This document shows, one piece after another, positions 1 to 64,000 of a stretch of DNA of 64,000 nt. The notes under the pieces are model-generated. The model saw only the letters and a program-made list of their open reading frames with translations. It made no database searches and was not told the origin of the DNA. The DNA is from Alicycliphilus denitrificans K601 (GTDB lineage: Bacteria > Pseudomonadota > Gammaproteobacteria > Burkholderiales > Burkholderiaceae_C). Made by a program: the position numbers and the translations under genes. Each line of letters starts with the position of its first letter. Within the stretch, counting starts at the first letter, position 1. Location: assembly GCF_000204645.1 (NCBI RefSeq), contig NC_015422.1, positions 2,745,001 through 2,809,000 on the forward strand. Reading direction: 5' to 3'.

Positions 1-689
1 AACGCGCCATGCGCTACGACTTCCGTCCCGGCGCGCGCATCAACGAGCAGGCGCTGGGCCGGGAGTTCGGCGTGAGCCGCCCGCCGCTGCGCGAAGCCCT
101 GAACCGCCTGGTGGCCGAAGGCTTCCTCGACTTCGTGATGAACAAGGGGTTCTTCCGCAAGGCCATCAGCGTGGAGGAGCTCTACAACCTCTACCAGGTC
201 CGCATCGCGCTGGAGCGCCGCGCGCTGTTCCTGGCGGTGCAGAACGCCACCGACGCGGAGATCGAGAGCCTGCGCGCCTACTGGGACGGCGTGATGGCCC
301 ATGCGTCCGGCATGTCCATTGGCGACCTGCTGCTGGCCGACGAGGAATTCCACCGCCGCCTCACCGCCATGTCGCACAACAAGGAGCTGAGCCAGTTCCT
401 GGAGCAGGTGACCCGCCGCATCCACGTGGCGCGGCACATCGACTTGGAGCAATCCGACTGGAACGCGCGCGCCTTCAATGCCCACGCGCAACTGCTGGAC
501 CTGCTGCAGGCCCGCAAGCTCGAACCCGCGCTGCTGGCGCTGAGCGAGCACATCGACCTGAGCCTCAAGCGCGCCGTGCAGATCACCAAGGAAATGGTCG
601 CCAAGTTCTTTCTGCAAGACCAGACCTGGTCATCCGGGCAGGCAGCCGCGGAGTCCTCCGGCCCAAACGGGACCGCAAAAGCCAGGTGA
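1..689 (+). CDS. GntR/FadR-family regulator, 5'-truncated by window edge
   Basis: Transcription factor with an N-terminal winged helix-turn-helix and a C-terminal FCD ligand-binding domain. The first visible residues (PGARINEQALGREFGVSRPP followed by LREALNRL) are the GntR helix-turn-helix. The reading frame stays open to base 1, and the beginning of the wing domain is missing, so the true start lies upstream; the ATG at 9 is internal. The FCD half carries the expected metal-ligand pattern: Asp/His in ADEEFHRR, then His in NAHAQLL and LSEHID. Members usually repress sugar-acid, amino-acid or organic-acid catabolism and respond to a small carboxylate. The effector cannot be told from this fragment, because the target genes are outside the window. 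Family confidence is high; the specific role is unknown. Confidence 0.85.
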   Translation, partial: RAMRYDFRPGARINEQALGREFGVSRPPLREALNRLVAEGFLDFVMNKGFFRKAISVEELYNLYQVRIALERRALFLAVQNATDAEIESLRAYWDGVMAHASGMSIGDLLLADEEFHRRLTAMSHNKELSQFLEQVTRRIHVARHIDLEQSDWNARAFNAHAQLLDLLQARKLEPALLALSEHIDLSLKRAVQITKEMVAKFFLQDQTWSSGQAAAESSGPNGTAKAR

Positions 690-716
690 TGGCCGGGAAG
701 CCCTGGCCGCGGGGCG

Positions 717-2342
717 CTACGGCGCCGGCGCGTGCACCGCGTCCAGGTCGACCTGCTCTGGCTCCAGGAACTGCCGGGCGTAGCGCAGGTAGACGCGTTC
801 GCGCACGAAGACGTCGAACAGGTCGGGGTCGATGTGGCCGTTGTCGCGCATCTTGCGCATGATGGTCAGCGCCTGCGGCAGCGTCATGGGCCGCTTGTAG
901 GGCCGGTCGGCTGCGGTGAGCGCCTCGAAGATGTCGGCCAGGCCCAGCATGCGCGCCTGCCATGACAGCTGCTCGCGCACGAGCCCGCGCGGGTAGCCCT
1001 TGCCGTCCATGCGCTCGTGGTGGCCGCCCGCGTATTCCGGCACGTTGCGCAGGTGCTTGGGCCAGGGCAGGCTTTCGAGCATCCTGATCGTGGCCACGAT
1101 GTGGTGGTTGACGATGCTGCGCTCGGCCAGCGTGAGCGTTCCCGAGCGGATGCTCAGGTTCTCGATTTCGTCCGGCGTGAGGAAGTTCGCCTGCCGCCCC
1201 TGCGGATCGCGCCAGCCGCGCCCCGTGCCTATGTCGCGCACCCGCTGCTGCTCGTGGGGGAGCATGGCCTCGCTGCCCAGGTTGCAGTGGCGCAGGAAGG
1301 CGCGCTCGCCGTCGAGCTCCTGCAGCTGGCACTGCAGGCCGCGCTGCAGCTGCTCCTCCGCCGCGGCATCGGCCTGCGGGCGCAGCGCGAGCTGGCGGCG
1401 CAGCATGTCGATCTCGGCGTCGCGCTTAAGCACCTCGAAGCGCGTGTCCACGAGGCCGATGCGGTCGTAGAGGGTCTGCAGCTTGGTCGCCTTGTCCACC
1501 ACGTGCACCGGCGTGGTGATCTTGCCGCAGTCGTGCAGCAGGCCCGCCATCTTGAGCTCGTAGCGGTCGCGCTCGGTCATGGTGAACGCCGCAAGCGGCC
1601 CCTCGGTGGTGGCGTCGGCGGCCTCGGCCAGCATCATGGTCAGGGCCGGAACGCGCTGGCAGTGCCCGCCCGTGTAGGGCGACTTCTCGTCGATCGCCAG
1701 GTTGATGAGGCTCACGAAGGATTCGAACAGGCGCTCGTGCTGCGTGATGAGCAGGCGGTTCGTCACCGCGATCGCAGCCTGCGAGGCCAGCGACTCGGCA
1801 ATGCTGCAGTCCTCCTGCGAGAACGCCTGCACCGCGCCCGTGGCCGGGTCGATGGCGTTGATGAGCTGCAGCACGCCGACCAGCTCGTGGTCGTGGTTCC
1901 GCAAGGGCACCGTGAGGAAGGAGCACGAGCGGTAGCCCGTACGCTGGTCGAAGGCCCGCGAGCCGGCGAAGTCGAAGTCCGCACTGCCACAGGCGTCGGC
2001 AATGCTCACCGTGCAGTCGTGCACGGCGGCGTGCACGGCCACCAGCGAATCGTTCGCTCGCCCGTCGGGCAGGTAGAGCGGCAAATCCGGGAAATCGACC
2101 GCCTGCCCCGACCTTCCGCCCTGGTGCAGCCCCAGCGAATGGGTGCGCACGAGCGCGAAGCGCAGCGCGCTGCCGTCATCGGTCACGCGGTACAGAGTGC
2201 CGGCGTCGGCATGGGTGAGCATCTGCGCCGCATCCAGGATGCGTTCGAGCAGGAGGTCGATGTCCCGCTCGCGCGACAGGGCCGCGCCCACTTCGTTGAG
2301 CTCCTGCAGACGCCCCAGCAATTTCTGCAATGCATCGGGCAT
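717..2342 (-). CDS. GAF and HD-GYP domain protein, probable cyclic-di-GMP phosphodiesterase
   Basis: A 541-residue cytoplasmic signalling protein. An N-terminal GAF sensor (about residues 20-190) is followed by an HD-GYP domain with the HDCGK metal site near residue 269 and HHERMDGKGYP near residue 440; these motifs mark enzymes that hydrolyse cyclic-di-GMP. About 145 residues separate HDCGK from the next His-rich motif (NHHIVATIRML). They include a charged, Leu/Gln-rich stretch that is probably coiled coil, much longer than in minimal HD-GYP domains. The ATG at 2342 is preferred to the upstream TTG at 2420 because GGGGGAG lies about 10 nt before it. No transmembrane segment is seen, so the signal is probably a cytosolic ligand bound by GAF. 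No partner gene is adjacent. Confidence 0.85.
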   Translation of the reverse strand: MPDALQKLLGRLQELNEVGAALSRERDIDLLLERILDAAQMLTHADAGTLYRVTDDGSALRFALVRTHSLGLHQGGRSGQAVDFPDLPLYLPDGRANDSLVAVHAAVHDCTVSIADACGSADFDFAGSRAFDQRTGYRSCSFLTVPLRNHDHELVGVLQLINAIDPATGAVQAFSQEDCSIAESLASQAAIAVTNRLLITQHERLFESFVSLINLAIDEKSPYTGGHCQRVPALTMMLAEAADATTEGPLAAFTMTERDRYELKMAGLLHDCGKITTPVHVVDKATKLQTLYDRIGLVDTRFEVLKRDAEIDMLRRQLALRPQADAAAEEQLQRGLQCQLQELDGERAFLRHCNLGSEAMLPHEQQRVRDIGTGRGWRDPQGRQANFLTPDEIENLSIRSGTLTLAERSIVNHHIVATIRMLESLPWPKHLRNVPEYAGGHHERMDGKGYPRGLVREQLSWQARMLGLADIFEALTAADRPYKRPMTLPQALTIMRKMRDNGHIDPDLFDVFVRERVYLRYARQFLEPEQVDLDAVHAPAP

Positions 2343-2457
2343 GCAGGCGCTCCCCCTTCGGCCAAGCCATGAATCAATGTGACGGTGGATCACGCCGCAC
2401 CGGCGCAACCTGAACACCAATTGTCAATTGTATTTGCCTGGCTGGTGGCGCAAGGCG

Positions 2458-2967
2458 CTATGCGCGCCGGGCCCGCGGGCTGCCCAGCAGCACCAGCAGC
2501 AGCATGGCGAACACCACGAAGCAGACGAAGGACCAGTTGGCGATGGAGCCGCCCAGGAATGTCCAGTCCACCGCCGAGCAGTCGCCCGAGCCGCGGAAGA
2601 TCATCGGGACCGCGCGGCTGATGGGGTAGTTCTCGATCATGCCGTAGAAGTCGCGCCCGCAGACCGCCACCTCGGGCGGGTACCACTGCAGCCAGCTCTG
2701 GCGCGCGGCTGTGAAGGCGCCGAAGCCCGCCATCGCCAGGGCCGCCACGCTCCAGCCCATCCACCAGGCTTTTTTGCCATTAAGGCTTGCCAAGCCTGCG
2801 AAGACAGCTATGCTAATGAGAGCATAGCGCTGCACGATGCACATGGGGCATGGCTCCAGGCCCACCACATGCTGCAGGTACATGCCAAAGGCCAGCAGCC
2901 CCAGGCAGGCGGCGCTTATCAGCGCCAGGGTGCGGCGCGGGGCGATCGTTATCCAGTTCAGCAACAC
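2458..2967 (-). CDS. dsbB: Disulfide bond formation protein B
   Basis: Inner-membrane quinone reductase that reoxidises periplasmic DsbA. At 169 residues it has four predicted transmembrane helices and both cysteine pairs in register with E. coli DsbB: C40-C43 in EPCPMC and C103-C130 in the second periplasmic loop (AVCGRD, GSGDC). It lies 61 nt downstream of cysA in the same direction, so co-transcription with the sulfate genes is possible but not shown. The second cytoplasmic turn (around NGKKAW) coincides with a copy of the interspersed repeat at 2771-2824, apparently tolerated in frame. Identification is firm. Confidence 0.95.
   Translation of the reverse strand: MLLNWITIAPRRTLALISAACLGLLAFGMYLQHVVGLEPCPMCIVQRYALISIAVFAGLASLNGKKAWWMGWSVAALAMAGFGAFTAARQSWLQWYPPEVAVCGRDFYGMIENYPISRAVPMIFRGSGDCSAVDWTFLGGSIANWSFVCFVVFAMLLLVLLGSPRARRA
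2771..2824 (-). repeat. Interspersed repeat copy 1, inside dsbB
   Basis: Read on the minus strand this is ATAGCTGTC, then a GGCTTG/CAAGCC pair, then AATGGCAAAAAA, which fits the order of the 50-60 bp family (AGCT core, central palindrome, A/T-rich end). It is diverged, and coding constraint on dsbB could explain part of the pattern. Confidence 0.4.
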
Positions 2968-3028
2968 TTTTCTTTTTTCCTATAGAGCCGGCCCGGGCGC
3001 CGCGCCGCTCCACAGGAGCAGGCGGGGC

Positions 3029-4156
3029 TCAGATGCCGGCGGCTTCGTCCAGAAACACCTTGGCGCGCCGTGGCGTGACCACCAGCATCTCGCCGTCGCG
3101 CAGCCCCATGTCGTGGAACTGCTGCGCCGGGATCTGCGCCTCGATCAGCATATCCGGGGCCGCATTGTCCGCCGATTGGGTGCTGCCTTCGGGAATTAGT
3201 TCCAGCCGCGCGATCGGCCCCACGACGATGGAGCGCACCAGCTGCACCACGATGCCGCGCGGGCGGCCGTGCGCGTCGAGCGCCTGGCCCGGGGAGTAGC
3301 GCTCCACGTCCAGATCGTGCGGGCGCACGTAGGCGAAGGCCGGAGCGCCGTCGGCATGCCGGGCCTCGGGGCTGTCGAGCTGCATGCCCTCGTCCAGGTG
3401 GATGCGGCCGTCGTTGGCGCGGCCCTTGAACAGGTTCACGTCGCCCAGGAACCCGTAGACGAAGGGGCTGGCCGGGTTGTCCCACACCTGCTGGGGCGTG
3501 CCCTGCTGCTCGATGCGGCCCTGGTTGATGACGACCACGCGGTCGGCCACCTCCAGCGCCTCCTCCTGGTCGTGCGTCACGAAGATCGACGTGACGTGCA
3601 GTTCGTCGTGCAGGCGGCGCAGCCAGCGGCGCAGTTCCTTGCGCACCTTGGCGTCCAGCGCGCCGAAGGGCTCGTCGAGCAGCAGCACCTTGGGCTCCAC
3701 CGCCAGCGCGCGCGCCAGGGCGATGCGCTGGCGCTGACCGCCCGAGAGCTGCGAGGGGTAGCGGTCGGCGATCCAGTCGAGCTGCACCAGCTTGAGCAGG
3801 TCCATGACCTTCTGGCGGATCTGCGCTTCGCTGGGCCGCTCCCTGCGCGGCTTCATGCGCAGGCCGAAGGCCACGTTGTCGAGCACCGTCATGTGGCGGA
3901 ACAGCGCGTAGTGCTGGAACACGAAACCCACGCCGCGCTCGCGCACGTGCACGTCGGTCTGGTTCTCGCCGCTGAAGTGGATGCTGCCCGTGTCGGGCGT
4001 CTCCAGCCCGGCGATGATGCGCAGGAGCGTGGTCTTGCCGCAGCCCGAGGGGCCGAGCAGCGCGATCAGCTCGCCCGACTGGATGTCCAGGCTCACGTCG
4101 CGCAAGGCCTGGAAGCTGCCGAACTGCTTGCTGACGTTGCGGATTTCTATGCTCAT
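3029..4156 (-). CDS. cysA: Sulfate/thiosulfate ABC importer ATP-binding protein
   Basis: ATPase that powers sulfate and thiosulfate import together with CysT and CysW. The 375-residue protein has the Walker A motif GPSGCGKT at residues 35-42, the signature [15 protein letters not shown], the Walker B segment [13 protein letters not shown] and the switch [10 protein letters not shown]-terminal TOBE-like regulatory extension runs from about residue 285. It is the last gene of sbp-cysT-cysW-cysA. The ATG at 4156 has no Shine-Dalgarno-like sequence; the bases before it belong to an interspersed repeat that also supplies the cysW stop codon. Translation may therefore depend on read-through from cysW. 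Sulfate rather than another oxyanion is inferred from the neighbours. Confidence 0.95.
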
Positions 4157-4200
4157 AAATCAATAGCTTTTTGCGCTTTACCCATGCGCCTTAGCGGCCA
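4157..4200 (+). repeat. Interspersed repeat copy 2, cysW-cysA junction
   Basis: AATCAATAGCTTTTTGCGCTTTACCCATGCG and then CCTTAGCGGCCA (split here) matches the family core AGCT..GCGCTT..GCG..GGCCA. It contains the cysW stop codon and occupies the place where a cysA ribosome-binding site would be expected. Confidence 0.6.
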
Positions 4201-5084
4201 GCCGGACGCTCAGGCGGCAATTCCGTGGCGGCCTTGCGCTGCTGCTCGTTCTGCCACTCGGCCACCGTCTTGATCACCAGCGTGACCAGGGCCAGCAGCG
4301 CCAGCAGCGAGGCAGCGGCGAACGCCGCGACCGACTGGTATTCGTTGTAGAGGATCTCCACGTGCAGCGGGATGGTGTTGGTCTGGCCGCGGATGTGGCC
4401 CGAGACCACCGACACCGCGCCGAACTCGCCCATGGCGCGCGCGTTGCACAGGATCACGCCGTACAGCAGTCCCCACTTGATGTTGGGCAGCGTCACGTGC
4501 CAGAAGGTCTGCCAGCCGCTCGCGCCCAGCACGATGGCGGCCTGCTCCTCATCGTTGCCCTGGGCCTGCATCAGCGGGATCAGCTCGCGCGCGATGAAGG
4601 GGAAGGTGACGAACACGGTGGCCAGCACGATGCCGGGCACGGCGAAGATGATCTTGATGTCGTGCGCGGCCAGCCAGGGGCCGAACCAGCCGTTGGCTCC
4701 GAACACCAGCACGTACATCAGGCCCGCCACCACGGGCGAGATGGAGAACGGCAGATCGATCAGCGTAGTCAGGAAGGCCTTGCCCTTGAACTCGTACTTG
4801 GCGATGCACCAGGCTCCCGCCACGCCGAACACCAGGTTCAGGGGCACGGCGATGGCCGCGGTCAGCAGGGTCAGCCGGATGGCGGACCAGGCATCGGGCT
4901 CCGACAGTCCCGCCAGGTAGGCATCGACGCCCTTGCGCAGCGCCTCGGTGAACACGGCCGCCAGCGGCAGCACCAGGAACAGCAGCAGGAACGCCATGGC
5001 GATACCGGTGAGCAGCCACCGGACCCACGGCGCCTCGGTCGTACCCGCGCGAGCGCGCGGGGCGGTACGGGCGGCGGCGCTCAT
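4191..5084 (-). CDS. cysW: Sulfate/thiosulfate ABC importer permease CysW
   Basis: One of the two inner-membrane permeases of the sulfate/thiosulfate importer. It has 297 residues, about six transmembrane helices and the binding-protein-dependent permease loop around [12 protein letters not shown], which contacts the CysA ATPase (EAA-type loop). Its ATG overlaps the cysT stop by four bases (ATGA), so the two permeases are translationally coupled. The C-terminal tail ([19 protein letters not shown]) is hydrophilic, and the stop codon falls within an interspersed repeat, which suggests that the last residues were altered by the repeat. CysW is chosen over CysT from gene order (sbp-T-W-A) and sequence character. 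Confidence 0.93.
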
Positions 5085-5947
5085 GCCGGCATCCCCGCGT
5101 GGCGCCGCTGCCAGGCCTGCAGCGCGTTGATGACCAGCAGCATGACGAAGGAGATCAGCAGCATCACCACGGCCACGGCCGTGGCGCCCGCGTAGTCGTA
5201 CTGCTCCAGCTTGCCGATGATGATGAGCGGCGTGATCTCCGACACCATGGGCATGTTGCCCGCGATGAAGATGACCGAGCCGTACTCGCCGATGGCGCGC
5301 GCGAAGGCCATGGCGAAGCCCGTGAGCAGCGCCGGCATGATGCCCGGCAGGATCACGTGGCGGAAGATCTGCCAGCGCGTCGCGCCCAGGCTGGTCGCGG
5401 CCTCCTCCAGTTCCTTCTCACTGTCCTCCAGCACCGGCTGCACCGTGCGCACCACGAAGGGCAGGCCGATGAAGATCAGCGCGATCACCACGCCATTGGG
5501 GTTGAACGCCAGCTGTATGCCCAGCGGCTCGAAATACTGGCCCACCCAGCCGTTGCCCGCCAGCAGCGCGGTGAGCGAGATGCCAGCCACGGCCGTGGGC
5601 AGGGCGAACGGCAGATCCACCAGCGCGTCCACGACCTTCTTGCCCGGGAACTGGTAGCGCACCAGCACCCAGGCGATCAGCAGGCCGAACACCAGATTCA
5701 CGCAGGCGGCGATGAACGAGGCGCCGAACGTGAGCCGGTACGAGGCCAGCACGCGCGGCGCGGCCACGGCCTCCCAGAACTGCGGCCAGGTCATGGAAAA
5801 GCTCTTGAACAGCAGGGCCAGCAGCGGGATCAGCACGATGAGGCTCAGGTAGAACAGCGTGTAGCCCAGCGTGAGCCCGAAGCCGGGCAGCACGCGCCTG
5901 GGCGCGCGCTTTCGGGGCTGGGCGGCGCCCAGCGCTAGCGTGGTCAT
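5081..5947 (-). CDS. cysT: Sulfate/thiosulfate ABC importer permease CysT (CysU)
   Basis: Partner permease of CysW in the sulfate/thiosulfate ABC importer, 288 residues, about six transmembrane helices. The conserved cytoplasmic loop includes [16 protein letters not shown]. The start at 5947 (MTTLALGAA) lies 4 nt after the sbp stop codon and removes an implausible upstream extension that would read back through the 3' end of sbp. Its 3' end overlaps cysW by ATGA. Substrate selectivity comes from the upstream binding protein, not from this subunit. Confidence 0.93.
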
Positions 5948-5951
5948 GAAA

Positions 5952-6953
5952 TTACTTGCCGCTCTGGTAAAGCTTGTCGAACTGGCCGCCGTCGTTGAAG
6001 TGCACCTTCTGCGCATCGCTCAGGGAGCCGAAGTACTTGGCCACGGTGAACTGCTGGATGGGCTTGAACTGGTCGGCATGCCTTTTGAGCACCGCCTCGG
6101 AGCGCGGGCGGATGGCGTGCCGCGCCGCGATCTCCTGCGCCTCGTCCGAGTACAGGTAGTCCAGGTAGGCCTTGGCGAGTTCCGCCGTGCCCTTCTTGGC
6201 CACGGTGCGCTCGACCACGGCCACCGGGTTCTCGGCCGTGATGCTCACCGAGGGGTAGACCGCATCGACCTTGCCCTTTCCGAACTCGCGCTCCACCGAC
6301 ACCACCTCCGACTCGAAGGTGATCAGCACGTCGCCGATGTTGCGCTGCAGGAAGGTGGCCGTAGCATCGCGCCCGCCCTTGGCCAGCACGGGCACGTTCT
6401 TGTAGAGCTTGGCGACGAACTCTGCCGCCTGCGCGTCGGTGCCGCCCTTCTCGCGCACCGACCCCCAGGCGCCCAGGTAGGCGTAGCGGCCGTTGCCACC
6501 GGTCTTGGGATTAACCACGATGACCTTCACATCGGGGCGGGTCAGATCGTTCCAGTCCTTGATGTTCTTGGGATTGCCGTGGCGCACCAGGAACAGCATG
6601 GTGGACGTGGTAGGCGATGCGTCGTTCGGAAACTTCTTGGCCCAATCCTTGGCCACCACGCCGTTGTCGGCCAGGAACTGCACGTCGGTCGTGGTGTTGA
6701 AGGTCACCACATCGGCAGCCAGGCCATCGTTCACGGCGCGCGCCTGGGCGCTGGAGCCGCCATGGGCCTGGTCCACCTTCACGTCAACGCCCTTGGTCTT
6801 CTTGTAATGGGCGATGAAGGCCTGGTTGTAGTCCTTGTAGAACTCGCGCGCCACGTCGTAGGAGACGTTGAGCAGCGAATTGGCCTGCGCCGATGCGAGC
6901 CCGCTGGCCGCCAGGGCCAGGGAAGCGATGAGGGTCTTGATCCGAGTGTTCAT
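5952..6953 (-). CDS. sbp: Periplasmic sulfate-binding protein
   Basis: Substrate-binding component of the sulfate importer and first gene of the operon. A 333-residue precursor with a Sec signal peptide (cleavage expected after [12 protein letters not shown]) and the type II binding fold typical of Sbp, with [27 protein letters not shown] and [17 protein letters not shown]. The start is the ATG at 6953, because GGAG stands about 9 nt upstream; a GTG at 6968 is possible but would disturb the signal peptide. Expression is probably induced by sulfur limitation through a CysB-type LysR regulator. The upstream region holds an 18-bp A/T palindrome that could be its site. Confidence 0.95.
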
Positions 6954-7012
6954 TGCGTTGTTCTCCACGTTGCGAGATGTGAACGGATTGTGGAGAGGAC
7001 GACTTAAAACTC

Positions 7013-7030
7013 AAAAGAATATATTCTTTT
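7013..7030. promoter_or_regulatory. 18-bp perfect palindrome upstream of sbp
   Basis: AAAAGAATATATTCTTTT is a perfect inverted repeat in an A/T-rich island about 60 nt before the sbp start, in otherwise GC-rich DNA. Position and symmetry suit a promoter or operator, possibly for a LysR-type sulfur regulator. No regulator gene is adjacent, so the assignment is inference. It also lies about 30 nt beyond the 3' end of the hydrolase gene. Confidence 0.45.
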
Positions 7031-7061
7031 AAATTAATCTGATTGAGGAATAAAGAAAGGA

Positions 7062-7652
7062 TCAGGCCGCAGCCAGGCAAGGGGCCGTCGCCAGGGCGTC
7101 CTGCAGCAGCGACCGCAGGAGCGCCCAGCCCAGCGGCCATTCCCCGTGGCCCGACTCCACGTTGATATGGCCCGCCTGCGGCAGGCGCACGAACTCGCTG
7201 CCCCAGGCACGCGCATAGGCGCCCGCCAGGCGGATGGGGCAGTACGGGTCGTTGTCGCTGGCGACGAGGATGTTGCGGTACGGTAGCCGCGCATAGGGCA
7301 CGGGCGCGAAATCGCTGAGCACCGCGCGCCGCTCGGGATCGGCGGGCGCCACCAGCAGGGCGCCGCTCACGCGCGCGGCGGCCTCGGGGCGCATGTGCAC
7401 GGCGGCGATGCAGCCCAGGCTGTGCGCGACGAGCACCACCGGCTGCGGCGCGGCCAGCACGACCTGCTCCAGCGCGCCCACCCAGGCCTCGCGCTCGGGC
7501 GAGAACCAGTCCGCCTGCAGCACGCGCCGCGCGCCAGGCACGCGCTCGGCCCACAAGCTCTGCCAGTGGCCGGGGCCGGAATCGCGCCAGCCCGGCACGA
7601 TGACCACGGCGCGCGCGCCTGCGTGCGTTTCGGGTAGAGCCACCGGGGGCAT
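7062..7652 (-). CDS. RBBP9/YdeN-type alpha/beta serine hydrolase
   Basis: Small cytoplasmic hydrolase of the RBBP9/YdeN family, 196 residues, close to the family's usual 180-200. It shows the N-terminal oxyanion region IVPGWRDSGPGHWQSLW, the nucleophile elbow AHSLG (Ser78), an acidic residue in ASDNDPYC and the catalytic His in QAGHIN. The ATG at 7652 is chosen because AAGGAG lies 8 nt upstream; longer frames add a basic, unstructured leader. The substrate is unknown for nearly all bacterial members. It lies between a LysR gene and the sulfate operon in the same orientation, with no evident link to either. Confidence 0.85.
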   Translation of the reverse strand: MPPVALPETHAGARAVVIVPGWRDSGPGHWQSLWAERVPGARRVLQADWFSPEREAWVGALEQVVLAAPQPVVLVAHSLGCIAAVHMRPEAAARVSGALLVAPADPERRAVLSDFAPVPYARLPYRNILVASDNDPYCPIRLAGAYARAWGSEFVRLPQAGHINVESGHGEWPLGWALLRSLLQDALATAPCLAAA

Positions 7653-7739
7653 GCCATTGCTCCTTTGCATAATGGGGCGGATTCTTGCGCCCCCGGCTTC
7701 AAACCCCAACGAATAGATTCTTCTGACTTTATACGGAAA

Positions 7740-8657
7740 TCATCTATCGACGCCCGCCCGCATGTTGCCGGGCATGGTCTCGCCCAGGAAGTCAAGGAAG
7801 CCGCGCACCGCGGGCGACAGCCCCCGGCGCGAGGCGAACACCGCGTGCACGATGCCCTTGGGCTGCGACCACTGGGGCAGCACGCGCACGAACTGCCCGG
7901 CCTCCAGCTCTGCGAGGCACAGGTAGTCGGGCAGCCAGCACAGGCCCGTGCCCGCGAGCGCCGCGTGCTTGAGGGTGAGCAGGTCGTCGGCCACGTAGCG
8001 CGGGGTGAACTGCACCGTTTCCTCGCGGCCATCCGGCCCGATCAGGCGCAGGCTGGCCCGCCCCTCGGACGCGGACATGGCGAGCGTGTCCATGCGCGCC
8101 AGATCCCGCAGCGTGCCGGGCATGCCCTGGCGCGCGATCTGCGCGGGGCTGGCCACCAGCAGCTGGCAGCCCTCGCCCAGGCGCTTGACCACCATGCTGC
8201 CGCTCTCGTCCAGCGTGGCGCGCACGCGCAGGGCCACGTCCACGCCCTCCTCCACCACGTTGACCACGCGGTTCGTCACCTGCATCTCCATGCGCACCAG
8301 CGGGTGGCGTTCGAGGAACTGCGGCATCAGCTCGGCCAGCACCGTCTGCGCCAGCGTCACCGGGCAGGTCACGCGCACGGTGCCACGCGGCTCGGAACGC
8401 ACCTGGGCCACCGCATCCGCCGCGGCCTGGGCCGACTCGCGCATCGTCAAGCAGTGGCGCAGGTACGCCTCGCCCACCTCGGTCAGCGACAGCGTGCGCG
8501 TGGTGCGCTGCAGCAGGCGCACGCCCAGGTGCGCCTCCAGCTCGGCCACGCGCCGCGACAGGCGAGACTTCGGAATGCCCAGCGCCCGCCCGGCAGCGGC
8601 AAAGCCGCCGCGCTCGGCCACCTCGGCGAAATACAGCATGTCGTTCAGGTCTTGCAT
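7740..8657 (-). CDS. LysR-family transcriptional regulator divergent from azoR
   Basis: LysR-type regulator of 305 residues. The N-terminal winged helix-turn-helix is clear (FAAAGRALGIPKSRLSRRVA, then ELEAHLGVRLLQRTTRTLSL), followed by a two-lobed effector domain. It is divergently transcribed from the azoreductase gene with 127 bp between the starts, the usual arrangement for a LysR protein that controls its neighbour and itself. Similar pairs respond to quinones or other electrophiles, but the inducer here is inferred only from context. Confidence 0.9.
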   Translation of the reverse strand: MQDLNDMLYFAEVAERGGFAAAGRALGIPKSRLSRRVAELEAHLGVRLLQRTTRTLSLTEVGEAYLRHCLTMRESAQAAADAVAQVRSEPRGTVRVTCPVTLAQTVLAELMPQFLERHPLVRMEMQVTNRVVNVVEEGVDVALRVRATLDESGSMVVKRLGEGCQLLVASPAQIARQGMPGTLRDLARMDTLAMSASEGRASLRLIGPDGREETVQFTPRYVADDLLTLKHAALAGTGLCWLPDYLCLAELEAGQFVRVLPQWSQPKGIVHAVFASRRGLSPAVRGFLDFLGETMPGNMRAGVDR

Positions 8658-8711
8658 GGCAGCGTGGATTGATGACGAATTCAGGACAATTTATCGTAAT
8701 TCCGCCACCTA

Positions 8712-8724
8712 ATCAAAGATTGAT
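8712..8724. promoter_or_regulatory. Candidate LysR site between lysR gene and azoR
   Basis: ATCAA-AGA-TTGAT is a perfect inverted repeat that also fits the LysR T-N11-A pattern. It lies 60 nt before azoR and 54 nt before the regulator gene. A TACAAT hexamer at 8733-8738 could be the azoR -10 element. Binding is inferred, not shown. Confidence 0.4.
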
Positions 8725-8784
8725 CGCAAAACTACAATTTGCCTATCGCCCACACCTAGGGTTTGCACTTAGACAGGAAACTCC

Positions 8785-9435
8785 ATGCAACTGCTGCACA
8801 TCGATTCCGCCATCACCGGCGACCAGTCCGTCTCGCGCCAGCTCACGGCCCGCATCGTCCAGGCGTGGCAGGCCAGCCACCCCGCCACCCAGGTCAGCTA
8901 CCTGGACCTGGTGGCCGAGGCCCCCGCACACTTCACCATGGAGGCCATGGCCCCGCGCACGGGCCAGACCGAAGGGCTGAGCGAGGCGCAGCAGCGCGAG
9001 AACGCCGTATCCGAGCGCCTGGTGCGCCAGTTTCTCGCGGCCGACGTGGTGGTGATCGGTGCGCCGTTCTACAACTTCGCCATTCCTACCCAGCTCAAGG
9101 CCTGGATCGACCGCATCGCCCAGCCGGGCCGCACCTTCCGCTACACGGCGAACGGCCCGGAAGGCCTGGCCAAGGGCAAGACGGTGATCGTGGCCTCCAG
9201 CCGCGGCGGCGTGTATTCCACCAGCGAGGCCGGCCGCGCCATGGAGCACCAGGAAAGCTACCTGCAGACCGTGCTGGGCTTCTTCGGCGTGACCGACGTG
9301 CGCTTCGTGCGCGCCGAGGGCATGGCCCTGGGCGAGGAGGCCAAGACACAGGCCCTGGCCGCCGCCAACCAGGCCATCGAGGCCCATGTGCAGGCCGGCG
9401 CCGCCAACCAGGAGCGCATCTCGCAGGCCGCCTGA
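8785..9435 (+). CDS. azoR: FMN-dependent NADH:azo/quinone oxidoreductase
   Basis: Flavodoxin-fold enzyme that reduces quinones and azo compounds by two-electron transfer from NADH using bound FMN; it probably protects against thiol-reactive quinones. At 216 residues it is slightly longer than E. coli AzoR. It has the N-terminal phosphate-binding strand and loop ([18 protein letters not shown]), the flavin contact [18 protein letters not shown] and the SRGGVYS loop. The start follows AGGAAACTCC. It is divergent from a LysR gene that probably regulates it. The physiological substrate is not known from sequence. Confidence 0.93.
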
Positions 9436-9452
9436 CGCCCCCTCTCCCCAAT

Positions 9453-9472
9453 CCCTCCCTCGCCAGGGAGGG
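9453..9472. terminator. Hairpin between convergent azoR and FMN reductase genes
   Basis: CCCTCCCT-CGCC-AGGGAGGG forms an 8-bp stem with a 4-nt loop, 18 nt after azoR and 21 nt before the 3' end of the opposing gene. There is no T-run on either side, so it may be a weak bidirectional terminator or a transcript-stabilising end. Confidence 0.5.
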
Positions 9473-9492
9473 GCTCGGGCGCATGGTTTACT

Positions 9493-10044
9493 TCAGGCGT
9501 TGTGCCGCTTGACCCACGCCACGTATTTGTCCACCCACCCCTGCAAAAAAGCGCGGCTGGCCTCGCCTATGTTGCCGTCGGCGTCGAACAGGCCCTCCTT
9601 GGCCTGCAGGAAGGCCTCGGGCTGGCCCAGCGTGGGCATGTCCAGGTAGGCCAGCACGTTGCGCAGGTGCTGCTGCGCCATGGCCGTGCCGATGGTGCCG
9701 ATGGAGATGCCGATCACCCCCGCCGGCTTGCCCGCCCAGGCGCTCTGGCCGTAGGGGCGCGAGGCGTTGTCGATGGCGTTCTTGAGCACGCCGGGGATGG
9801 AGCGGTTGTACTCCGCCGTCACGAACAGCACGCCCTGCGCTGCAGCGATCTCTTTCTTGAGCCGCAGCACCGGCGCGGCCTGGTGGCCGTCGTCGTCCTG
9901 GTTGTACAGCGGCAGGTCGTCGATGCGCACCTGTTCGAACTCGAAGTCCGGCGGCGCCAGGCGCGCCAGCGCGTTCGCGAGCTTGCGGTTGAAGGAATCC
10001 TTGCGGAGGCTGCCCACGACGACAGCGATGCGGTACTTGCTCAT
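9493..10044 (-). CDS. NADPH-dependent FMN reductase family protein
   Basis: 183-residue flavodoxin-like oxidoreductase of the NADPH_FMN_red family (chromate/quinone reductase type). It has the FMN phosphate-binding loop GSLRKDSFNRKLANAL and the TAEYNRSIPGVLKNAIDNAS motif near the isoalloxazine site. The start at 10044 (MSKYRIAVVVGSL) has AAAGG about 8 nt upstream; a longer frame from 10089 lacks support. It converges on azoR, so two unrelated flavin reductases sit end to end. Reduction of quinones, chromate or flavin is possible; the substrate cannot be chosen from sequence. Confidence 0.85.
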   Translation of the reverse strand: MSKYRIAVVVGSLRKDSFNRKLANALARLAPPDFEFEQVRIDDLPLYNQDDDGHQAAPVLRLKKEIAAAQGVLFVTAEYNRSIPGVLKNAIDNASRPYGQSAWAGKPAGVIGISIGTIGTAMAQQHLRNVLAYLDMPTLGQPEAFLQAKEGLFDADGNIGEASRAFLQGWVDKYVAWVKRHNA

Positions 10045-10135
10045 ACGGAAGCCTTTCTGGAAGAAGCCGCCGGGGCGCGGCCGCTGCATCGTACGGCAGC
10101 CCCATGCGCGGGGCTGTCGGACGAGAGGCTGTCGA

Positions 10136-10936
10136 TCACCAGCCGGCCAGCACCGAGCCCTTGAACTGCGTGTCGATGAAGCGGCGTATCTCTTCGCTGT
10201 GGTAGGCCTTCACGAGCCTGGCCACCCAGGGCTTGTCCTTGTCGGCCGCGCGCACCACGAGGATGTTCACGTAGGGACCGTCGGGGTTTTCCTGGGCGAT
10301 GGCGTCGGTCTTGGGGTTGAGCCCGGCCGAGATGGCGAAGTTGGTGTTGATGGCCGATGCGTCCAGGTCGTCGAGCGAGCGCGGCAGCTGCGCGGCGTCG
10401 AGCTCCACGAACTTGAGTTTCTTGGGGTTGCCCACCACGTCCAGCGGCGTGGCCTTCAGGCCCGCGCCGTCCTTGAGCTTGATCAGCCCCTGGGCCTGCA
10501 GGAGCAGCAGCACGCGGCCGCCGTTCGTGGGGTCGTTGGGAATGCCGAAGCGCGCACCCTCCTTGAGATCAGCCAGCTTCCTGATCTTCTTGGAATAGAT
10601 GCCGATGGGGAAGTTGACCGTATTGGCCGCCACGGCGAACGCGTAGCCGCGGTCCTTGATCTGCGCATCCAGATAGGGCTTGTGCTGGTAGCTGTTGGCG
10701 TCCAGGTCGCCCGCGGCCAGGGCCGCGTTGGGCTGCACGTAGTCGCTGAACTCCACCACCTGGATCTTCAGGCCCTGCTGCTCGGCCACCTTCTTGACCT
10801 GCTCCATGATCTGCGCGTGCGGGCCGGCCGTGACGCCGATCTTGAGCGGCTTGTCCTGCGCCGGCGCGGCGCCGGCAAAGCCGACGGCAAGCGCCAGGGC
10901 CAGGGTGGATCGGATCAGGGAGCGCTTGGAAAGCAT
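10136..10936 (-). CDS. metQ: Methionine-binding protein of the MetNIQ importer
   Basis: Periplasmic binding protein (NlpA/MetQ family, 266 residues) delivering methionine to MetNI. Typical features are IGVTAGPHAQIMEQV, the NSYQHKPYLD segment and IPNDPTNGGRVLLLLQ. Unlike E. coli MetQ it has no lipobox cysteine: the leader (MLSKRSLIRSTLALALAVGF, then AGAAPAQ) looks like a Sec signal cleaved after APA, so a soluble periplasmic protein is expected. Start at 10936 with AAGG 8 nt upstream. It is the last gene of metN-metI-metQ, 105 nt after metI, so it may also have separate expression. L- versus D-methionine or sulfoxide specificity is not resolvable. Confidence 0.92.
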   Translation of the reverse strand: MLSKRSLIRSTLALALAVGFAGAAPAQDKPLKIGVTAGPHAQIMEQVKKVAEQQGLKIQVVEFSDYVQPNAALAAGDLDANSYQHKPYLDAQIKDRGYAFAVAANTVNFPIGIYSKKIRKLADLKEGARFGIPNDPTNGGRVLLLLQAQGLIKLKDGAGLKATPLDVVGNPKKLKFVELDAAQLPRSLDDLDASAINTNFAISAGLNPKTDAIAQENPDGPYVNILVVRAADKDKPWVARLVKAYHSEEIRRFIDTQFKGSVLAGW

Positions 10937-11041
10937 GTTGGAGCCTTTTTGCGGATAGTGTGGAAACAGCCCGCTATCGTAGGCCCGCCGCGGCGCCGTC
11001 AGAACGAATTGTTTGCCATATCCAAACAACCGGATGGCATC

Positions 11042-11707
11042 TCAGCGGTGCGACATGCGGCGCACGGCCCAGTCGCCCAGGCTCTGAATGGCCTGCACGA
11101 AGACGATGAGGATCAGCACCACGGCCAGCATCACGTCCGGCAGGAAGCGCTGGTAGCCGTAGCGGATGCCCAGGTCGCCCAGGCCGCCGCCGCCCACGGC
11201 GCCGGCCATGGCCGAGTAACCCGTGAGGCTCACGAAGCTGATGGTCAGCCCGGCGACGATGCCCGGCAGCGCCTCGGGCAGCAGCACCTTCCAGACGATC
11301 TGCCAGGTGGTCGCGCCCATGGACTGCGCGGCCTCGACCAGGCCGGAGTCCACCTCGCGCAGCGCGGTCTCCACCAGGCGCGCGATGAAGGGCGCGGCCG
11401 CCAGCGTGAGCGGCACCACGGCGGCCCAGGTGCCGATGGACGTGCCCGTGACCAGGCGCGTGAACGGGATGATAGCCACCAGCAGGATGATGAAGGGCGT
11501 GGAGCGCACGGCGTTGACGATGCCGCCCACCACGGTGTTGAGCGGCGCGTTCTGCAGGATGCCGCCCTTGTCGGTCAGGCGCAGGAACACCCCGAGCGGA
11601 ATGCCCACCAGGCCGCCCACGACGCCGGAGACGCCGACCATGATCACCGTCTCCCACAGCGAGGTGGCGAAAAGCTCCAGCATCATTTCGGAAAAATTCT
11701 CGAACAT
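11042..11707 (-). CDS. metI: Methionine ABC importer permease
   Basis: Inner-membrane permease of the MetNI methionine importer, 221 residues with five predicted transmembrane helices, matching the family length. The cytoplasmic coupling loop lies around EAAQSMGATTWQIVWKVLLP, the canonical EAA motif that contacts MetN. Its ATG overlaps the metN stop (TGATG), which fixes the start and indicates translational coupling. The AMAGAVGGGGLGDLGIRYGY segment near the C terminus is characteristic of this family. Confidence 0.95.
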   Translation of the reverse strand: MFENFSEMMLELFATSLWETVIMVGVSGVVGGLVGIPLGVFLRLTDKGGILQNAPLNTVVGGIVNAVRSTPFIILLVAIIPFTRLVTGTSIGTWAAVVPLTLAAAPFIARLVETALREVDSGLVEAAQSMGATTWQIVWKVLLPEALPGIVAGLTISFVSLTGYSAMAGAVGGGGLGDLGIRYGYQRFLPDVMLAVVLILIVFVQAIQSLGDWAVRRMSHR

Positions 11708-12750
11708 CAGTTCACCTCAACCGTCTTGACCACGACGCCCTGCGCGCGCAGGTAATCGATGGCCGCGCCTATGCGCGCCATGGGACCACTGGCGTACACG
11801 GCCAGCGAGCCGAAGGTCTGCTCCTGGATCTCGTCGATCTGCCCGTGCAGGATGGACAGGTCCAACCCCAGCTCGCGGATCAGGTGCGACAGGATGGGCT
11901 CGTAGGCCTGCTCGCCCGCGTACGACAGGCGCAGCAGCTGGCCGCTGGCCTGCGGCGCCAGGCGCGCCGCCAGGCTGCGCACGCGCGCGAGCACGCCCGC
12001 GGGCAGCTCCTGCGGCACGATCTCGTCGATCAGGCTCTTGGTGATGTCCTCGCGCGGGCGCGTGAACACCTCGATCACCGGGCCCATTTCCACGATGCGC
12101 CCGGCCTCGATCACGGCCACGCGGTCGGCGATCTGCTTGATGACTTGCATCTGGTGCGTGATCAGGACCACCGTCACGCCGAGCTCGCGGTTCACCTGGC
12201 GCAGCAGGTCCAGGATGGAGCGCGTGGTCTCGGGGTCGAGCGCGCTCGTGGCCTCGTCGGACAGCAGCACCTTGGGCCGGCTGGCCAGCGCCCGGGCGAT
12301 ACCCACGCGCTGCTTCTGCCCGCCCGAGATCTGCGCCGGGTAGCGGTCGGCCAGGTGCGACAGGCCCACGAGATCCAGCAAGGGCTGCACGCGCGCGTGG
12401 ATCTCGGCCTTGTCCATGCCCGCCAGCTCCAGCGGCAGCGCGACGTTGTCCCACACCGTGCGCGAGGACAGCAGGTTGAAGTGCTGGAACACCATGCCGA
12501 TCTCGCGCCGCGCGGCGCGCAGCTCGGCGTCCTTGAGCCGGGTGAGGTCGCGCCCGTCCACGATCACCTGCCCCTTCGTTGGGCGGTTGAGCAGGTTGAT
12601 CACGCGCACCAGCGAGCTCTTGCCCGCGCCCGACCGCCCGATGATGCCGAACACCTCGCCCGGGGTGACGTGCAGGTCAATGCCGCGCAAGGCCTCGACC
12701 GGGCCCTGCGGGCCCTGGTAAATCTGGGTGATGCCCCGAAGATCGATCAT
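11707..12750 (-). CDS. metN: Methionine ABC importer ATP-binding protein
   Basis: ATPase of the methionine importer, 347 residues. The Walker A motif is GRSGAGKSS, the signature [15 protein letters not shown], Walker [16 protein letters not shown] and the switch [10 protein letters not shown]-terminal NIL domain (about residues 265-345, with [10 protein letters not shown]) binds methionine in homologues and causes transinhibition when cytoplasmic methionine is high, so the same control is expected. The start at 12750 (MIDLRG) is set by homology; no strong ribosome-binding site precedes it. No SAM riboswitch was recognised in the about 100 bases upstream. Confidence 0.95.
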
Positions 12751-12797
12751 GGAAACAAAGAGAAACGCCGCGCGGGCCAGCCAGGGCACGCCCGCGA

Positions 12798-12860
12798 AGC
12801 TATGAAAAAAGCAGCGGCCTGCGCTGAATGGGCAGGCCGAAGGCGCCCATTTTACCGTTC
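12798..12860 (+). repeat. Interspersed repeat copy 3, upstream of metN
   Basis: AAGCTATG, GCAGCGGCCTGCGCTGAATG, GGCAGGCCGAAGGCGCCCATTT follow in family order, with an internal CGGCCTGC/GCAGGCCG palindrome. The copy spans the metN leader and the last codons of the MAPEG gene. Divergence is considerable. Confidence 0.45.
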
Positions 12861-13248
12861 AGCGCCAACCCAGCAGCAGGATGGCGATGTTCACCAGGAA
12901 GGCCAGCCCCCAGACCACGCTGCGCGCCGTGGGACTGTCCCCCACGTACAGCGCGATGTAGGACACACGCAGCAGGATGAACACGCAAGCCAGCAGGTCT
13001 AGCGCCGCCTGCGGCGCGCCGATCTGGTGCGCGATGACGACCGCGCCGATGAAGAACGGCAGCGCCTCGAAGCTGTTGGCCTGGGCCGCGTTGGCGCGTG
13101 CGCGCCAGCCGCTCTGGCGCGCCAGCCAGGCGCGCGGGTCGTGGTTGTCGGCGCCGCGGAAGCTCCCGCGCTTGGCCAGCAGCGCGCACAGTATGGGCAG
13201 CAGCGCCGCGGCCAGCACGCACCAGTAGGCCACGGTGAAGCGGGTCAT
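12859..13248 (-). CDS. MAPEG-family membrane protein
   Basis: Small integral membrane protein of the MAPEG family (membrane-associated eicosanoid/glutathione metabolism), 129 residues, four predicted helices. The family-typical pattern ARANAAQANSFEALPFFIGAV (helix 2, Asn/Glu-rich; quoted in full it is a bare 21-residue stretch, so only its ends matter here: ARANAAQ and EALPFFIG) and LRVSYIALYVGD are present. Bacterial members often resemble YecN; glutathione-dependent activity is possible but unproven. Start at 13248, 10 nt after the recR stop, with GAGG overlapping that stop, so it is probably co-transcribed with ybaB-recR. Confidence 0.8.
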   Translation of the reverse strand: MTRFTVAYWCVLAAALLPILCALLAKRGSFRGADNHDPRAWLARQSGWRARANAAQANSFEALPFFIGAVVIAHQIGAPQAALDLLACVFILLRVSYIALYVGDSPTARSVVWGLAFLVNIAILLLGWR

Positions 13249-13258
13249 TTTGGGTGCC

Positions 13259-13849
13259 TCAACGCCGGTCCGCAAGCGCGTGGGCGATGGTGCCCAAGTC
13301 CACGTACTCCAGCTCGCTGCCCACGGGCACGCCGCGCGCCAGCCGCGTGACGTGGATGCCGCGGCGCTTGAGCGCCTCGGCGATGGCGTGGGCCGTGGCC
13401 TCGCCCTCGGCGGTGAAGCTGGTGGCCAGGATCACCTCCTGCACCACGCCGTCGCCGGCGCGCTCCAGCAGCTTGTGCACGCCGATGTCGCGCGGCCCCA
13501 CGCCGTCCAGCGGCGACAGCCGGCCCATGAGCACGAAGTACAGGCCCTTGAAGGCGGCCGTGCGCTCCAGGGCGGACTGATCGGCCGGCGTCTCCACCAC
13601 GCACAGGCGCGTGGCATCGCGCGCCGGGTCCAGGCAGGTGTCGCACACCGCGCCCTCGGTGAAGGTGTGGCAGCGCTCGCAGTGGCGCACCTGCTCGCAC
13701 GCCCGGGCCAGCGCCTGCGACAGCTGCTGCGCCCCGCCGCGGTCGTGCTGCAGCAGGTGGAAGGCCATGCGCTGGGCCGACTTCACGCCCACGCCCGGCA
13801 GGCGCCGCAGGGCCTGGATCAGCGCGTCGAGGGAGCCGGTGTCGGACAT
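13259..13849 (-). CDS. recR: Recombination mediator protein RecR
   Basis: RecFOR-pathway protein that helps load RecA on gapped DNA. 196 residues, the normal length. It has an N-terminal helix-hairpin-helix region ([20 protein letters not shown]), a four-cysteine zinc finger (CERC and CDTC around residue 60) and a TOPRIM domain ([12 protein letters not shown] and [16 protein letters not shown]). It follows ybaB by 19 nt in the classic dnaX-ybaB-recR order, so a single transcript is likely. Identification is firm. Confidence 0.97.
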
Positions 13850-13868
13850 GCGCGGGGCGGCGGCGCCG

Positions 13869-14201
13869 TCAGAACGGGAACTTCATCCCGCCGGGCAAGC
13901 CCGGCATGCCGGCCGTGATCTTGCCCATCTTTTCCTGCGAGGTCTCTTCGGCCTTGCGCACGGCGGCGTTGAAGGCTGCGGCCACCAGGTCCTCCAGCAT
14001 GTCCTTGTCGTCCGCCAGCAGGCTGGGGTCGATGGTCACGCGCTTGACGTCGTGCTTGCAGGTCATCAGCACCTTGACCAGGCCGGCGCCGGATTCGCCC
14101 TCGACCTCGATGCTGGCAAGCTCTTCCTGGGCCTTCTTGAGGTTGTCCTGCATGGCCTGGGCCTGCTTCATGAGGCCGGCGAGCTGTCCCTTGTTGAACA
14201 T
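13869..14201 (-). CDS. ybaB: YbaB/EbfC nucleoid-associated protein
   Basis: 110-residue DNA-binding protein that forms tweezer-like dimers and coats the nucleoid. The N-terminal helix ([20 protein letters not shown]) and the core with [20 protein letters not shown] are typical. The C terminus ends in a Gly/Pro/Met-rich tail ([17 protein letters not shown]), common in this family. It lies between dnaX and recR, as in most proteobacteria. The start is supported by AAAGGAAACCACCC just upstream. Confidence 0.95.
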
Positions 14202-14232
14202 GGGTGGTTTCCTTTGCTTATAAAAAAGATGC

Positions 14233-16089
14233 TTATGCGGGCTTGATGCTGCCGGGCACGATTTTCGCGCCGAACTCGCGCATCAGCTGCTGCACGTAGG
14301 GGTCGTTGTGGACGATGTCCTCGGCCGCGCGCTGGCGCTCGGCCGCGGCCTGGGCGTTGCGGCGCGCGGGGCTGTCGATGACCACGCCCACCTCCACGCT
14401 GATCTGGCGCGCGTGGCCCGCGGCCTCAAGGGCCGCGCGCAGGCGTTCGCGCGCCGTGGGCTGGTTCAGCGACTCGCGCTCCACGCGCAGCAGCCAGTGG
14501 CCTTCGTCGCGCGCCACGAGCTGCGACTGCAGTGCGAGCTCGCGCACCAGGGCAGTGATAGTCTCCTGCGCGATGAGCTGCTGCACCACGGCGTACCAGG
14601 CGTCGCCCTCCTCCGTGGGCACGAGCCGCGCCGGCGCGGGCGCGGCGCCGCCCGGTGCCATGGGCTGCAGGCGCGCGCCGGGCTCGGGCACGGTGCGCAC
14701 AGGTATTGCTACCGTTTCAGGAGCTGTCTGCGCTTGGCTGGCGGGCGGTTGAGGCTTATTTTGTCGGAATTCCTCGGGCGCCCGCACGGGCAGGCGCACG
14801 GCGGGCGCTGGGGCCGGGCCACTTGGCGCCGAGGGCTCCGCCGCGCCGATCGCCTCGTGCACCGCCCGGTTCACATCGTCCGGCGTGGGCTGCGGCGGCG
14901 CCTCATGGGCCCGCGCGGGCGGCGCGGCGGCGGGTTCAGGCCGCGTCAGAGTTTTTTTTTCCGCCATGGCCGCATCGGCCGGAGCGGGCTTGAAGGCCAG
15001 CAGGCGCAGCAGCACCATGGTCAGGGCGGCGTATTCGTCGGGCGCCAGGCCCAGCTCGGTGCGGCCGTGCAGGCAGATGCTGTAGAGCAGCTGTGTCTCG
15101 TCGGCCGGCATCAGCGCGGCCAGGCGGGCGATCTCGGCGGCCTCGGGGTCGGTCGCGTCCACGGCGGCAGCCATCTGCGGCACGGCCTGCAGCACGGCCA
15201 TGCGCTGCAGCACGGCGCTCATCTCCTCCAGCGTGCTTGCGGCCGACAGGCCATGGGTGCGCAAGGTGTCCGCCGTCTCCACCACGGTCCGGCCGTCGCC
15301 CTGCGCCAGCGCATCGATCAGGCGGAACACATGGCCGCGGTCCACGCTGCCCAGCATCTGGCGCACGGCGGCTTCCTGCAGCTGGCCACTGCCGAAGGCA
15401 ATGGCCTGGTCGGTCAGGCTCAGCGCGTCGCGCATGGAGCCGCGCGCCGCGCGCGCGAGCAGGCGCAGCGCCTGGGGCTCGGCGGCCACGCCCTCCTGCG
15501 CCAGCACGCGCGCGAGGTGCTCGAGCACCGTCTCGGGCGCCATGGGCCGCAGGTTGAACTGCAGGCAGCGGCTGAGCACCGTGACCGGCACTTTCTGCGG
15601 GTCGGTCGTGGCGAGCACGAACTTGAGGTATTCCGGGGGCTCCTCCAGCGTCTTGAGCATGGCGTTGAACGCCGTGTTCGTGAGCATGTGCACTTCGTCG
15701 ATCATGAAGACCTTGAAGCGCCCCTGCACCGGCTTGTAGACGGCCTGCTCCAGCAGGCCCTGCACCTCGTCCACGCCGCGGTTGGAGGCGGCGTCGAGCT
15801 CGGTGTAGTCGGGAAAGCGCCCTCTGTCGATGTCCTGGCAGGCCGGGCACACGCCGCAGGGCGTGGCCGTGATGCCGCCCTGGCCGTCTGGCCCCTGGCA
15901 GTTGAGCGACTTGGCCAGGATGCGCGAGACCGTGGTCTTGCCCACGCCGCGCGTGCCGGTGAACAGGTAGGCATGGTGCAGGCGCTGCTGCGTGAGCGCG
16001 TTCGTCAAGGCCTGCACCACGTGCTCCTGGCCCACCATCTCCGAGAAGGTCTTGGGACGGTATTTGCGGGCGAGCACGAGATAGGACAT
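14233..16089 (-). CDS. dnaX: DNA polymerase III subunits tau and gamma
   Basis: Clamp-loader ATPase of the replicative polymerase. The full-length tau form is 618 residues: Walker [11 protein letters not shown], a four-Cys zinc module ([12 protein letters not shown]), DEVHML (Walker B) and the SRC sensor in TVLSRCLQF. Domain III is followed by a Pro/Ala-rich linker and the C-terminal region that contacts polymerase and DnaB. At codons 377-380 the coding strand has nine consecutive A residues (GAA AAA AAA ACT). A shift into either other frame stops within about eight codons, giving a gamma-like protein of about 380 residues. The start at 16089 ([12 protein letters not shown]) is conserved in the family. 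An interspersed repeat lies in frame in the linker at 14704-14769. Confidence 0.97.
14704..14769 (+). repeat. Interspersed repeat copy 4, inside dnaX
   Basis: ATTGCTACCGTTTCAGGAGC, TGTCTGCGCTTGGCTGGCGG and GCGGTTGAGGCTTATTTTG run in the family order and closely resemble the copy at 22720. It falls in the unconserved linker of tau and keeps the frame open. Confidence 0.55.
14911..14927 (-). other. Hairpin downstream of the dnaX slippery run
   Basis: On the coding strand CCGCGC-CGCCC-GCGCGG starts 24 nt after the A9 run. A GC-rich stem-loop downstream of a slippery heptamer is the arrangement that stimulates frameshifting in E. coli dnaX, although there the spacing is shorter. Surrounding GC richness means chance pairing cannot be excluded. 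Confidence 0.35.
14952..14960 (-). other. A9 slippery run in dnaX (probable gamma-forming frameshift site)
   Basis: Nine A residues on the coding strand at codons 377-380. A -1 shift, or one extra A in the transcript, gives KKNSDAA and then a stop at 14936-14938. Loss of one A gives a stop even sooner (AAA CTC TGA). E. coli uses A AAA AAG and Thermus uses an A9 run at the same functional position, so truncation to a gamma subunit is expected here. Confidence 0.7.
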
Positions 16090-16136
16090 GGGGCGTGATT
16101 CTATGGTGCGTGGCCGCTCGCCCCGGTTTCCCGGCG

Positions 16137-16142
16137 TACAAT
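16137..16142 (+). promoter_or_regulatory. -10 element of ffs
   Basis: TACAAT lies 8 nt before the deduced 5' end of the SRP RNA, the right distance for a sigma-70 start. No good -35 hexamer is visible. Confidence 0.55.
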
Positions 16143-16150
16143 CTCGCCTT

Positions 16151-16244
16151 GACGGGCCTCCCCGCATGGTGAAGCGGCCAACCGGGTCAGGTGGGGAACC
16201 AAGCAGCCCTAACTGTGGAGCCAGTGCCGGGGGTAAGGCTCGTC
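16151..16244 (+). ncRNA. ffs: Bacterial small SRP RNA (4.5S RNA)
   Basis: RNA of the signal recognition particle that binds Ffh. The conserved loop sequence GGTCAGGTGGGGAACC followed by AAGCAGCC is the SRP S-domain signature. The ends pair: GACGGGCCT at the 5' end with AGGCTCGTC at the 3' end (one G-U), defining an RNA of about 94 nt. A run of five T follows at about 16257. It is divergent from dnaX, the standard location in many proteobacteria, and convergent with modE. Confidence 0.93.
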
Positions 16245-16271
16245 ACCCTCCCCTCTCTTTTTCCCCTCGCC

Positions 16272-17099
16272 TTACGCGGGAACCCCCACGATCACGCTCG
16301 ACGCCTTGAACAGCGCCGATGCCGCCGTGCCCGGCGCCAGGCCCAGCGCGTCGCAGCTCTCGTTGGTGATGATGGCGGCCACCGCCGCGCCTCCGGGCAG
16401 GCCGATCACCACCTCGGTGTTCACGGCGCCCTTCTGTACGCGCGACACGGTGCCCCGCAGGCGGTTGCGCGCCGAGAACCTGGCGCCCTGGTCGTCCGTC
16501 ACCACGATGACCGACGAGGCCTTGACCAGCGCGAACGCCTCGGCCCCCAGAACGAGGCCCAGGCTCTGGGCGCTCTCGTGCGTGACGATGGCGACGAGCT
16601 TCTGGCCCATGCCGGGCACGTCCAGTTCGATCTCGTCGTTCACGGCCCCGGGCGTCACGCGGGTCACCGTGCCGAAGAATTGGTTGCGTGCACTCGTTCT
16701 CATGCCCATTCTCCGTATCAAAAGGAAGTCATCGGCCACGCCCTGCGCCTGCGTGCTGAGCTGGTCCACGAACCGGCGGTGCGCGCGCTCGATGACGCCG
16801 AAACTGCGCACCAGGCGCATCCCTCTTTCAGTGAGCTTCGTGCCCCCGCCGCCTTTGCCGCCCACGAGCCGCTCCACGAGCGGCTCGCCCGCGAGCTGGT
16901 TCATGGCGTCGATGGCGTCCCACGCCGCCTTGTAGCTCATGCCCATGGCCTTGGCCGCCTGGCTGATGGAGCCATGCGTGGCGATGTACGCCAGCAGCTC
17001 CACCCGGCCCGGCCCGCCCAGGCTGCGGCCGCCCACCGTCATCCACACCGATCCGCGCAATTCGATGCGCGCGCCGTCCTGCTGCGCTGCTGCCGTCAT
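16272..17099 (-). CDS. modE: Molybdate-responsive regulator ModE
   Basis: Transcriptional regulator that binds molybdate or tungstate and represses uptake genes. 275 residues, similar in length to E. coli ModE: an N-terminal winged helix (SISQAAKAMGMSYKAAWDAI, residues about 43-62) and two tandem Mop/TOBE domains (about residues 132-195 and 205-270). Each has the RN..G.V..V..GAVN..V pattern (NQFFGTVTRVTPGAVND; NRLRGTVSRVQKGAVNT) that forms the oxyanion sites. AAAGGA precedes the ATG. It is 36 nt after modD and the last gene of the molybdenum operon, so it is probably autoregulated through the operators near 26424-26518. Confidence 0.95.
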   Translation of the reverse strand: MTAAAQQDGARIELRGSVWMTVGGRSLGGPGRVELLAYIATHGSISQAAKAMGMSYKAAWDAIDAMNQLAGEPLVERLVGGKGGGGTKLTERGMRLVRSFGVIERAHRRFVDQLSTQAQGVADDFLLIRRMGMRTSARNQFFGTVTRVTPGAVNDEIELDVPGMGQKLVAIVTHESAQSLGLVLGAEAFALVKASSVIVVTDDQGARFSARNRLRGTVSRVQKGAVNTEVVIGLPGGAAVAAIITNESCDALGLAPGTAASALFKASSVIVGVPA

Positions 17100-17135
17100 G
17101 GCCGTCCTTTCATTGAAGGCGCCAGTGTAGAGAGG

Positions 17136-17987
17136 CTACAGCGGCGCCACGCTCACGCCCACGTCGGCGGGCGGGGCGTAGTGCAGGCTGCTGGTGACCA
17201 GCGCATCCACGCCGCTGGCCGCGTAATCCGCCGCGTTGCCGGCGTTGATGCCGCCGGCGGCCAGCAGCCGCAGCCGCGGGTGGCGCGCGCGCAGCGGCGG
17301 GCACCAGGCGCGCAGGTCCTGCGGCGCGGCCTTGTCGAACTGCACCACGTCCGCGCCTGCGGCGGCCGCGCGCAGCGCCTCGTCGAGCGAATGCGCCTCG
17401 ATCACGCATTTCTTCTCGGCCAGCGCGTGCGCCACGGCGGCCAGGCGCTCGGCCACGCCGTCCCAGCCGCCGAGCAGCGCGCGGTGCTGGGGGAAGACCA
17501 GCACCGTCTCGCCCACGCCCAGCCGATGCGGGAACGCGCCGCCGCTCAAGGTGGCCTTGAGCGCGATGCGGCGCAGCCCCGGCGCATGCTTGCGCGTGGT
17601 GAGCACGGCCACGCCGGGCGCGGCGGCCTGCACGGCGCGCACCATGCGCGCGGTGGCGCCGGCCACGCCGCAGGCGTACTCCAGCAGGTTCTGCGCCACC
17701 TTCCAGGCGCGCAGCAGGCCGGCCGCGTCGCCGGTGGCGGCCAGCAGCACGTCGCCCGCGGCCACGGGCGTGCCGCTCGCCAGCAGATCCTCTACGCGCC
17801 CGCCGCAGTGCCGCACGATGCGCGCGGCCTCCTCGGTGCAGGCGGCCACCGATTCGCCGCGCACCGTGAAGCGCATGCGCGCGGGCTGGCCGCCCACGGC
17901 GAGCAGGTGGGTGGTCAGGTCCACGAGCGGCGCGTCCTCGGCGATCCAGGCGTCGATCGTGGCGTGGTCGAAAAACACGGAATTCAT
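17136..17987 (-). CDS. modD: ModD, quinolinate-phosphoribosyltransferase-like protein of molybdenum operons
   Basis: 283-residue member of the ModD family, homologous to nicotinate-nucleotide pyrophosphorylase (NadC fold) and found almost only beside molybdate transport genes; its substrate is not established. NadC-like motifs include NLLEYACGVAGATARMV, TTRKHAPGLRRIALKA and the C-terminal barrel with AAGGINAGNAADYAASGVDA. The ATG at 17987 overlaps the modB stop as ATGA, which fixes the start; an ATG at 17999 is also in frame. The order modA-modB-modD-modE supports a role in molybdenum or pterin metabolism. Function beyond that is inference. Confidence 0.92.
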   Translation of the reverse strand: MNSVFFDHATIDAWIAEDAPLVDLTTHLLAVGGQPARMRFTVRGESVAACTEEAARIVRHCGGRVEDLLASGTPVAAGDVLLAATGDAAGLLRAWKVAQNLLEYACGVAGATARMVRAVQAAAPGVAVLTTRKHAPGLRRIALKATLSGGAFPHRLGVGETVLVFPQHRALLGGWDGVAERLAAVAHALAEKKCVIEAHSLDEALRAAAAGADVVQFDKAAPQDLRAWCPPLRARHPRLRLLAAGGINAGNAADYAASGVDALVTSSLHYAPPADVGVSVAPL

Positions 17988-18646
17988 AGCGCTCCCCATC
18001 GGCGTAGTACGAAGAAAGCCAGCGCGGCGATGCCCGCCAGCAGCAGCGACAGCGTGTTGGCGCAGGCCAGGTTGCCGTCCATGACGTGGTTGTAGATGGC
18101 CAGCGACAGCGTCTCGGTGCGCCCGGCGATGTTGCCGCCCAGCATGAGCGACAGCCCCACCTCGCCCAGAGCGCGCCCGCCGGCCAGCACCAGCCCTGCC
18201 GCCACGCCCCGGCGCGCCAGCGGCACGTCGATGCGCCAGAACACGCTCCAGGGCCGGTGCCCGAGCAAGGCCGCGGCCTCGCGCAGGCGCGGCGGTATGC
18301 CCGCGAATGCCGCCTGCGCGGGCTTGACCATGAGCGGCAGCCCGGCGACGAAGGCCGCGATCACCAACCCCGTCTGCGTGAACACGATCTCGGGCCGCAG
18401 CGGCGGCGGCAGCCACTGCGTGAGCCAGCCCTGGCGCCCGAGCAGCAACAGCAGGCCGTAGCCCAGCACGATGGGCGGAAACACCAGCGGCAGCGTGACG
18501 AGCGCGTCGAGCAGCCCACGCCCCGCGAAGCGCCTGCGCGCGAGCAGCCACGCCAGCGCCGTGCCCAGCACGAGCTGCAGGCCCATGCTCCACGCCACCA
18601 CGCCGAAGGTCAGCAGCAGGGGCGCACCCGGACAGCCGTCCAGCAT
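17984..18646 (-). CDS. modB: Molybdate ABC importer permease
   Basis: Inner-membrane permease, 220 residues with about five to six helices, of the ModB/CysW superfamily. The ATPase-contact loop is in GGRALGEVGLSLMLGGNIAG. Its ATG directly follows the modA stop (TAAATG) and its end overlaps modD. The partner ATPase modC, normally the third gene of modABC, is absent from this operon. The nearest ATPase gene is the BtuD/FecE-like one at 20963-21724, normally matched to a different permease fold. ModC may be encoded elsewhere. Confidence 0.93.
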   Translation of the reverse strand: MLDGCPGAPLLLTFGVVAWSMGLQLVLGTALAWLLARRRFAGRGLLDALVTLPLVFPPIVLGYGLLLLLGRQGWLTQWLPPPLRPEIVFTQTGLVIAAFVAGLPLMVKPAQAAFAGIPPRLREAAALLGHRPWSVFWRIDVPLARRGVAAGLVLAGGRALGEVGLSLMLGGNIAGRTETLSLAIYNHVMDGNLACANTLSLLLAGIAALAFFVLRRWGAL

Positions 18647-19363
18647 TTACATGCCGTGGCGTTCGAGCACCTGCCGCGCGGCGGGCGATGCCAGGTAGTT
18701 GAGGAAGGCCCGCGCGGCGGCCCCGCCGGCGCGCCCCTTGAGCACGCCCACGCTCAGCTCGATGGGGTCGTAGCAGTCCTGCGGCGCGTCGATGGCCGCT
18801 CCCGCGCGCCCCTGCAGCGCCAGCGCCTCGGTGCGGTTGAGGAAGCCCGCATCCACCTCGCCCGTGGCGACATAGGCGCTCACCTGGGGCACGGTGGCGA
18901 CCTCCACGAGCCGCCCGGCCAGCGGCTGCGCCAGGCCCAGGCGCGCCAGGCAGGTGGCTGCCGCGTTGCCATAGACCGCCTTGGCGCGGTCGGGCAGCGC
19001 GATGCGCCTAAAGCGCGGCTCGCGCAGGTCGGCCAGGGAGGCGATGGCCTGCCCGCGCGCCGTCACCAGCACCAGCCTGCCCGTGCCCAGGGGCTGGAAG
19101 CGCTCGGCCAGCCCCATGGGCTCCAGGAAAGCGCGGTCGCCGATCATCAGCGCGATGTCGGGGTTCTGCCTGGCCTGCGTTTCCACCTGCCTCATGTTGC
19201 CGAAGCTCGCCTCGGTGCGCATGCCGCTGGACTTCGAGAAGTCCTCCAGCAATTCCATGACGGGCTTGCGGTAGCCGGCGCCCGCGGCGACCAGCAGCGC
19301 ATCGGCGGCCCAGGCGTTCGCGGCCAGGAGGAAGGCCGCGCAGGCCAGGAAGAAACGTTGCAT
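18647..19363 (-). CDS. modA: ModA-like periplasmic molybdate-binding protein
   Basis: 238-residue binding protein with a Sec signal peptide (MQRFFLACAAFLLAANAWA, cleavage before ADALLV). The mature part has the ModA-like type II fold (VAAGAGYRKPVMELLEDFSK, ALPDRAKAVYGNAA, ATVPQVSAYVATGEVDAGFL). The binding loop reads AGAGYRKP rather than the AASL type of E. coli ModA, so a different oxyanion preference is possible. The start has AAAGGAG 5-6 nt upstream and lies 11 nt after the DUF364 gene. It occupies the same operon as a second binding protein (22778-23812), which is unusual. Confidence 0.85.
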   Translation of the reverse strand: MQRFFLACAAFLLAANAWAADALLVAAGAGYRKPVMELLEDFSKSSGMRTEASFGNMRQVETQARQNPDIALMIGDRAFLEPMGLAERFQPLGTGRLVLVTARGQAIASLADLREPRFRRIALPDRAKAVYGNAAATCLARLGLAQPLAGRLVEVATVPQVSAYVATGEVDAGFLNRTEALALQGRAGAAIDAPQDCYDPIELSVGVLKGRAGGAAARAFLNYLASPAARQVLERHGM

Positions 19364-19374
19364 GAAAACTCCTT

Positions 19375-20178
19375 TCACAGGCAAAGACAAATGCGTTCCA
19401 CCGACTTGCCGAAGAAGTGGTAGCCCGAGCCCCCTTCGGCGAGCAGGTCGAGCAGTTCGGCGGGCGCGCGCACGCGCGTGCCGCCCACCACGGTGGCGCC
19501 CCGGCGCGCGAACGGCGCCGCGCGCAGCGTGGCCGTGGGCCCCACCACGGCGGCCTGCGCGCCGGGGCGCAGGTGGCGCAGCAGGTCGTCCAGCGTGCCG
19601 TTGACCAGGGTGGTGCCGGTGGTGATGAGCACGTCGGCCCCGCCCACGATCTCCGGGGCGCGCTCGGCGGGTGCGTAGAACGGCAGCTCCTCGGGCTTGA
19701 GCGTGGAGGGGCCGAGTTCGAGCACGTGAAAGGGCTGGCCGCTGCGCCGCAGCGCGCGCTGGCCGGGCGCGATGGCGAGCGCGTCGAACGCATCGCCCTC
19801 CTCCACGCGCGCGCCGGGCGGCGGGCCGTCCCGCTGCCACAGCGTCTCGGCCAGCGCGTTAAGCGTGGCGATGGCGAGCGCGCGGCGCAGGTCCTGCGGG
19901 CGGTACAGATCCTGCAGCACTTCGGCCGCGCTGCGCCCGGCGATGCGGCCCGGCACGGGCATGGCCAGCGCGGAGCTGGGGCAGCACACGGCCTCGGGCA
20001 CGCTCTTGACGGGCGTGGCGCACAGGCCGCCCACGCCGTTGTCGAGCTGCACGCCCGTGAAGAAGATGCCCAGCACGGCGCGCGCGATGCGCAGGCGCTC
20101 CAGGGCCTGCGCGCCCAGGGCGCCCGCCACGTCGGCATGCAGTTCGGCCAGCAGGCCGTCGGTTGCGGCGTTCAGCAT
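19375..20178 (-). CDS. DUF4213/DUF364 protein of molybdenum operon
   Basis: 267-residue protein with an N-terminal DUF4213 (enolase-N-like) region and a C-terminal Rossmann-like DUF364 domain (about residues 150-265, with EIVGGADVLITTGTTLVNGT). The family is annotated as putative heavy-metal chelation; a structural homologue suggested binding of a pterin- or SAM-like ligand, but no activity is established. GGAG lies 8 nt before the ATG. The gene overlaps the 3' end of the methyltransferase by 7 nt, so the two are translationally linked. Possible roles are handling a molybdenum complex or acting with the methyltransferase on a small chelator; both are inference. Confidence 0.8.
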   Translation of the reverse strand: MLNAATDGLLAELHADVAGALGAQALERLRIARAVLGIFFTGVQLDNGVGGLCATPVKSVPEAVCCPSSALAMPVPGRIAGRSAAEVLQDLYRPQDLRRALAIATLNALAETLWQRDGPPPGARVEEGDAFDALAIAPGQRALRRSGQPFHVLELGPSTLKPEELPFYAPAERAPEIVGGADVLITTGTTLVNGTLDDLLRHLRPGAQAAVVGPTATLRAAPFARRGATVVGGTRVRAPAELLDLLAEGGSGYHFFGKSVERICLCL

Positions 20179-20966
20179 CGTGGTTTCTCCCAGGAGATGA
20201 AGGCCCAGCGCATGGGCGGGCCCGCGCGCTCGGCGGGCGTTGCCTGCCCGTACCAGGCGCACAGGCGCGTGGTTTCCGCCACGCTCAGCTCGCCCAGCGA
20301 CCAGGCCACGCGGCGCGCGTAGTCGTCGAAGTCCTGCGCGTCGGCCAGGCGGCTTTCCTGCGTAAGGTAGGACAGGCAGGGGTGGATGCCCATGCGGTGC
20401 AGGATGTTGACGAGGTAGATGTAGTCCGGCACGGTGGGCACGCTGCGGCCGATCACGCGCTGGATGGCCGGGTCGATGAAATGCCCGCCCGCGGGGTGCG
20501 TGAGGTACACGCGCCGCCGCGCCTTGGCGTCCAGCTTGGCGAGCGCGGCGGCGATGTCGTCCACCAGCGTGGCGCGCGAGGCGACGGCGACGTCGCACAC
20601 GGGCACGTCGCTCCAGTCGTCCTCCCAAGCGCGGTGCAGCGTCTCGACGTGCTGGAGGCCCTGCTCTGCGGCCAGCGCGCGCAGGGCGTCCAGCATGGCG
20701 GCGCTGTAGTCCAGCCCCACCACGCGCCGCAAGCGGGGCGCCACGGCCAGCGCAATGGTGCCGGGGCCGCAGCCCACGTCGAGCAGCGATTCGGCGCCCG
20801 CGAGGTCCATGCGCGCCACGAAGTCCCGCGTGTAGCCGCTGCGCAGTGCCTTGGCGGCCATGCCCGCGGCGCGGGAGTCCCAGGCGCTGGCGGTCTTGCG
20901 CGTGCGCGCGGCGATGGCGAGGTGGTCGCGGTACAGGCGGCCGAAGTCGATGGCGTCTATGGTCAT
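20172..20966 (-). CDS. Class I SAM-dependent methyltransferase in molybdenum operon
   Basis: 264-residue methyltransferase with SAM motif I LLDVGCGPGTIALAVAPR, motif II VVGLDYSAAMLDALRAL and a DVAVASRATL motif IV region. The N-terminal part (LYRDHLAIAARTRKTASAWD, then SRAAGMAAKAL) matches small-molecule methyltransferases rather than RNA or protein ones. Its ATG overlaps the ABC ATPase stop (ATGA) and its end overlaps the DUF364 gene, so it is embedded in the transporter operon. The substrate is unknown; a metal chelator or pterin is a guess from context. Confidence 0.85.
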   Translation of the reverse strand: MTIDAIDFGRLYRDHLAIAARTRKTASAWDSRAAGMAAKALRSGYTRDFVARMDLAGAESLLDVGCGPGTIALAVAPRLRRVVGLDYSAAMLDALRALAAEQGLQHVETLHRAWEDDWSDVPVCDVAVASRATLVDDIAAALAKLDAKARRRVYLTHPAGGHFIDPAIQRVIGRSVPTVPDYIYLVNILHRMGIHPCLSYLTQESRLADAQDFDDYARRVAWSLGELSVAETTRLCAWYGQATPAERAGPPMRWAFISWEKPRC

Positions 20967-21724
20967 GCGGTGGTCCAGTTCAAGGAGGCGGCGACGGCGC
21001 TTTCGCTCACACCGTAGAGCGCGGCGAGTGCCGCCGGGGTGGCGGTGGCGCGCGGCGCGCCGATGGCTTGCAGCCGCCCGCCGCCCAGCAGCGCGACGCG
21101 GTCAGCGATGCGCAGCGCGTGCTCGGGCTGGTGCGTGCTCATGAGCACGGCCATGCCACCTGCGCGCAGGCGCCCGATGTGCTCCAGCACGCGGATCTGG
21201 TTGCCGAAGTCCAGGCTCGCCGTGGGCTCGTCCATCACCAACAGCGAGGGTTCCTGCGCCAGGGCGCGGGCGATGAGCGCGAGCTGGCGCTCGCCGCCGC
21301 TGATGGCCGTGTAGACACTCGCGCGCAGGCGGGCGATGCCGAGCAGCTCCAGGCAGTGCCGCGCCACCTGCCGGTCCGCCGCGCCCGGCGCGGAGAAGCG
21401 TCCCACGCGCGCCGCGCGGCCCATGAGCACCACGTCCTCCACGGTGAAGGGGAACAGGCCCGCGTGCGCCTGCGGCACGTAGCCCACGTGGCGCGCGAAG
21501 GCCGCGCGCGGCCATGCGACCACGTTCTGGCCGCGGCAGCGCACCTCGCCCGCCAGCGGCGGCAGCAGGCCGAGCAGCGTGCGCAAAAGCGTGGTCTTGC
21601 CGCTGCCGTTGGCGCCCAGCAGGCACAGCACCTCGCCGGGCGCAAGCGCGAAGGCCAGCCCCTGCGCCACGCAGCGCCGGCCGTGGCCGATGGACAGGCT
21701 CTGCGCCTGCAGCACCACGCTCAT
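20963..21724 (-). CDS. FecE/BtuD-type ABC ATPase (MolA-like)
   Basis: 253-residue ATPase of the vitamin B12/siderophore/molybdate (type II importer) class. Walker A GANGSGKTTLL, signature ISGGERQLALIARAL, Walker B LLVMDEPTASLDFGN, switch STHQPEHAL. It overlaps both the permease gene upstream and the methyltransferase downstream by ATGA. Co-occurrence with modA, modB, modD, modE and ModE boxes points to molybdate or tungstate, like Haemophilus MolBCA, rather than iron. It is the only ABC ATPase gene in an operon that encodes two different permeases. Confidence 0.9.
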   Translation of the reverse strand: MSVVLQAQSLSIGHGRRCVAQGLAFALAPGEVLCLLGANGSGKTTLLRTLLGLLPPLAGEVRCRGQNVVAWPRAAFARHVGYVPQAHAGLFPFTVEDVVLMGRAARVGRFSAPGAADRQVARHCLELLGIARLRASVYTAISGGERQLALIARALAQEPSLLVMDEPTASLDFGNQIRVLEHIGRLRAGGMAVLMSTHQPEHALRIADRVALLGGGRLQAIGAPRATATPAALAALYGVSESAVAASLNWTTA

Positions 21725-22788
21725 TCGCGCCCTCCCGAGCGGGCCAGCAGGAGCAGGAAGAACGGCGCGCCCACCAGCGCGGTGAGGATGCCCAGCGGCA
21801 GCTCGATCGGCGCCGCGGTGCGCGCCAGCGTGTCCGCCGCCACCAGGAAGCCCCCGCCCAGCAGCAGCGACGCGGGCAGCAGCCGCGAGAACTCCGGCCC
21901 CACCAGTAGCCGCGCCACGTGCGGCACCACCAGGCCCACCCAGCCCACGATGCCCGCGAGCGACACCGCCGCCGCCGTGGCCAGCGTGGCCGCGGCCACC
22001 AGCGCCAGGCGCAGGCGCCGCACGGCCACGCCCAGCGCCTGCGCCTCCTCGTCGGGCAGGGACAGCAGGTTGATGCGCCAGCGCAGCAGCGCCAGCGGCA
22101 CCAGGCCCGCGAGCAGCGCGGGCGCGGTGGCTTTCAGGTCCGCGGGCGTGACCGCGTTCAGCCCGCCCAGCAGCCAGAAGGTGATGGTGGGCAACTGCGT
22201 GGCGGGGTCGGCCAGAATCTTCACGAGCGCGATGCCCGCGCCCAGCAGCGCGCCCACGGCCACGCCCGCGAGCACCAGCACCAGCACCGGGTCGTGCCGC
22301 CGCACCAGGCCCGCCACCGCGAGCACCGCCCCCACGGCCAGCAGCCCGCCCGCGAAGGCCAGCGCCTGCACCGCCGCGATCGGCAGGCCCAGGTAGATGG
22401 CCGCCACCGCGCCCAACCCCGCGCCGGCCGACACGCCCAGGATGTCGGGCGAGACCAGCGGGTTGCGGAACATGCCCTGGTAGGCCGCGCCCGCCGCCGC
22501 CAGCGCCATGCCCACGAGCAGCCCGGCGGCCACGCGCGGCAGGCGGATGCTCCACACCACCGTCTCCACGGCAGCCGGCAGGCCCGACTCCGCGCCCGTG
22601 AGGCGCGCGGCCACGGCGCGCCACAGGTCGCCCGGCGCGACGGAGAACTTGCCCGAGGCGAAGGCCGCCAGCACCACGGCCGCGAGCAGCGCCACGGCCA
22701 GCAGCCAGCGCAGCGGCATTGCTATTGATACAGGAGCTTCTAGCGCTTGATGGATGGGCGCTGAAGCCCGATTCGACTCATATTCCAT
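21721..22788 (-). CDS. FecCD/BtuC-type ABC permease (MolC-like)
   Basis: 355-residue permease with about ten transmembrane helices, the BtuC/FecCD fold. Family motifs include RLPRVAAGLLVGMALAAAGA, NPLVSPDILGVSAGAGLGA and GIVGWVGLVVPHVARLL. The first 23 residues (MEYESNRASAPIHQALEAPV, SIA) are encoded by an interspersed repeat and look non-native. The ancestral start is probably the ATG at 22719 (MPLRWLL), but neither start has a good ribosome-binding site. The ATG at 22788 overlaps the binding-protein gene by 11 nt. Substrate inferred as molybdate or tungstate from operon context. Confidence 0.9.
   Translation of the reverse strand: MEYESNRASAPIHQALEAPVSIAMPLRWLLAVALLAAVVLAAFASGKFSVAPGDLWRAVAARLTGAESGLPAAVETVVWSIRLPRVAAGLLVGMALAAAGAAYQGMFRNPLVSPDILGVSAGAGLGAVAAIYLGLPIAAVQALAFAGGLLAVGAVLAVAGLVRRHDPVLVLVLAGVAVGALLGAGIALVKILADPATQLPTITFWLLGGLNAVTPADLKATAPALLAGLVPLALLRWRINLLSLPDEEAQALGVAVRRLRLALVAAATLATAAAVSLAGIVGWVGLVVPHVARLLVGPEFSRLLPASLLLGGGFLVAADTLARTAAPIELPLGILTALVGAPFFLLLLARSGGRE
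22720..22784 (+). repeat. Interspersed repeat copy 5, at the 5' end of the molC-like gene
   Basis: TTGCTATTGATACAGGAGCT, TCTAGCGCTTGATGGATGGG and CGCTGAAGCCCGATTCGACT follow in order; this is one of the clearest copies and can serve as a reference. It encodes the first 23 residues of the predicted permease when translated from 22788. Confidence 0.65.
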
Positions 22789-23812
22789 CCAGCAGCCTTT
22801 GCACGTCCTGCGCCGACAGCGCGGCGCCGTAGAACGACTGGTAGAAGCGCCGCACCGCCTCAGGCAGCGGCTCCAGCGCGCGCAGCGCCGGGTGGCCGGG
22901 GTGCAGGCGCTCGAGCAGCCAGCGCACGCCGATCAGGCGGTTCACGCCGGGCGGCCCGTCCAGCCAGCCGAAGGGCAGCGCGGGCGCGCAGTGCACCCGC
23001 CCCGCGCGCACGGCGGCGATGCCGCGCCACTGCGGGTCGGCGAGCACGCGGCGCGCGAAGGCCGCGTCCTGCGTGACGATGACCTCGGGGTCCCACTGCA
23101 GCAGTTGCTCCAGCGACACGCGCGTGAGCGCGCCCTGGCCCGCCTCGGCCGCCACGTTGCGGCCGGCGCAGAAATCCAGCAGCTCCACGTTGATGGAGCC
23201 GGCGCGTCCCGTCTCCAGCCCGTCCGCGCCGCGCCCGTAGTACACGCGCGGGCGCCCGGCCGGCGGCACGCTGGCGCGCACCCGAGCGGCCAGGGCGATT
23301 GCGGCTTCGGCTTCCAGGGCCAGCCGCTCGCCGCGTTCGGCCGCGCCCAGCAGGCGGCCCACCGCGCGCAGCTGCGCGGCGTGGTCGGCGATGCGCCCCT
23401 GCACCAGCACCGTGGGCAGGCCCGTCTGCTCGCTCACGCGGCGCACGCCGGAGACGTAGGTGGCGTCCGCCGTGCCCGCGTCCAGCACCAGGTCGGGCGC
23501 CAGCAGCAGCAGCGATTCGAGCGGCACCGTGCTGCCGCGCCCCGACAGGCGCCCCGTGTGCGGCAGCGCGCGCAGCTGCGGGCCGAGCAGCGCGCGCGCC
23601 TCGTCGCCGAGCGTGAGCGGCCAGCCGATGAGCTTCTCGGGCGCGAGCGCCGCCACCAGCACGCCCGCGGGCGGGCCCGCCGCGAACACCTTGCGCACGT
23701 GCCCGGGCGGCGTGCCGAAGCGCGCCACGACCACGCCCTCCGCACTCTGTGCACGGACGCGCGCGGCCGTGAGCGCCAGCGGCAGTTGCAGCAGCAGGCG
23801 CCGGCGCATCAT
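22778..23812 (-). CDS. FecB/BtuF-type periplasmic binding protein (MolB-like)
   Basis: 344-residue class III substrate-binding protein. The short basic leader (MMRRRLLLQLPLALTAARVR, A) is a signal peptide; the rest shows two lobes joined by a helix, with SLLLLAPDLVLDAG, GLPTVLVQGRIADHAAQLRA and LLQWDPEVIVTQDAAF. Such proteins carry cobalamin, ferric chelates, haem or, in Haemophilus MolB, molybdate/tungstate. The ATG at 23812 overlaps the DUF2478 stop (ATGA). In this ModE-linked operon a molybdenum species is the most likely cargo, perhaps chelated since a TonB receptor is present. Confidence 0.88.
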   Translation of the reverse strand: MMRRRLLLQLPLALTAARVRAQSAEGVVVARFGTPPGHVRKVFAAGPPAGVLVAALAPEKLIGWPLTLGDEARALLGPQLRALPHTGRLSGRGSTVPLESLLLLAPDLVLDAGTADATYVSGVRRVSEQTGLPTVLVQGRIADHAAQLRAVGRLLGAAERGERLALEAEAAIALAARVRASVPPAGRPRVYYGRGADGLETGRAGSINVELLDFCAGRNVAAEAGQGALTRVSLEQLLQWDPEVIVTQDAAFARRVLADPQWRGIAAVRAGRVHCAPALPFGWLDGPPGVNRLIGVRWLLERLHPGHPALRALEPLPEAVRRFYQSFYGAALSAQDVQRLLDGI

Positions 23813-24348
23813 GCCGGCACCCTGCGGCCCACGGCCAGCGTGAACCAGGACCGCAGCGCGGCCATGCGCGGGGGCAGCTCCTCGCCCATGCCGCCCGTGA
23901 ACCGGCGCCAGGCATCGAGGTGCTTGGCCGCGACCACGGTGAGCACGGGAATGTCCTCGCCCACCAGCGCCGCCAGCTCGGCCGCATGGCCGCCGCCCGT
24001 GGCCTCCAGCGCGCCGAAGCGGTTGCCGACGGCCAGGTGCACCCGGTCGGCCAGTGCCTGGCGCAGCACGCCGCCGGCCTGCGCGACGCCGTCCGGGTCG
24101 AGGCAGCACGCGCGCGAGAGCGGCCCGAGGTCCTGCGAGATGGAGAACACCCGACCCGTGCGCATGTCCACGAGCTGCAGGCGCGGCTTGCCGCCGCCCT
24201 CGGCCGGCACGCACTGCTGCGCCAGGCCGCCCACGCGCCAGCCCGCGCGCTGCAGGTCCTGGCAGAACTCCAGCACCAGCGCGTCGGCCGCGTCGCCGCC
24301 GTCCATGTCGCCGCCATACACCAGGGCCGCCAAAGGATGTGTCGCCAT
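23809..24348 (-). CDS. DUF2478 protein of molybdenum operon
   Basis: 179-residue cytoplasmic protein of the DUF2478 family. Family traits visible are a nucleotide-binding-like start (LAALVYGGDMDGGDAADALV), GGLAQQCVPAEGG, MRTGRVFSISQDLG and SRACCLDPDGVAQAGGVLR. The family recurs in molybdate gene clusters and has been compared with NTPases, but no function is established. The ATG at 24348 has GGAG 7 nt upstream; a longer frame from 24447 would overlap the receptor gene. There are 79 nt between the receptor stop and this start, the largest gap within the operon. Confidence 0.8.
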   Translation of the reverse strand: MATHPLAALVYGGDMDGGDAADALVLEFCQDLQRAGWRVGGLAQQCVPAEGGGKPRLQLVDMRTGRVFSISQDLGPLSRACCLDPDGVAQAGGVLRQALADRVHLAVGNRFGALEATGGGHAAELAALVGEDIPVLTVVAAKHLDAWRRFTGGMGEELPPRMAALRSWFTLAVGRRVPA

Positions 24349-24427
24349 GTCCGCTCTCCGCACGCAACCGGCGCGGCCCGGGCCGGCCGCCGACGCGCAA
24401 GGGCCGTCCCGCCGCTCGGGGAGACGG

Positions 24428-26407
24428 TCAGAATCGATAGGTTCCATTGACGTACCAGAACCGCCCGGGCATGGGGTGGCCGTCGGCCAGTTCGTACCAC
24501 TTGTCGCCCAGGTTGTCCACGCCGAAGTCGAGCGCGAAATCCTTCGCGGGCTTGTAGATCGCCTTGACCCCGGCGGTGCCGAAACCGCCGAGCTGCCGGT
24601 AGGCGCCGTCGAAGTTCACGCGGCGGCCCTGCTCGGCCTCCAGCGTGGCATGCAGTTCCCACTGCGCGCCGGGCAGCCAGCGCACGGCCGCGAACAGGCG
24701 GTGGCGCGGCGTGTCGACCAGCGTCACGCTGGGGTTGCTCAGGTTGGTACGCTGCAGGTAGGTGTAGCTGGCGTTCGCGCTCCACCGGGCCGAGAACTGC
24801 TGCGCCAGCGACAGCTCCAGCCCCTGGTTGCGCGTGCGGCCCACGTTCTGCGCCTGGCCGCAGGTGGTGCCGCCGCAGGCGCCCGAGGGCACCACCACGG
24901 TCTGGATCTGGTCGCTGACGCGGCTGTGGAACACGGCCGCCTGGCCCTTGCCGCCCGCCCAGGGCTGGCCGCTCACGCCCAGCTCGAAGTGGTTGGCGGC
25001 CTCGGGCCTGAGGTCGGGGTTGGGCAGCGCCCGGCCCATGCGCGCGGAGTAGCGGTCCTTGATGGTGGGAAAGCGCGTCTTGTGCGAGAGCACGGCGTAC
25101 ACCTCGTCGCCCTGCTGCGTGAGCGCGTAGCCCAGCCGGGCCAGGCCGTTGGTGGCGTTGGTCGAGCCCTTGGGCCAGTGGTAGACCTCCTTGGCGTCGC
25201 GCTTCTCGCGGCTCGCGCCCAGGGTCAGGCGCCAGCGGTCGGACAGGGCGATGGTGTCCTCGGCCACCAGCGAGGTGGTCACGTCGCGGTAGAACTTGCC
25301 GGTGTCGTCGTGCTCGTCCACCTTGTAGTGCGCAGCAAAGCGCAGCTCATGCCCGGCCAGGCCGTAGTTGGCCCACTCAATGGTGGCGCCCTTGCTCGTG
25401 TCCTTGTAGGCGCTGGTCGGATCGTGCTGGGTGAAGCTCGCGTCCTTGTACATGTCCAGGCCGTTCTTGTAGGTGTCGTGGTACAGCCGGGCCTTGAGCA
25501 CGCTGTCGCTGCCGATGCGCGTGCTGCTCAGGAAGTACAGGCTGTCCTTGTCCCAGTACGGCCAGCGCCAGTAGCGCACGGCGCTCTTCTGCGTGGAGGT
25601 GCCGGTGTAGACCGGGTTGCCCTTCCCGCCCTCCTGGCGCACGTAGCCCAGCGCGTATTCATCGGTGGCATTGGGCGTGAGGCCGAGCTTGAACGACAGG
25701 CGCTTGTCGGTGCGGTAGGCGTTCTCGCGGCTGCTGCCGGTGTCGGTGGGCTGTTTCTTGTAGTCCTTGAACCCGCTGGGCAGCGGAAAGCTGTCGGCGT
25801 CCAGATACGAGGCGCCGATCTGGTAGTACCAACTGTCCTGGTTGCCGCCCAGGTTGACCGCTGCCTTGCGCGTCTGCCCCGAACCAAAGCCCAGGCGCGC
25901 ATCGCCCTCGAACGACTTGACCGGCTTGCGCGTGACGAGGTTGATCGCCCCGCCCAGCGTGTTGGGGCCGTAGAGCAGCGAGGCATCGGCCTTGGCGACG
26001 CGAATCTCGGCCAGGTCGAACGTGGTGAAGCGGCCGAAGTCCACGTAGCCGTCGTAGGGCACGTACAGCGGTACGCCATCGACGAACACTGGCACCTGGC
26101 GCGAGTCGAAGCCGCGCACGTAGATCATCTCCTCATTGCGGGCGCCAACGCGCGAAATGCTCACGCCGGGCAGCAGCCGCGCCGCATCGGACACGGTGTC
26201 GGCGTTGTAGCGCGCGATCTCCTCCTGGCCCAGCACGGCCTCGCCGGCCGCCTGGCTCTTCACCGGCGCGCCCACCACGGTCACCGTGCCCAGCTCGAAG
26301 ACCCCGTCCGCCGCCTGCACCGCCCCCGCGGAAAGTCCCAGCGCCAGCAGCACCGGGCCGGCCCCGCTCCGCCTGCGCCCCCGTTTCGCCGATTCCCTCG
26401 CTGCCAT
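24428..26407 (-). CDS. TonB-dependent outer-membrane receptor, ModE-regulated
   Basis: 659-residue precursor of a ligand-gated outer-membrane porin. A basic signal peptide (cleavage near GAVQA-ADG) is followed by a TonB-box-like VFELGTVTVVGAP, a plug domain (about residues 45-160; ARLLPGVSISRVGARN, YVRGFDSRQVPVFVDGVPLY, LYGPNTLGGAINLVTRKP) and a beta barrel ending in Phe (YVNGTYRF). It heads the operon containing a MolBCA-like importer, modAB, modD and modE. Two ModE-type operators lie just upstream, so it is probably repressed when molybdate is plentiful. The ligand may be a molybdate or tungstate chelate; iron or cobalamin is less likely given the operators. Start at 26407 with AGGAAG upstream. 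Confidence 0.92.
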   Translation of the reverse strand: MAARESAKRGRRRSGAGPVLLALGLSAGAVQAADGVFELGTVTVVGAPVKSQAAGEAVLGQEEIARYNADTVSDAARLLPGVSISRVGARNEEMIYVRGFDSRQVPVFVDGVPLYVPYDGYVDFGRFTTFDLAEIRVAKADASLLYGPNTLGGAINLVTRKPVKSFEGDARLGFGSGQTRKAAVNLGGNQDSWYYQIGASYLDADSFPLPSGFKDYKKQPTDTGSSRENAYRTDKRLSFKLGLTPNATDEYALGYVRQEGGKGNPVYTGTSTQKSAVRYWRWPYWDKDSLYFLSSTRIGSDSVLKARLYHDTYKNGLDMYKDASFTQHDPTSAYKDTSKGATIEWANYGLAGHELRFAAHYKVDEHDDTGKFYRDVTTSLVAEDTIALSDRWRLTLGASREKRDAKEVYHWPKGSTNATNGLARLGYALTQQGDEVYAVLSHKTRFPTIKDRYSARMGRALPNPDLRPEAANHFELGVSGQPWAGGKGQAAVFHSRVSDQIQTVVVPSGACGGTTCGQAQNVGRTRNQGLELSLAQQFSARWSANASYTYLQRTNLSNPSVTLVDTPRHRLFAAVRWLPGAQWELHATLEAEQGRRVNFDGAYRQLGGFGTAGVKAIYKPAKDFALDFGVDNLGDKWYELADGHPMPGRFWYVNGTYRF

Positions 26408-26423
26408 TCCCACTTCCTCGATT

Positions 26424-26447
26424 CGCTATAGAAATTTTTATATAGCG
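26424..26447. promoter_or_regulatory. ModE operator 1
   Basis: CGCTATA-N10-TATAGCG: perfect 7-bp inverted half-sites with a 10-bp A/T-rich spacer, matching the E. coli ModE site architecture. It ends 17 bp before the receptor start codon, and a TATATAAA stretch inside it could be the -10 region, so bound ModE should block transcription. Confidence 0.8.
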
Positions 26448-26494
26448 CTAGACAAAAACAAGCGCCATGCTGTGGCGCCACGTGATTTCTGCAC

Positions 26495-26518
26495 CGCAAT
26501 ATATATTTATATATAGCG
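26495..26518. promoter_or_regulatory. ModE operator 2
   Basis: CGCAATA-N10-TATAGCG: one mismatch from the first operator and the same spacing, with its centre 71 bp away (about seven helical turns). It lies between the receptor operon and the divergent exported-protein gene at 26696, so it could serve either side. Confidence 0.7.
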
Positions 26519-26695
26519 AATCTCAACGATCCATGCCAGCAACTCTGAGATGGATCAATCCCGGCCGTCCATCCGGGGGAGACGGCTGCCGCGAGACCTC
26601 GTCCTACACGGCAAAGCGCCCTTGCGGAGCTGCGCGGAAGACGCGCGCTCCCATACTGGAGTCCGACGATCGCCCTTCACGCTTGGAGTGACGCC

Positions 26696-27286
26696 ATGCC
26701 ATCGCTTGCGACAGCACGGACACGCACTTGCCGCCTGTTGGCGTGGCTGCTGGCCGGCAGCCCCGTGTGCCCGGCGATGGGCCAGACCAGCTTCGTCCCC
26801 CCTTCCCCCGCCATGGCGCCCGTCGAAATCTCCGGGAGCAGCGCCCCCCTGGATACGCGGGGCGAATCCCTGCGTCTGGACGTCACGCGCTGGATGCCGC
26901 CCGGGCGCGCCGGCAGCCTCGGGTTCTCGCTCGGCCTGATGCTGCCCACCCAGGCCGACCTGCGGCCGTACACCACGGCCGTGGCCCCGTGGAGCAGCGA
27001 CGTGGGGCTGCGCTGGCGCGCGCCGCTGGGCAGCGGCCACCACCTGGACATGGCCGTCTGGGCCCGCACGGCCCGATCCGGCCAGGAGGCCGACGCCATG
27101 GGCATGATCTGGCACCGCGAGCAAGGCAGCTACGGCACGCGGCTGGAGGTGCAGTGGACCAGCTCGCGCACCCGCGGCCTGGTGCCCGAGTTCGGCGCCA
27201 TCGGCGTGCAGCTGCAGGGCGACTCGCGCCTGCTGCTGCGCGCCAAGCGCGGCGGGCCCATGCTGTACTACCGCACCAGGTTCTGA
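26696..27286 (+). CDS. Exported hypothetical protein divergent from the molybdenum operon
   Basis: Not recognised. A 196-residue protein with a signal-peptide-like start (basic stretch, then LLAWLLAGSPVCPAMG, cleavage near MGQ). The mature part has alternating, aromatic-poor beta-like segments (GSLGFSLGLMLP, SDVGLRWRAPLGSG, LDMAVWARTARSG, YGTRLEVQW, LLLRAKRGGPMLYYRTRF), ending in Phe, which suggests a small outer-membrane or periplasmic beta protein. GGAG lies 7 nt before the ATG. It is divergent from the TonB receptor and shares the upstream region with both ModE boxes. Its 3' end overlaps the convergent flavoprotein gene by 19 nt. Confidence 0.7.
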   Translation: MPSLATARTRTCRLLAWLLAGSPVCPAMGQTSFVPPSPAMAPVEISGSSAPLDTRGESLRLDVTRWMPPGRAGSLGFSLGLMLPTQADLRPYTTAVAPWSSDVGLRWRAPLGSGHHLDMAVWARTARSGQEADAMGMIWHREQGSYGTRLEVQWTSSRTRGLVPEFGAIGVQLQGDSRLLLRAKRGGPMLYYRTRF

Positions 27287-28644
27287 AGCAAATGCGCCGC
27301 GCCCTCGCCCGCCGCGCGGCCCGTGGCCCAGCAGGCGGTGAGCAGGTAGCCGCCCGTGGGCGCCTCCCAGTCCAGCATCTCGCCCGCGCAGAACACGCCG
27401 GGCACGGCGCGCAGCATCAGGTGCGCATCCAGCGCCTCGAAGGGCACGCCGCCGGCGGTGCTGATGGTCTCCTGCAGCGGGCGCGCGGCCACCACGGTGA
27501 TGGGCAGGGCCTTGATGGCGCGCGCCAGCGCCGCCGGGTCGGCCATGCCGGCCTTGCCCAGCTGCTCGTAGAGGATGGCGGTCTTGATGCCGTCCAGCCC
27601 CAGGCGGCCCTTGAGGTGGCTCGGCAGGCTGCGCGAGCCACGCGGGTGGCGCACCTCGGCCAGCACGCGCCCGGGCGTATGGTCGGGCAGCAGGTCCAGG
27701 TGGAAAGTGGCGTGGCCGTGCGCCGCGATCTCGTCGCGCAGCAGGCTGGATACCGCGTAGACCAGGCTGCCCTCCACGCCCGTGGCCGTGGCCACGAACT
27801 CGCCGCGGCGCTCGAACCGGCGGCCCTGGCTGTCGGTGAACGACAGCGCCACCGACTTGAACGGCTGGCCCGCGAAGCGCTCGGCGAAGAACGGCGTCCA
27901 GCCCACGGCGGGCGTGGGGCCGCGCCCGACCAGCTCGCGCAGGAAGTCGCGCCGCGTCTCGCCCGCGGGCGCATCCACGCGCGGCACGTCGAAGCCGCAG
28001 TTGGCCGGGCGCAGCGGCGCTATGGCCACGCCACGCTGCTCCAGCAACGGCACCCAGGCCGCGTCGGAGCCCAGGCGCGGCCAGCTGGCGCCGCCCAGCG
28101 CCAGCACCACGGCACGCGCATCTGCCAGCGCCACGCCCGCGGGCGTGGCGAAACGCAGCCGCTGCACGCCATCGTCGGCAGCGCCATCGGCCCAGCCCAG
28201 CCAGCGGTGGCGCATGTGCAGCTGCACGCCCTGGCCGCGCAGGCGGTGCAGCCAGGCGCGCAGCAGCGGCGCGGCCTTCATGTCCCGCGGGAACACGCGG
28301 CCCGAGGTGCCGACGAAGGTCTGCGCCCCCAGCGCATCGGCCCAGGCGCGCAGCTGCTCCGGGCCGAAGGCCCGCAGCCAGGGCGCGAGCTGCGCCTGGC
28401 GCGCGCCGTAGCGCGACAGGAACTGCTCCAGGGGTTCGGAGTGCGTGAGGTTCAGCCCGCCCTTGCCCGCCAGCAGGAACTTGCGCCCCACGGAGGGCAT
28501 GGCGTCGAACACATGCGCGCGCAGGCCCGCGGCGGCCACGGCCTCGGCGGCCATCAGGCCGGCCGGGCCGGCGCCGACGATGGCGACATCGCAGTGCGGC
28601 GCGCGGGGGGAAGGATCGGAGGAATCGGCCGGAACGGAAGACAT
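27268..28644 (-). CDS. TIGR03862-type FAD/NAD(P)-dependent flavoprotein
   Basis: 458-residue HI0933/YhiN-like flavoprotein. The N-terminal dinucleotide-binding loop is VAIVGAGPAGLMAAEAV, followed by GRKFLLAGKGGLNLTHSEP (the family's conserved KxLxxGxGRCN-like segment) and, near the C terminus, GVFCAGEMLDWEAPTGGYLL, which closes the FAD site. The enzymatic role of the family is not established. It stands alone between convergent and divergent neighbours, so no pathway can be inferred. Start at 28644 is plausible; residues 1-16 are low-complexity Ser/Pro. Confidence 0.88.
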   Translation of the reverse strand: MSSVPADSSDPSPRAPHCDVAIVGAGPAGLMAAEAVAAAGLRAHVFDAMPSVGRKFLLAGKGGLNLTHSEPLEQFLSRYGARQAQLAPWLRAFGPEQLRAWADALGAQTFVGTSGRVFPRDMKAAPLLRAWLHRLRGQGVQLHMRHRWLGWADGAADDGVQRLRFATPAGVALADARAVVLALGGASWPRLGSDAAWVPLLEQRGVAIAPLRPANCGFDVPRVDAPAGETRRDFLRELVGRGPTPAVGWTPFFAERFAGQPFKSVALSFTDSQGRRFERRGEFVATATGVEGSLVYAVSSLLRDEIAAHGHATFHLDLLPDHTPGRVLAEVRHPRGSRSLPSHLKGRLGLDGIKTAILYEQLGKAGMADPAALARAIKALPITVVAARPLQETISTAGGVPFEALDAHLMLRAVPGVFCAGEMLDWEAPTGGYLLTACWATGRAAGEGAAHLLQNLVR

Positions 28645-28700
28645 GCGCCGATCATCCCAGATCGTCCGGGCCTTCCGCCGGAAAGCCCCAGTTGCTTTTC

Positions 28701-28756
28701 ATTTGATAGCTGCCAGCGATTACCCAGACTGGCCTGCAGGCCAATTTCACTTCAAA
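28701..28756 (+). repeat. Interspersed repeat copy 6, intergenic
   Basis: TTTGATAGCTGCCAGCGATT, ACCCAGACTGGCCTGCAGGC and CAATTTCACTTCAAA give the least ambiguous copy in the window: AGCT core, central TGGCCTGCAGGCCA palindrome and an AATTT..CTTCAAA end. It lies in the 240-bp gap between the flavoprotein gene and the first pirin gene. Confidence 0.7.
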
Positions 28757-28884
28757 TTCAGCAAATCGCTCCATTTCCAGGACGATCTGGTGAAAAACAG
28801 GCTATTTATTTCCGATTGGCGCGCCCATACCATTCAATCATGCGCCGGCACAGGGCCGGCGCGCCACGCAAGCCTGGAGAGACC

Positions 28885-29769
28885 ATGAGCATCCCCCTCA
28901 AGCAAGTCCTGTCCACCCGCAGTGCGCCCGACCGCCACTGGGTGGGCGACGGTTTTCCGGTCCACGGCATGTTCGGCTACGACGGCGAGGGCGTGGCCGA
29001 GCGCAGCCCCTTCCTGCTGCTGGACTACGCGGCGCCCACCCGGTTCGGCCCCAACACCGGCTACCGGCGCGGCGTGGGCCAGCACCCGCACCGCGGCTTC
29101 GAGACCGTGACCATCGTCTACGACGGCGAAGTGGAGCATCGCGACTCCACCGGCGCCGGCGGCGTCATCGGCAAGGGCGACGTGCAGTGGATGACCGCGG
29201 GCGGCGGCATCCTCCACGAGGAATTCCATTCGCAGGCCTACAGCCGCAGTGGCGGCCCGTTCGAGATGGTGCAGCTGTGGGTCAACCTGCCCGCCAAGGA
29301 CAAGATGACGCCAGCGCACTACCAGGGCATCACGGACGCGCAGATCCCGTCCGTCGCCCTGCCCGGCGATGCGGGCAGCGTGCGCGTGATCGCCGGCGCG
29401 TTCGGGGGGGCGCAGGGCCCGGCACGGACCTACTCGCCCCTGAACGTATGGGACGTGCGCCTGGCCGCCGGCAACTTGGCCGACCTGCGCCAGCCCGAGG
29501 GCTGGAGCACGCTGGTCGTGGTGCTGGACGGCACGGTGGCGGTCAATGGCGCCACCGCGCTGCACGCCGCCGAGATGGCCACGCTGTCGAACGCCGGCAC
29601 GGGCGTGACCATCGAGGCCCGGGACGATGCCAAGCTGCTCGTGCTGGCCGGCGAGCCCATCGCCGAACCGGTGGTCGGCTACGGCCCGTTCGTGATGAAC
29701 AGCCGGCAGGAGATCGTCCAGGCGGTCAACGACTTCAACAGCGGGCGCTTCGGCAGCATGGGCCGATAG
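28885..29769 (+). CDS. Pirin family protein 1
   Basis: 294-residue bicupin of the pirin family. The N-terminal cupin carries the metal-binding set HPHRGFETVTIVYDGEVEHRD (quoted in two parts: HPHRG and GEVEHRD) and GGGILHEEFHS. Bacterial pirins include quercetin 2,3-dioxygenases and regulators of pyruvate metabolism, and most have no known substrate. The ATG at 28885 follows GGAGAGACC. The open frame extends far upstream, but that extension reads antisense to the flavoprotein gene and is ignored. A second pirin gene follows by 85 nt. Confidence 0.9.
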   Translation: MSIPLKQVLSTRSAPDRHWVGDGFPVHGMFGYDGEGVAERSPFLLLDYAAPTRFGPNTGYRRGVGQHPHRGFETVTIVYDGEVEHRDSTGAGGVIGKGDVQWMTAGGGILHEEFHSQAYSRSGGPFEMVQLWVNLPAKDKMTPAHYQGITDAQIPSVALPGDAGSVRVIAGAFGGAQGPARTYSPLNVWDVRLAAGNLADLRQPEGWSTLVVVLDGTVAVNGATALHAAEMATLSNAGTGVTIEARDDAKLLVLAGEPIAEPVVGYGPFVMNSRQEIVQAVNDFNSGRFGSMGR

Positions 29770-29854
29770 CGGGCGGGGGCGCGGCGCTGCTCCCACCCCC
29801 TCTTGCCGGCGCAAGGCGCCGTGCTGTGAAATACCCCATCGAACGGAGACCCCC

Positions 29855-30736
29855 ATGACCGACACCTTCACCCGCATCCCCGCCCGCACCGCCGAGATCG
29901 GCGGCGGCGTGCCGGTGGCGCGTATGCTGCCCTCGCGGCACAGGCGCACCATCGGCGCCTGGTGCTTCCTCGACCACGCCGGGCCGGCCCGCTTCGCGGC
30001 GGGACAGGGCCTGCGCGTAGGCCCGCACCCCCACACCGGGCTGCAGACCTTCACCTGGATGCTGGAGGGCGAGGTGCTGCACCGCGACAGCCTGGGCAAC
30101 GAGCAGGTCATACGCGCCGACCAGGTCAACCTGATGACCGCCGGCCGCGGCATCGCGCACACCGAGGAGTCGGTGGCCGGCGAGACGCGGCTGCACACGG
30201 CGCAGCTGTGGATCGCGCTGCCCGCGCGCGTGGCCGACATGGCGCCGCGCTTCGACCATTACCCCGACCTGCCGCGCTGGAACGAGGGCGGCGCCGAGGC
30301 CGTGCTGCTGGCCGGCGCGTTCATGGGCCGGCAATCGCCCGTGCTGGTGCACACGCCGCTGGTGGGCGTGGACTGGCATGCGCCGCGGGACGCGGCGCTC
30401 ACGCTGGCGCTCGACCCCGCGTTCGAATACGGCCTGGTGCCGCTCACCGGCTCCGCCTCCGCGCAGGGGCAGGCCCTGGCGGCCGACGAGCTGCTGTACC
30501 TGCCGCCCGGCGCCGATACGCTGCGCCTGGAGCTGCCCGCCGGCACGCGCGCGCTGCTCATCGGCGGCGCCCCATTCGGCGAGGACATCACCATCTGGTG
30601 GAACTTCGTCGGCCACGGCAAGCCCTACATCACGCAGGCACAGCGCGACTGGCAGGCGCACAGCGAACGCTTCGGCGAAGTGCGCGGCTTCGACGGCCCG
30701 CGCATCGAAGCGCCGCCCGTGCCCTGGGCGCCATAG
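29855..30736 (+). CDS. Pirin family protein 2
   Basis: 293-residue pirin, distinct in sequence from its upstream neighbour. Metal ligands are in GPHPHTGLQTFTWMLEGEV and AGRGIAHTEES, where the usual H-x-E of the second motif appears as AHTEE. It has a C-terminal cupin ending in IWWNFVGHGKPYI, a motif of the quercetinase-like YhhW branch. GGAG precedes the ATG. Two diverged pirins in tandem suggest separate substrates or a heteromeric role rather than a recent duplication. Function unproven. Confidence 0.9.
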   Translation: MTDTFTRIPARTAEIGGGVPVARMLPSRHRRTIGAWCFLDHAGPARFAAGQGLRVGPHPHTGLQTFTWMLEGEVLHRDSLGNEQVIRADQVNLMTAGRGIAHTEESVAGETRLHTAQLWIALPARVADMAPRFDHYPDLPRWNEGGAEAVLLAGAFMGRQSPVLVHTPLVGVDWHAPRDAALTLALDPAFEYGLVPLTGSASAQGQALAADELLYLPPGADTLRLELPAGTRALLIGGAPFGEDITIWWNFVGHGKPYITQAQRDWQAHSERFGEVRGFDGPRIEAPPVPWAP

Positions 30737-30742
30737 GACGAA

Positions 30743-33700
30743 TCAGCCCTCCTCCAGCCCCAGTTCCACCAGGCGCCCGTCCCCGCTCAGGAACGCGGCG
30801 CCTACCGCTTCGCCGGGCACCTGCGCCCGCACGGCCTCGCGGTAGCGCTGGAGCTGGGCGACGAGATCGCCCTGGCGCTCGGGCTGCGCGGCGCTCTTGT
30901 AGTCCAGCACCCACCAGCGCGCGCCGCCGCGCCGCTCGCGCAGGCAGACCAGGCGATCCAGACGCAGGCCCTGACCCTGGTGGGTGAGCGGAGCCTCGTT
31001 CACGGCCAGCTCCAGCTGCGCCTCGTCCCAGGCCCAGGCGCCCGCGCCGTTGAGGATGGCCTGGGCCATGCGGGCGGCGGCCCGGGCGGCGGGCAGCGGC
31101 AGGGCGAATTCGCGCGCAAGCTGCGCCAGGCGCTCCTGGCCCCAGCCCCGGGCGCGGGCCTCGGCCAGCGGCAGGCCGGCCACGCCGACCTGCTCCAGCA
31201 GCGCGTGCATGGCCTGGCCCTGGCGGGATGCCAGGCTGTCCTGCGCCGGCTGCCGTGGCGCAGCCACGGGCAGGCCGGGCGCCGCGGGCAGGCGCGGCAG
31301 CTCCAGCAGGGTGAAGGCGCCGTCGCCCGCATCCTGCGCGCCCATGGCGCCGGCCTGCGGGTCCGCGTCCTGCTGCATGAGCGGCGCCAGGCGCGCCCAC
31401 CAGCTGCCGGGGTTGGCGCTGCCCGATTGCACGCAGGACAGCGCCAGGCACCGCTTGGCGCGCGTGACGGCGACGTACAGGGTGTTCAGCGCCTCGCGCT
31501 GGCGCTCGGCCCGTTCCGCCGCCATGGCGCCCTCGGCGCTGGGCGGCGGGCTCGATTCGCTGGCCAGGAAGATGAAGCGCCGGGGCAGCGGCTCCTCGCC
31601 AGGCCAGTCGACGAGCACGGCCATGGTCTCGGCGCTCTTGGGGCGCGCGTCGGTGTCCAGCAGCAGCACGCTGTGGGCTTCGAGCCCCTTGGCGCCGTGC
31701 ACGGTGAGCAGGCGCACGGCCTGGGCGTCGGCGCGCGCGGGCGCCGCGATGCCGCCCTTCCTGAGCGCACGCACGAAGGCGTAGGGCGTGAGGTAGCGCC
31801 CGCCGTCCTGCTGCAGCGCGGCGCCCAGCAGCGCGCGCAGGTTGGCCAGCACGCCGGCACGCTGCGGCGCGGGCGCGCTGGCGGCAAAGCGCGCGAGCAC
31901 GTCGCCATGCGCGTAGATGGCCTGCAGCGCGTCGTGCGGGGGGAGGCTGTCCACCCACTCCTTGTATAGAGACAAATTGGCCGCTATCGCCCTGCAGTCA
32001 AGCGCCAGCAGCTCTTGTTTTTGCAGCAGATCGAACCAGCTCAGGTGCACGTGCCGTTCCTGGCGGCGCAGCAGGGCCAGTTCGGTGAGCAGCGCGTCGT
32101 CGGCGCCGAACAGCGGCGACTTGAGCACGCGCGCCAGCGACAGGTCGTGCGCGGGCGAGACCAGCGCGTCCAGCAGCGCGACGAGGTCCTGCACTTCGGG
32201 AGCCTGGGCCAGGTCGGCCTTCTCGGGCTGCACGCAGGGGATGTGCAGGGCGCGCAGCGCCTCTTCCATGCGCGCCAGGCGTTCGCGCTGTCGCGCCAGC
32301 ACCATGATCTCGCTGGCGGGCAGGCCGGCGGCCAGCTGCGCCGCCACCCATTGCGCGGCCTGGGCGCTCTCGGCCATGCGCAGGGTTTCCTCGGCCTCGT
32401 GGCGCGGCTCGTTCAGGCTGTCGCGCCAGGCGAGCGGGTCGGCCGCGCCGCCCCCCCCGACCCGCGCGTCCGTCCGGGCGATAGGCGGCAGGCGCAGCAG
32501 CCGGCCCGCGTCCTGCGATTCGGTCGTGTGCGCGCGAAAGCCTTCGTATTCCTGCTGCGCCTGCGCGGCCTGCATGGCAGCGTTGACCACGCCGATCACG
32601 CCCTGCGCATTGCGCCGGGTGTGGTCGCAGGCCAGCAGGTCGCCGCCGAGCGCCTCGCGCACGAAGGCCTGCGCGGCCTTGAACACCTGGGGCTCTGCGC
32701 GGCGAAAGCGGTAGATGCTCTGCTTGGGGTCGCCCACGATGAACACGCTGGGCGGGTGCTGCCCCCCGCCCGCGCCCGCATAGCCCGCCAGCCAGGCGTG
32801 CAGCGCCTGCCACTGCAGCGGGTTGGTGTCCTGGAACTCGTCCACGAGCAGGTGGCGCACGCGCGCGTCCAGCCGCTCCTGCACCCAGCCGGAGAGCACG
32901 GGGTCGGACAGCAGCGTGAGCGCGGTGCGCTCCACGTCGTTCATGTCCACCCAGCCATGCTCGCGCTTGACGGCCCCGAAGCATTCGATCAGGCGGCGCG
33001 ACAGGCGCGCCATGCGCTGCTGGTGCAGCCATGCGGCGTGCTGGCGGCAGGCGTCGCGCAGCGTCTGCGCCTCGTCCTGCGCGACGGTGACGGCCTGGGG
33101 GCACGATTTGCCGAAGGCGCGCGGCGTGCCCTCGCCGTCCTTGGTGAACAGCGCGGCCAGCACGCCTTGCCAGTCGCCGGCCTGCAGGGCCGCCATCAGC
33201 TCCTCTCCCTTGGCCGCGAAGCTCGGCGCGAGGGGCATGAGCGCGCGCGCCGCGTCTTCGAGCATGGCCCGCCCGGCGGCGCGGCGCAGCAGCCAGTCGC
33301 CCGGGTGCTCCACGCCGGCCAGGCGTTCATAGACCTCGCCGAACGGCGGCACCGACGTATCGACGATGCCCGCCTCGTCCGACAGCAGGAACTCCACGCG
33401 CTTGTCCAGCGCCGCCTCCAGCGCCTTGTGCGTCTGCGAGCGGCCATGCACGGCGACGATGGCCTCGTAGTCGGCGCGCAGCGCGTCGTCGCCGGCCACG
33501 GCCTCCAGGAATGGCCGCCAAACCTCGGCCTTGGCCTGCGCGTCGTCTTCGAGCAGCTCGTAGTGCGTGGGCAGGCCCCGCTCCTGCAGCAGCGCCAGCG
33601 GGGCCGTGGAAAGCAGCGCGGCAAACCAGCTGTGGAAGGTGCGGATCTGCAGCGGGCGGCCGCTGGCCAACAGCTGCTGGTACAAATTTCGTAGCTGCTC

Positions 33701-34030
33701 GCGCTTTCCCCGCGCGGCTTCGAGGCCGATTCCGCGTGCAATCAACTCCTTTTCGAGATCCTCGGGCGCGGCGTGGGCGAACTGCTCCAGCCATTCCTGC
33801 AGGCGCTGGCGCATCTCGCCGGCGGCCTTCTTGGTGAAGGTGATGGCCAGGATCTCGTGCGGCGCGCTGCCGTCGAGCAGCGCGCGCAGCATGCGCGAGA
33901 CCAGCATCCAGGTCTTGCCCGCGCCGGCGCAGGCCTCCACCGCCACGCTGCGCGCGGGATCGCAGGCGATGGCGTAGAAGGCTTCGCGCGAGACCGGCCG
34001 GCCGTTGTGTTCGTAGGCAGCTCTATTCAT
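30743..34030 (-). CDS. AddA/RecB-like UvrD-family helicase-nuclease
   Basis: 1095-residue protein expected to process double-strand breaks. Superfamily 1 helicase motifs: Walker A ACAGAGKTWML (about residue 34), TFTKKAAGEMRQRL (Ia), LLVDEFQDTNPLQW (II), FIVGDPKQSIYRFRRAE (III) and LLTVHGAKGLEAHSVLLLD (V). The C-terminal RecB-type nuclease has WVLDYKSA near residue 1042. It overlaps the upstream AddB-like gene by 8 nt, so the two form a complex-encoding pair. Two interspersed-repeat copies lie in frame. Whether it recognises Chi-like sites is unknown. Confidence 0.9.
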   Translation of the reverse strand: MNRAAYEHNGRPVSREAFYAIACDPARSVAVEACAGAGKTWMLVSRMLRALLDGSAPHEILAITFTKKAAGEMRQRLQEWLEQFAHAAPEDLEKELIARGIGLEAARGKREQLRNLYQQLLASGRPLQIRTFHSWFAALLSTAPLALLQERGLPTHYELLEDDAQAKAEVWRPFLEAVAGDDALRADYEAIVAVHGRSQTHKALEAALDKRVEFLLSDEAGIVDTSVPPFGEVYERLAGVEHPGDWLLRRAAGRAMLEDAARALMPLAPSFAAKGEELMAALQAGDWQGVLAALFTKDGEGTPRAFGKSCPQAVTVAQDEAQTLRDACRQHAAWLHQQRMARLSRRLIECFGAVKREHGWVDMNDVERTALTLLSDPVLSGWVQERLDARVRHLLVDEFQDTNPLQWQALHAWLAGYAGAGGGQHPPSVFIVGDPKQSIYRFRRAEPQVFKAAQAFVREALGGDLLACDHTRRNAQGVIGVVNAAMQAAQAQQEYEGFRAHTTESQDAGRLLRLPPIARTDARVGGGGAADPLAWRDSLNEPRHEAEETLRMAESAQAAQWVAAQLAAGLPASEIMVLARQRERLARMEEALRALHIPCVQPEKADLAQAPEVQDLVALLDALVSPAHDLSLARVLKSPLFGADDALLTELALLRRQERHVHLSWFDLLQKQELLALDCRAIAANLSLYKEWVDSLPPHDALQAIYAHGDVLARFAASAPAPQRAGVLANLRALLGAALQQDGGRYLTPYAFVRALRKGGIAAPARADAQAVRLLTVHGAKGLEAHSVLLLDTDARPKSAETMAVLVDWPGEEPLPRRFIFLASESSPPPSAEGAMAAERAERQREALNTLYVAVTRAKRCLALSCVQSGSANPGSWWARLAPLMQQDADPQAGAMGAQDAGDGAFTLLELPRLPAAPGLPVAAPRQPAQDSLASRQGQAMHALLEQVGVAGLPLAEARARGWGQERLAQLAREFALPLPAARAAARMAQAILNGAGAWAWDEAQLELAVNEAPLTHQGQGLRLDRLVCLRERRGGARWWVLDYKSAAQPERQGDLVAQLQRYREAVRAQVPGEAVGAAFLSGDGRLVELGLEEG
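31972..32023 (-). repeat. Interspersed repeat copy 7, inside the addA-like gene
   Basis: On the minus strand: CAAGAGCTGCTGGCGCTTGA, CTGCAGGGCGATAGCGGCCA, ATTTGTC. Core, centre and end all match the family. It encodes QELLALDCRAIAANLS in frame, in a poorly conserved inter-domain stretch. Confidence 0.6.
33682..33746 (+). repeat. Interspersed repeat copy 8, inside the addA-like gene
   Basis: TTTCGTAGCTGCTCGCGCTT, TCCCCGCGCGGCTTCGAGGC, CGATTCCGCGTGCAA follow the family order. It encodes an in-frame segment (about residues 96-116) after helicase motif Ia. More diverged than copy 7. Confidence 0.5.
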
Positions 34031-36641
34031 TCCAGAAATCCTTGCGGCACAGGCCGCGCGCGGCGCACCAGTCGCACACGCTGCCCTCGCCCAGCGCGGG
34101 CAGGCCCGCGCCCTGCGCGATGCGGTCGAAGTCGTCGCGTATGCCGGCCAGCAGCGCGTCGCGCAGCTGCTCCACGTCGGGCGCCTCGAAGGTCCTGGTC
34201 TCGCCGCGCTCGCCCACGTTCACGTAGGCGGCGCGCAGGGGGCCGCGCCCTTCGGGCATGAGGGCGGCGTAGAAGGCGAGCTGGGTGTCTTCGGTGCCCG
34301 CCTGCACGCGCGCCCTGGTGGTCTGGCTGCCTTCGGTCTTGTAGTCGATGACCAAGGTGCCGGCGCGGCCTTCTGCGTCTTTGGCCTCGTCGATGCGGTC
34401 GAGCTTGCCCACCAGCTCCAGGCTGCCTCCTTTCAGCGCCAGGTGCCGCTGTGCCTCGACCTCGGCCCGGGCGAATCGCGCGCCTGCGGCCTCGTGCTCG
34501 TCCAGCCAGCGCAGGTAGCCGTCGCACAGCTGCGGCCAGCCGCTCGCATAGGGCAGAAAGTCGCTGCCGGCCAGGCCCAGCTGCTCGCGCGCCTGGCTGG
34601 CCGCGGCGTCCAGGCGCGCGCTGCGCTCGGCCGCGTCCCGCGTGGGCGCGTCGCGCAGGCCTTCGTGGAAACGCTGCAGCACCGCGTGCAGCCAGGTGCC
34701 GAAGTCGCGCTTGTCCAGCTCGGCCTCCAGCTCGTCCTGCTCCTGCAGGCCGAGCTGGCGCAGCGCATAGAAGCGATAGGGGCAGTGACGCAGGTCGGCA
34801 TAAGCTGATGCCGACAGCTGCGCCACGGGCAGGCGCGCGCCCACGGGCCAGGGGCGCGGCGTGGCGCCGGGCGCAACGGCGCGCGGCAGGCGGGTGTCCT
34901 GCGGCGCCTGCGCATGCAGGGCGGGCGGCAGCGCCAGCACCAGGGGGCTGGCCAGCAGCGGCTCGCCGCCCTCGCTGGCGCGCCACAGCACGTCTACCCA
35001 GGGAATCTGCAGGGCGTCGGCCCAGGCGGCGCGCTGGGCGGCCTCCAGCGCCTCGCGCGTGGGCAGGCCCAGGGCCTGGCGCTGGGCCTGGGTCCATGGC
35101 CCGGGAGGCTCTGGGGCGGCCTGCAGGCGCTTTTCGTCGCAGCCGGCCAGCACCAGCGCGGCGAAGGGGCGGGCCAGCAGCTGCGGCAGGGGCAGCACCA
35201 CGAGGTCGGCGGCCGCGTCCTGCTCCCAGTCGGGCTTGAAGCGGGTGGCTTCGAGCACCTGGTCGGCCCAGTGGCCGAAGTCGCCCGGCGAGAGCCTGCG
35301 CCCCGCCCCTTCGGCATCCGCCAGGCTGCCCTCCAGGCCCTCGGCCAGGTGCAGTTCCAGCAGCACGCGCTCGCCCGCGTCGTCCTGCTGCAATGCATCC
35401 CACTGGCCGCTGGCCTGCAAAAGCTGGCGCAGGCCGCGCAGCCACTCGGCCAGGGGGCGCGCGGCGCGCATCGGCGCGCGCAGGGCTTCAACCTGCGCGA
35501 TGGTGGCGGCAATGGCGGGCCGGCCCTGGGCGCGGCCCGGGGCGCCGCTCCAACGGCGCACGGCGTTGCGGCGCAGCCATTGCTCCAGGGCGCGCAGGGC
35601 CGGTTCCTCGATCACGGGCACGGCCTTGAGCCAGTCGAGTACCGCATCGCTACCCGCGTCCCAGGCGCAGGCGCGCAGCGCCGCCATAACCTGGGCGGCG
35701 GCGCGGGTGGTGGACAGGGTCCAGCCGTTCTCGTCCCTGGCCGCGAGCCCCGCGCCCTGTAGCAGCGCGGTGATGCGCCGCACCAGCGCGCGGTCGGTGC
35801 CGGCCAGGGCCACGGGCACGCGGCCGGCCTGCACGTGGGCAATGGCGCAGGCGGCGGCGCGCTGGGCCTCGTCCTCGGCGTCCAGCGCGCGGCGCAGGCG
35901 GATCCGCCCCTGGCCCGTGGGCGCCTGCCACAGCGGCAGGGCCAGGGCACTGTCGCCCCAGGCCGCGCACAAGGCCTGGGCCAGCGCGTCGGGCTGAAAG
36001 CCCTGCAGCAGCACCAGCGCATCCACGGCGGTGCGCACGCCGGGCTCGAACAGCACGTCGGTCGCATGGCGCGAGGCGGCCACCCATTCCAGCGCCACGC
36101 GCGCCACGGCGGCCTCGTAGCGCAGGGCGCTGCCCTCGCCCGCCAGGCCCAGCACGCCGCGCTGGCGCTCAAGCCACTCGGCGCGCCTCCCCGGCGCCAC
36201 GGCGGCGGCCACGGGGGCGAGCTGGCCGGCCGCCTCCAGCAGCGGGGCGAGCAGCATCTCGCGCTGCGCGGCGAGGCCCGCGCGCTCCAGCAGCGCGGCG
36301 CCGGTGAAGCGGTCGCGCGCCACGTCGTGCGCGAAGTCCAGGCCCTGGGGCACGAAGCCCGCCAGCTGCCGCGCCCAGTTGCGCGTGGTCTCGAAGCGCG
36401 GCGCGAAGCCGTCGCCCTGCCAGCGCGTCCACTGGCGCTGCGCCTCGGCCATGAGCTGGGCATAGGGCACGAGCACCACGGCGCGCGCCGGGTGCACGCC
36501 GCGGCAACGGACGTGCTCCTGCACTGCCTGCAGGGCGCTGCGCCACATGGGCGCGGCGGCGCGGGCATCGCTTTTCGCTATGACTGTCATAGCGTCTGGC
36601 GGGCCGGGCATACCGTCGGATGGGGGATTGGTTTCTGTCAC
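34023..36641 (-). CDS. AddB-like PD-(D/E)XK nuclease, partner of AddA-like protein
   Basis: 872-residue protein of the type annotated as probable DNA repair protein beside an AddA-like gene. A C-terminal PD-(D/E)XK nuclease has [13 protein letters not shown] (about residue 765). Four cysteines that could hold an iron-sulfur cluster are in place: one in [11 protein letters not shown] and three in [10 protein letters not shown], the AddB pattern. No Walker A motif is evident in the N-terminal region, so the helicase-like part is probably inactive. The GTG at 36641 lacks a clear ribosome-binding site; ATGs at 36611 and 36590 are alternatives. It is divergent from trxA. Confidence 0.85.
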
Positions 36642-36692
36642 AATGATTCGAATTTAACCTCTGTCCCACCCGCCAAATCCAAGGAACACCCC

Positions 36693-37025
36693 ATGGCAAG
36701 CGACCTCATCAAGCAACTGTCTGACGCCAGCTTCGAAGCCGACGTGCTCAAGTCCTCCACGCCCGTGCTGGTGGACTACTGGGCCGAGTGGTGCGGCCCC
36801 TGCAAGATGATCGCCCCCATCCTCGACGAAGTGGCCAGCGCCTACCAGGGCAAGCTGCAGGTGGCCAAGATGAACGTGGACGACAACCGCGAGATCCCGG
36901 CCAAGTTCGGCATCCGCGGCATTCCCACGCTGATGCTGTTCAAGGACGGCCAGCTGGCCGCCACCAAGGTCGGCGCCATGAGCAAGGCGCAGCTCACCGC
37001 CTTCATCGACCAGCAACTGGGCTGA
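36693..37025 (+). CDS. trxA: Thioredoxin 1
   Basis: 110-residue cytosolic thiol-disulfide reductant. Active site [13 protein letters not shown] around residue 30, cis-proline in [13 protein letters not shown]. Length matches E. coli TrxA. AAGGA stands 7 nt before the ATG. It is divergent from the AddB-like gene and 226 nt upstream of rho, a trxA-rho order shared with many proteobacteria. Identification is firm. Confidence 0.97.
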
Positions 37026-37251
37026 AGGCCCCGCGCGCCGGCCGGCCCAGCGCGAGGCCGGCAGCGCGCATCCCGAGGGCGCGCGGGAATTTTCCTGTCA
37101 TAATTCGCGCCGATCCCCCACGGTCAGCACACATCTTCAGCGGCCGGCTCCAGATCACAGGCTCGCCAGGGCACTCTACAAGTCCCGCCCGGCATGCAGC
37201 CACCTCCTCTCCAGTCACAAGAAATACCTACTCCGCCGCAGGAGTCATTTC

Positions 37252-38514
37252 ATGCACCTTAATGAACTCAAGGCACTGCACGTGTCTGAAGTCCTCAAGC
37301 AGGCCGAAGCGCTTGAGATCGAAAACGGCGGCCGCATGCGCAAGCAGGAGCTCATGTTCGCCATCATCAAGAAGCGCGCCAAGGCCGGCGAGCAGGTGTT
37401 TGCCGACGGCGTGCTCGAGATCCTGCCCGATGGATTCGGCTTCCTGCGCAGTCCCGATTCCAGCTACACCGCCAGCACCGACGACATCTACATCAGCCCC
37501 AGCCAGGTGCGGCGCTTCAACCTGCACACCGGCGACATGATCGAGGGCGAGGTGCGCACGCCCAAGGACGGCGAGCGCTACTTCGCGCTGACCAAGCTCG
37601 ACTCCGTCAACGGCGGCCCGCCCGAGCAGAACAAGCACAAGGTGATGTTCGAGAACCTCACGCCGCTGTTCCCCAAGGAGCAGATGCGGCTGGAGCGCGA
37701 CATCAAGAGCGACGAGAACATCACCGGCCGCATCATCGACATCATCGCCCCCATCGGCCGCGGCCAGCGCGCGCTCATCGTCGCGCCCCCAAAGAGCGGC
37801 AAGACGATGATGATGCAGCACATCGCCCACGCCATCACGGCCAACCACCCCGACGTGCACCTCATGGTGCTGCTCGTGGACGAGCGCCCCGAGGAAGTGA
37901 CCGAGATGCAGCGCTCGGTCAAGGGCGAGATCATCGCCTCCACCTTCGACGAGCCCGCCGCGCGCCACGTGCACGTGGCCGAGATGGTGATCGAGCGCGC
38001 CAAGCGCCTCGTGGAGCTGAAGAAGGACGTGGTGATCCTGCTCGACTCCATCACCCGCCTGGCGCGCGCCTACAACAACGTCGTGCCCTCGTCGGGCAAG
38101 GTGCTCTCGGGCGGCGTGGACTCCAACGCGCTGCAGCGCCCCAAACGCTTCTTCGGCGCGGCGCGCAAGGTCGAGGAAGGTGGAAGCCTGACCATCATCG
38201 CCACGGCCCTGGTCGATACCGGCAGCCGCATGGACGAGGTGATCTTCGAAGAGTTCAAGGGCACGGGCAACTGCGAAATCCATCTGAGCCGGCGCCTGTA
38301 CGAGAAGCGCGTGTTCCCCGCCATCGAGCTCAACAAGAGCGGCACGCGCCGCGAGGAACTGCTGCTCGCGCCCGAGATCCTGCAGAAGACCCGCATCCTG
38401 CGCCAGTTCATGTACAACATGGACGAGATCGAGGCGATGGAGCTCATGATCAAGAACATGAAGGCCACCAAGACCAACGTGGACTTCTTCGACATGATGC
38501 GCCGGGGCGGCTGA
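37252..38514 (+). CDS. rho: Transcription termination factor Rho
   Basis: Hexameric RNA helicase that ends transcription of untranslated RNA. 420 residues, the standard length: an N-terminal RNA-binding domain with [13 protein letters not shown], the Walker A motif [11 protein letters not shown], Walker [17 protein letters not shown] and the R-loop region [21 protein letters not shown] lies 8 nt before the ATG. The 226-nt leader after trxA contains CATAAT at 37099-37104, a possible -10 element, which would leave a leader of about 140 nt; rho is autoregulated by attenuation in E. coli, and the same is possible here. Confidence 0.98.
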
Positions 38515-38529
38515 GCCCGGCCTATGCCA

Positions 38530-38592
38530 TAATCAAGAGCTTTTTGCGGAAAGTACGTCAGGCTGGCTGGCGCGGCTCCCGCTGACTTGAAA
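38530..38592 (+). repeat. Possible interspersed repeat copy 9, rho-rpmE2 gap
   Basis: AATCAAGAGCTTTTTGCGGA, AAGTACGTCAGGCTGGCTGG, CTCCCGCTGACTTGAAAG has the AGCT..GCG start and the CTTGAAA end but a poor centre, so it is the weakest copy listed. It occupies most of the gap between rho and rpmE2. Confidence 0.33.
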
Positions 38593-38600
38593 GAGAAATC

Positions 38601-38855
38601 ATGAAAGAAGGCATTCACCCCAACTACCGCGAAGTGCTGTTCGTGGACCTGTCCAACGGCTTCAAGTTCGTGACCCGCTCGTGCGTGAACACGAAAGAAA
38701 CCGATACCTTCGAAGGCAAGGAATACCCGCTGTTCAAGCTGGATACCTCGTCCGAATCCCACCCCTTCTACACCGGCACGCAAAAATCCGTGGACAACAT
38801 GGGCGGCCGCGTGGAACGCTTCCGCAACCGCTTCGGCAAGACCGCAGCGAAGTAA
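38601..38855 (+). CDS. rpmE2: Ribosomal protein L31 type B
   Basis: 84-residue large-subunit protein. It is the zinc-free paralogue: the CxxC pairs of type A L31 are missing, leaving one Cys in [10 protein letters not shown]. Conserved features are [40 protein letters not shown] and the basic tail. In many bacteria the type B gene is induced by zinc limitation through Zur, but no Zur box was recognised here; it may be the only L31 gene. It follows rho and ends at a strong terminator. Confidence 0.96.
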
Positions 38856-38906
38856 GCAACGCAGCCCCCGCCCACCGGCGCGTGGGCCCGTTGCAGCACG
38901 CCCCAA

Positions 38907-38937
38907 GGCAGCCCGGCTTCACCGCGCTGCCTTTTTT
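38907..38937 (+). terminator. Rho-independent terminator after rpmE2
   Basis: GGCAGC..CGG-loop-CCG..GCTGCC followed by six T residues, 51 nt after the rpmE2 stop: a textbook intrinsic terminator for the rho-rpmE2 unit, just before the GTG of the next gene. Confidence 0.85.
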
Positions 38938-38993
38938 CTTGGCGGGTATGCTGCCCCGCCCGTCCCGTCCAACCACAACGCCGCGCAGCCCGA

Positions 38994-40688
38994 GTGATCC
39001 ATCCCACGCCCGCCATCGTTGCCCAGAGTGCCGTGCGGCCCCTGCCCCGCTGGGCTCTGCTGCTGCTGTGCCTGGCCTATGCCATACCCGGCTTCGTCGG
39101 GCGCGCGCCCTGGCGCTATGCCGACGTGGCCTCGTTCGGCTACATGCACGAGCTGGCCCTGGGCCGCACGGACTGGATGAACCCCTTGCTGGCCGGCATG
39201 CCGCCCGATGGGGATGGCCTGCTGCCCTACTGGCTGGGCGCATGGGCCATCGACGCGCTGCAAGGGTGGCTGTCGCCCGCGATGGCGGCCCGGCTGCCGT
39301 TCATCGCGCTACTGCTCCTGACCCTGTCCGCCACTTGGTACGGCGTGTACTACCTGGCGCGCGGCCCCGGCGCTCAGCCCGTGGCCTTTGCCTTCGGCGG
39401 CGAGGCCAAGCCCGCCGACTACGCCCGCGCCATCGCCGATGCCGGCCTCCTGGCCCTCATCGCGAGCCTGGGGCTGGCCCAGCTGTCGCACGAAACCACC
39501 GGCTACCTGACCCAGTTGTGCGGCACGGCGCTGCTGTTCGCCGCCGGCGCCGCCATGCCCTGGCGCATGGCATGGCCGGTGGCCGCCGCCGTGGCCGGCC
39601 TGCTGGGCCTGGTGCTCAGCGGCGCGCCGACGCTGTCCGTGCTGCTGGGGCTGGGCTGCGCCTGGCTGGTGTGGTGCGGCAAGGAGGCGCCCATGCCCAG
39701 GCGCGGCGCCGCGTCGGCGGTGCTGCTGGCATCGACGCTGGGTGCCGCCCTGCTGGCCTGGCAGCTGGGCCTGTGGGCCTGGCGCATCGAGGGCTTCGAC
39801 GACGGCAAGGAGTGGTGGTACAGCCTGCTGCGCCTGTTCATCTGGTTCAGCTGGCCGGCCTGGCCGCTGGCCCTATGGACGCTGTGGCGCTGGCGCCATC
39901 TGATCGCCAGCCGGCAATGGCACCGCCACCTGCTGCTGCCGCTGTGGTTTGTGCTGGTGGCCGTGGGCGCCACGCTGACCACGCGGCCCTCTGACCGCGC
40001 GCTGCTGCTGGGCCTGCCGGCGCTGGCGACGCTGGCGGCCTTTGCCCTGCCCACGCTGCGCCGCAGCATCTCGGCGCTGATCGACTGGTTCACGCTGCTG
40101 TTCTTCAGTGCGTCGGCCATCGCCATCTGGGTCATCTGGCTGTCGGTGCAGACCGGCGTGCCCGCCAAGCCCGCGGCCAACGTGGCCAGGCTGGCGCCGG
40201 GCTACGAGCCCGCGTTCTCGGCCCTGGCCTTCGGCGTGGCCCTGGCGGCCACGGCCGCCTGGTGCGCGCTGGTGGCCTGGCGCACGGCGCGCAACCGCCC
40301 GGCCATCTGGAAGAGCCTGGTGCTGCCCGCCAGCGGCGCCACGCTGGGCTGGCTGCTGATGATGACGCTGTGGCTGCCGCTACTGAACTATGGCCGCAGC
40401 ATGGAGGCGCAGGTGGCGGGCGTGGCCGCCGCCATCACCGACAGGCAGGGCTGCGTGGCCAGCTATGGTCTGAACCGTGCCCAGATCGCGGCCCTCGTGT
40501 ACCACGGCCAGTTGCGCGTGGAGCCGGTCTCCGAGTTGCCGCTGTGCAACTGGGCCGTGGCCGACGCAGCCATGGGCCCGGCCGTGGCGACGCTGCTGCC
40601 GCCCGCTGAGTGGCACGCGGTGGCCAGCATCGGCCGCCCCACGGACCGCAACGACAGGATACTGGTGCTGCACCGCGTGGAGCGCTGA
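38994..40688 (+). CDS. Multi-pass membrane protein, possibly GT-C glycosyltransferase-like
   Basis: 564 residues with about twelve hydrophobic segments. The first extramembrane loop (GRAPWRYADVASFGYMHELA, then LGRTDWMNPLLAG) contains acidic residues where GT-C enzymes such as ArnT place their catalytic Asp, and the C-terminal region forms a soluble domain (ITDRQGCVASYGLNRAQIAA). This suggests, but does not prove, transfer of a sugar from a lipid carrier. The start is a GTG at 38994. Its stop overlaps the MATE gene start (TGATG), so the two membrane proteins are translationally coupled. Family assignment is tentative. Confidence 0.7.
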   Translation: MIHPTPAIVAQSAVRPLPRWALLLLCLAYAIPGFVGRAPWRYADVASFGYMHELALGRTDWMNPLLAGMPPDGDGLLPYWLGAWAIDALQGWLSPAMAARLPFIALLLLTLSATWYGVYYLARGPGAQPVAFAFGGEAKPADYARAIADAGLLALIASLGLAQLSHETTGYLTQLCGTALLFAAGAAMPWRMAWPVAAAVAGLLGLVLSGAPTLSVLLGLGCAWLVWCGKEAPMPRRGAASAVLLASTLGAALLAWQLGLWAWRIEGFDDGKEWWYSLLRLFIWFSWPAWPLALWTLWRWRHLIASRQWHRHLLLPLWFVLVAVGATLTTRPSDRALLLGLPALATLAAFALPTLRRSISALIDWFTLLFFSASAIAIWVIWLSVQTGVPAKPAANVARLAPGYEPAFSALAFGVALAATAAWCALVAWRTARNRPAIWKSLVLPASGATLGWLLMMTLWLPLLNYGRSMEAQVAGVAAAITDRQGCVASYGLNRAQIAALVYHGQLRVEPVSELPLCNWAVADAAMGPAVATLLPPAEWHAVASIGRPTDRNDRILVLHRVER

Positions 40689-42046
40689 TGTCCGAGCTGT
40701 CCATCATCTCGCGCCACGCGTTCACCGTGCTGGCCGGGCAGCTGGCCGTGATGGCCTTCGGCGTGACCGACACCATCGTCGCCGGCCGGCATGCGCAGGA
40801 GTCGCTGGCCGCGCTGTCCATAGGCTCGGCCGTGTTCATCAGCGTGTACGTGGCGCTGATGGGCGTGCTGCAGGCGCTGCTGCCCGTCTGGGCCGAGCAG
40901 CGCGGCGCGGGCGCGCAGGGCGCCATAGGCGCGAGCGTGCGCCAGTCGCTGTACCTGTGGGCCGTGGCCTGCGTGCTGGGCATGGCGGTGCTGCTCTCGC
41001 CCGGCCCCATCCTGCAATGGACCGAGGTGCCGCCGCAGCTGCGCGCCGAGGTGCGCGCCTACCTCGCGATCCTGGCCTTCGGCCTGCCGCCGGCGCTGCT
41101 GTTTCGCATCTACAGCACGCTAAACCAGGCCCTGGGCCACCCGCAGCTCGTGACCTGGCTGCAGGTGGGGTCGCTGGCGCTCAAGGTGCCGCTGTCGATC
41201 TGGTTCACCTTCGGCGGCGCGGGGCTCGCCCCCCAGGGCGCGGCGGGCTGCGCCTGGGCCACGCTGGCGGTGAACTACGGCCTGCTGCTGGTGGGCTGGA
41301 AGATGCTGCGCGGCCACCCCATGTACGCGCCGCTCGCGCTGTGGCACCCCATGGAGCGGCCCGACGGGGCGCAGCTGGGGCGCTTCATGCGCCTGGGGCT
41401 TCCAGCCGGGCTGTCGATCCTGGTGGAGGTCACCTCGTTCACGCTCATGGCGCTGTTCATCGCGCGCCAGGGCGCGCTGGCCTCGGCCGCGCACCAGATC
41501 GCATCCAACCTGGCCGCCGTGCTCTACATGGTGCCGCTGTCACTGGCCATCGCCACCAGCGCGCGCGTGAGCTACTGGCGCGGGGCCGGCGACGAGCAGC
41601 GCGCCGGCGCGACGGCCTTGAAGGGTTTTTGGCTTTCAGCGCTCATGGGGTGCGCCCTTGCAGCTACGCTTTCAATAGCACGACAACCCATCGCCAGCCT
41701 GTATTCAACCAACGCCGAGGTGGTGGCGCTGGCCACTTCGCTGCTGCTGTGGGTGGCGGCCTACCACGTGGCCGATGCGCTGCAGACGCTGTGCATCTTC
41801 GTGCTGCGCAGCTACCGCATCACCCTCGCGCCGCTGCTGGTCTACGGCGTGCTGCTGTGGGGCGTGGGCCTGTATGGCGGCTACCGGCTGGCCTACCACG
41901 GCCTGGCCGGCTGGGGGCCGCTGCACTCCCCCGCCCCGTTCTGGGCCGCCAGCGCCGCGGCCCTGGGCGTGACGGCGCTAGTCTTCAGCGCGCTGCTGCT
42001 GGGCGTGCTCAGCCTGCAGCGGCACCACTCCGCGCAGCGGGACTGA
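40688..42046 (+). CDS. MATE-family efflux transporter
   Basis: 452-residue multidrug/toxin exporter with twelve predicted helices. The N-terminal half has FGVTDTIVAGRHAQESLAAL, like NorM-type proteins, and the second half begins near FMRLGLPAGLSILVEVTSFT. Such proteins export cations or organic compounds in exchange for Na+ or H+. It begins within the stop codon of the upstream membrane protein. An interspersed repeat lies in frame at a loop between helices 8 and 9. Its last 38 bases overlap the convergent phoR gene. Substrate unknown. Confidence 0.9.
   Translation: MSELSIISRHAFTVLAGQLAVMAFGVTDTIVAGRHAQESLAALSIGSAVFISVYVALMGVLQALLPVWAEQRGAGAQGAIGASVRQSLYLWAVACVLGMAVLLSPGPILQWTEVPPQLRAEVRAYLAILAFGLPPALLFRIYSTLNQALGHPQLVTWLQVGSLALKVPLSIWFTFGGAGLAPQGAAGCAWATLAVNYGLLLVGWKMLRGHPMYAPLALWHPMERPDGAQLGRFMRLGLPAGLSILVEVTSFTLMALFIARQGALASAAHQIASNLAAVLYMVPLSLAIATSARVSYWRGAGDEQRAGATALKGFWLSALMGCALAATLSIARQPIASLYSTNAEVVALATSLLLWVAAYHVADALQTLCIFVLRSYRITLAPLLVYGVLLWGVGLYGGYRLAYHGLAGWGPLHSPAPFWAASAAALGVTALVFSALLLGVLSLQRHHSAQRD
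41625..41679 (-). repeat. Interspersed repeat copy 10, inside the MATE gene
   Basis: On the minus strand: TGCTATTGAAAGCGTAGCTG, CAAGGGCGCACCCCATGAGC, GCTGAAAGCCAAAAACC. The TGCTATTGA lead-in is shared with copies 4 and 5. It encodes FWLSALMGCALAATLSIA in frame. Confidence 0.55.
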
Positions 42047-43385
42047 CGCCGGCCTGCGCACGCACGCGCGCCGCCGGAAAGCGCACGCCGAACACCGAGC
42101 CCTGCCCCAGCACGCTGGAGATCTCCAGCGCGGCTCCATGGCGCTGCACCACGTGCTTGACGATGGCCAGGCCCAGGCCCGTGCCGCCCGTGTCGCGCGA
42201 GCGGCTGCGGTCCACGCGGTAGAAGCGCTCGGTGATGCGCGGCAGGTGCTCGGGCGCCAGGCCCGGGCCCGTGTCGCGCACCGTGAAGCGCGCGCCGCCG
42301 TCGGCCAGCGGCTCCCACGCCACGGTGATGCTGCCGCCCGCGGGCGTGTAGCGCACGGCGTTGTTGACCAGATTGGCCAGGGCACTTTGCAGTTCCGCGG
42401 CGATGCCCGCCACCTGGCCTGCCGCCTGCGCCTGCCCGGGGGTGGGAAAGACGAACCTGTGCTGCTGCGCCGGCGTGCGCGCGAGCGTGGCCGAGAGAGC
42501 GCGCGCCTCGTCCTCGCAGTGGCGCAGCAGTGCGCAGACCGGCACCCACTCGGCCATGCCCGGCGGGGGGCTGCCCTCCAGGCGCGACAGCGTCAGCAGA
42601 TCCTGCACCAGGTGCTGCATGCGCGCGGCCTGCTGCGCCATCAGGCCCAGGTAGCGCGCGCGCTCGTCCTCCTGCAGCGGCAGGGTCTGCAGGGTCTCGA
42701 CGAAGCCGACCAGCACCGTGAGCGGCGTGCGGATCTCGTGCGAGACGTTGGCCACGAAGTCGCGCCGCATGGCCTCGGCCTGCTCCAGCGCGGTGACGTC
42801 GCGCGATAGCATGAGGCGGCGCCCGTCGCCATAGGGGTGCAGTTGCACCGACAGCGTGACGGGGTGGGCGGCGCTGCTCTCGCGCCCCGGCAGCAGCACG
42901 CCCTGGGCATAGTCACCCGCGGCCAGGTAGTTGCTGAAGGCGGGGTCGCGCAACAGGTTGCCCACGGACTGCATGAGGTCCCGCTCGGCCTGCAGGCCGA
43001 AATGCTGGGCCGCCGTCTGGTTGCACCATTCGATGCGGCCCTGGGCGTCGAGCAGGATGACGCCGTTGGGCGAGGCCTGCAGGGCCGCGAGGAATTCCTG
43101 CAGGCGCGCGTCGCTGGCGGCCGCCCGCTGCTCGCGCTGGCGCAGCAGGCGGCGCATGCGGTCGCAAGCTTCACCCCACGGGCCGCGCAGCGCCGGGGCC
43201 CGGGCCGGCTCGCCGTCCTGGCGCAGCCAGCGCAGCACGCGCAGGCCCTGCCAGGACTCCCAGCCCCAGCACAGCCAGGACGCCAGCGCCACGCCCGCGG
43301 CCAGCCCCCAGGGGCCGGCGGCCCAGCCGCCCGCCGCCGCGCCCAGCGCCTGGGCGCACAGAAAGATCGCAAAGCGCCAAGGCAT
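42009..43385 (-). CDS. phoR: Phosphate-regulon sensor histidine kinase
   Basis: 458-residue inner-membrane kinase that phosphorylates PhoB when phosphate is scarce. Two N-terminal hydrophobic segments anchor it, followed by a PAS domain (LQASPNGVILLDAQGRIEWC), the phospho-acceptor box FVANVSHEIRTPLTVL and an ATPase domain with VNNAVRYTPAGGSI, DTGPGL and GTGLGLAIVKHV. It is last in the pst-phoU-phoB-phoR series, 67 nt after phoB; that gap is largely an interspersed repeat. Its 3' end overlaps the MATE gene by 38 bp in opposite orientation. Confidence 0.95.
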   Translation of the reverse strand: MPWRFAIFLCAQALGAAAGGWAAGPWGLAAGVALASWLCWGWESWQGLRVLRWLRQDGEPARAPALRGPWGEACDRMRRLLRQREQRAAASDARLQEFLAALQASPNGVILLDAQGRIEWCNQTAAQHFGLQAERDLMQSVGNLLRDPAFSNYLAAGDYAQGVLLPGRESSAAHPVTLSVQLHPYGDGRRLMLSRDVTALEQAEAMRRDFVANVSHEIRTPLTVLVGFVETLQTLPLQEDERARYLGLMAQQAARMQHLVQDLLTLSRLEGSPPPGMAEWVPVCALLRHCEDEARALSATLARTPAQQHRFVFPTPGQAQAAGQVAGIAAELQSALANLVNNAVRYTPAGGSITVAWEPLADGGARFTVRDTGPGLAPEHLPRITERFYRVDRSRSRDTGGTGLGLAIVKHVVQRHGAALEISSVLGQGSVFGVRFPAARVRAQAGVSPAARSGAAAG

Positions 43386-43402
43386 GCCGCATTTACCGAT
43401 AG

Positions 43403-43452
43403 GTTTGAATGAAATATGGATCTAACGCAGAACCATCAAGCGCTTGCAGCTA

Positions 43453-43460
<8 letters not shown>
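43403..43460 (-). repeat. Interspersed repeat copy 11, phoB-phoR junction
   Basis: On the minus strand: AAAAATGATAGCTGCAAGCG, CTTGATGGTTCTGCGTTAGA, TCCATATTTCATTCAAA. All parts match the family. It includes the phoB stop codon and fills the phoB-phoR spacer. Confidence 0.65.
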
Positions 43461-44150
<690 letters not shown>

Positions 44151-44154
<4 letters not shown>

Positions 44155-44852
44155 TGCACGACCGATTCGATTTCTTCCAGGGCGGTGTGGCGCACGTCCT
44201 TGCCCTCCACCAGGTAGATGATGAGCTCGGCCACGTTCTTGGAGTGGTCGCCGATGCGCTCGATGGCCTTGGCCAGGAACAGCAGGTCCAGGCTCGCCGA
44301 GATGGTGCGCGGGTCTTCCATCATGTAGGTGATGAGCTTGCGCACGAAGCCGTCGAACTCGCGGTCGATCAGGTCGTCCTCCTTGAGGATGGCCAGCGCC
44401 ATGCGCGTGTCCAGGCGCGCGAAGGCGTCCAGCGCCTTGCGCAGCAGGCCCGCAGCCAGGTCGGCCGCCACGCGCAAGTCGCTGCTGGGCAGCGAGCGCG
44501 CCGCGCCGCTCTCGATGATGGAGCGCACCATGCGCGCCATGCGCGTGGCCTCGTCGCCCATGCGCTCCAGGTTGGCCGTGGCCTTGGAGAACGCCATCAG
44601 CAGGCGCAGGTCGCGCGCCGTGGGCTGGCGCCGCGCGATGATGGTGGTGAGCTCGTGGTCGATCTCCACCTCCATCTGGTTGACGCGCTGCTCCAGCGTC
44701 TCGACCTGCGCGGCCGCCTCCAGGCTGAACTGCGACAGCGCGGCGATGGCCTGGCGGATCTGCGACTCGACCAGGCCGCCGAGCTCCATGACGCGGCCCG
44801 AGACCTGGTTGAGCTCACTGTCGAACTGCGAGGAAAGGTGCTTGTCGGTCAT
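44151..44852 (-). CDS. phoU: Phosphate signalling protein PhoU
   Basis: 233-residue all-helical protein made of two three-helix bundles. It links the PstSCAB importer to PhoR and keeps the regulon off when phosphate is sufficient. Metal-binding E/DxxxD motifs are seen in [14 protein letters not shown] and [16 protein letters not shown]. The start at 44852 overlaps the pstB stop and the end overlaps the phoB start, both as ATGA. The arrangement pstB-phoU-phoB-phoR is typical of betaproteobacteria. Confidence 0.96.
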
Positions 44853-45637
44853 CCGAATCTCCCTGTGATGTAGTCTTCCGTCTCCTTGCGCCGGGGCTTG
44901 AAGAACATCTGCTCGGTGGCGCCGAACTCCATCAGCTCGCCCAGGTACATGTAGGCCGTGTAGTCGCTGCAGCGCGCAGCCTGCTGCATGTTGTGCGTGA
45001 CGATGACCACCGTGTATTCGTCCTTCAGTTCGGCGATCAGTTCCTCGATCTTGGCCGTGGAGATGGGGTCCAGCGCCGAGCAGGGCTCGTCGAGCAGCAG
45101 CACCTCGGGCTTGATGGCGATGCCGCGCGCGATGCACAGGCGCTGCTGCTGCCCGCCCGACAGGCCCGCGCCGCTCTGGTGCAGCTTGTCCTTTACTTCG
45201 TTCCACAGCGCGGCCTTCCTCAGCGCCCATTCCACGCGCTCGTCCATGTCGCTGGCGCTCAGGCTCTCGAACAGCTTCACGCCGAAGGCGATGTTGTCGT
45301 GGATCGACATGGGAAACGGCGTGGGCTTCTGGAACACCATGCCCACCTTGGCGCGGATCAGCGCCACGTCCTGGCGGCTGGCGAGCAGGTCGTCGCCGTC
45401 GAGCAGGATCTGCCCCTCGGCGCGCTGCTCGGGGTAGAGCTCGAACATGCGGTTGAAGGTGCGCAGCAGCGTCGACTTGCCGCAGCCCGATGGCCCGATG
45501 AAGGCCGTGACCTTGTTCTCGGGAATGTCGAGGTTGATGCCCTTCAAGGCATGGAACCTGCCGTAGTAGAAGTTCAGGTCGCGGACCGTGAGCTTGGGCC
45601 GCGCGGCGGCGGCGGCGGTGTTCTTGGTGGAAGGCAT
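44849..45637 (-). CDS. pstB: Phosphate ABC importer ATP-binding protein
   Basis: 262-residue ATPase of the high-affinity phosphate importer. Walker [18 protein letters not shown], signature [15 protein letters not shown], Walker [15 protein letters not shown], switch [17 protein letters not shown]. The conserved ending with a Lys/Glu-rich [10 protein letters not shown] is typical of PstB. It follows pstA by 30 nt and is coupled to phoU. Confidence 0.97.
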
Positions 45638-45667
45638 GTGCGTCTTTCCGGGGAGCGATCTGCTTCT

Positions 45668-46549
45668 TTACTTTTGGCGCGTGAGCACGCGGGCCAGTAT
45701 GTTCAGCCCGAGCACCGCCAGCGTGATGAGGAACACCGCGGCCCAGGCCAGCTGCTGCCAGTTCTCGTACGGGCTCATGGCGAACTTGAAGATGGTGACC
45801 GGCAGGCTGGCCATGGGCTTGGAGAGGTCCGAGTTCCAGAACTGGTTGTTGAGCGCCGTGAACAGCAGCGGCGCGGTCTCGCCCGAGATGCGCGCCACGG
45901 CCAGCAGCACGCCCGTGATGACGCCTGCGCGGGCGGCGCGCAGCGTCACCTTGAGGATCACCTTCCACTTGGGCGCGCCCAGCGCGTAGGCGGCCTCGCG
46001 CAGGCTGGCGGGCACCAGCACCAGCATGTTCTCGGTGGTGCGTATCACCACCGGAATCACGATCAGCGCCAGCGCCATGATGCCCGCCCAGGCCGAGAAG
46101 CTCTTGAAGCGGGCCACGACCACGGCGTACACGAACAGGCCGATGACGATGCTGGGCGCGGACAGCAGGATGTCGTTGACGAAGCGCGTGGTGGCCGCGA
46201 GCCAGCCGCGCGGGTCGTACTCGGCCAGGTACACGCCAGCCATGATGCCTATGGGCGTTCCCACGAAGGTGGCCAGCAGCACCATGACGAAGGAGCCGAA
46301 GATGGCGTTGGCCAGCCCGCCCGCCTCGTTGGGCGGCGGGGTCGTCTGCGTGAACAGGGACGCGCTCAGCCCCCCCAGGCCCAGGCGCATGGTCTCCCAC
46401 AGTATCCACACGAGCCAGAACACGCCGAACGCCATGGCCAGCAGCGACAGGGCCAGCGCCACCTGGTTCATGCGCTTGCGCGCCGCGTAGCGGGCCTGGC
46501 GCGCCTGCGCCAGGTCGGCGCCTGCGATCAGCTTCCGCGAGGTGCTCAT
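45668..46549 (-). CDS. pstA: Phosphate ABC importer permease PstA
   Basis: 293-residue permease with six predicted helices; partner of PstC. The ATPase-contact loop is [20 protein letters not shown], and the helix segment [19 protein letters not shown] is characteristic of PstA. The start at 46549 overlaps the pstC stop by ATGA. The N terminus is unusually basic ([25 protein letters not shown]) before the first helix. Confidence 0.96.
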
Positions 46550-47568
46550 GCGCGCGCTCCTTCGTTCTTCTTCAGGCGTGCCAGCAGCAGCTTGGACAGG
46601 GACAGCACCACGAAGGTGATGAAGAACAGCACCAGCCCCAGGTAGATGAGGGACGCCTGGTGCAGGCCCTCGCCGGCCTCGGCGAACTCGTTGGCCAGGG
46701 CCGAGGTGATGCTGTTGGCGGCCTCGAACATCGACAGCGAATTGAGCTGGTTCATGTTGCCGATCACGAAGGTGACGGCCATGGTCTCGCCCAGCGCGCG
46801 GCCCAGGCCGAGCATGATGCCGCCCAGCACGCCGGTCTTGGTGTAGGGCAGCACCACTTTCCACACCACCTCCCAGGTGGTGGCGCCCAGGCCGTAGGCC
46901 GACTCCCTGAGCAGGGCCGGCGTGACCTCGAACACGTCGCGCATCACCGAGGCGATGAAGGGAATGATCATGATGGCCAGAATGATGCCCGCCGACAGGA
47001 TGCCTATGCCCACGGGCGGCCCCGACACCAGCGCCCCCAGGTACGGCACGCCGGAGAGCAGCGCCTGCAGCGGCTGCTGCACCCAGGTGGCGAGGATGGG
47101 GCCGAACACCATCAGGCCCCACATGCCGTAGACGATGGAGGGCACGGCCGCCAGCAGCTCGATGGCCGTGCCCAGCGGGCGCTTGAGCCAGGTGGGCGAG
47201 AGCTCGGTGAGAAACAGCGCGATGCCGAAGCTCACCGGCACGGCGATCAGCAGCGCGATGAAGGACGTGGCCAGCGTGCCGTAGATCATCACCAGGCCGC
47301 CGTATTCGTTGCCCGCCGGGTCCCACTGGCTGCGCACCAGGAAGTCCAGGCCGTAGCGCTCGATGGCCGGCCAGGCGCCATGCACCAGCGAGGCCAGGAT
47401 GCCCAGCAGCAGCGCCAGCGTGAGCAGCGCCGCGCCGCGCGCCAGGGCGGCGAAGATGCGGTCGGCCAGGGCGCCGGCGAACATGCCGGCGCGCGGCGGC
47501 AGGGAGCCGCCGAAGGCGTCGGCGGCCGCCTGCGGCGGCGCCTGGCGGGTGGTCAGCGTAGTGGACAC
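46546..47568 (-). CDS. pstC: Phosphate ABC importer permease PstC
   Basis: 340-residue permease with six predicted helices. The coupling loop is [20 protein letters not shown]; PstC-typical [14 protein letters not shown] and [20 protein letters not shown] are present. It lies 63 nt after pstS; a strong hairpin in this gap probably limits pstC-A-B expression relative to pstS. The first 40 residues are hydrophilic and precede helix 1. Confidence 0.96.
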
Positions 47569-47597
47569 GGTGGTTGCCTCGTCAAAGGATGCGCAGG

Positions 47598-47618
47598 GCG
47601 GCCCCCCGGAGGGGCCGC
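47598..47618 (-). promoter_or_regulatory. Intercistronic hairpin between pstS and pstC
   Basis: GCGGCCCC-5 nt-GGGGCCGC, a perfect 8-bp GC stem in the pstS-pstC gap without a following T-run. Position suggests a transcript-processing or stabilising element that keeps the binding-protein message more abundant than the permease messages. Function is inferred. Confidence 0.5.
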
Positions 47619-47631
47619 AATGCCCGCCAGA

Positions 47632-48672
47632 TTACTTCAGGACGATGGGCTGGCCCGCGCCGTCCTTGATATCGGCCCAGGACTTCATGATCACGGCCTT
47701 GACGCTCTCGGGCATGCTCACGTAGTCCAGGTCGGCGGCGGTCTTGTCGCCCTCTTTGTACGCCCACGCGAAGAACTTCAGCGCCGTGGCGGCCTGCGCC
47801 GGCTTGTCCTGCGCCTTGTGCATCAGGATGAAGGTGGCCGAGGTGATGGGCCAGGCCTGCCTGCCGGGCTGGTTCGTGAGGATCTGGTAGAAGCTCTTAC
47901 TCCAGTCCGCGCCCGCGGCAGCCGCCTTGAACGTGGCCTCGTCGGGGGACACGAACTGGCCGGCACTGTTCTGCAGCTGCGCAAACGTCAGCCTGTTCTG
48001 CTTGACGTAGGCGTACTCCACGTAGCCGATGGAGTTGGGCAGACGGCCCACGAAGGCGGCCACGCCCTCGTTGCCCTTGCCGCCGGCGCCCAGGGGCCAG
48101 TTCACGGCCGTGCCCTCGCCCACCTTGTCCTTCCACTCGGCGTTCACCTTGGACAGGTAGTTCGTGAAGCCGAAGGTGGTGCCCGAGCCGTCCGCGCGGC
48201 GCACCGGGGCTATGGTCGCGTCGGGCAGATTCAGCCCGGGGTTCAGGGCCTTGATGGCCTCGTCGTTCCACTTGGTGATCTTGCCCAGGTAGATGTCGCC
48301 GAGCACCTGGCCGCTGAGCTTGAGCTGGCCGGGCTGCATGCCCTTGATGTTGACCACGGGCACGATGCCGCCGATCACGGTGGGGAACTGCACCAGGCCC
48401 TTCTTCGCGAGCTCGTCGTCCTTCAGCGGCGCGTCGGACGCGCCGAAATCCACCGTCTTGGCCTCGATCTGGCGCAGCCCGGCGCCCGAGCCCACGGACT
48501 GGTAGTTGATCTTCACGCCGGTCGCCTTGTGGTAGTCGGCCGCCCACTTGGCATACAGCGGCGCGGGAAAGCTGGCGCCCGCGCCCGTTGCTTCCTGCTG
48601 CGCCCAGGCGCTGGAGAAGGCACCCATGGCCACCACACCAGACGCCAGAACCCGAATCGCGGAGAGTTTCAT
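47632..48672 (-). CDS. pstS: Periplasmic phosphate-binding protein
   Basis: 346-residue precursor: signal peptide cleaved near SSAWAQ-QEA, then the PstS fold with [27 protein letters not shown], the phosphate-binding [10 protein letters not shown] and [16 protein letters not shown]. It captures phosphate for PstCAB. AGAGG is 8 nt before the ATG. A PHO box at 48726-48743 followed after 10 nt by TAGAGT makes a PhoB-activated promoter very likely. First gene of pstSCAB-phoU-phoB-phoR. Confidence 0.97.
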
Positions 48673-48709
48673 GAAACAGACCTCTTGGTTGAAAAAACTC
48701 GATGCCGCC

Positions 48710-48743
48710 ACTCTAGGTGTCGTTTGTGACATCGCCGTGACAC
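48710..48743 (-). promoter_or_regulatory. PHO box and -10 element of pstS
   Basis: On the minus strand TGTCAC-N5-TGTCAC (11-bp period), then exactly 10 nt, then TAGAGT. This is the layout of PhoB-dependent promoters, in which the PHO box replaces the -35 element. Confidence 0.85.
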
Positions 48744-48775
48744 CCGTCCGCCATCGCCGGAGCCCTGCCACGGGA

Positions 48776-48809
48776 ATGTCACGCGGCTGTCGCAAACGCC
48801 GCGTACTCT
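48776..48809 (+). promoter_or_regulatory. PHO box and -10 element facing ppx
   Basis: On the plus strand TGTCAC-N5-TGTCGC, then 10 nt, then TACTCT: the same geometry as the pstS promoter, pointing the other way. It would start a transcript about 115 nt before ppx. Confidence 0.7.
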
Positions 48810-48931
48810 CCCGCCGCCGGTCACGAAACACCCACTCCACCATGCCCCTCCAAGCCGCCCTGCCCCTCGCCCCCACGCCCCGCGGGGCGCTATGCTGCGG
48901 TGCTTGAAAACCCGCGCACAGCACGCATCTC

Positions 48932-50413
48932 ATGCAGGACGGAACATTGCTCGCGGCCGTGGACCTGGGCTCCAACAGCTTTCGTCTCGAAATCGGCCGC
49001 CTCGACCATCGGCAGATCCACCGCGTCGAATACCTCAAGGAAACGGTGCGCCAGGGCGGCGGCCTCGACGAAGACCGCAACCTGACGCCCGCCGCCATGC
49101 AGCGGGGCTGGGACTGCCTTGCCCGCTTCGCTGAGCGCCTGGCCGGGTTCCCGCGCCACCACGTGCGCGCGGTGGCCACGCAGACCCTGCGGGAGGCGCG
49201 CAACCGCGAGGACTTCATCACGCGCGGCAGCAAGATCCTGGGCTTTCCCATCAACATCGTCTCCGGCCCCGAGGAGGCGCGGCTCATCTACCAGGGCGTC
49301 GCCCGGCTGCTGCCGCAATCGGACGAAAGGCGGCTGGTGGTGGACATCGGCGGGCGCTCGACCGAGCTGATCCTGGGGCGGCAGTTCACCCCCAGCACGG
49401 TGGCGTCCTGCCGCGTGGGCAGCGTCGCCTGGTCGGCGCGCCATTTCACCGACGGCGCGCTCACGCGGCAGGCCTTCGAATCCGCGGAGACCGCGGCCAA
49501 AGCCGTGCTGGACGAGGCCATCGGCAGCTACCAGCGCGGCGCCTGGGACGTGGCCTACGGCGCCTCGGGGACCGTGGGCGCGGTGGGCGCCATCCTCGCG
49601 GCCGCGGGGGGAGAGAAGGGAGTGATACGGCGCGACGGCCTGGACTGGCTGCGGGAGCAGCTGCTGCGCGCGCGCCATGTCGACCGCCTGCGCCTGGACG
49701 GGCTCAAGGACGACCGCCGCCCCGTGATCGGCGGCGGCGTAAGCATCGTGCGAGCCGTCTTCGAGCTGCTCGACATAGACCAGATGGCCGTGGCCCAGGG
49801 CGCGCTGCGCCAGGGAGCCCTCTACGACCTGCTCGACCGCGAGCAGCCGGAGACCGACCTGCGCTCGGACAGCGTGCGCGCGCTCATGCAGCGCTTCGCC
49901 GTGGACAACGGACACGCCGAGCGCGTCGCGCAGCTGGCCTGCCGCCTCTTCCTGGATGCCGCCCCGCCCGGCAGCGAGCGCGCCGCGCGCAAGCTCGGCT
50001 GGGCCGCGCGCCTGCACGAGATCGGCCGCCGCATCTCGCACAGCGACTACCATCACCACGGCGCCTACATCCTCGACCATGCCGATGCGGCCGGGTTCGC
50101 GCTGCCCGAGCTCCACCGCCTGAGCCTGCTGGTGCTGGGGCACCGTGGCAAGCTGCGCAAGCTGCAGGCCGCCGACCTCGACGACCCGGTGTTCGCGCTG
50201 CAGCTCATGTGCCTTCGCACCGCCGTGGCCCTGTGCCACGCGCGCCGCGCGCCCGACGTGCAAGGCATCACCCTGCGCCTGGAGGGCCGCCGCTGCATCG
50301 TGCGGTCGCGCCAGGGCTGGTCCGCCAGCTATCCCCAGTCCGCGCACCTGCTGCGCGAGGAGGGCTGCGCGTGGCAGAAGACGCCCTGGGAGTTCGTGGC
50401 TGATCTTTCGTGA
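48932..50413 (+). CDS. ppx: Exopolyphosphatase (Ppx/GppA family)
   Basis: 493-residue enzyme that releases phosphate from polyphosphate ends; GppA-type pppGpp hydrolysis cannot be excluded from sequence. The actin-like ATPase fold begins [18 protein letters not shown] and has [15 protein letters not shown]; a catalytic Glu is expected in [12 protein letters not shown]. The C-terminal HD-like region ([20 protein letters not shown]) is typical of full-length Ppx. It is divergent from pstS and faces its own PHO box, while ppk1 lies downstream on the other strand, so polyphosphate synthesis and breakdown are both near the phosphate regulon. Confidence 0.94.
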
Positions 50414-50418
50414 TTCTT

Positions 50419-50477
50419 TTGGACTGAATTTGGCTCTAAGGCTTGTCTGGCAAGCGCCAAAGCCAAATTTCATCCAA
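50419..50477. repeat. Interspersed repeat copy 12, palindromic, between ppx and sixA
   Basis: A large imperfect palindrome: 17-nt outer arms TTGGACTGAATTTGGCT and AGCCAAATTTCATCCAA pair at 15 positions, and an inner GCTTG-TCTGG-CAAGC stem closes the loop. Its GGCGCTTG centre and AATTT ends match the family. It fills the gap between two convergent genes and may also act as a bidirectional transcript end. Confidence 0.62.
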
Positions 50478-50489
50478 ATATCTAATGCC

Positions 50490-50951
50490 TTAGAGATGAT
50501 CCGGCGACTGCACCGCGAGCAGGATGGTTTCGACACTCTCCTGCCGCTGCCGGCGCCTCAGCCACCACACCGCCCCCTTGCGCATGGAGCATTCCTGCGT
50601 CTGCATGCCCAGCAGCCGCGCCACCACCTGGCCCAGCATGGGCTGGTGGCCCACGACGAGCACCGCGCCGCGCGTGCGGGGCCACTGGACCAGTTCCAGT
50701 AGGTCGTCGGGGCTGCCGCCGGGCAGCAGCTCGGCCCGCAGCTTGTACTTGCGGCCCAGCGCGCGGACCGTCTGCTCGGTGCGGCGCGCCGGGCTGGCCA
50801 GCACGCGCAGGCCGTCGGGCAGCTGGCGGTCCAGCCAGACGGCCATGCGTGCCGCCTGCTTCTCGCCGCGCGGCGTCAGGGGCCGCTCCGGGTCATCCCC
50901 GTGTTCGGAAAGACTTTCCGCCTCGGCGTGGCGCCAGAGTATGAGGTCCAT
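50490..50951 (-). CDS. sixA: SixA-type phosphohistidine phosphatase
   Basis: 153-residue histidine-phosphatase-superfamily protein. The catalytic LILWRHAEAES motif is at the N terminus, with a second His in VVGHQPML. E. coli SixA removes phosphate from histidine phosphotransfer domains and from the nitrogen PTS; the natural target here is unknown. Its ATG overlaps the ppk1 stop (TGATG), so it is co-expressed with polyphosphate kinase. The ppk-sixA pairing hints at a link to phosphate status but is not proof. Confidence 0.88.
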   Translation of the reverse strand: MDLILWRHAEAESLSEHGDDPERPLTPRGEKQAARMAVWLDRQLPDGLRVLASPARRTEQTVRALGRKYKLRAELLPGGSPDDLLELVQWPRTRGAVLVVGHQPMLGQVVARLLGMQTQECSMRKGAVWWLRRRQRQESVETILLAVQSPDHL

Positions 50952-53125
50952 CACGCACCCCCCTTCCCGTGTGCGGCGGCGCCCGCCGCCATGGGCGCGT
51001 AGCGCGCCATGAGCGCGTTCTGGGCGCCCTGGCCGTCCAGCGCGCGGGGCGCGCGGCGGTAGCTGCCGTCGGGCTCCAGGCGCCATGCGTCCCGGTCGTC
51101 GTGCAAATAGGCCACCAGGCACTCGTCGATGATGCGTTGGCGCAGCTTCCTGTCGGTCACGGGCCAGGCCAGTTCCACGCGGCGCAGCATGTTGCGGTTC
51201 ATCCAGTCCGCGCTGGACAGGTACAGGTCCTCCTTCGCGCCGCCGCGGAAATAGAACACGCGTGTGTGCTCCAGGAACCGCCCTATGACCGAGCGCACGC
51301 GTATGTTGTCGGTCACCCCGGGCACGCCCGCGGGCAGCATGCAGGCGCCGCGCACGATGAGGTCCACGCGCGCGCCGCGCTGCGCGGCGCGCATGAGCGC
51401 CTGCATCAGGGCGGCGTCCGTCAGCGCATTCATCTTGGCCACGATGCGGCCGCCCTCGCCACGCTCGGCGGCAAGGCCCACGGCGTCGATCATGCCGGTC
51501 AGGAAGCCGTGCAGCGCGAACGGCGCGATCACGAGCTGCCGCAGCCTGGGCAGGCGGTTCTGGTTGGCCAGGTGGTCGAAGACCGCGTCCATGTCCGCCG
51601 TGAGTTCCGCGTTGGCCGTCAGATAGCTGATGTCGGTGTACAGGCGCGCGGTGCGCGGGTTGTAGTTGCCGGTGGACAGGTGGCCGTAGCGCCGCAGGCG
51701 GCTGCCTTCGCGCCGCGTCACCAGCAGCATCTTGGCGTGGGTCTTGAGGCCCACGACGCCGTAGACCACCTGCGCGCCGATCGACTCCAGGGCCTCGGCC
51801 CAGTTGATGTTGGCCTCTTCGTCGAAGCGCGCCTTGAGCTCCACCACGGCCGTCACCTCCTTGCCGCGGCGTACCGCCTCGCGCAGCAGCTCCATGAGCT
51901 CGGAGTCCGCGCCCGTGCGGTAGATGGTCTGCTTGATCGCCAGCACCTGGGGATCGTTCACCGCCTCGCGCAGAAAGGCCACCACGCCCTCGAAGCTCTC
52001 GAACGGCTGGTGGATGAGCAGGTCGCGCCGGCGCATCTCGGCCATGATCGACGCGGACCGCGGCAGCCGCGCCGGCCACGCCGGGCGCCAGGGCGGGAAC
52101 AGCAGCGCGGGGTCGTTGACGAGGTCCACCATCTGCACCAGCCGCACCAGGTTGACCGGCCCCTGCACCCGGTACAGGGCCGCGGCGGGCAGCCCGAACT
52201 GCGACTGCAGGAAGTCCGAGAGGAAGCCCGAGCAGCCGGACGACACCTCCAGCCGCACGGCCTGCCCAAAGTGGCGGTGCTGCAGGCCCTGGCGCAGCAC
52301 GGTGCGCAGGCTGCGCACGTCTTCCTCGTCCACCGCCAGGTCCGAATGGCGCGTCACGCGGAACTGCGAGAACTCGCACACCTCCCGGCCCGGGAACAGG
52401 TCCGCCAGGTGCGTGCGGATGATGCTGGAGAGGCTGACGAACTGCACGCCAGTCGGGGCCACCTGCTGCGGCAGGCGCATGATGCGCGGCAGCGCGCGCG
52501 GTACCTTGACGATGGCGATCTCGTTCTCGCGCCCGAAGGCGTCGCTCCCGCGCAGGCGGACGATGAAGTTCAGCGACTTGTTCGCCACCTGCGGAAACGG
52601 ATGGGCCGGGTCCAGCCCCACGGGGATCAGCAGCGGCCGCACGTCGCGCCGGAAGTACTCGCGCACCCAGCGCCGCTGCGCGCCCGTGCGCTCGCCATGC
52701 GAGACGATGCGTATGCCGTGTGCCGCGAAGGCGGGGATCAGCGAGCCGTTGTACAGCGCATACTGCCGCGCCACCAGGTCGTGGGCCTTGATGGCCAGGA
52801 TCTCGAAGGAGTGCAGGCTGTAGCCCTCCTTGGCGTCCCCGCCCTCGGCCGCCGCCAAATGGGCCGCTGCCCGCACCTCGAAGAACTCGTCGAGGTTGGA
52901 CGAGACGATGCACAGGTAGCGCAGGCGCTCGAGCAGCGGCACGTCCTCGCGGACGGCCCAGTCCAGCACGCGCTCGTTGAACGCCAGGATGCTGTGGTCA
53001 CGGTCGAGCGGATGGAACGAGTGCGCGGGCGCCGGCGCCTCGTCCGCGGCGCGTCCGGCCGCCTCTTCTGCGTCCCGCTCCTCCACGGATTCGACTGGGG
53101 CGGGCGAAGACTGGAAAGGAGGCAT
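50951..53125 (-). CDS. ppk1: Polyphosphate kinase
   Basis: 724-residue enzyme that polymerises the ATP gamma-phosphate into polyphosphate. Conserved blocks: SILAFNERVLDWAVREDVPL (N domain), RFDEEANINWAEALESIGAQ (ATP site), YGHLSTGNYNPRTARLYTDI with the autophosphorylated His, and the C-terminal VRSVIGRFLEHTRVFYF. About 35 N-terminal residues are a Glu/Ala-rich extension. A perfect PHO box lies about 50 nt before the ATG, so induction by PhoB is expected. It is translationally coupled to sixA. Confidence 0.96.
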   Translation of the reverse strand: MPPFQSSPAPVESVEERDAEEAAGRAADEAPAPAHSFHPLDRDHSILAFNERVLDWAVREDVPLLERLRYLCIVSSNLDEFFEVRAAAHLAAAEGGDAKEGYSLHSFEILAIKAHDLVARQYALYNGSLIPAFAAHGIRIVSHGERTGAQRRWVREYFRRDVRPLLIPVGLDPAHPFPQVANKSLNFIVRLRGSDAFGRENEIAIVKVPRALPRIMRLPQQVAPTGVQFVSLSSIIRTHLADLFPGREVCEFSQFRVTRHSDLAVDEEDVRSLRTVLRQGLQHRHFGQAVRLEVSSGCSGFLSDFLQSQFGLPAAALYRVQGPVNLVRLVQMVDLVNDPALLFPPWRPAWPARLPRSASIMAEMRRRDLLIHQPFESFEGVVAFLREAVNDPQVLAIKQTIYRTGADSELMELLREAVRRGKEVTAVVELKARFDEEANINWAEALESIGAQVVYGVVGLKTHAKMLLVTRREGSRLRRYGHLSTGNYNPRTARLYTDISYLTANAELTADMDAVFDHLANQNRLPRLRQLVIAPFALHGFLTGMIDAVGLAAERGEGGRIVAKMNALTDAALMQALMRAAQRGARVDLIVRGACMLPAGVPGVTDNIRVRSVIGRFLEHTRVFYFRGGAKEDLYLSSADWMNRNMLRRVELAWPVTDRKLRQRIIDECLVAYLHDDRDAWRLEPDGSYRRAPRALDGQGAQNALMARYAPMAAGAAAHGKGGA

Positions 53126-53172
53126 GGCTTCAAGCAGGTAACGAACGTTGCCGTCCAGTATTTGCCTTGCAG

Positions 53173-53190
53173 GTGACAGGCGCGTGACAG
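53173..53190 (-). promoter_or_regulatory. PHO box of ppk1
   Basis: On the minus strand CTGTCAC-GCGC-CTGTCAC, a perfect direct repeat with 11-bp period, equal to the PhoB consensus half-site. An AATACT about 10 nt further on could be the -10 element. The rest of the 262-bp gap to olsB shows no gene. Confidence 0.85.
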
Positions 53191-53387
53191 CGGCCCTGCC
53201 CCCGTCACATCGGCAATGTCTGTTCTTTTCAACCTAGAGACGGCAGTTGGATGCGCCCGCCGGTGCCGCTATTGGCGTGTCAGGCAAGGCGCAACGACGC
53301 GGCGGGCTCGTGCCCGCAAGGAGAAGCAACGCCGCATGGTGCGTCGAGAGTGGTGCTGGCGGGTGCATCCAACCGCCGTTTCTAGGT

Positions 53388-54206
53388 TTACTCCCCCAGG
53401 AAGTGCCTGCGGTAGCGCGGCGGCAGGTCGGCCAGGCGCATGAGCATGGGCAGGTCCGCGGTGTTGAAGTCCGGGTCCCAGGCCGGCGCCCCGAGGACTT
53501 TCGTGCCCAGGCGCAGGTACCCCCGGATCAGGGCCGGCGGCTCCACGTCCAGGCTGCCGTCCAGGTGCTCCAATGGCAGGGCCAGGCGCGGCAGCACGCG
53601 GTATTCGGGCAGGGCCAGGTGCGTCCGGCGCAGTTGGTGCCAGATGCTAGCCGCCACGTCGCCGGTCACGATGCCGCCATGCTGCATGGGAATACTGGCG
53701 CAGCCGATCATGGTGTCGAGCCGGTTGCGTGCCATGAAGCCAGCCAGCGCGCCCCACAGGGCCAGGATCACGCCGCCGTGGCGGTGCTCCGGGTGCACGC
53801 AGCTGCGGCCCAGCTCCACCATGCGCTCGCGCAGGCCGTGCAGACGCTCCAGGTCGAACTCGGTGTCGCTGTAGGTGCCGCCCGTGCGCCTGGCCTGGGC
53901 CGGCGTGAGCACGCGGTAGGTGCCCACCACCTGCCGGGTCGCGGCGTCCCGCACCAGCAGGTGCTCGCAGTAGTCGTCGAACAGGTCCACGTCGTGCCCG
54001 GGCACCACGGTCTGCAGGCGCGCGCCCATTTCGGACGCGAAGACCTCGAACCTCAGCCGTTGCGCTTCGCGGACCTCGTCGAGATGTCGCGCCCACGCCA
54101 CCTCCACCCCGCCGCGTGCCGGCGCACCGGCGCCCGCGGTTTGTGATGGGCGATGAAGCGGCGCCCCAAGGCTCAGGGGCATGGCGGGGTTCGGCGAATC
54201 GCTCAT
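53388..54206 (-). CDS. olsB: OlsB-like ornithine N-acyltransferase (GNAT, hemolysin-like)
   Basis: 272-residue GNAT-fold acyltransferase of the Acetyltransf_5 family, which includes OlsB, the enzyme that makes lyso-ornithine lipid from ornithine and 3-hydroxyacyl-ACP. Supporting motifs: [49 protein letters not shown] and [16 protein letters not shown] precedes the ATG at 54206. Ornithine lipids replace phospholipids in phosphate-starved bacteria, which suits the position beside ppk1 and pst. No olsA-like O-acyltransferase gene is adjacent. The OlsB assignment over other family members is moderate. Confidence 0.75.
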
Positions 54207-54295
54207 CGGACACTCCTGGTTGCTCAAGGAGCGGACTGGCCCCGACCGTCAGGGCCCGGTGCGCTCCTGTGCATGCCACTGTGCCCGCCGCATGT

Positions 54296-54332
54296 GACAC
54301 CGCGGTGTCGAGCGCATGTCGGCGCCGTGTCG
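54296..54332 (+). promoter_or_regulatory. TGTCG triple repeat before the GGDEF-EAL gene
   Basis: TGTCG occurs at 54306, 54317 and 54328, an exact 11-bp period, and the first unit overlaps the 14-bp palindrome GACACCGCGGTGTC. This resembles a degenerate, extended PHO box (TGTCA half-sites), but no -10 sits at the canonical 10-nt distance. Confidence 0.35.
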
Positions 54333-54445
54333 GCCGGCTTCGCCGATGCCTCTATTCCTTTCAGGCTGGAAGGAATAGGGGCGGAACTCTATACAATTTG
54401 GTACAAATAGCGGTTTACCTCCCTCAACCCTCTGGACTCTCGTCC

Positions 54446-56239
54446 ATGTCCCACCCCCTCGCCGCCCTCGCGCCCGGGCTGGCCTCTTCCACGGCGCTTC
54501 AACGCATCCTGCGCGAGCAGCAGGCGCTGCTGGACAGCGCCGGGGTGGGCATCGCCTTCATCCGCAACCGCACGGTGCTGCGCTGCAACCAGCACTGCGC
54601 CAACATCTTCGGCCTGGCCTCGCCCGAAGAGGTCGTAGGGCGCAGCAGCGAAGGCCTGCACCCCAGCCGCGACGCTTTCCGCGAACTCGGGCGCGCGGCG
54701 TTTCCGGACCTCTCCCGGGGGCTGGCCTACCGCACCAAGCGCCAGCTCAGGCGCAGCGACGGCCGCCTATTCTGGGCGCACCTGACGGGGCGGCTGATCA
54801 ACCCGCACGACAGCGGCGAAGGCTCGCTCTGGATCATCGACGACATCGACGCGCAAAGGCATGCCCGGGCCCTGCTCGACAGCGCCATGGTGAGCCGGCT
54901 GCAGCGCGAGATCGAGGACCGCCGCAGCGACCAGGAGCGCATCTACCGCATGGCGCACTACGACGCCCTGACGCAGCTGCCCAACCGCGTGCTGCTGGCC
55001 GAACGGGGCGAGGAGGCCATCCGCCTGGCGCAGGAGAACGGCACGCCGCTGGCCGTGATGTTCCTCGACCTGGACAACTTCAAGCATGTCAACGATTCGC
55101 TGGGCCACCGCGTGGGCGATGCCCTGCTGGTGGAGATCGCCCGGCGCCTGCAGGGCACCGTGCGCGAGCGCGACACCGTGGCGCGCCTGGGCGGCGACGA
55201 GTTCGTGCTGCTGCTGCCGCGCGCGAACGCCCAGGGCGCTGAGCGCGTGGCGGCCAAGATGCAGGAGGCCGCCATGCAGCCCGTGCAGGTGGGCCACCAC
55301 GAGCTGTCGCTCGCCCTGTCCATGGGCATCGCCCTGTTCCCCGAGCACGGCAGCGACTTCGAGACGCTGATCCAGTGCGCCGATACGGCCATGTACCGCG
55401 CCAAGGCCGGCGGGCGCAACAACTATTGCTTCTTCACGCCGCAGATGCAGGAGCAGTCGGCGCGCGCCCTGCAGCTGACCAACGCCCTGCGCCGCGCGCT
55501 GGAGCGCAACCAGCTCTCGCTGCACTACCAGCCGCAGGTCGCGCTGCCCACGGGCAGGGTGCACGGCGTGGAGGCGCTGCTGCGCTGGAACCATCCCGAG
55601 CTGGGCTCGGTGTCGCCGGCGGAATTCATCCCCGTGGCCGAGGACAGCGGCCTGATCCTGCCCATCGGCGAGTGGGTGCTGCGCACAGCCCTCGCCCAGC
55701 TGCAGGCCTGGCATGCGGCGGGGCTGCCGCGGCTGACCATGGCCGTGAACCTGTCGGCCACGCAGCTGCGCCAGCCGCAACTGCCGCAGATGGTGGAGCA
55801 CCTGCTCCACGAGCACCGCATCGCCGCGCACATGCTGGAGCTGGAGCTGACCGAGAACGTGGCCGTGGACGACCCCCACACGGCCATCGCCAGCATGGAG
55901 CAGCTGCACACCATGGGGGTGCGGCTGTCCATGGACGACTTCGGCACGGGCTATTCGTCGCTCAGCCAGCTCAAGCGCTTCCAGATCTACCGGCTGAAGA
56001 TCGACCAGTCGTTCGTGCGCGACCTGGACCACGACGGCAACGACCGCGCCATCGTCAGCGCCATCATCCGCATGGCCCAGGCCCTGGGCATGCGCACAAC
56101 GGCCGAAGGCGTGGAGACGGCGGACCAGCTGGCCTTTCTGCGCGAACAGGGCTGCGACGAGGCCCAGGGCTACTACTTCAGCCGCCCCCTGCCCGCCGCG
56201 GAGCTGGAGCGGCATCGGCTGGGCTGCCAGGCGGCCTGA
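54446..56239 (+). CDS. PAS-GGDEF-EAL cyclic-di-GMP signalling protein
   Basis: 597-residue cytoplasmic protein. PAS-like sensor at about residues 20-150 ([20 protein letters not shown]), then a GGDEF domain with the intact active site [13 protein letters not shown] and an RxxD inhibitory site (RERD) five residues before it, then an EAL domain with [21 protein letters not shown] and [16 protein letters not shown]. Both synthesis and hydrolysis of cyclic-di-GMP therefore look possible. The ATG at 54446 is preferred; the open frame upstream runs antisense to olsB. Possible phosphate control is discussed separately. Confidence 0.92.
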
Positions 56240-56240
56240 G

Positions 56241-56301
56241 ATAAAAAGTGCCCTAAGCGCCCATGGAGCAAGCGCCACAAGCTCTCATTTCAAGAGCAAA
56301 A
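56241..56301 (-). repeat. Interspersed repeat copy 13, between GGDEF-EAL gene and glmM
   Basis: On the minus strand: TTGAAATGAGAGCTTGTGGC, GCTTGCTCCATGGGCGCTTA, GGGCACTTTTTATC. Core and GGGCGC centre agree with the family. It occupies most of the gap between the convergent genes. Confidence 0.6.
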
Positions 56302-56330
56302 CCATCCCTTCACCGCCGCAGCGGCCGGCC

Positions 56331-57665
56331 TCATCCCGCGCGGGCCGCATCCGCCAGGCGCTGGGCGCAGCGGCTGGCCTGCTCCGCGTCGCGCGCCTCG
56401 ACCATCACGCGCAGCAGGGGCTCAGTGCCGCTGGCGCGCACCAGCAGGCGGCCGTTGTCGCCCAGCTCGGCCTGCACCTCGCGGGTCGTGCGCTCCAGGG
56501 CCTCGTTGACCGTCCAGTCCTGCCCCGTATTGAGCCGCACGTTGAGCAGCACTTGCGGGAACAGCGGCACGTCGGCCAGCAGCTGCGCCAGCGTCCTCTG
56601 GCTGCGCACGCAAGTCTGCAGCACCTGCAGCGCGCTGACCAGGCCGTCGCCCGTAGTGTGGCGGTCCAGCACCAGCAGGTGCCCCGAACCCTCGCCGCCC
56701 AGCAGCCAGTGCTGGCGCTGCAGTTCCTCCAGCACGTAGCGGTCGCCGACCTTGGCGCGCACGAACTTCACGCCGCGGCGCACCAGGGCCTGCTCCACGG
56801 CCATGTTGGTCATCAGCGTGCCCACCACGCCGGGCACATGCTCGTCGCGGGCCAGCCGGTCGGCAGCCATGAGGTAGAGCAGCTCGTCGCCGTTGTACAG
56901 GCGCCCGTCGGCGTCCACCATCTGCAGGCGGTCGGCGTCGCCATCGAGCCCGATGCCGAAGTCCGCGCGGTTGGCGCGCACAGCGCGCACCAGCGCGTCC
57001 GGGTGCGTGGCGCCCACCTCGTGGTTGATGTTCAGGCCGTCGGGCGCGCAGCCGATGGCGACGACGTCGGCGCCCAGCTCATGGAACACCTTGGGCGCGA
57101 TGTGGTAGGCCGCGCCATGGGCGGCGTCCACCACGATCTTCAGGCCGCGCAGCGTGAGGTCGTGCGCGAAGGTGCTCTTGCAGAACTCGATGTAGCGACC
57201 CGCCGCGTCGTCGAGCCTGCGCGTCTTGCCGAGCGTCGCAGAATCGGCCCACATGGGCGGCTCGTCCAGCGCGGCCTCCACCTCCTGCTCCCATGCGTCG
57301 GGCAGCTTCGTGCCCTGGGCGCTGAAGAACTTGATGCCGTTGTCGGGATACGGGTTGTGGCTGGCGCTGATGACCACCCCCAGGCTGGCGCGCTGCGCGC
57401 GCGTGAGGTAAGCCACGCCGGGCGTGGGCAGCGGCCCGAGCAGGATCACGTCCACCCCGGCCGAGTTGAAGCCCGATTCCAGCGCCGCTTCGAGCATGTA
57501 GCCCGAGATACGCGTGTCCTTGCCGATCAGCACCGTGGGGCGCGCCTCGGAGCGGCGCAGCACGCGCCCCACGGCATGCGCCAGGCGCAGCACGAAGTCG
57601 GGAGTGATGGGGGCCTGCCCCACGGTGCCGCGGATGCCGTCGGTGCCGAAATATTTACGCGTCAT
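56331..57665 (-). CDS. glmM: Phosphoglucosamine mutase
   Basis: 444-residue enzyme interconverting glucosamine-6-phosphate and glucosamine-1-phosphate for peptidoglycan and LPS. The phosphoserine loop is [18 protein letters not shown], metal-binding DGDADRLQ and the C-terminal phosphate-binding [15 protein letters not shown]. Start at 57665 ([15 protein letters not shown]), overlapping the folP stop by 11 nt. Order ftsH-folP-glmM matches E. coli. Confidence 0.97.
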
Positions 57666-58551
57666 GGCCTGGTTCTTCCTTGTCGATGGGTGTTGGTCGC
57701 GCATCCGCAGGGGCTGCGCCATGGCTCTGCGATCGCACCGCCTGCCAGACGGCCAGGGCCGCGACGGTCTCGCGCACGTCGTGCACGCGCACGATGCGCG
57801 CCCCCCGCTCCACGGCCAGCACCGCGGCCGCGACGCTAGGCACCAGGCGCTCCTGCACAGGCAGGCCCGTGACGCTGCCCAGCGACGACTTGCGCGACCA
57901 GCCGGCCAGCAGCGGATGACCCAGTGCCAGCAGTTCCTGCTGGCGCGCGAGCAGGGTGAAGTTCTGCTCCACGGTCTTGCCGAAGCCGATGCCGCAGTCC
58001 AGCACGATGCGGGACTTTTCGACCCCCAGGGTCCGCAGGTCCAGCGCCGCGCGCTCCAGGAACGAGAACACTTGGAGCACCACGTCGCCCTCCATGGGCG
58101 CGCTTTGCATGGTCTGCGGGTCGCGGTGCATGTGCATCAGGCACACGCCGCAGCGCGCATGGCGCGCGACGACCTGCGCCGCCCCGGGCTGGCGCAGGGC
58201 CCAGATGTCGTTGACGATGTCGGCCCCCAGGTCCAGCACGGCCTGCATGACCTCGGGCTTGTAAGTATCGACGGAAATGGGGGCCCCCAGGCGCACGGCC
58301 TCGCGCACCAGCGGCACGACGCGCTCGAGCTCCTCGGCCAGGGGCACGGCCGGGCTGCCGGGGCGGGTGGACTCGCCGCCGATGTCGAGGATGTCGGCCC
58401 CCTCCTCCAGCAACCGCTCGCAGTGGCGCAGCGCGGCCTGCGTGCCGGCGTGCCGGCCGCCGTCTGAGAAGGAGTCGGGCGTGACGTTGACGATCCCCAT
58501 GACCCGCGGGCGCGTCAGGTCCAGGTCGAAGCGGGAGGTTTGCCAGAGCAT
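57655..58551 (-). CDS. folP: Dihydropteroate synthase
   Basis: 298-residue TIM-barrel enzyme joining p-aminobenzoate to a pterin pyrophosphate in folate synthesis; the sulfonamide target. Motifs: [61 protein letters not shown] and [11 protein letters not shown]. The start at 58551 ([12 protein letters not shown]) is best by length. It lies 68 nt after ftsH and overlaps glmM, so the three are probably one transcript. Confidence 0.96.
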
Positions 58552-58619
58552 GGTGGGGAAAGGCAGGCCGGTAGACGGCAAAACGGGGCACAAGGCCCCG
58601 TTGGACGCAGGCGCGGCGG

Positions 58620-60545
<1,926 letters not shown>

Positions 60546-60600
60546 GCGGGGCTCCAGATTCAGAAAGAGGTGAACGGCCATGACGGGGACGTCCTGGCGC

Positions 60601-60628
60601 ATCTGGGGTTCATTTTAGGCGTTTCAAC
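60601..60628 (-). promoter_or_regulatory. Sigma-32-like heat-shock promoter of ftsH
   Basis: On the minus strand GTTGAAA-N13-CCCCAGAT, close to the heat-shock consensus CTTGAAA-N11-16-CCCCATNT. The start point would be about 50 nt before the TTG codon. ftsH is a heat-shock gene in E. coli, so this is expected. Confidence 0.65.
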
Positions 60629-60678
60629 CCTGGCCCAGGCCCCATTAACCCCGGAATAGCCCATGGTCAACCCGGGCT

Positions 60679-61341
60679 CTACGCGGGATGCTTGAGCCCG
60701 ATCCCCACCAGGAAGGTCTCCGACGACTTGTCGCGCGACGCCTTGGGCTTGACCGGCTTGACCACGCGGAAGGTGTCCTTGAACAGCTGCACCAGCTGGG
60801 TGTAACCGCTGCCGTGGAACAGCTTGACGACCAGCGCGCCGTCGGGCTTGAGGTGGTGCACCGCGAAATCGACGGCCAGCTCGATCAGGTGGGCGATGCG
60901 CACCGCATCGACCGACTCCACGCCCGAGAGATTGGGCGCCATGTCCGACACCACCACGTCCACCGGGCGGCCCTGCACCGCCTGTTGCAGGCGCGCGAGC
61001 ACCTCTTCGTCGCGGAAGTCCCCCTGCAGGAAGGTCACGCCCTCGATGGGCTCCATGGGCAGGATGTCCAGCGAGATGATGGTGCCGTCCAGCTGCCCCA
61101 TGGCGGCGCCCCCCGGCGACAAGCGCCTGCGGACGTACTGGCTCCATGCGCCCGGGGACGACCCCAGGTCCACCACCACGTGGCCCGGCTTGATGAGCCC
61201 GAACTGCTCGTCGATCTCCTTGAGCTTGTAGGCCGCGCGGGCGCGATAGCCCTCCTTCTGGGCGAGCTTCACGTAGGTGTCGTTGACATGGTCGTTGAGC
61301 CACGCCTTGTTCACCTTCTTGCTTTTTGTCTTGACTTTCAT
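60679..61341 (-). CDS. rlmE: 23S rRNA 2'-O-methyltransferase RlmE (FtsJ)
   Basis: 220-residue enzyme that methylates U2552 of 23S rRNA late in 50S assembly. SAM motif [13 protein letters not shown], catalytic Lys near [13 protein letters not shown], Asp in [11 protein letters not shown] and Lys in [12 protein letters not shown]. The N terminus is Lys-rich ([14 protein letters not shown]). It is divergent from yhbY with only 20 bp between the start codons and no ribosome-binding site, so its transcript may have almost no leader. It precedes ftsH as in E. coli. Confidence 0.95.
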
Positions 61342-61361
61342 GCGGTTGAGATAATACGGCC

Positions 61362-61832
61362 ATGCCCCAAATCCAACTGACCCCGGCCGAGCGCCGGGAA
61401 CACCGCGCCAATGCCCACCACCTGGACCCCGTGGTCCTGATCGGGGGGGACGGCCTCACGCCCGCCGTGCAAAAGGAGGTCGATGCCGCGCTCGCCGCCC
61501 ATGGCCTGATCAAGGTGCGCGTGTTCAACGATGACCGCGCGGCGCGCGAGGCGATGTACCAGCAGCTGGCCCACGACCTGGGCGCGGCGCCCATCCAGCA
61601 CATCGGCAAGCTGCTGGTGCTGTGGCGCCCCGTCGCGCAGAAGCAGAAGGCCGCGGACGAGGACCGCAAGCCCGGCCCGCGCGACGTGAAGGTGCTCAAG
61701 TTCGGCCGCCCCGGCCAGCGCCCCGAGGTCAAGCAGCTGCGCGTGCTGGGCAACCAGCGCCTGACCAGCGGCGGGCAGGTCAAGCGCGCCAAGCCCAAGC
61801 AGAAATCGGTCAAGAAGGGCCAGGCGGACTGA
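61362..61832 (+). CDS. yhbY: YhbY/CRS1-CRM RNA-binding protein
   Basis: 156-residue protein with a CRM domain (residues 1-97: [20 protein letters not shown], the GxxG-like IGGDGLTP, and [12 protein letters not shown]), which binds the 50S precursor in E. coli. A basic C-terminal tail of about 55 residues ([26 protein letters not shown]) is longer than in E. coli YhbY. No ribosome-binding site precedes the ATG and a GATAAT sits 6 nt before it, suggesting a leaderless message. Its stop overlaps the next start (TGATG). Confidence 0.92.
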
Positions 61833-62575
61833 TGGCAGCCCCCGCCGCGCCGCAGCGCCATGTGATCTGCATGAAGTGGGGCACGAAGTACGGCCCCGAG
61901 TACGTCAACCGGCTCTATGCCATGGTGCGCCGCCACCTCTGCGGCGACTTCAACTTCGTCTGCCTGACGGACGACACCATGGACATCAGGAACGAGGTGC
62001 AGTGCCTGCCGATTCCGCCGCTGAAGCTGCCCTCCGGCATTCCCGAGCGCGGCTGGAACAAGCTGGCCACCTTTGCCGCCGACCTGTACGGCCTCAAGGG
62101 CACGGCCCTGTTCCTGGACGTGGACGTGGTGGTGGTGGGGCCGCTCGACGATTTCTTCACCCAGCCCGGCGAGTTCCTCATCATCCACGACTACAAGCGG
62201 CCCTGGCGCATCACCGGCAATTCCTCGGTGTACCGCTTCGAACTGGGGGCGCACCCGGACGTGCTGGAGTACTTCCGCGGCCACTTCGAGGAGATCCGCC
62301 ACCGGTTCCGCAACGAGCAGGCCTACCTGTCCGACATGCTGCACAGGCAGGGCAAGCTCGCCTACTGGCCCCAGGACTGGTGCCCCAGCTTCAAGTACCA
62401 CTGCATCCCGCGCTGGCCCACGAACTACTGGAAGCAGCCCTTCGTGCCCCAGGGCGCGCGCGTCGTGATTTTCCACGGGGAATGCAATCCGCCCGACGCC
62501 CTGGCCGGCCGACGCAACCGGCGCTTTCGCCACATCGAGCCCGCCACCTGGGTGGCCGAGCACTGGCGTGAATGA
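61832..62575 (+). CDS. Glycosyltransferase-like protein with DxD motif
   Basis: 247-residue soluble protein. It has a nucleotide-sugar-type fold signature: VICMKWGTKYGPEYVNRLYA at the start, FVCLTDD, WNKLATFAADLYGL and a DxD-like LFLDVDVVVVGPL, which in GT-A enzymes binds the metal. The C-terminal half (ITGNSSVYRF, QAYLSDML, FHGECNPPDAL) resembles family 8-like proteins. Donor and acceptor are unknown. Translation is coupled to yhbY. It ends directly against the convergent DUF4149 gene with no base between the stop codons. Confidence 0.75.
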   Translation: MAAPAAPQRHVICMKWGTKYGPEYVNRLYAMVRRHLCGDFNFVCLTDDTMDIRNEVQCLPIPPLKLPSGIPERGWNKLATFAADLYGLKGTALFLDVDVVVVGPLDDFFTQPGEFLIIHDYKRPWRITGNSSVYRFELGAHPDVLEYFRGHFEEIRHRFRNEQAYLSDMLHRQGKLAYWPQDWCPSFKYHCIPRWPTNYWKQPFVPQGARVVIFHGECNPPDALAGRRNRRFRHIEPATWVAEHWRE

Positions 62576-62983
62576 CTAGGAGCGCGCGGTGCTCCACAGC
62601 ACGCGCAGCGCGCACAGCCACTGCAGCGCATACATGGCGCTGCCCGCGCCATGCCACAGGCGCAGGTTCTGGCGGGCGACGATGCGCGGCGCCACGCCAT
62701 ACTGCACCAGCAGGGCCAGCAGCAGGCCTGCGATCACGAAAACCATAGCTGCCTGCGCCCACTCCTCGGGCTTTTCAGCATGTTTTTTCTTGGAAACGAC
62801 CAGCAGCAGCGCGCAGCACGCTATGGAAATGTAAGTCTGCGCCTCGAACAGGCGCGCCGCCACGTTCCCCGCCATCGCCGACGTGGGCAGGTGGGCGAAC
62901 AGCAGCGGCACGGCCACGAAGCCAATGGCCGACAGACTGCCCCACCACAGCGCAGCCGCGAGGACCGGCAAGCGCGCGCCCAT
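62576..62983 (-). CDS. DUF4149 membrane protein
   Basis: 135-residue protein with four predicted helices, resembling the DUF4149/TMEM205-like family (LWWGSLSAIGFVAVPLLFAH, LFEAQTYISI, RIVARQNLRLWHG). Function unknown. It begins 2 nt after the greA stop, so it is probably read from the carB-greA transcript. A Lys/Glu-rich cytoplasmic loop (SKKKHAEKPEEWA) coincides with a diverged interspersed repeat. Confidence 0.78.
   Translation of the reverse strand: MGARLPVLAAALWWGSLSAIGFVAVPLLFAHLPTSAMAGNVAARLFEAQTYISIACCALLLVVSKKKHAEKPEEWAQAAMVFVIAGLLLALLVQYGVAPRIVARQNLRLWHGAGSAMYALQWLCALRVLWSTARS
62738..62793 (+). repeat. Interspersed repeat copy 14, inside the DUF4149 gene
   Basis: AAAACCATAGCTGCCTGCGC, CCACTCCTCGGGCTTTTCAG, CATGTTTTTTCTTGG agrees in core and A/T-rich end with the family. 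It encodes the charged loop between helices 2 and 3 of the DUF4149 protein. Confidence 0.45.
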
Positions 62984-62985
62984 GA

Positions 62986-63462
62986 TCAGACGTAGCTCAC
63001 CGACACGACTTCATAGCGGCGCACGCCGCCCGGGGCCTGCACCTCGGCGGTATCGCCCTCCTCCTTGCCGATCAGGGCACGGGCGATGGGGCTGGACACG
63101 TTGATCAGGCCGTGCTTGAGGTCGGCCTCGTCCTCGCCCACGATCTGGTACCTGACGGCCTCGCCCGAGTCCTCGTCCTCCAGCTCCACGGTGGCGCCGA
63201 AGACCACGCGGCCGCCGGCGTCGAGCTCAGAGGGATCGATGATCTGGGCCGCCGACAGCTTGCCCTCGATTTCGAGGATGCGGCCTTCGATGAAGCCCTG
63301 GCGATCCTTGGCGGCCTCGTACTCGGCGTTCTCGCTCAGGTCGCCCTGGGCGCGCGCCTCGGCGATGGCGTTGATCACGGCGGGCCGTTCGACGGTCTTG
63401 AGCCGGTGCAGCTCCTGCTTGAGTTGTTCGGCGCCGCGCTTGGTGATGGGAATGGTGGCCAT
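62986..63462 (-). CDS. greA: Transcript cleavage factor GreA
   Basis: 158-residue factor that rescues backtracked RNA polymerase. Coiled-coil N domain with the catalytic acidic tip [16 protein letters not shown], and a C-terminal FKBP-like domain ([22 protein letters not shown]: [17 protein letters not shown]). Length equals E. coli GreA. It follows carB after a 126-nt gap rich in hairpins; the carAB-greA order is common in proteobacteria. Confidence 0.97.
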
Positions 63463-63496
63463 GGGTCAGTCTCCGGATTCCAGAAGCAAAAAGCAA

Positions 63497-63522
63497 ACCG
63501 CCGCGCGTTGCCGCGCGGCGGT
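63497..63522 (-). terminator. Strong hairpin between carB and greA
   Basis: ACCGCCGCGC-6 nt-GCGCGGCGGT, a perfect 10-bp stem, followed on the minus strand by a T-rich stretch (TTTGCTTTTTGC). It lies about 35 nt before the greA start, so it may terminate or attenuate carB transcripts ahead of greA. Confidence 0.55.
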
Positions 63523-63529
63523 ATTCAGT

Positions 63530-63571
63530 GATGGATGGATTATGCCGCGTTTGCCGCGGCAATCATCCATC
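63530..63571. other. Second long inverted repeat in the carB-greA gap
   Basis: GATGGATG..ATT..GCCGCG pairs with CGCGGCAATCATCCATC across a 4-nt loop, with small bulges, about 17 pairs in all. Together with the adjacent hairpin it makes the whole gap strongly structured. Confidence 0.5.
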
Positions 63572-63588
63572 GCAATCCGGCGTGGGGC

Positions 63589-64000
63589 TCAGGCCGCGGC
63601 GGTAAGACGCGCGTGCAGTTCCTGCACCGAGTACACGTCGAGCGTGTCGAGGTGCTTCATGCCCTCGACGGCCGCCTCGGCGCCGAAGATGGTCGTGAAC
63701 GTGGTCACGCGCGCAGCCAGCGAGCTGGTGCGGATGGCGCGCGAGTCGGCAATCGCGTTGCGGCGCTCCTCCACAGTGTTGATGACCATGGCGATCTCGT
63801 CGTTCTTGATCATGTCCACGATGTGCGGCCGGCCCTCGGTGACCTTGTTGACCACCTGCACAGACACGCCGGCCTCGGCGATCGCGGCGGCCGTGCCCTT
63901 GGTGGCCAGCAGCTCGAAGCCCATGGCCGCCAGGTCGCGGGCGATGGATACGGCGCGCGGCTTGTCCGCGTTCTTCACGGTCAGAAACACCTTGCCCGAG
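63589..64000 (-). CDS. carB: Carbamoyl-phosphate synthase large subunit, C-terminal part
   Basis: Only the last 136 or so residues are in the window; the frame runs off the right edge. They form the MGS-like allosteric domain (VFLTVKNADKPRAVSIARDL, GFELLATKGTAAAIAEAG, VNKVTEGRPHIVDMI, INTVEERRNAIADSRAIR) where UMP and ornithine act in E. coli. The position next to greA confirms the assignment. The synthetase domains cannot be assessed. Confidence 0.93.
   Translation of the reverse strand, partial: SGKVFLTVKNADKPRAVSIARDLAAMGFELLATKGTAAAIAEAGVSVQVVNKVTEGRPHIVDMIKNDEIAMVINTVEERRNAIADSRAIRTSSLAARVTTFTTIFGAEAAVEGMKHLDTLDVYSVQELHARLTAAA

Follow-up and report, generated by a model that had tools for sequence, protein, structure and literature searches.

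A candidate ModE-repressed operon for TonB-dependent molybdenum or tungsten acquisition in Alicycliphilus denitrificans K601

Passive diffusion is the commonly accepted route for molybdate through the outer membrane. Among the titles listed in targeted literature searches, none concerned a TonB receptor for molybdenum. From analysis of a 64,000-nucleotide stretch of the Alicycliphilus denitrificans K601 genome (the window), together with related loci elsewhere, we consider it probable (roughly 0.8) that the locus is a ModE-repressed, TonB-dependent molybdenum/tungsten acquisition operon that spans the whole envelope. The substrate, the transport direction and the functions of four accessory proteins are predictions from sequence.

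The eleven leftward genes of the original prediction are present in the order described, all on the minus strand (26407-16272), and profile searches match them to the families proposed. A 659-residue outer-membrane receptor with Pfam plug and barrel domains (24428..26407) is followed by a DUF2478 protein (23809..24348; 179 residues from the ATG at 24348, with an alternative start at 24447; PF10649, 9e-48), a FecB/MolA-type periplasmic binding protein (22778..23812; 344 residues; PF01497, Peripla_BP_2), a FecCD-type (type II) importer permease (21721..22788; 355 residues; PF01032, 8e-84), a FecE/BtuD-type ABC ATPase (20963..21724; 253 residues; PF00005), a SAM-dependent methyltransferase domain protein (20172..20966; 264 residues; PF13649, 4.5e-11) and a DUF4213/DUF364 protein (19375..20178; 267 residues; PF13938, 9e-16, followed by PF04016, 7e-31). 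The remaining genes encode a ModA-like binding protein with altered ligand motifs (18647..19363; 238 residues; NCBIfam TIGR01256, 99.7 bits, cut-off 62.5), a ModB permease that barely exceeds its threshold (17984..18646; 220 residues; TIGR02141, 184.3 bits, cut-off 182.6), the quinolinate phosphoribosyltransferase-like ModD (17136..17987; 283 residues; TIGR01334, 217 bits, cut-off 178.9) and a ModE regulator in which Pfam recognizes a helix-turn-helix and two TOBE stretches (16272..17099; 275 residues; TIGR00637, 108 bits, cut-off 98.5, at genome position C1:2761749-2762015). The genes are tightly packed, as first proposed: with the chosen starts, there are overlaps of 4-11 nt at six junctions, the ModA and ModB genes abut and two gaps measure 11 and 36 nt, while the receptor/DUF2478 junction depends on the start, being a 79-nt gap (24348) or an overlap (24447).

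Inspection of the Mod and importer components called for two of the original assignments to be narrowed. In alignment, the operon ModA lacks the usual AASLT and SFASSS-type oxyanion motifs, which we take to contain the E. coli ligand-binding residues; the host's other ModA retains them as AANFT and SFGATG. The host also has an ordinary modABC set, all three members above NCBIfam cut-offs, and no modC lies in the eleven-gene operon, the sole one above cut-off in the genome being at C1:3728220. The second Mod-type binding protein and permease are therefore confirmed as family members above cut-off, but since no ModC adjoins them and the ligand motifs are missing, to label them a further molybdate ABC transporter would be premature. 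The description of the importer as MolBCA-like holds loosely: its component types agree and the binding protein matches MolA (3psa, 1.8e-11); closer matches in the PDB are 4pag (1.7e-32) and 4ovk (5.4e-15), however, and the iron-annotated structures 4hn9 (4.7e-10) and 2etv (2.4e-9) lie near the MolA level, with Vibrio cholerae BtuF at 0.0016. Foldseek orders the matches 4pag, 4ovk, 2etv and 3psa. For the permease and ATPase, the best NCBIfam models are cobalamin and F420 importers (corrinoid and F420-0 ATPases in the case of the ATPase), all under cut-off.

The strongest evidence comes from regulatory sites that the original prediction did not report. Two ModE-type palindromes precede the operon on the minus strand. 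The proximal one, CGCTATATAAAAATTTCTATAGCG (26424..26447), matches the search pattern 16 nt ahead of the receptor ATG, and no second exact 24-nt core exists in the 5.07-Mb genome; palindromes align at this position in the 11 relatives compared. The distal one, CGCTATATATAAATATATATTGCG (26495..26518), matches the first pattern with no mismatches, agrees with the E. coli-type ModE consensus as quoted in the portion of PMC545781 consulted, and overlaps the -10 hexamer of a predicted sigma-70 promoter (TTGAGA-17-TATATT, 26498..26526, minus strand), so that the -10 element lies inside the ModE box; the promoter search gave 1 match against 0.3 expected in shuffles. The window holds four strand-wise matches to the ModE-type pattern versus 0.08 expected, a number reached by none of 100 shuffles. 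Exact matches to the core CGNTAT-N11/12-ATANCG are confined to two sites genome-wide, one before the eleven-gene operon and the other flanked by modABC and another ModE-like gene, as compared with 0 sites (N12) and 1 site (N11) for the reversed pattern. With palindromes in its promoter region, the operon is a candidate member of the ModE regulon, in which ModE would bind these sites and repress transcription. Because ModE may also govern genes unrelated to uptake, co-regulation by itself does not prove the substrate.

The same type of site recurs before related operons. Among 80 related loci, 77 have a testable upstream region; the first pattern occurs with at most two mismatches in 46 of these (13/1362 controls) and perfectly in 17 (0/1362). 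A refined core is found exactly in 48/77 regions against 2/1366 control windows, and with at most one mismatch in 64/77 against 21/1366, figures to be read with the knowledge that the core was refined, and the first gene chosen, on the very loci being scored and that these are partly related. When receptors are grouped into 70% clusters, a site with up to two mismatches is present in 17/30; in eight further receptors, less than 75% identical to the 80, the core appears with at most one mismatch in four (p 6e-6 versus the 1366-window controls) and with more than one in the other four. Close Fur-box matches show no excess upstream of the related operons, and no cobalamin riboswitch reaches the gathering threshold within the window. 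As judged from DNA sites, these operons would respond to ModE rather than to iron.

Genes near the related receptors point the same way. Three neighbourhood classes recur in the 80 loci: class A carries a MolA/FecCD-type importer, usually with DUF2478; class B a different binding protein and a di-haem oxidoreductase; and class C a molybdopterin-domain protein, in most cases accompanied by ModE. A Mod gene lies within about 11 kb in 35 loci and ModE in 32. TupA-like binding proteins match in 14 (two weakly; 10 directly after the receptor), and the one member compared with structures aligns with the tungstate-binding 3lr1 (E 1.3e-13). Molybdopterin-domain partners occur in 10 loci, four of them checked with Pfam. 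Altogether 68/80 loci have some molybdenum link; of the 12 that have none by the survey criteria, L052 and L072 carry a palindrome upstream of DUF364, which itself precedes the receptor, and L073 has one in front of another receptor gene at a distance of 7 kb. Among accessory genes, DUF2478 is present in 36 loci, methyltransferase relatives in 23, DUF364 in 8 and ModD in 5; the frequent absence of the last three implies that they are not essential to the receptor. DUF364 is found in 5/10 receptor genomes, each time as a single copy some 6.6 kb away from the start of the receptor, and in the host is the sole match genome-wide. ModE is enriched in receptor-bearing family genomes, both above the curated cut-off (6/10 versus 15/140 receptor-lacking genomes, p 0.0005) and at E <= 1e-18 (10/10 versus 88/140, p 0.015), a threshold picked post hoc with the table already known. 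At the level of genomic association, the survey shows that Mod/Tup-type genes and such palindromes repeatedly accompany this receptor family.

Taken with the gene content and the ModE-type sites, these recurrent links support the envelope-spanning system originally envisaged. When cytoplasmic molybdate is ample, ModE-molybdate would occupy both palindromes and block the promoter; under molybdate shortage, the operon would be expressed. The receptor would then pull a scarce molybdenum or tungsten species across the outer membrane with TonB energy, the MolA-type binding protein would receive this cargo in the periplasm, and transfer to the cytosol would fall to the FecCD/ATPase pair. A second route could be provided by the divergent ModA-like/ModB pair, for which ModC would have to be borrowed from the separate modABC locus. 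DUF2478, DUF364 and ModD, for which we know of no established function, and the methyltransferase would most likely serve the cytosolic processing or release of the metal or of its ligand.

The large or chelated species of the original prediction is one of two readings of the cargo. The receptor belongs to a large group (at least 2123 homologues at E <= 1e-60; barrel PF00593 1e-35, plug PF07715 2e-20), and its AlphaFold2 model (pLDDT 81.5; residues 1-39 and 41-53 below 50) matches TonB receptors in Foldseek, the closest solved folds being chains of the copper receptor OprC at 16-18% identity. Together with the oxyanion-binding types of its partners (MolA-like, TupA-like, ModA-like) and the copper and manganese TonB receptors, OprC and MnoT, described in the part of PMC8602904 consulted, this makes it plausible, at well under even odds, that molybdate or tungstate enters bare, or in a polyoxo form, without a chelator. 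The OprC lead is trivial, however (TM 0.77; Cir 0.76, BtuB 0.75), and the usual oxyanion motifs are missing from the operon ModA. The methyltransferase and DUF364 hint at a ligand of organic nature, and the class B di-haem oxidoreductase suggests chemistry beyond capture. Import of an organic molybdenum or tungsten chelate, self-made or produced by others, with DUF364, the methyltransferase, DUF2478 and ModD modifying or stripping the ligand, stays somewhat below an even chance in our estimate. The methyltransferase and DUF364 accompany the importer in several loci; the consulted text of Miller et al. 2010 (PMC2954201) ties DUF364 to metal transport genes and proposes a flavin- or pterin-like chelator, and Azotobacter compounds that bind molybdenum and serve its uptake are described in the consulted part of PMC3440940. 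Many receptor loci nonetheless lack both the methyltransferase and DUF364 genes, and a coarse look at the examined neighbours recognized no recurrent chelator-biosynthesis gene. NRPS condensation domains have no match in the host genome and exceed cut-off in only 2/10 receptor-bearing family genomes, and IucA/IucC synthetases are absent from the host and from all ten, so that a self-made molybdophore of either class is unlikely in the host; these absences also fit the bare-oxyanion alternative.

Two further explanations would alter the cargo itself. We regard as very improbable an iron-siderophore or cobalamin uptake system merely captured by ModE control, even though cobalamin importer models give the FecCD permease and the ATPase their best scores, below cut-off, iron-annotated binding proteins match about as well as MolA, and the nearest NCBIfam models for the receptor are siderophore, haem and B12 receptors. 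Among the best 25 of 27 such iron, haem and B12 subfamily models, all fall under cut-off; in a quick tree, whose similarity-biased sampling favours such an outcome, the receptors stand apart from E. coli BtuB, CirA, FepA, PqqU and FecA and cluster with none of the five; and the Fur, riboswitch and recurrent Mod, TupA-like and molybdopterin-domain results above all run against it. A system for tungstate or another tungsten species, in which ModE would simply report molybdate sufficiency, is also improbable, if less so: the TupA-like partners speak for it, but the host's documented needs in the consulted part of PMC3692508 are a three-subunit molybdoenzyme and denitrification, and the operon shares its palindromes with modABC. 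Within the preferred reading of a molybdenum/tungsten acquisition operon, a broader conjecture, to which we give limited credence, is that the receptors form a distinct molybdenum/tungsten family, widespread in Gram-negative bacteria, with three interchangeable inner modules, taking up bulky or complexed cargo from which dedicated chemistry would release the metal. The modules would be the MolA-type importer with DUF2478/methyltransferase/DUF364, the binding protein with the di-haem oxidoreductase, and the molybdopterin-domain protein with ModE; the chemistry would be periplasmic redox in the di-haem class and cytosolic ligand processing in the DUF364 class.

Comparison with known systems reveals partial likenesses. 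Haemophilus influenzae MolBCA (HI1470-1472) shares the FecB-fold binding protein and type II FecCD/ATPase importer, and MolA is among the first Foldseek matches, but the operon protein is closer to 4pag and 4ovk; to our knowledge, MolBCA has no associated TonB receptor, ModE, DUF364, DUF2478 or methyltransferase. E. coli ModABC/ModE has the two-TOBE ModE, the palindromes and the ModA/ModB families in common with the operon, which differs in having no ModC, a ModA devoid of ligand motifs and an added outer-membrane step. OprC and MnoT are likewise scarcity-induced TonB receptors for a non-iron metal (PMC8602904, as far as consulted), but the operon has ModE-type sites rather than CueR control. 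Pseudomonas aeruginosa also has a molybdate step at the outer membrane, the T6SS-ModA-IcmP route, which in the consulted parts of PMC8602904 and PMC11734730 uses secreted ModA and IcmP, described as an outer-membrane metalloproteinase, instead of a TonB receptor. DUF364 adjoins molybdate, tungstate or vanadium transport genes in PMC2954201, whose consulted text describes no TonB receptor or ModE box, and the Geobacter sulfurreducens modE-modD-modABC locus places ModD beside ModE/Mod genes with an upstream ModE-type site, with no TonB receptor or FecCD importer described in the portions of PMC2700814 and PMC545781 consulted.

Picomolar molybdenum is a possible constraint on nitrate reduction at the Oak Ridge site, according to the consulted part of PMC7604516, and a ModE-controlled receptor family would help to explain how denitrifiers and other nitrate users compete at such concentrations. 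It would also give DUF2478, DUF364 and ModD testable roles and provide a sequence marker for molybdenum-limited communities. In the loci examined, the family occurs mostly in Beta- and Gammaproteobacteria, with one further member in a Verrucomicrobiaceae MAG.

All eleven gene families named in the original prediction were recovered by open reading frame and profile searches, between 26407 and 16272 on the minus strand, from the TonB receptor and DUF2478 protein, through a FecB-type binding protein, FecCD permease, ATPase, methyltransferase and DUF364 protein, to ModA, ModB, ModD and ModE. Six junctions are overlaps of 4-11 nt and ModA directly adjoins ModB, whereas gaps of 11 and 36 nt separate two further pairs. 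The receptor and DUF2478 genes either lie 79 nt apart or overlap, depending on the start chosen for DUF2478. Most likely, the operon would serve to acquire a scarce molybdenum or tungsten species, under repression by ModE and with energy supplied through TonB. The sequence comparisons made here give good support to ModE-type regulation and to a link with molybdenum or tungsten, and transport by the receptor is likely.

Pattern scanning predicts two ModE-type palindromes ahead of the receptor gene, on the minus strand: a distal box at 26495-26518, one mismatch from the refined core (CGNTAT-N11/12-ATANCG), and a proximal box at 26424-26447, which matches the N12 core exactly. Both boxes also match, with few differences, the E. 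coli-type ModE consensus, ATCGNTATATA-N6-TATATANCGAT, as it stands in the available text of PMC545781. A sigma-70-like promoter is predicted at 26526-26498 (-), and its -10 element falls within the distal box, which, at the predicted positions, is the geometry of a repressor. In a genome-wide scan covering 5,070,751 bases, including the 4,995,263-base contig, the exact N12 core occurred once, at the proximal box (reversed-pattern control, no sites), and the N11 form likewise had a single site, in the stretch separating modA from a second ModE-like gene (reversed-pattern control, one site); neither scan returned the exact core at any further host site. The N11 site belongs to a separate modABC locus, in which ModA, ModB and ModC all exceed their NCBIfam cut-offs and the ModE-like protein falls below its own (TIGR00637, 80.9 vs 98.5). 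This second mod locus of the host (L021, C1:3723000-3732500) comprises modABC, the divergent ModE-like gene and the 23-nt palindrome with the shorter spacer, and the host's two ModE-type regulators may favour different box spacings. The host has nine other TonB-receptor matches; no ModE-type site was found ahead of the eight scanned (0/8), over 1,500 nt upstream of the barrel match, a stretch that may miss some promoters. The leader also has, between the boxes, a hairpin resembling a terminator (26461-26479, minus strand). It was considered as a conserved attenuator and rejected, since none of the 11 relatives compared showed it and two of them gave other short hairpins; the T-rich stretch ahead of the proximal box does recur among relatives.

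The boxes recur ahead of related receptors elsewhere. Scanning one genome for each species yielded 190 passing stretches with receptor relatives, from which 80 loci were retained, nine of them from Stenotrophomonas. A first pattern, with 14 fixed bases, a spacer of 5-11 and up to two mismatches allowed, found a site in 46 of 77 testable upstream regions vs 13 of 1362 control windows drawn from those loci; perfect sites numbered 17/77 and 0/1362, and when receptors were clustered at 70% identity, 17 of 30 clusters had a first-pattern site. Where another gene precedes the receptor, a site often lies ahead of that gene, clearly so in loci L052, L056, L071, L072, L075, L079 and L080, and in L047 and L055 it lies close to the frame start. 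Placed before the first gene, the refined 10-base core matched exactly in 48/77 regions vs 2/1366 controls, and with at most one mismatch in 64/77 vs 21/1366, although both the core and the choice of first gene were derived from the same loci as were tested. Among 15 further loci, eight had receptors below 75% identity to every one of the 80, four of these eight with a site of at most one core mismatch (p 6e-6 vs refined-core controls); the remaining seven receptors were 84-100% identical to loci already in use. In loci L030 and L031, the receptor is preceded by perfect palindromes built of CGYTGTAT half-sites; they differ from the core by two mismatches and are possibly a further variant of the ModE box.

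Iron and cobalamin were considered as alternative signals. Loose Fur matches (up to eight mismatches) did occur in 43 of 77 upstream windows vs about 36% of controls, a shift that A+T-rich upstream DNA would be expected to produce; close Fur boxes (up to six mismatches) showed no excess (3/77 vs about 2.4% of controls), on which iron regulation was rejected. Within the 64-kb window, no cobalamin or molybdenum-cofactor riboswitch reached the gathering threshold. In a quick tree, the receptor did not group with the tested iron or B12 receptors, a grouping that the original prediction had named as one that would refute its molybdenum reading: the five E. coli outgroup receptors (BtuB, CirA/FepA, PqqU/FecA) and eight of the nine other host receptors fell apart from an ingroup chosen by similarity (the window's receptor and those of 25 among the 80 loci), all 26 sampled members lying on one side of a branch with SH-aLRT 99. 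Several outgroup branches are long, and the tree is weak evidence, showing mainly that the tested iron and B12 receptors lie outside the ingroup. The predicted receptor structure (AF2, pLDDT 81.5) best matched the copper receptor OprC in Foldseek, by a margin too small to interpret.

The neighbourhoods of the receptor family point towards molybdenum or tungsten. Palindromes, Mod genes, TupA-like proteins or molybdopterin-domain partners provide a molybdenum link in 68 of the 80 loci, as scored unblinded, and 12 have none. Within about 11 kb of the receptor, 35 loci have a Mod gene and 32 have ModE, against a chance expectation for ModE of about 1%, estimated from two ModE-type genes per 5 Mb. 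TupA-like binding proteins occur in 14 loci (10 directly after the receptor, two about 3.5 kb off, two weak), and the member tested was nearest to 3lr1, annotated as a tungstate-binding protein (E 1.3e-13). Clustering of all neighbouring frames was flooded by spurious GC-rich frames and served for candidate picking only. In class A (46/80) the receptor accompanies a MolA-type binding protein and/or FecCD, mostly with DUF2478 (36/80 overall) and sometimes with the methyltransferase, DUF364, ModAB, ModD or ModE. In class B (27/80) it accompanies a binding protein resembling, in the one member tested, iron- and pyridoxal-phosphate-binding proteins, with a di-haem oxidoreductase in 25 loci (one member tested with Pfam). 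Class C (10/80) has a molybdopterin-binding-domain protein, ahead of the receptor in eight loci and behind it in two, and ModE in seven. Two loci belong to both A and B, two to B and C and one to A and C; two fall outside all classes. In L076, a single open frame (11973-12932), next to both the di-haem oxidoreductase and the receptor, joins a cytochrome c domain to a molybdopterin-binding domain. Seven loci (L047, L057, L073, L078, L084, L095 and L107) have, next to the molybdenum-linked receptor, a further and distinct TonB receptor, about 770 aa long in L047.

Of 150 genomes from the family, 10 have the receptor. ModE exceeded its curated cut-off in 6/10 of these vs 15/140 others (p 0.0005); at E <= 1e-18, a threshold picked after inspection of the table, the counts were 10/10 and 88/140 (p 0.015).

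In a profile search of solved structures, the FecB-type binding protein was nearest to 4pag, whose structure listing gives no assigned ligand, then to 4ovk and MolA (1.8e-11), with the iron-annotated 4hn9 and 2etv close behind; BtuF scored 0.0016 (V. cholerae) and about 0.1 (E. coli). Foldseek placed 4pag, 4ovk, 2etv and MolA at the top for its AF2 model (pLDDT 90.7). The best models for the permease and ATPase were cobalamin and F420 importers, under cut-off. Two stretches of the operon ModA, AGAGYRKP and SFGNMRQ, align with AANFTAP and SFGATGK in the host's other ModA and with AASLTNA and SFASSST in E. coli ModA, stretches that we take to contain the E. coli ligand residues. With ModC absent from the operon, its ModA/ModB pair may have a ligand other than plain molybdate. 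DUF2478 had been suspected by eye of being a THEP1/MobB-like NTPase, a suggestion left without support by the profile search of structures, which returned nothing significant (best E 0.11). DUF364 is present as a single copy in five of the 10 receptor genomes, always about 6.6 kb from the receptor start; in the accessible text of Miller et al. (2010, PMC2954201), it is linked to transport genes for molybdate, tungstate and vanadium, and is proposed to have a chelator role.

For a self-made molybdophore, whether NRPS or NIS, no counterpart was found in the host, which has no match to NRPS condensation or IucA/IucC domains; condensation domains exceeded the cut-off in two of the 10 receptor genomes. 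A chelator, if used, would thus probably lie outside these classes or not be made by this host. The accessible passages of PMC8602904 describe TonB receptors for non-iron metals and, with those of PMC11734730, an outer-membrane molybdate route via secreted ModA and IcmP. Within the titles, abstract openings and passages of open-licence literature, a corpus with few subscription papers and no regulon databases, we found no TonB receptor for molybdenum. According to the available text of PMC3692508, A. denitrificans K601 is a denitrifier that uses a three-subunit molybdoenzyme in cyclohexanol breakdown.

The boxes sit in a spacer shared with a divergent 196-aa frame (26696-27286, plus strand), whose N-terminus, judged by eye, looks like a signal peptide and which may be co-regulated with the operon. 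The operon body (18001-24000) has a G+C content of 73.6-76.4%, vs 67.8% genome-wide as given in the same available text of PMC3692508. Directly beyond the modE gene end lies a small SRP RNA (RF00169, 63.9 bits; 16151-16247, plus strand), which shares 17 bases with an opposite-strand dnaX-like frame (14233-16167).
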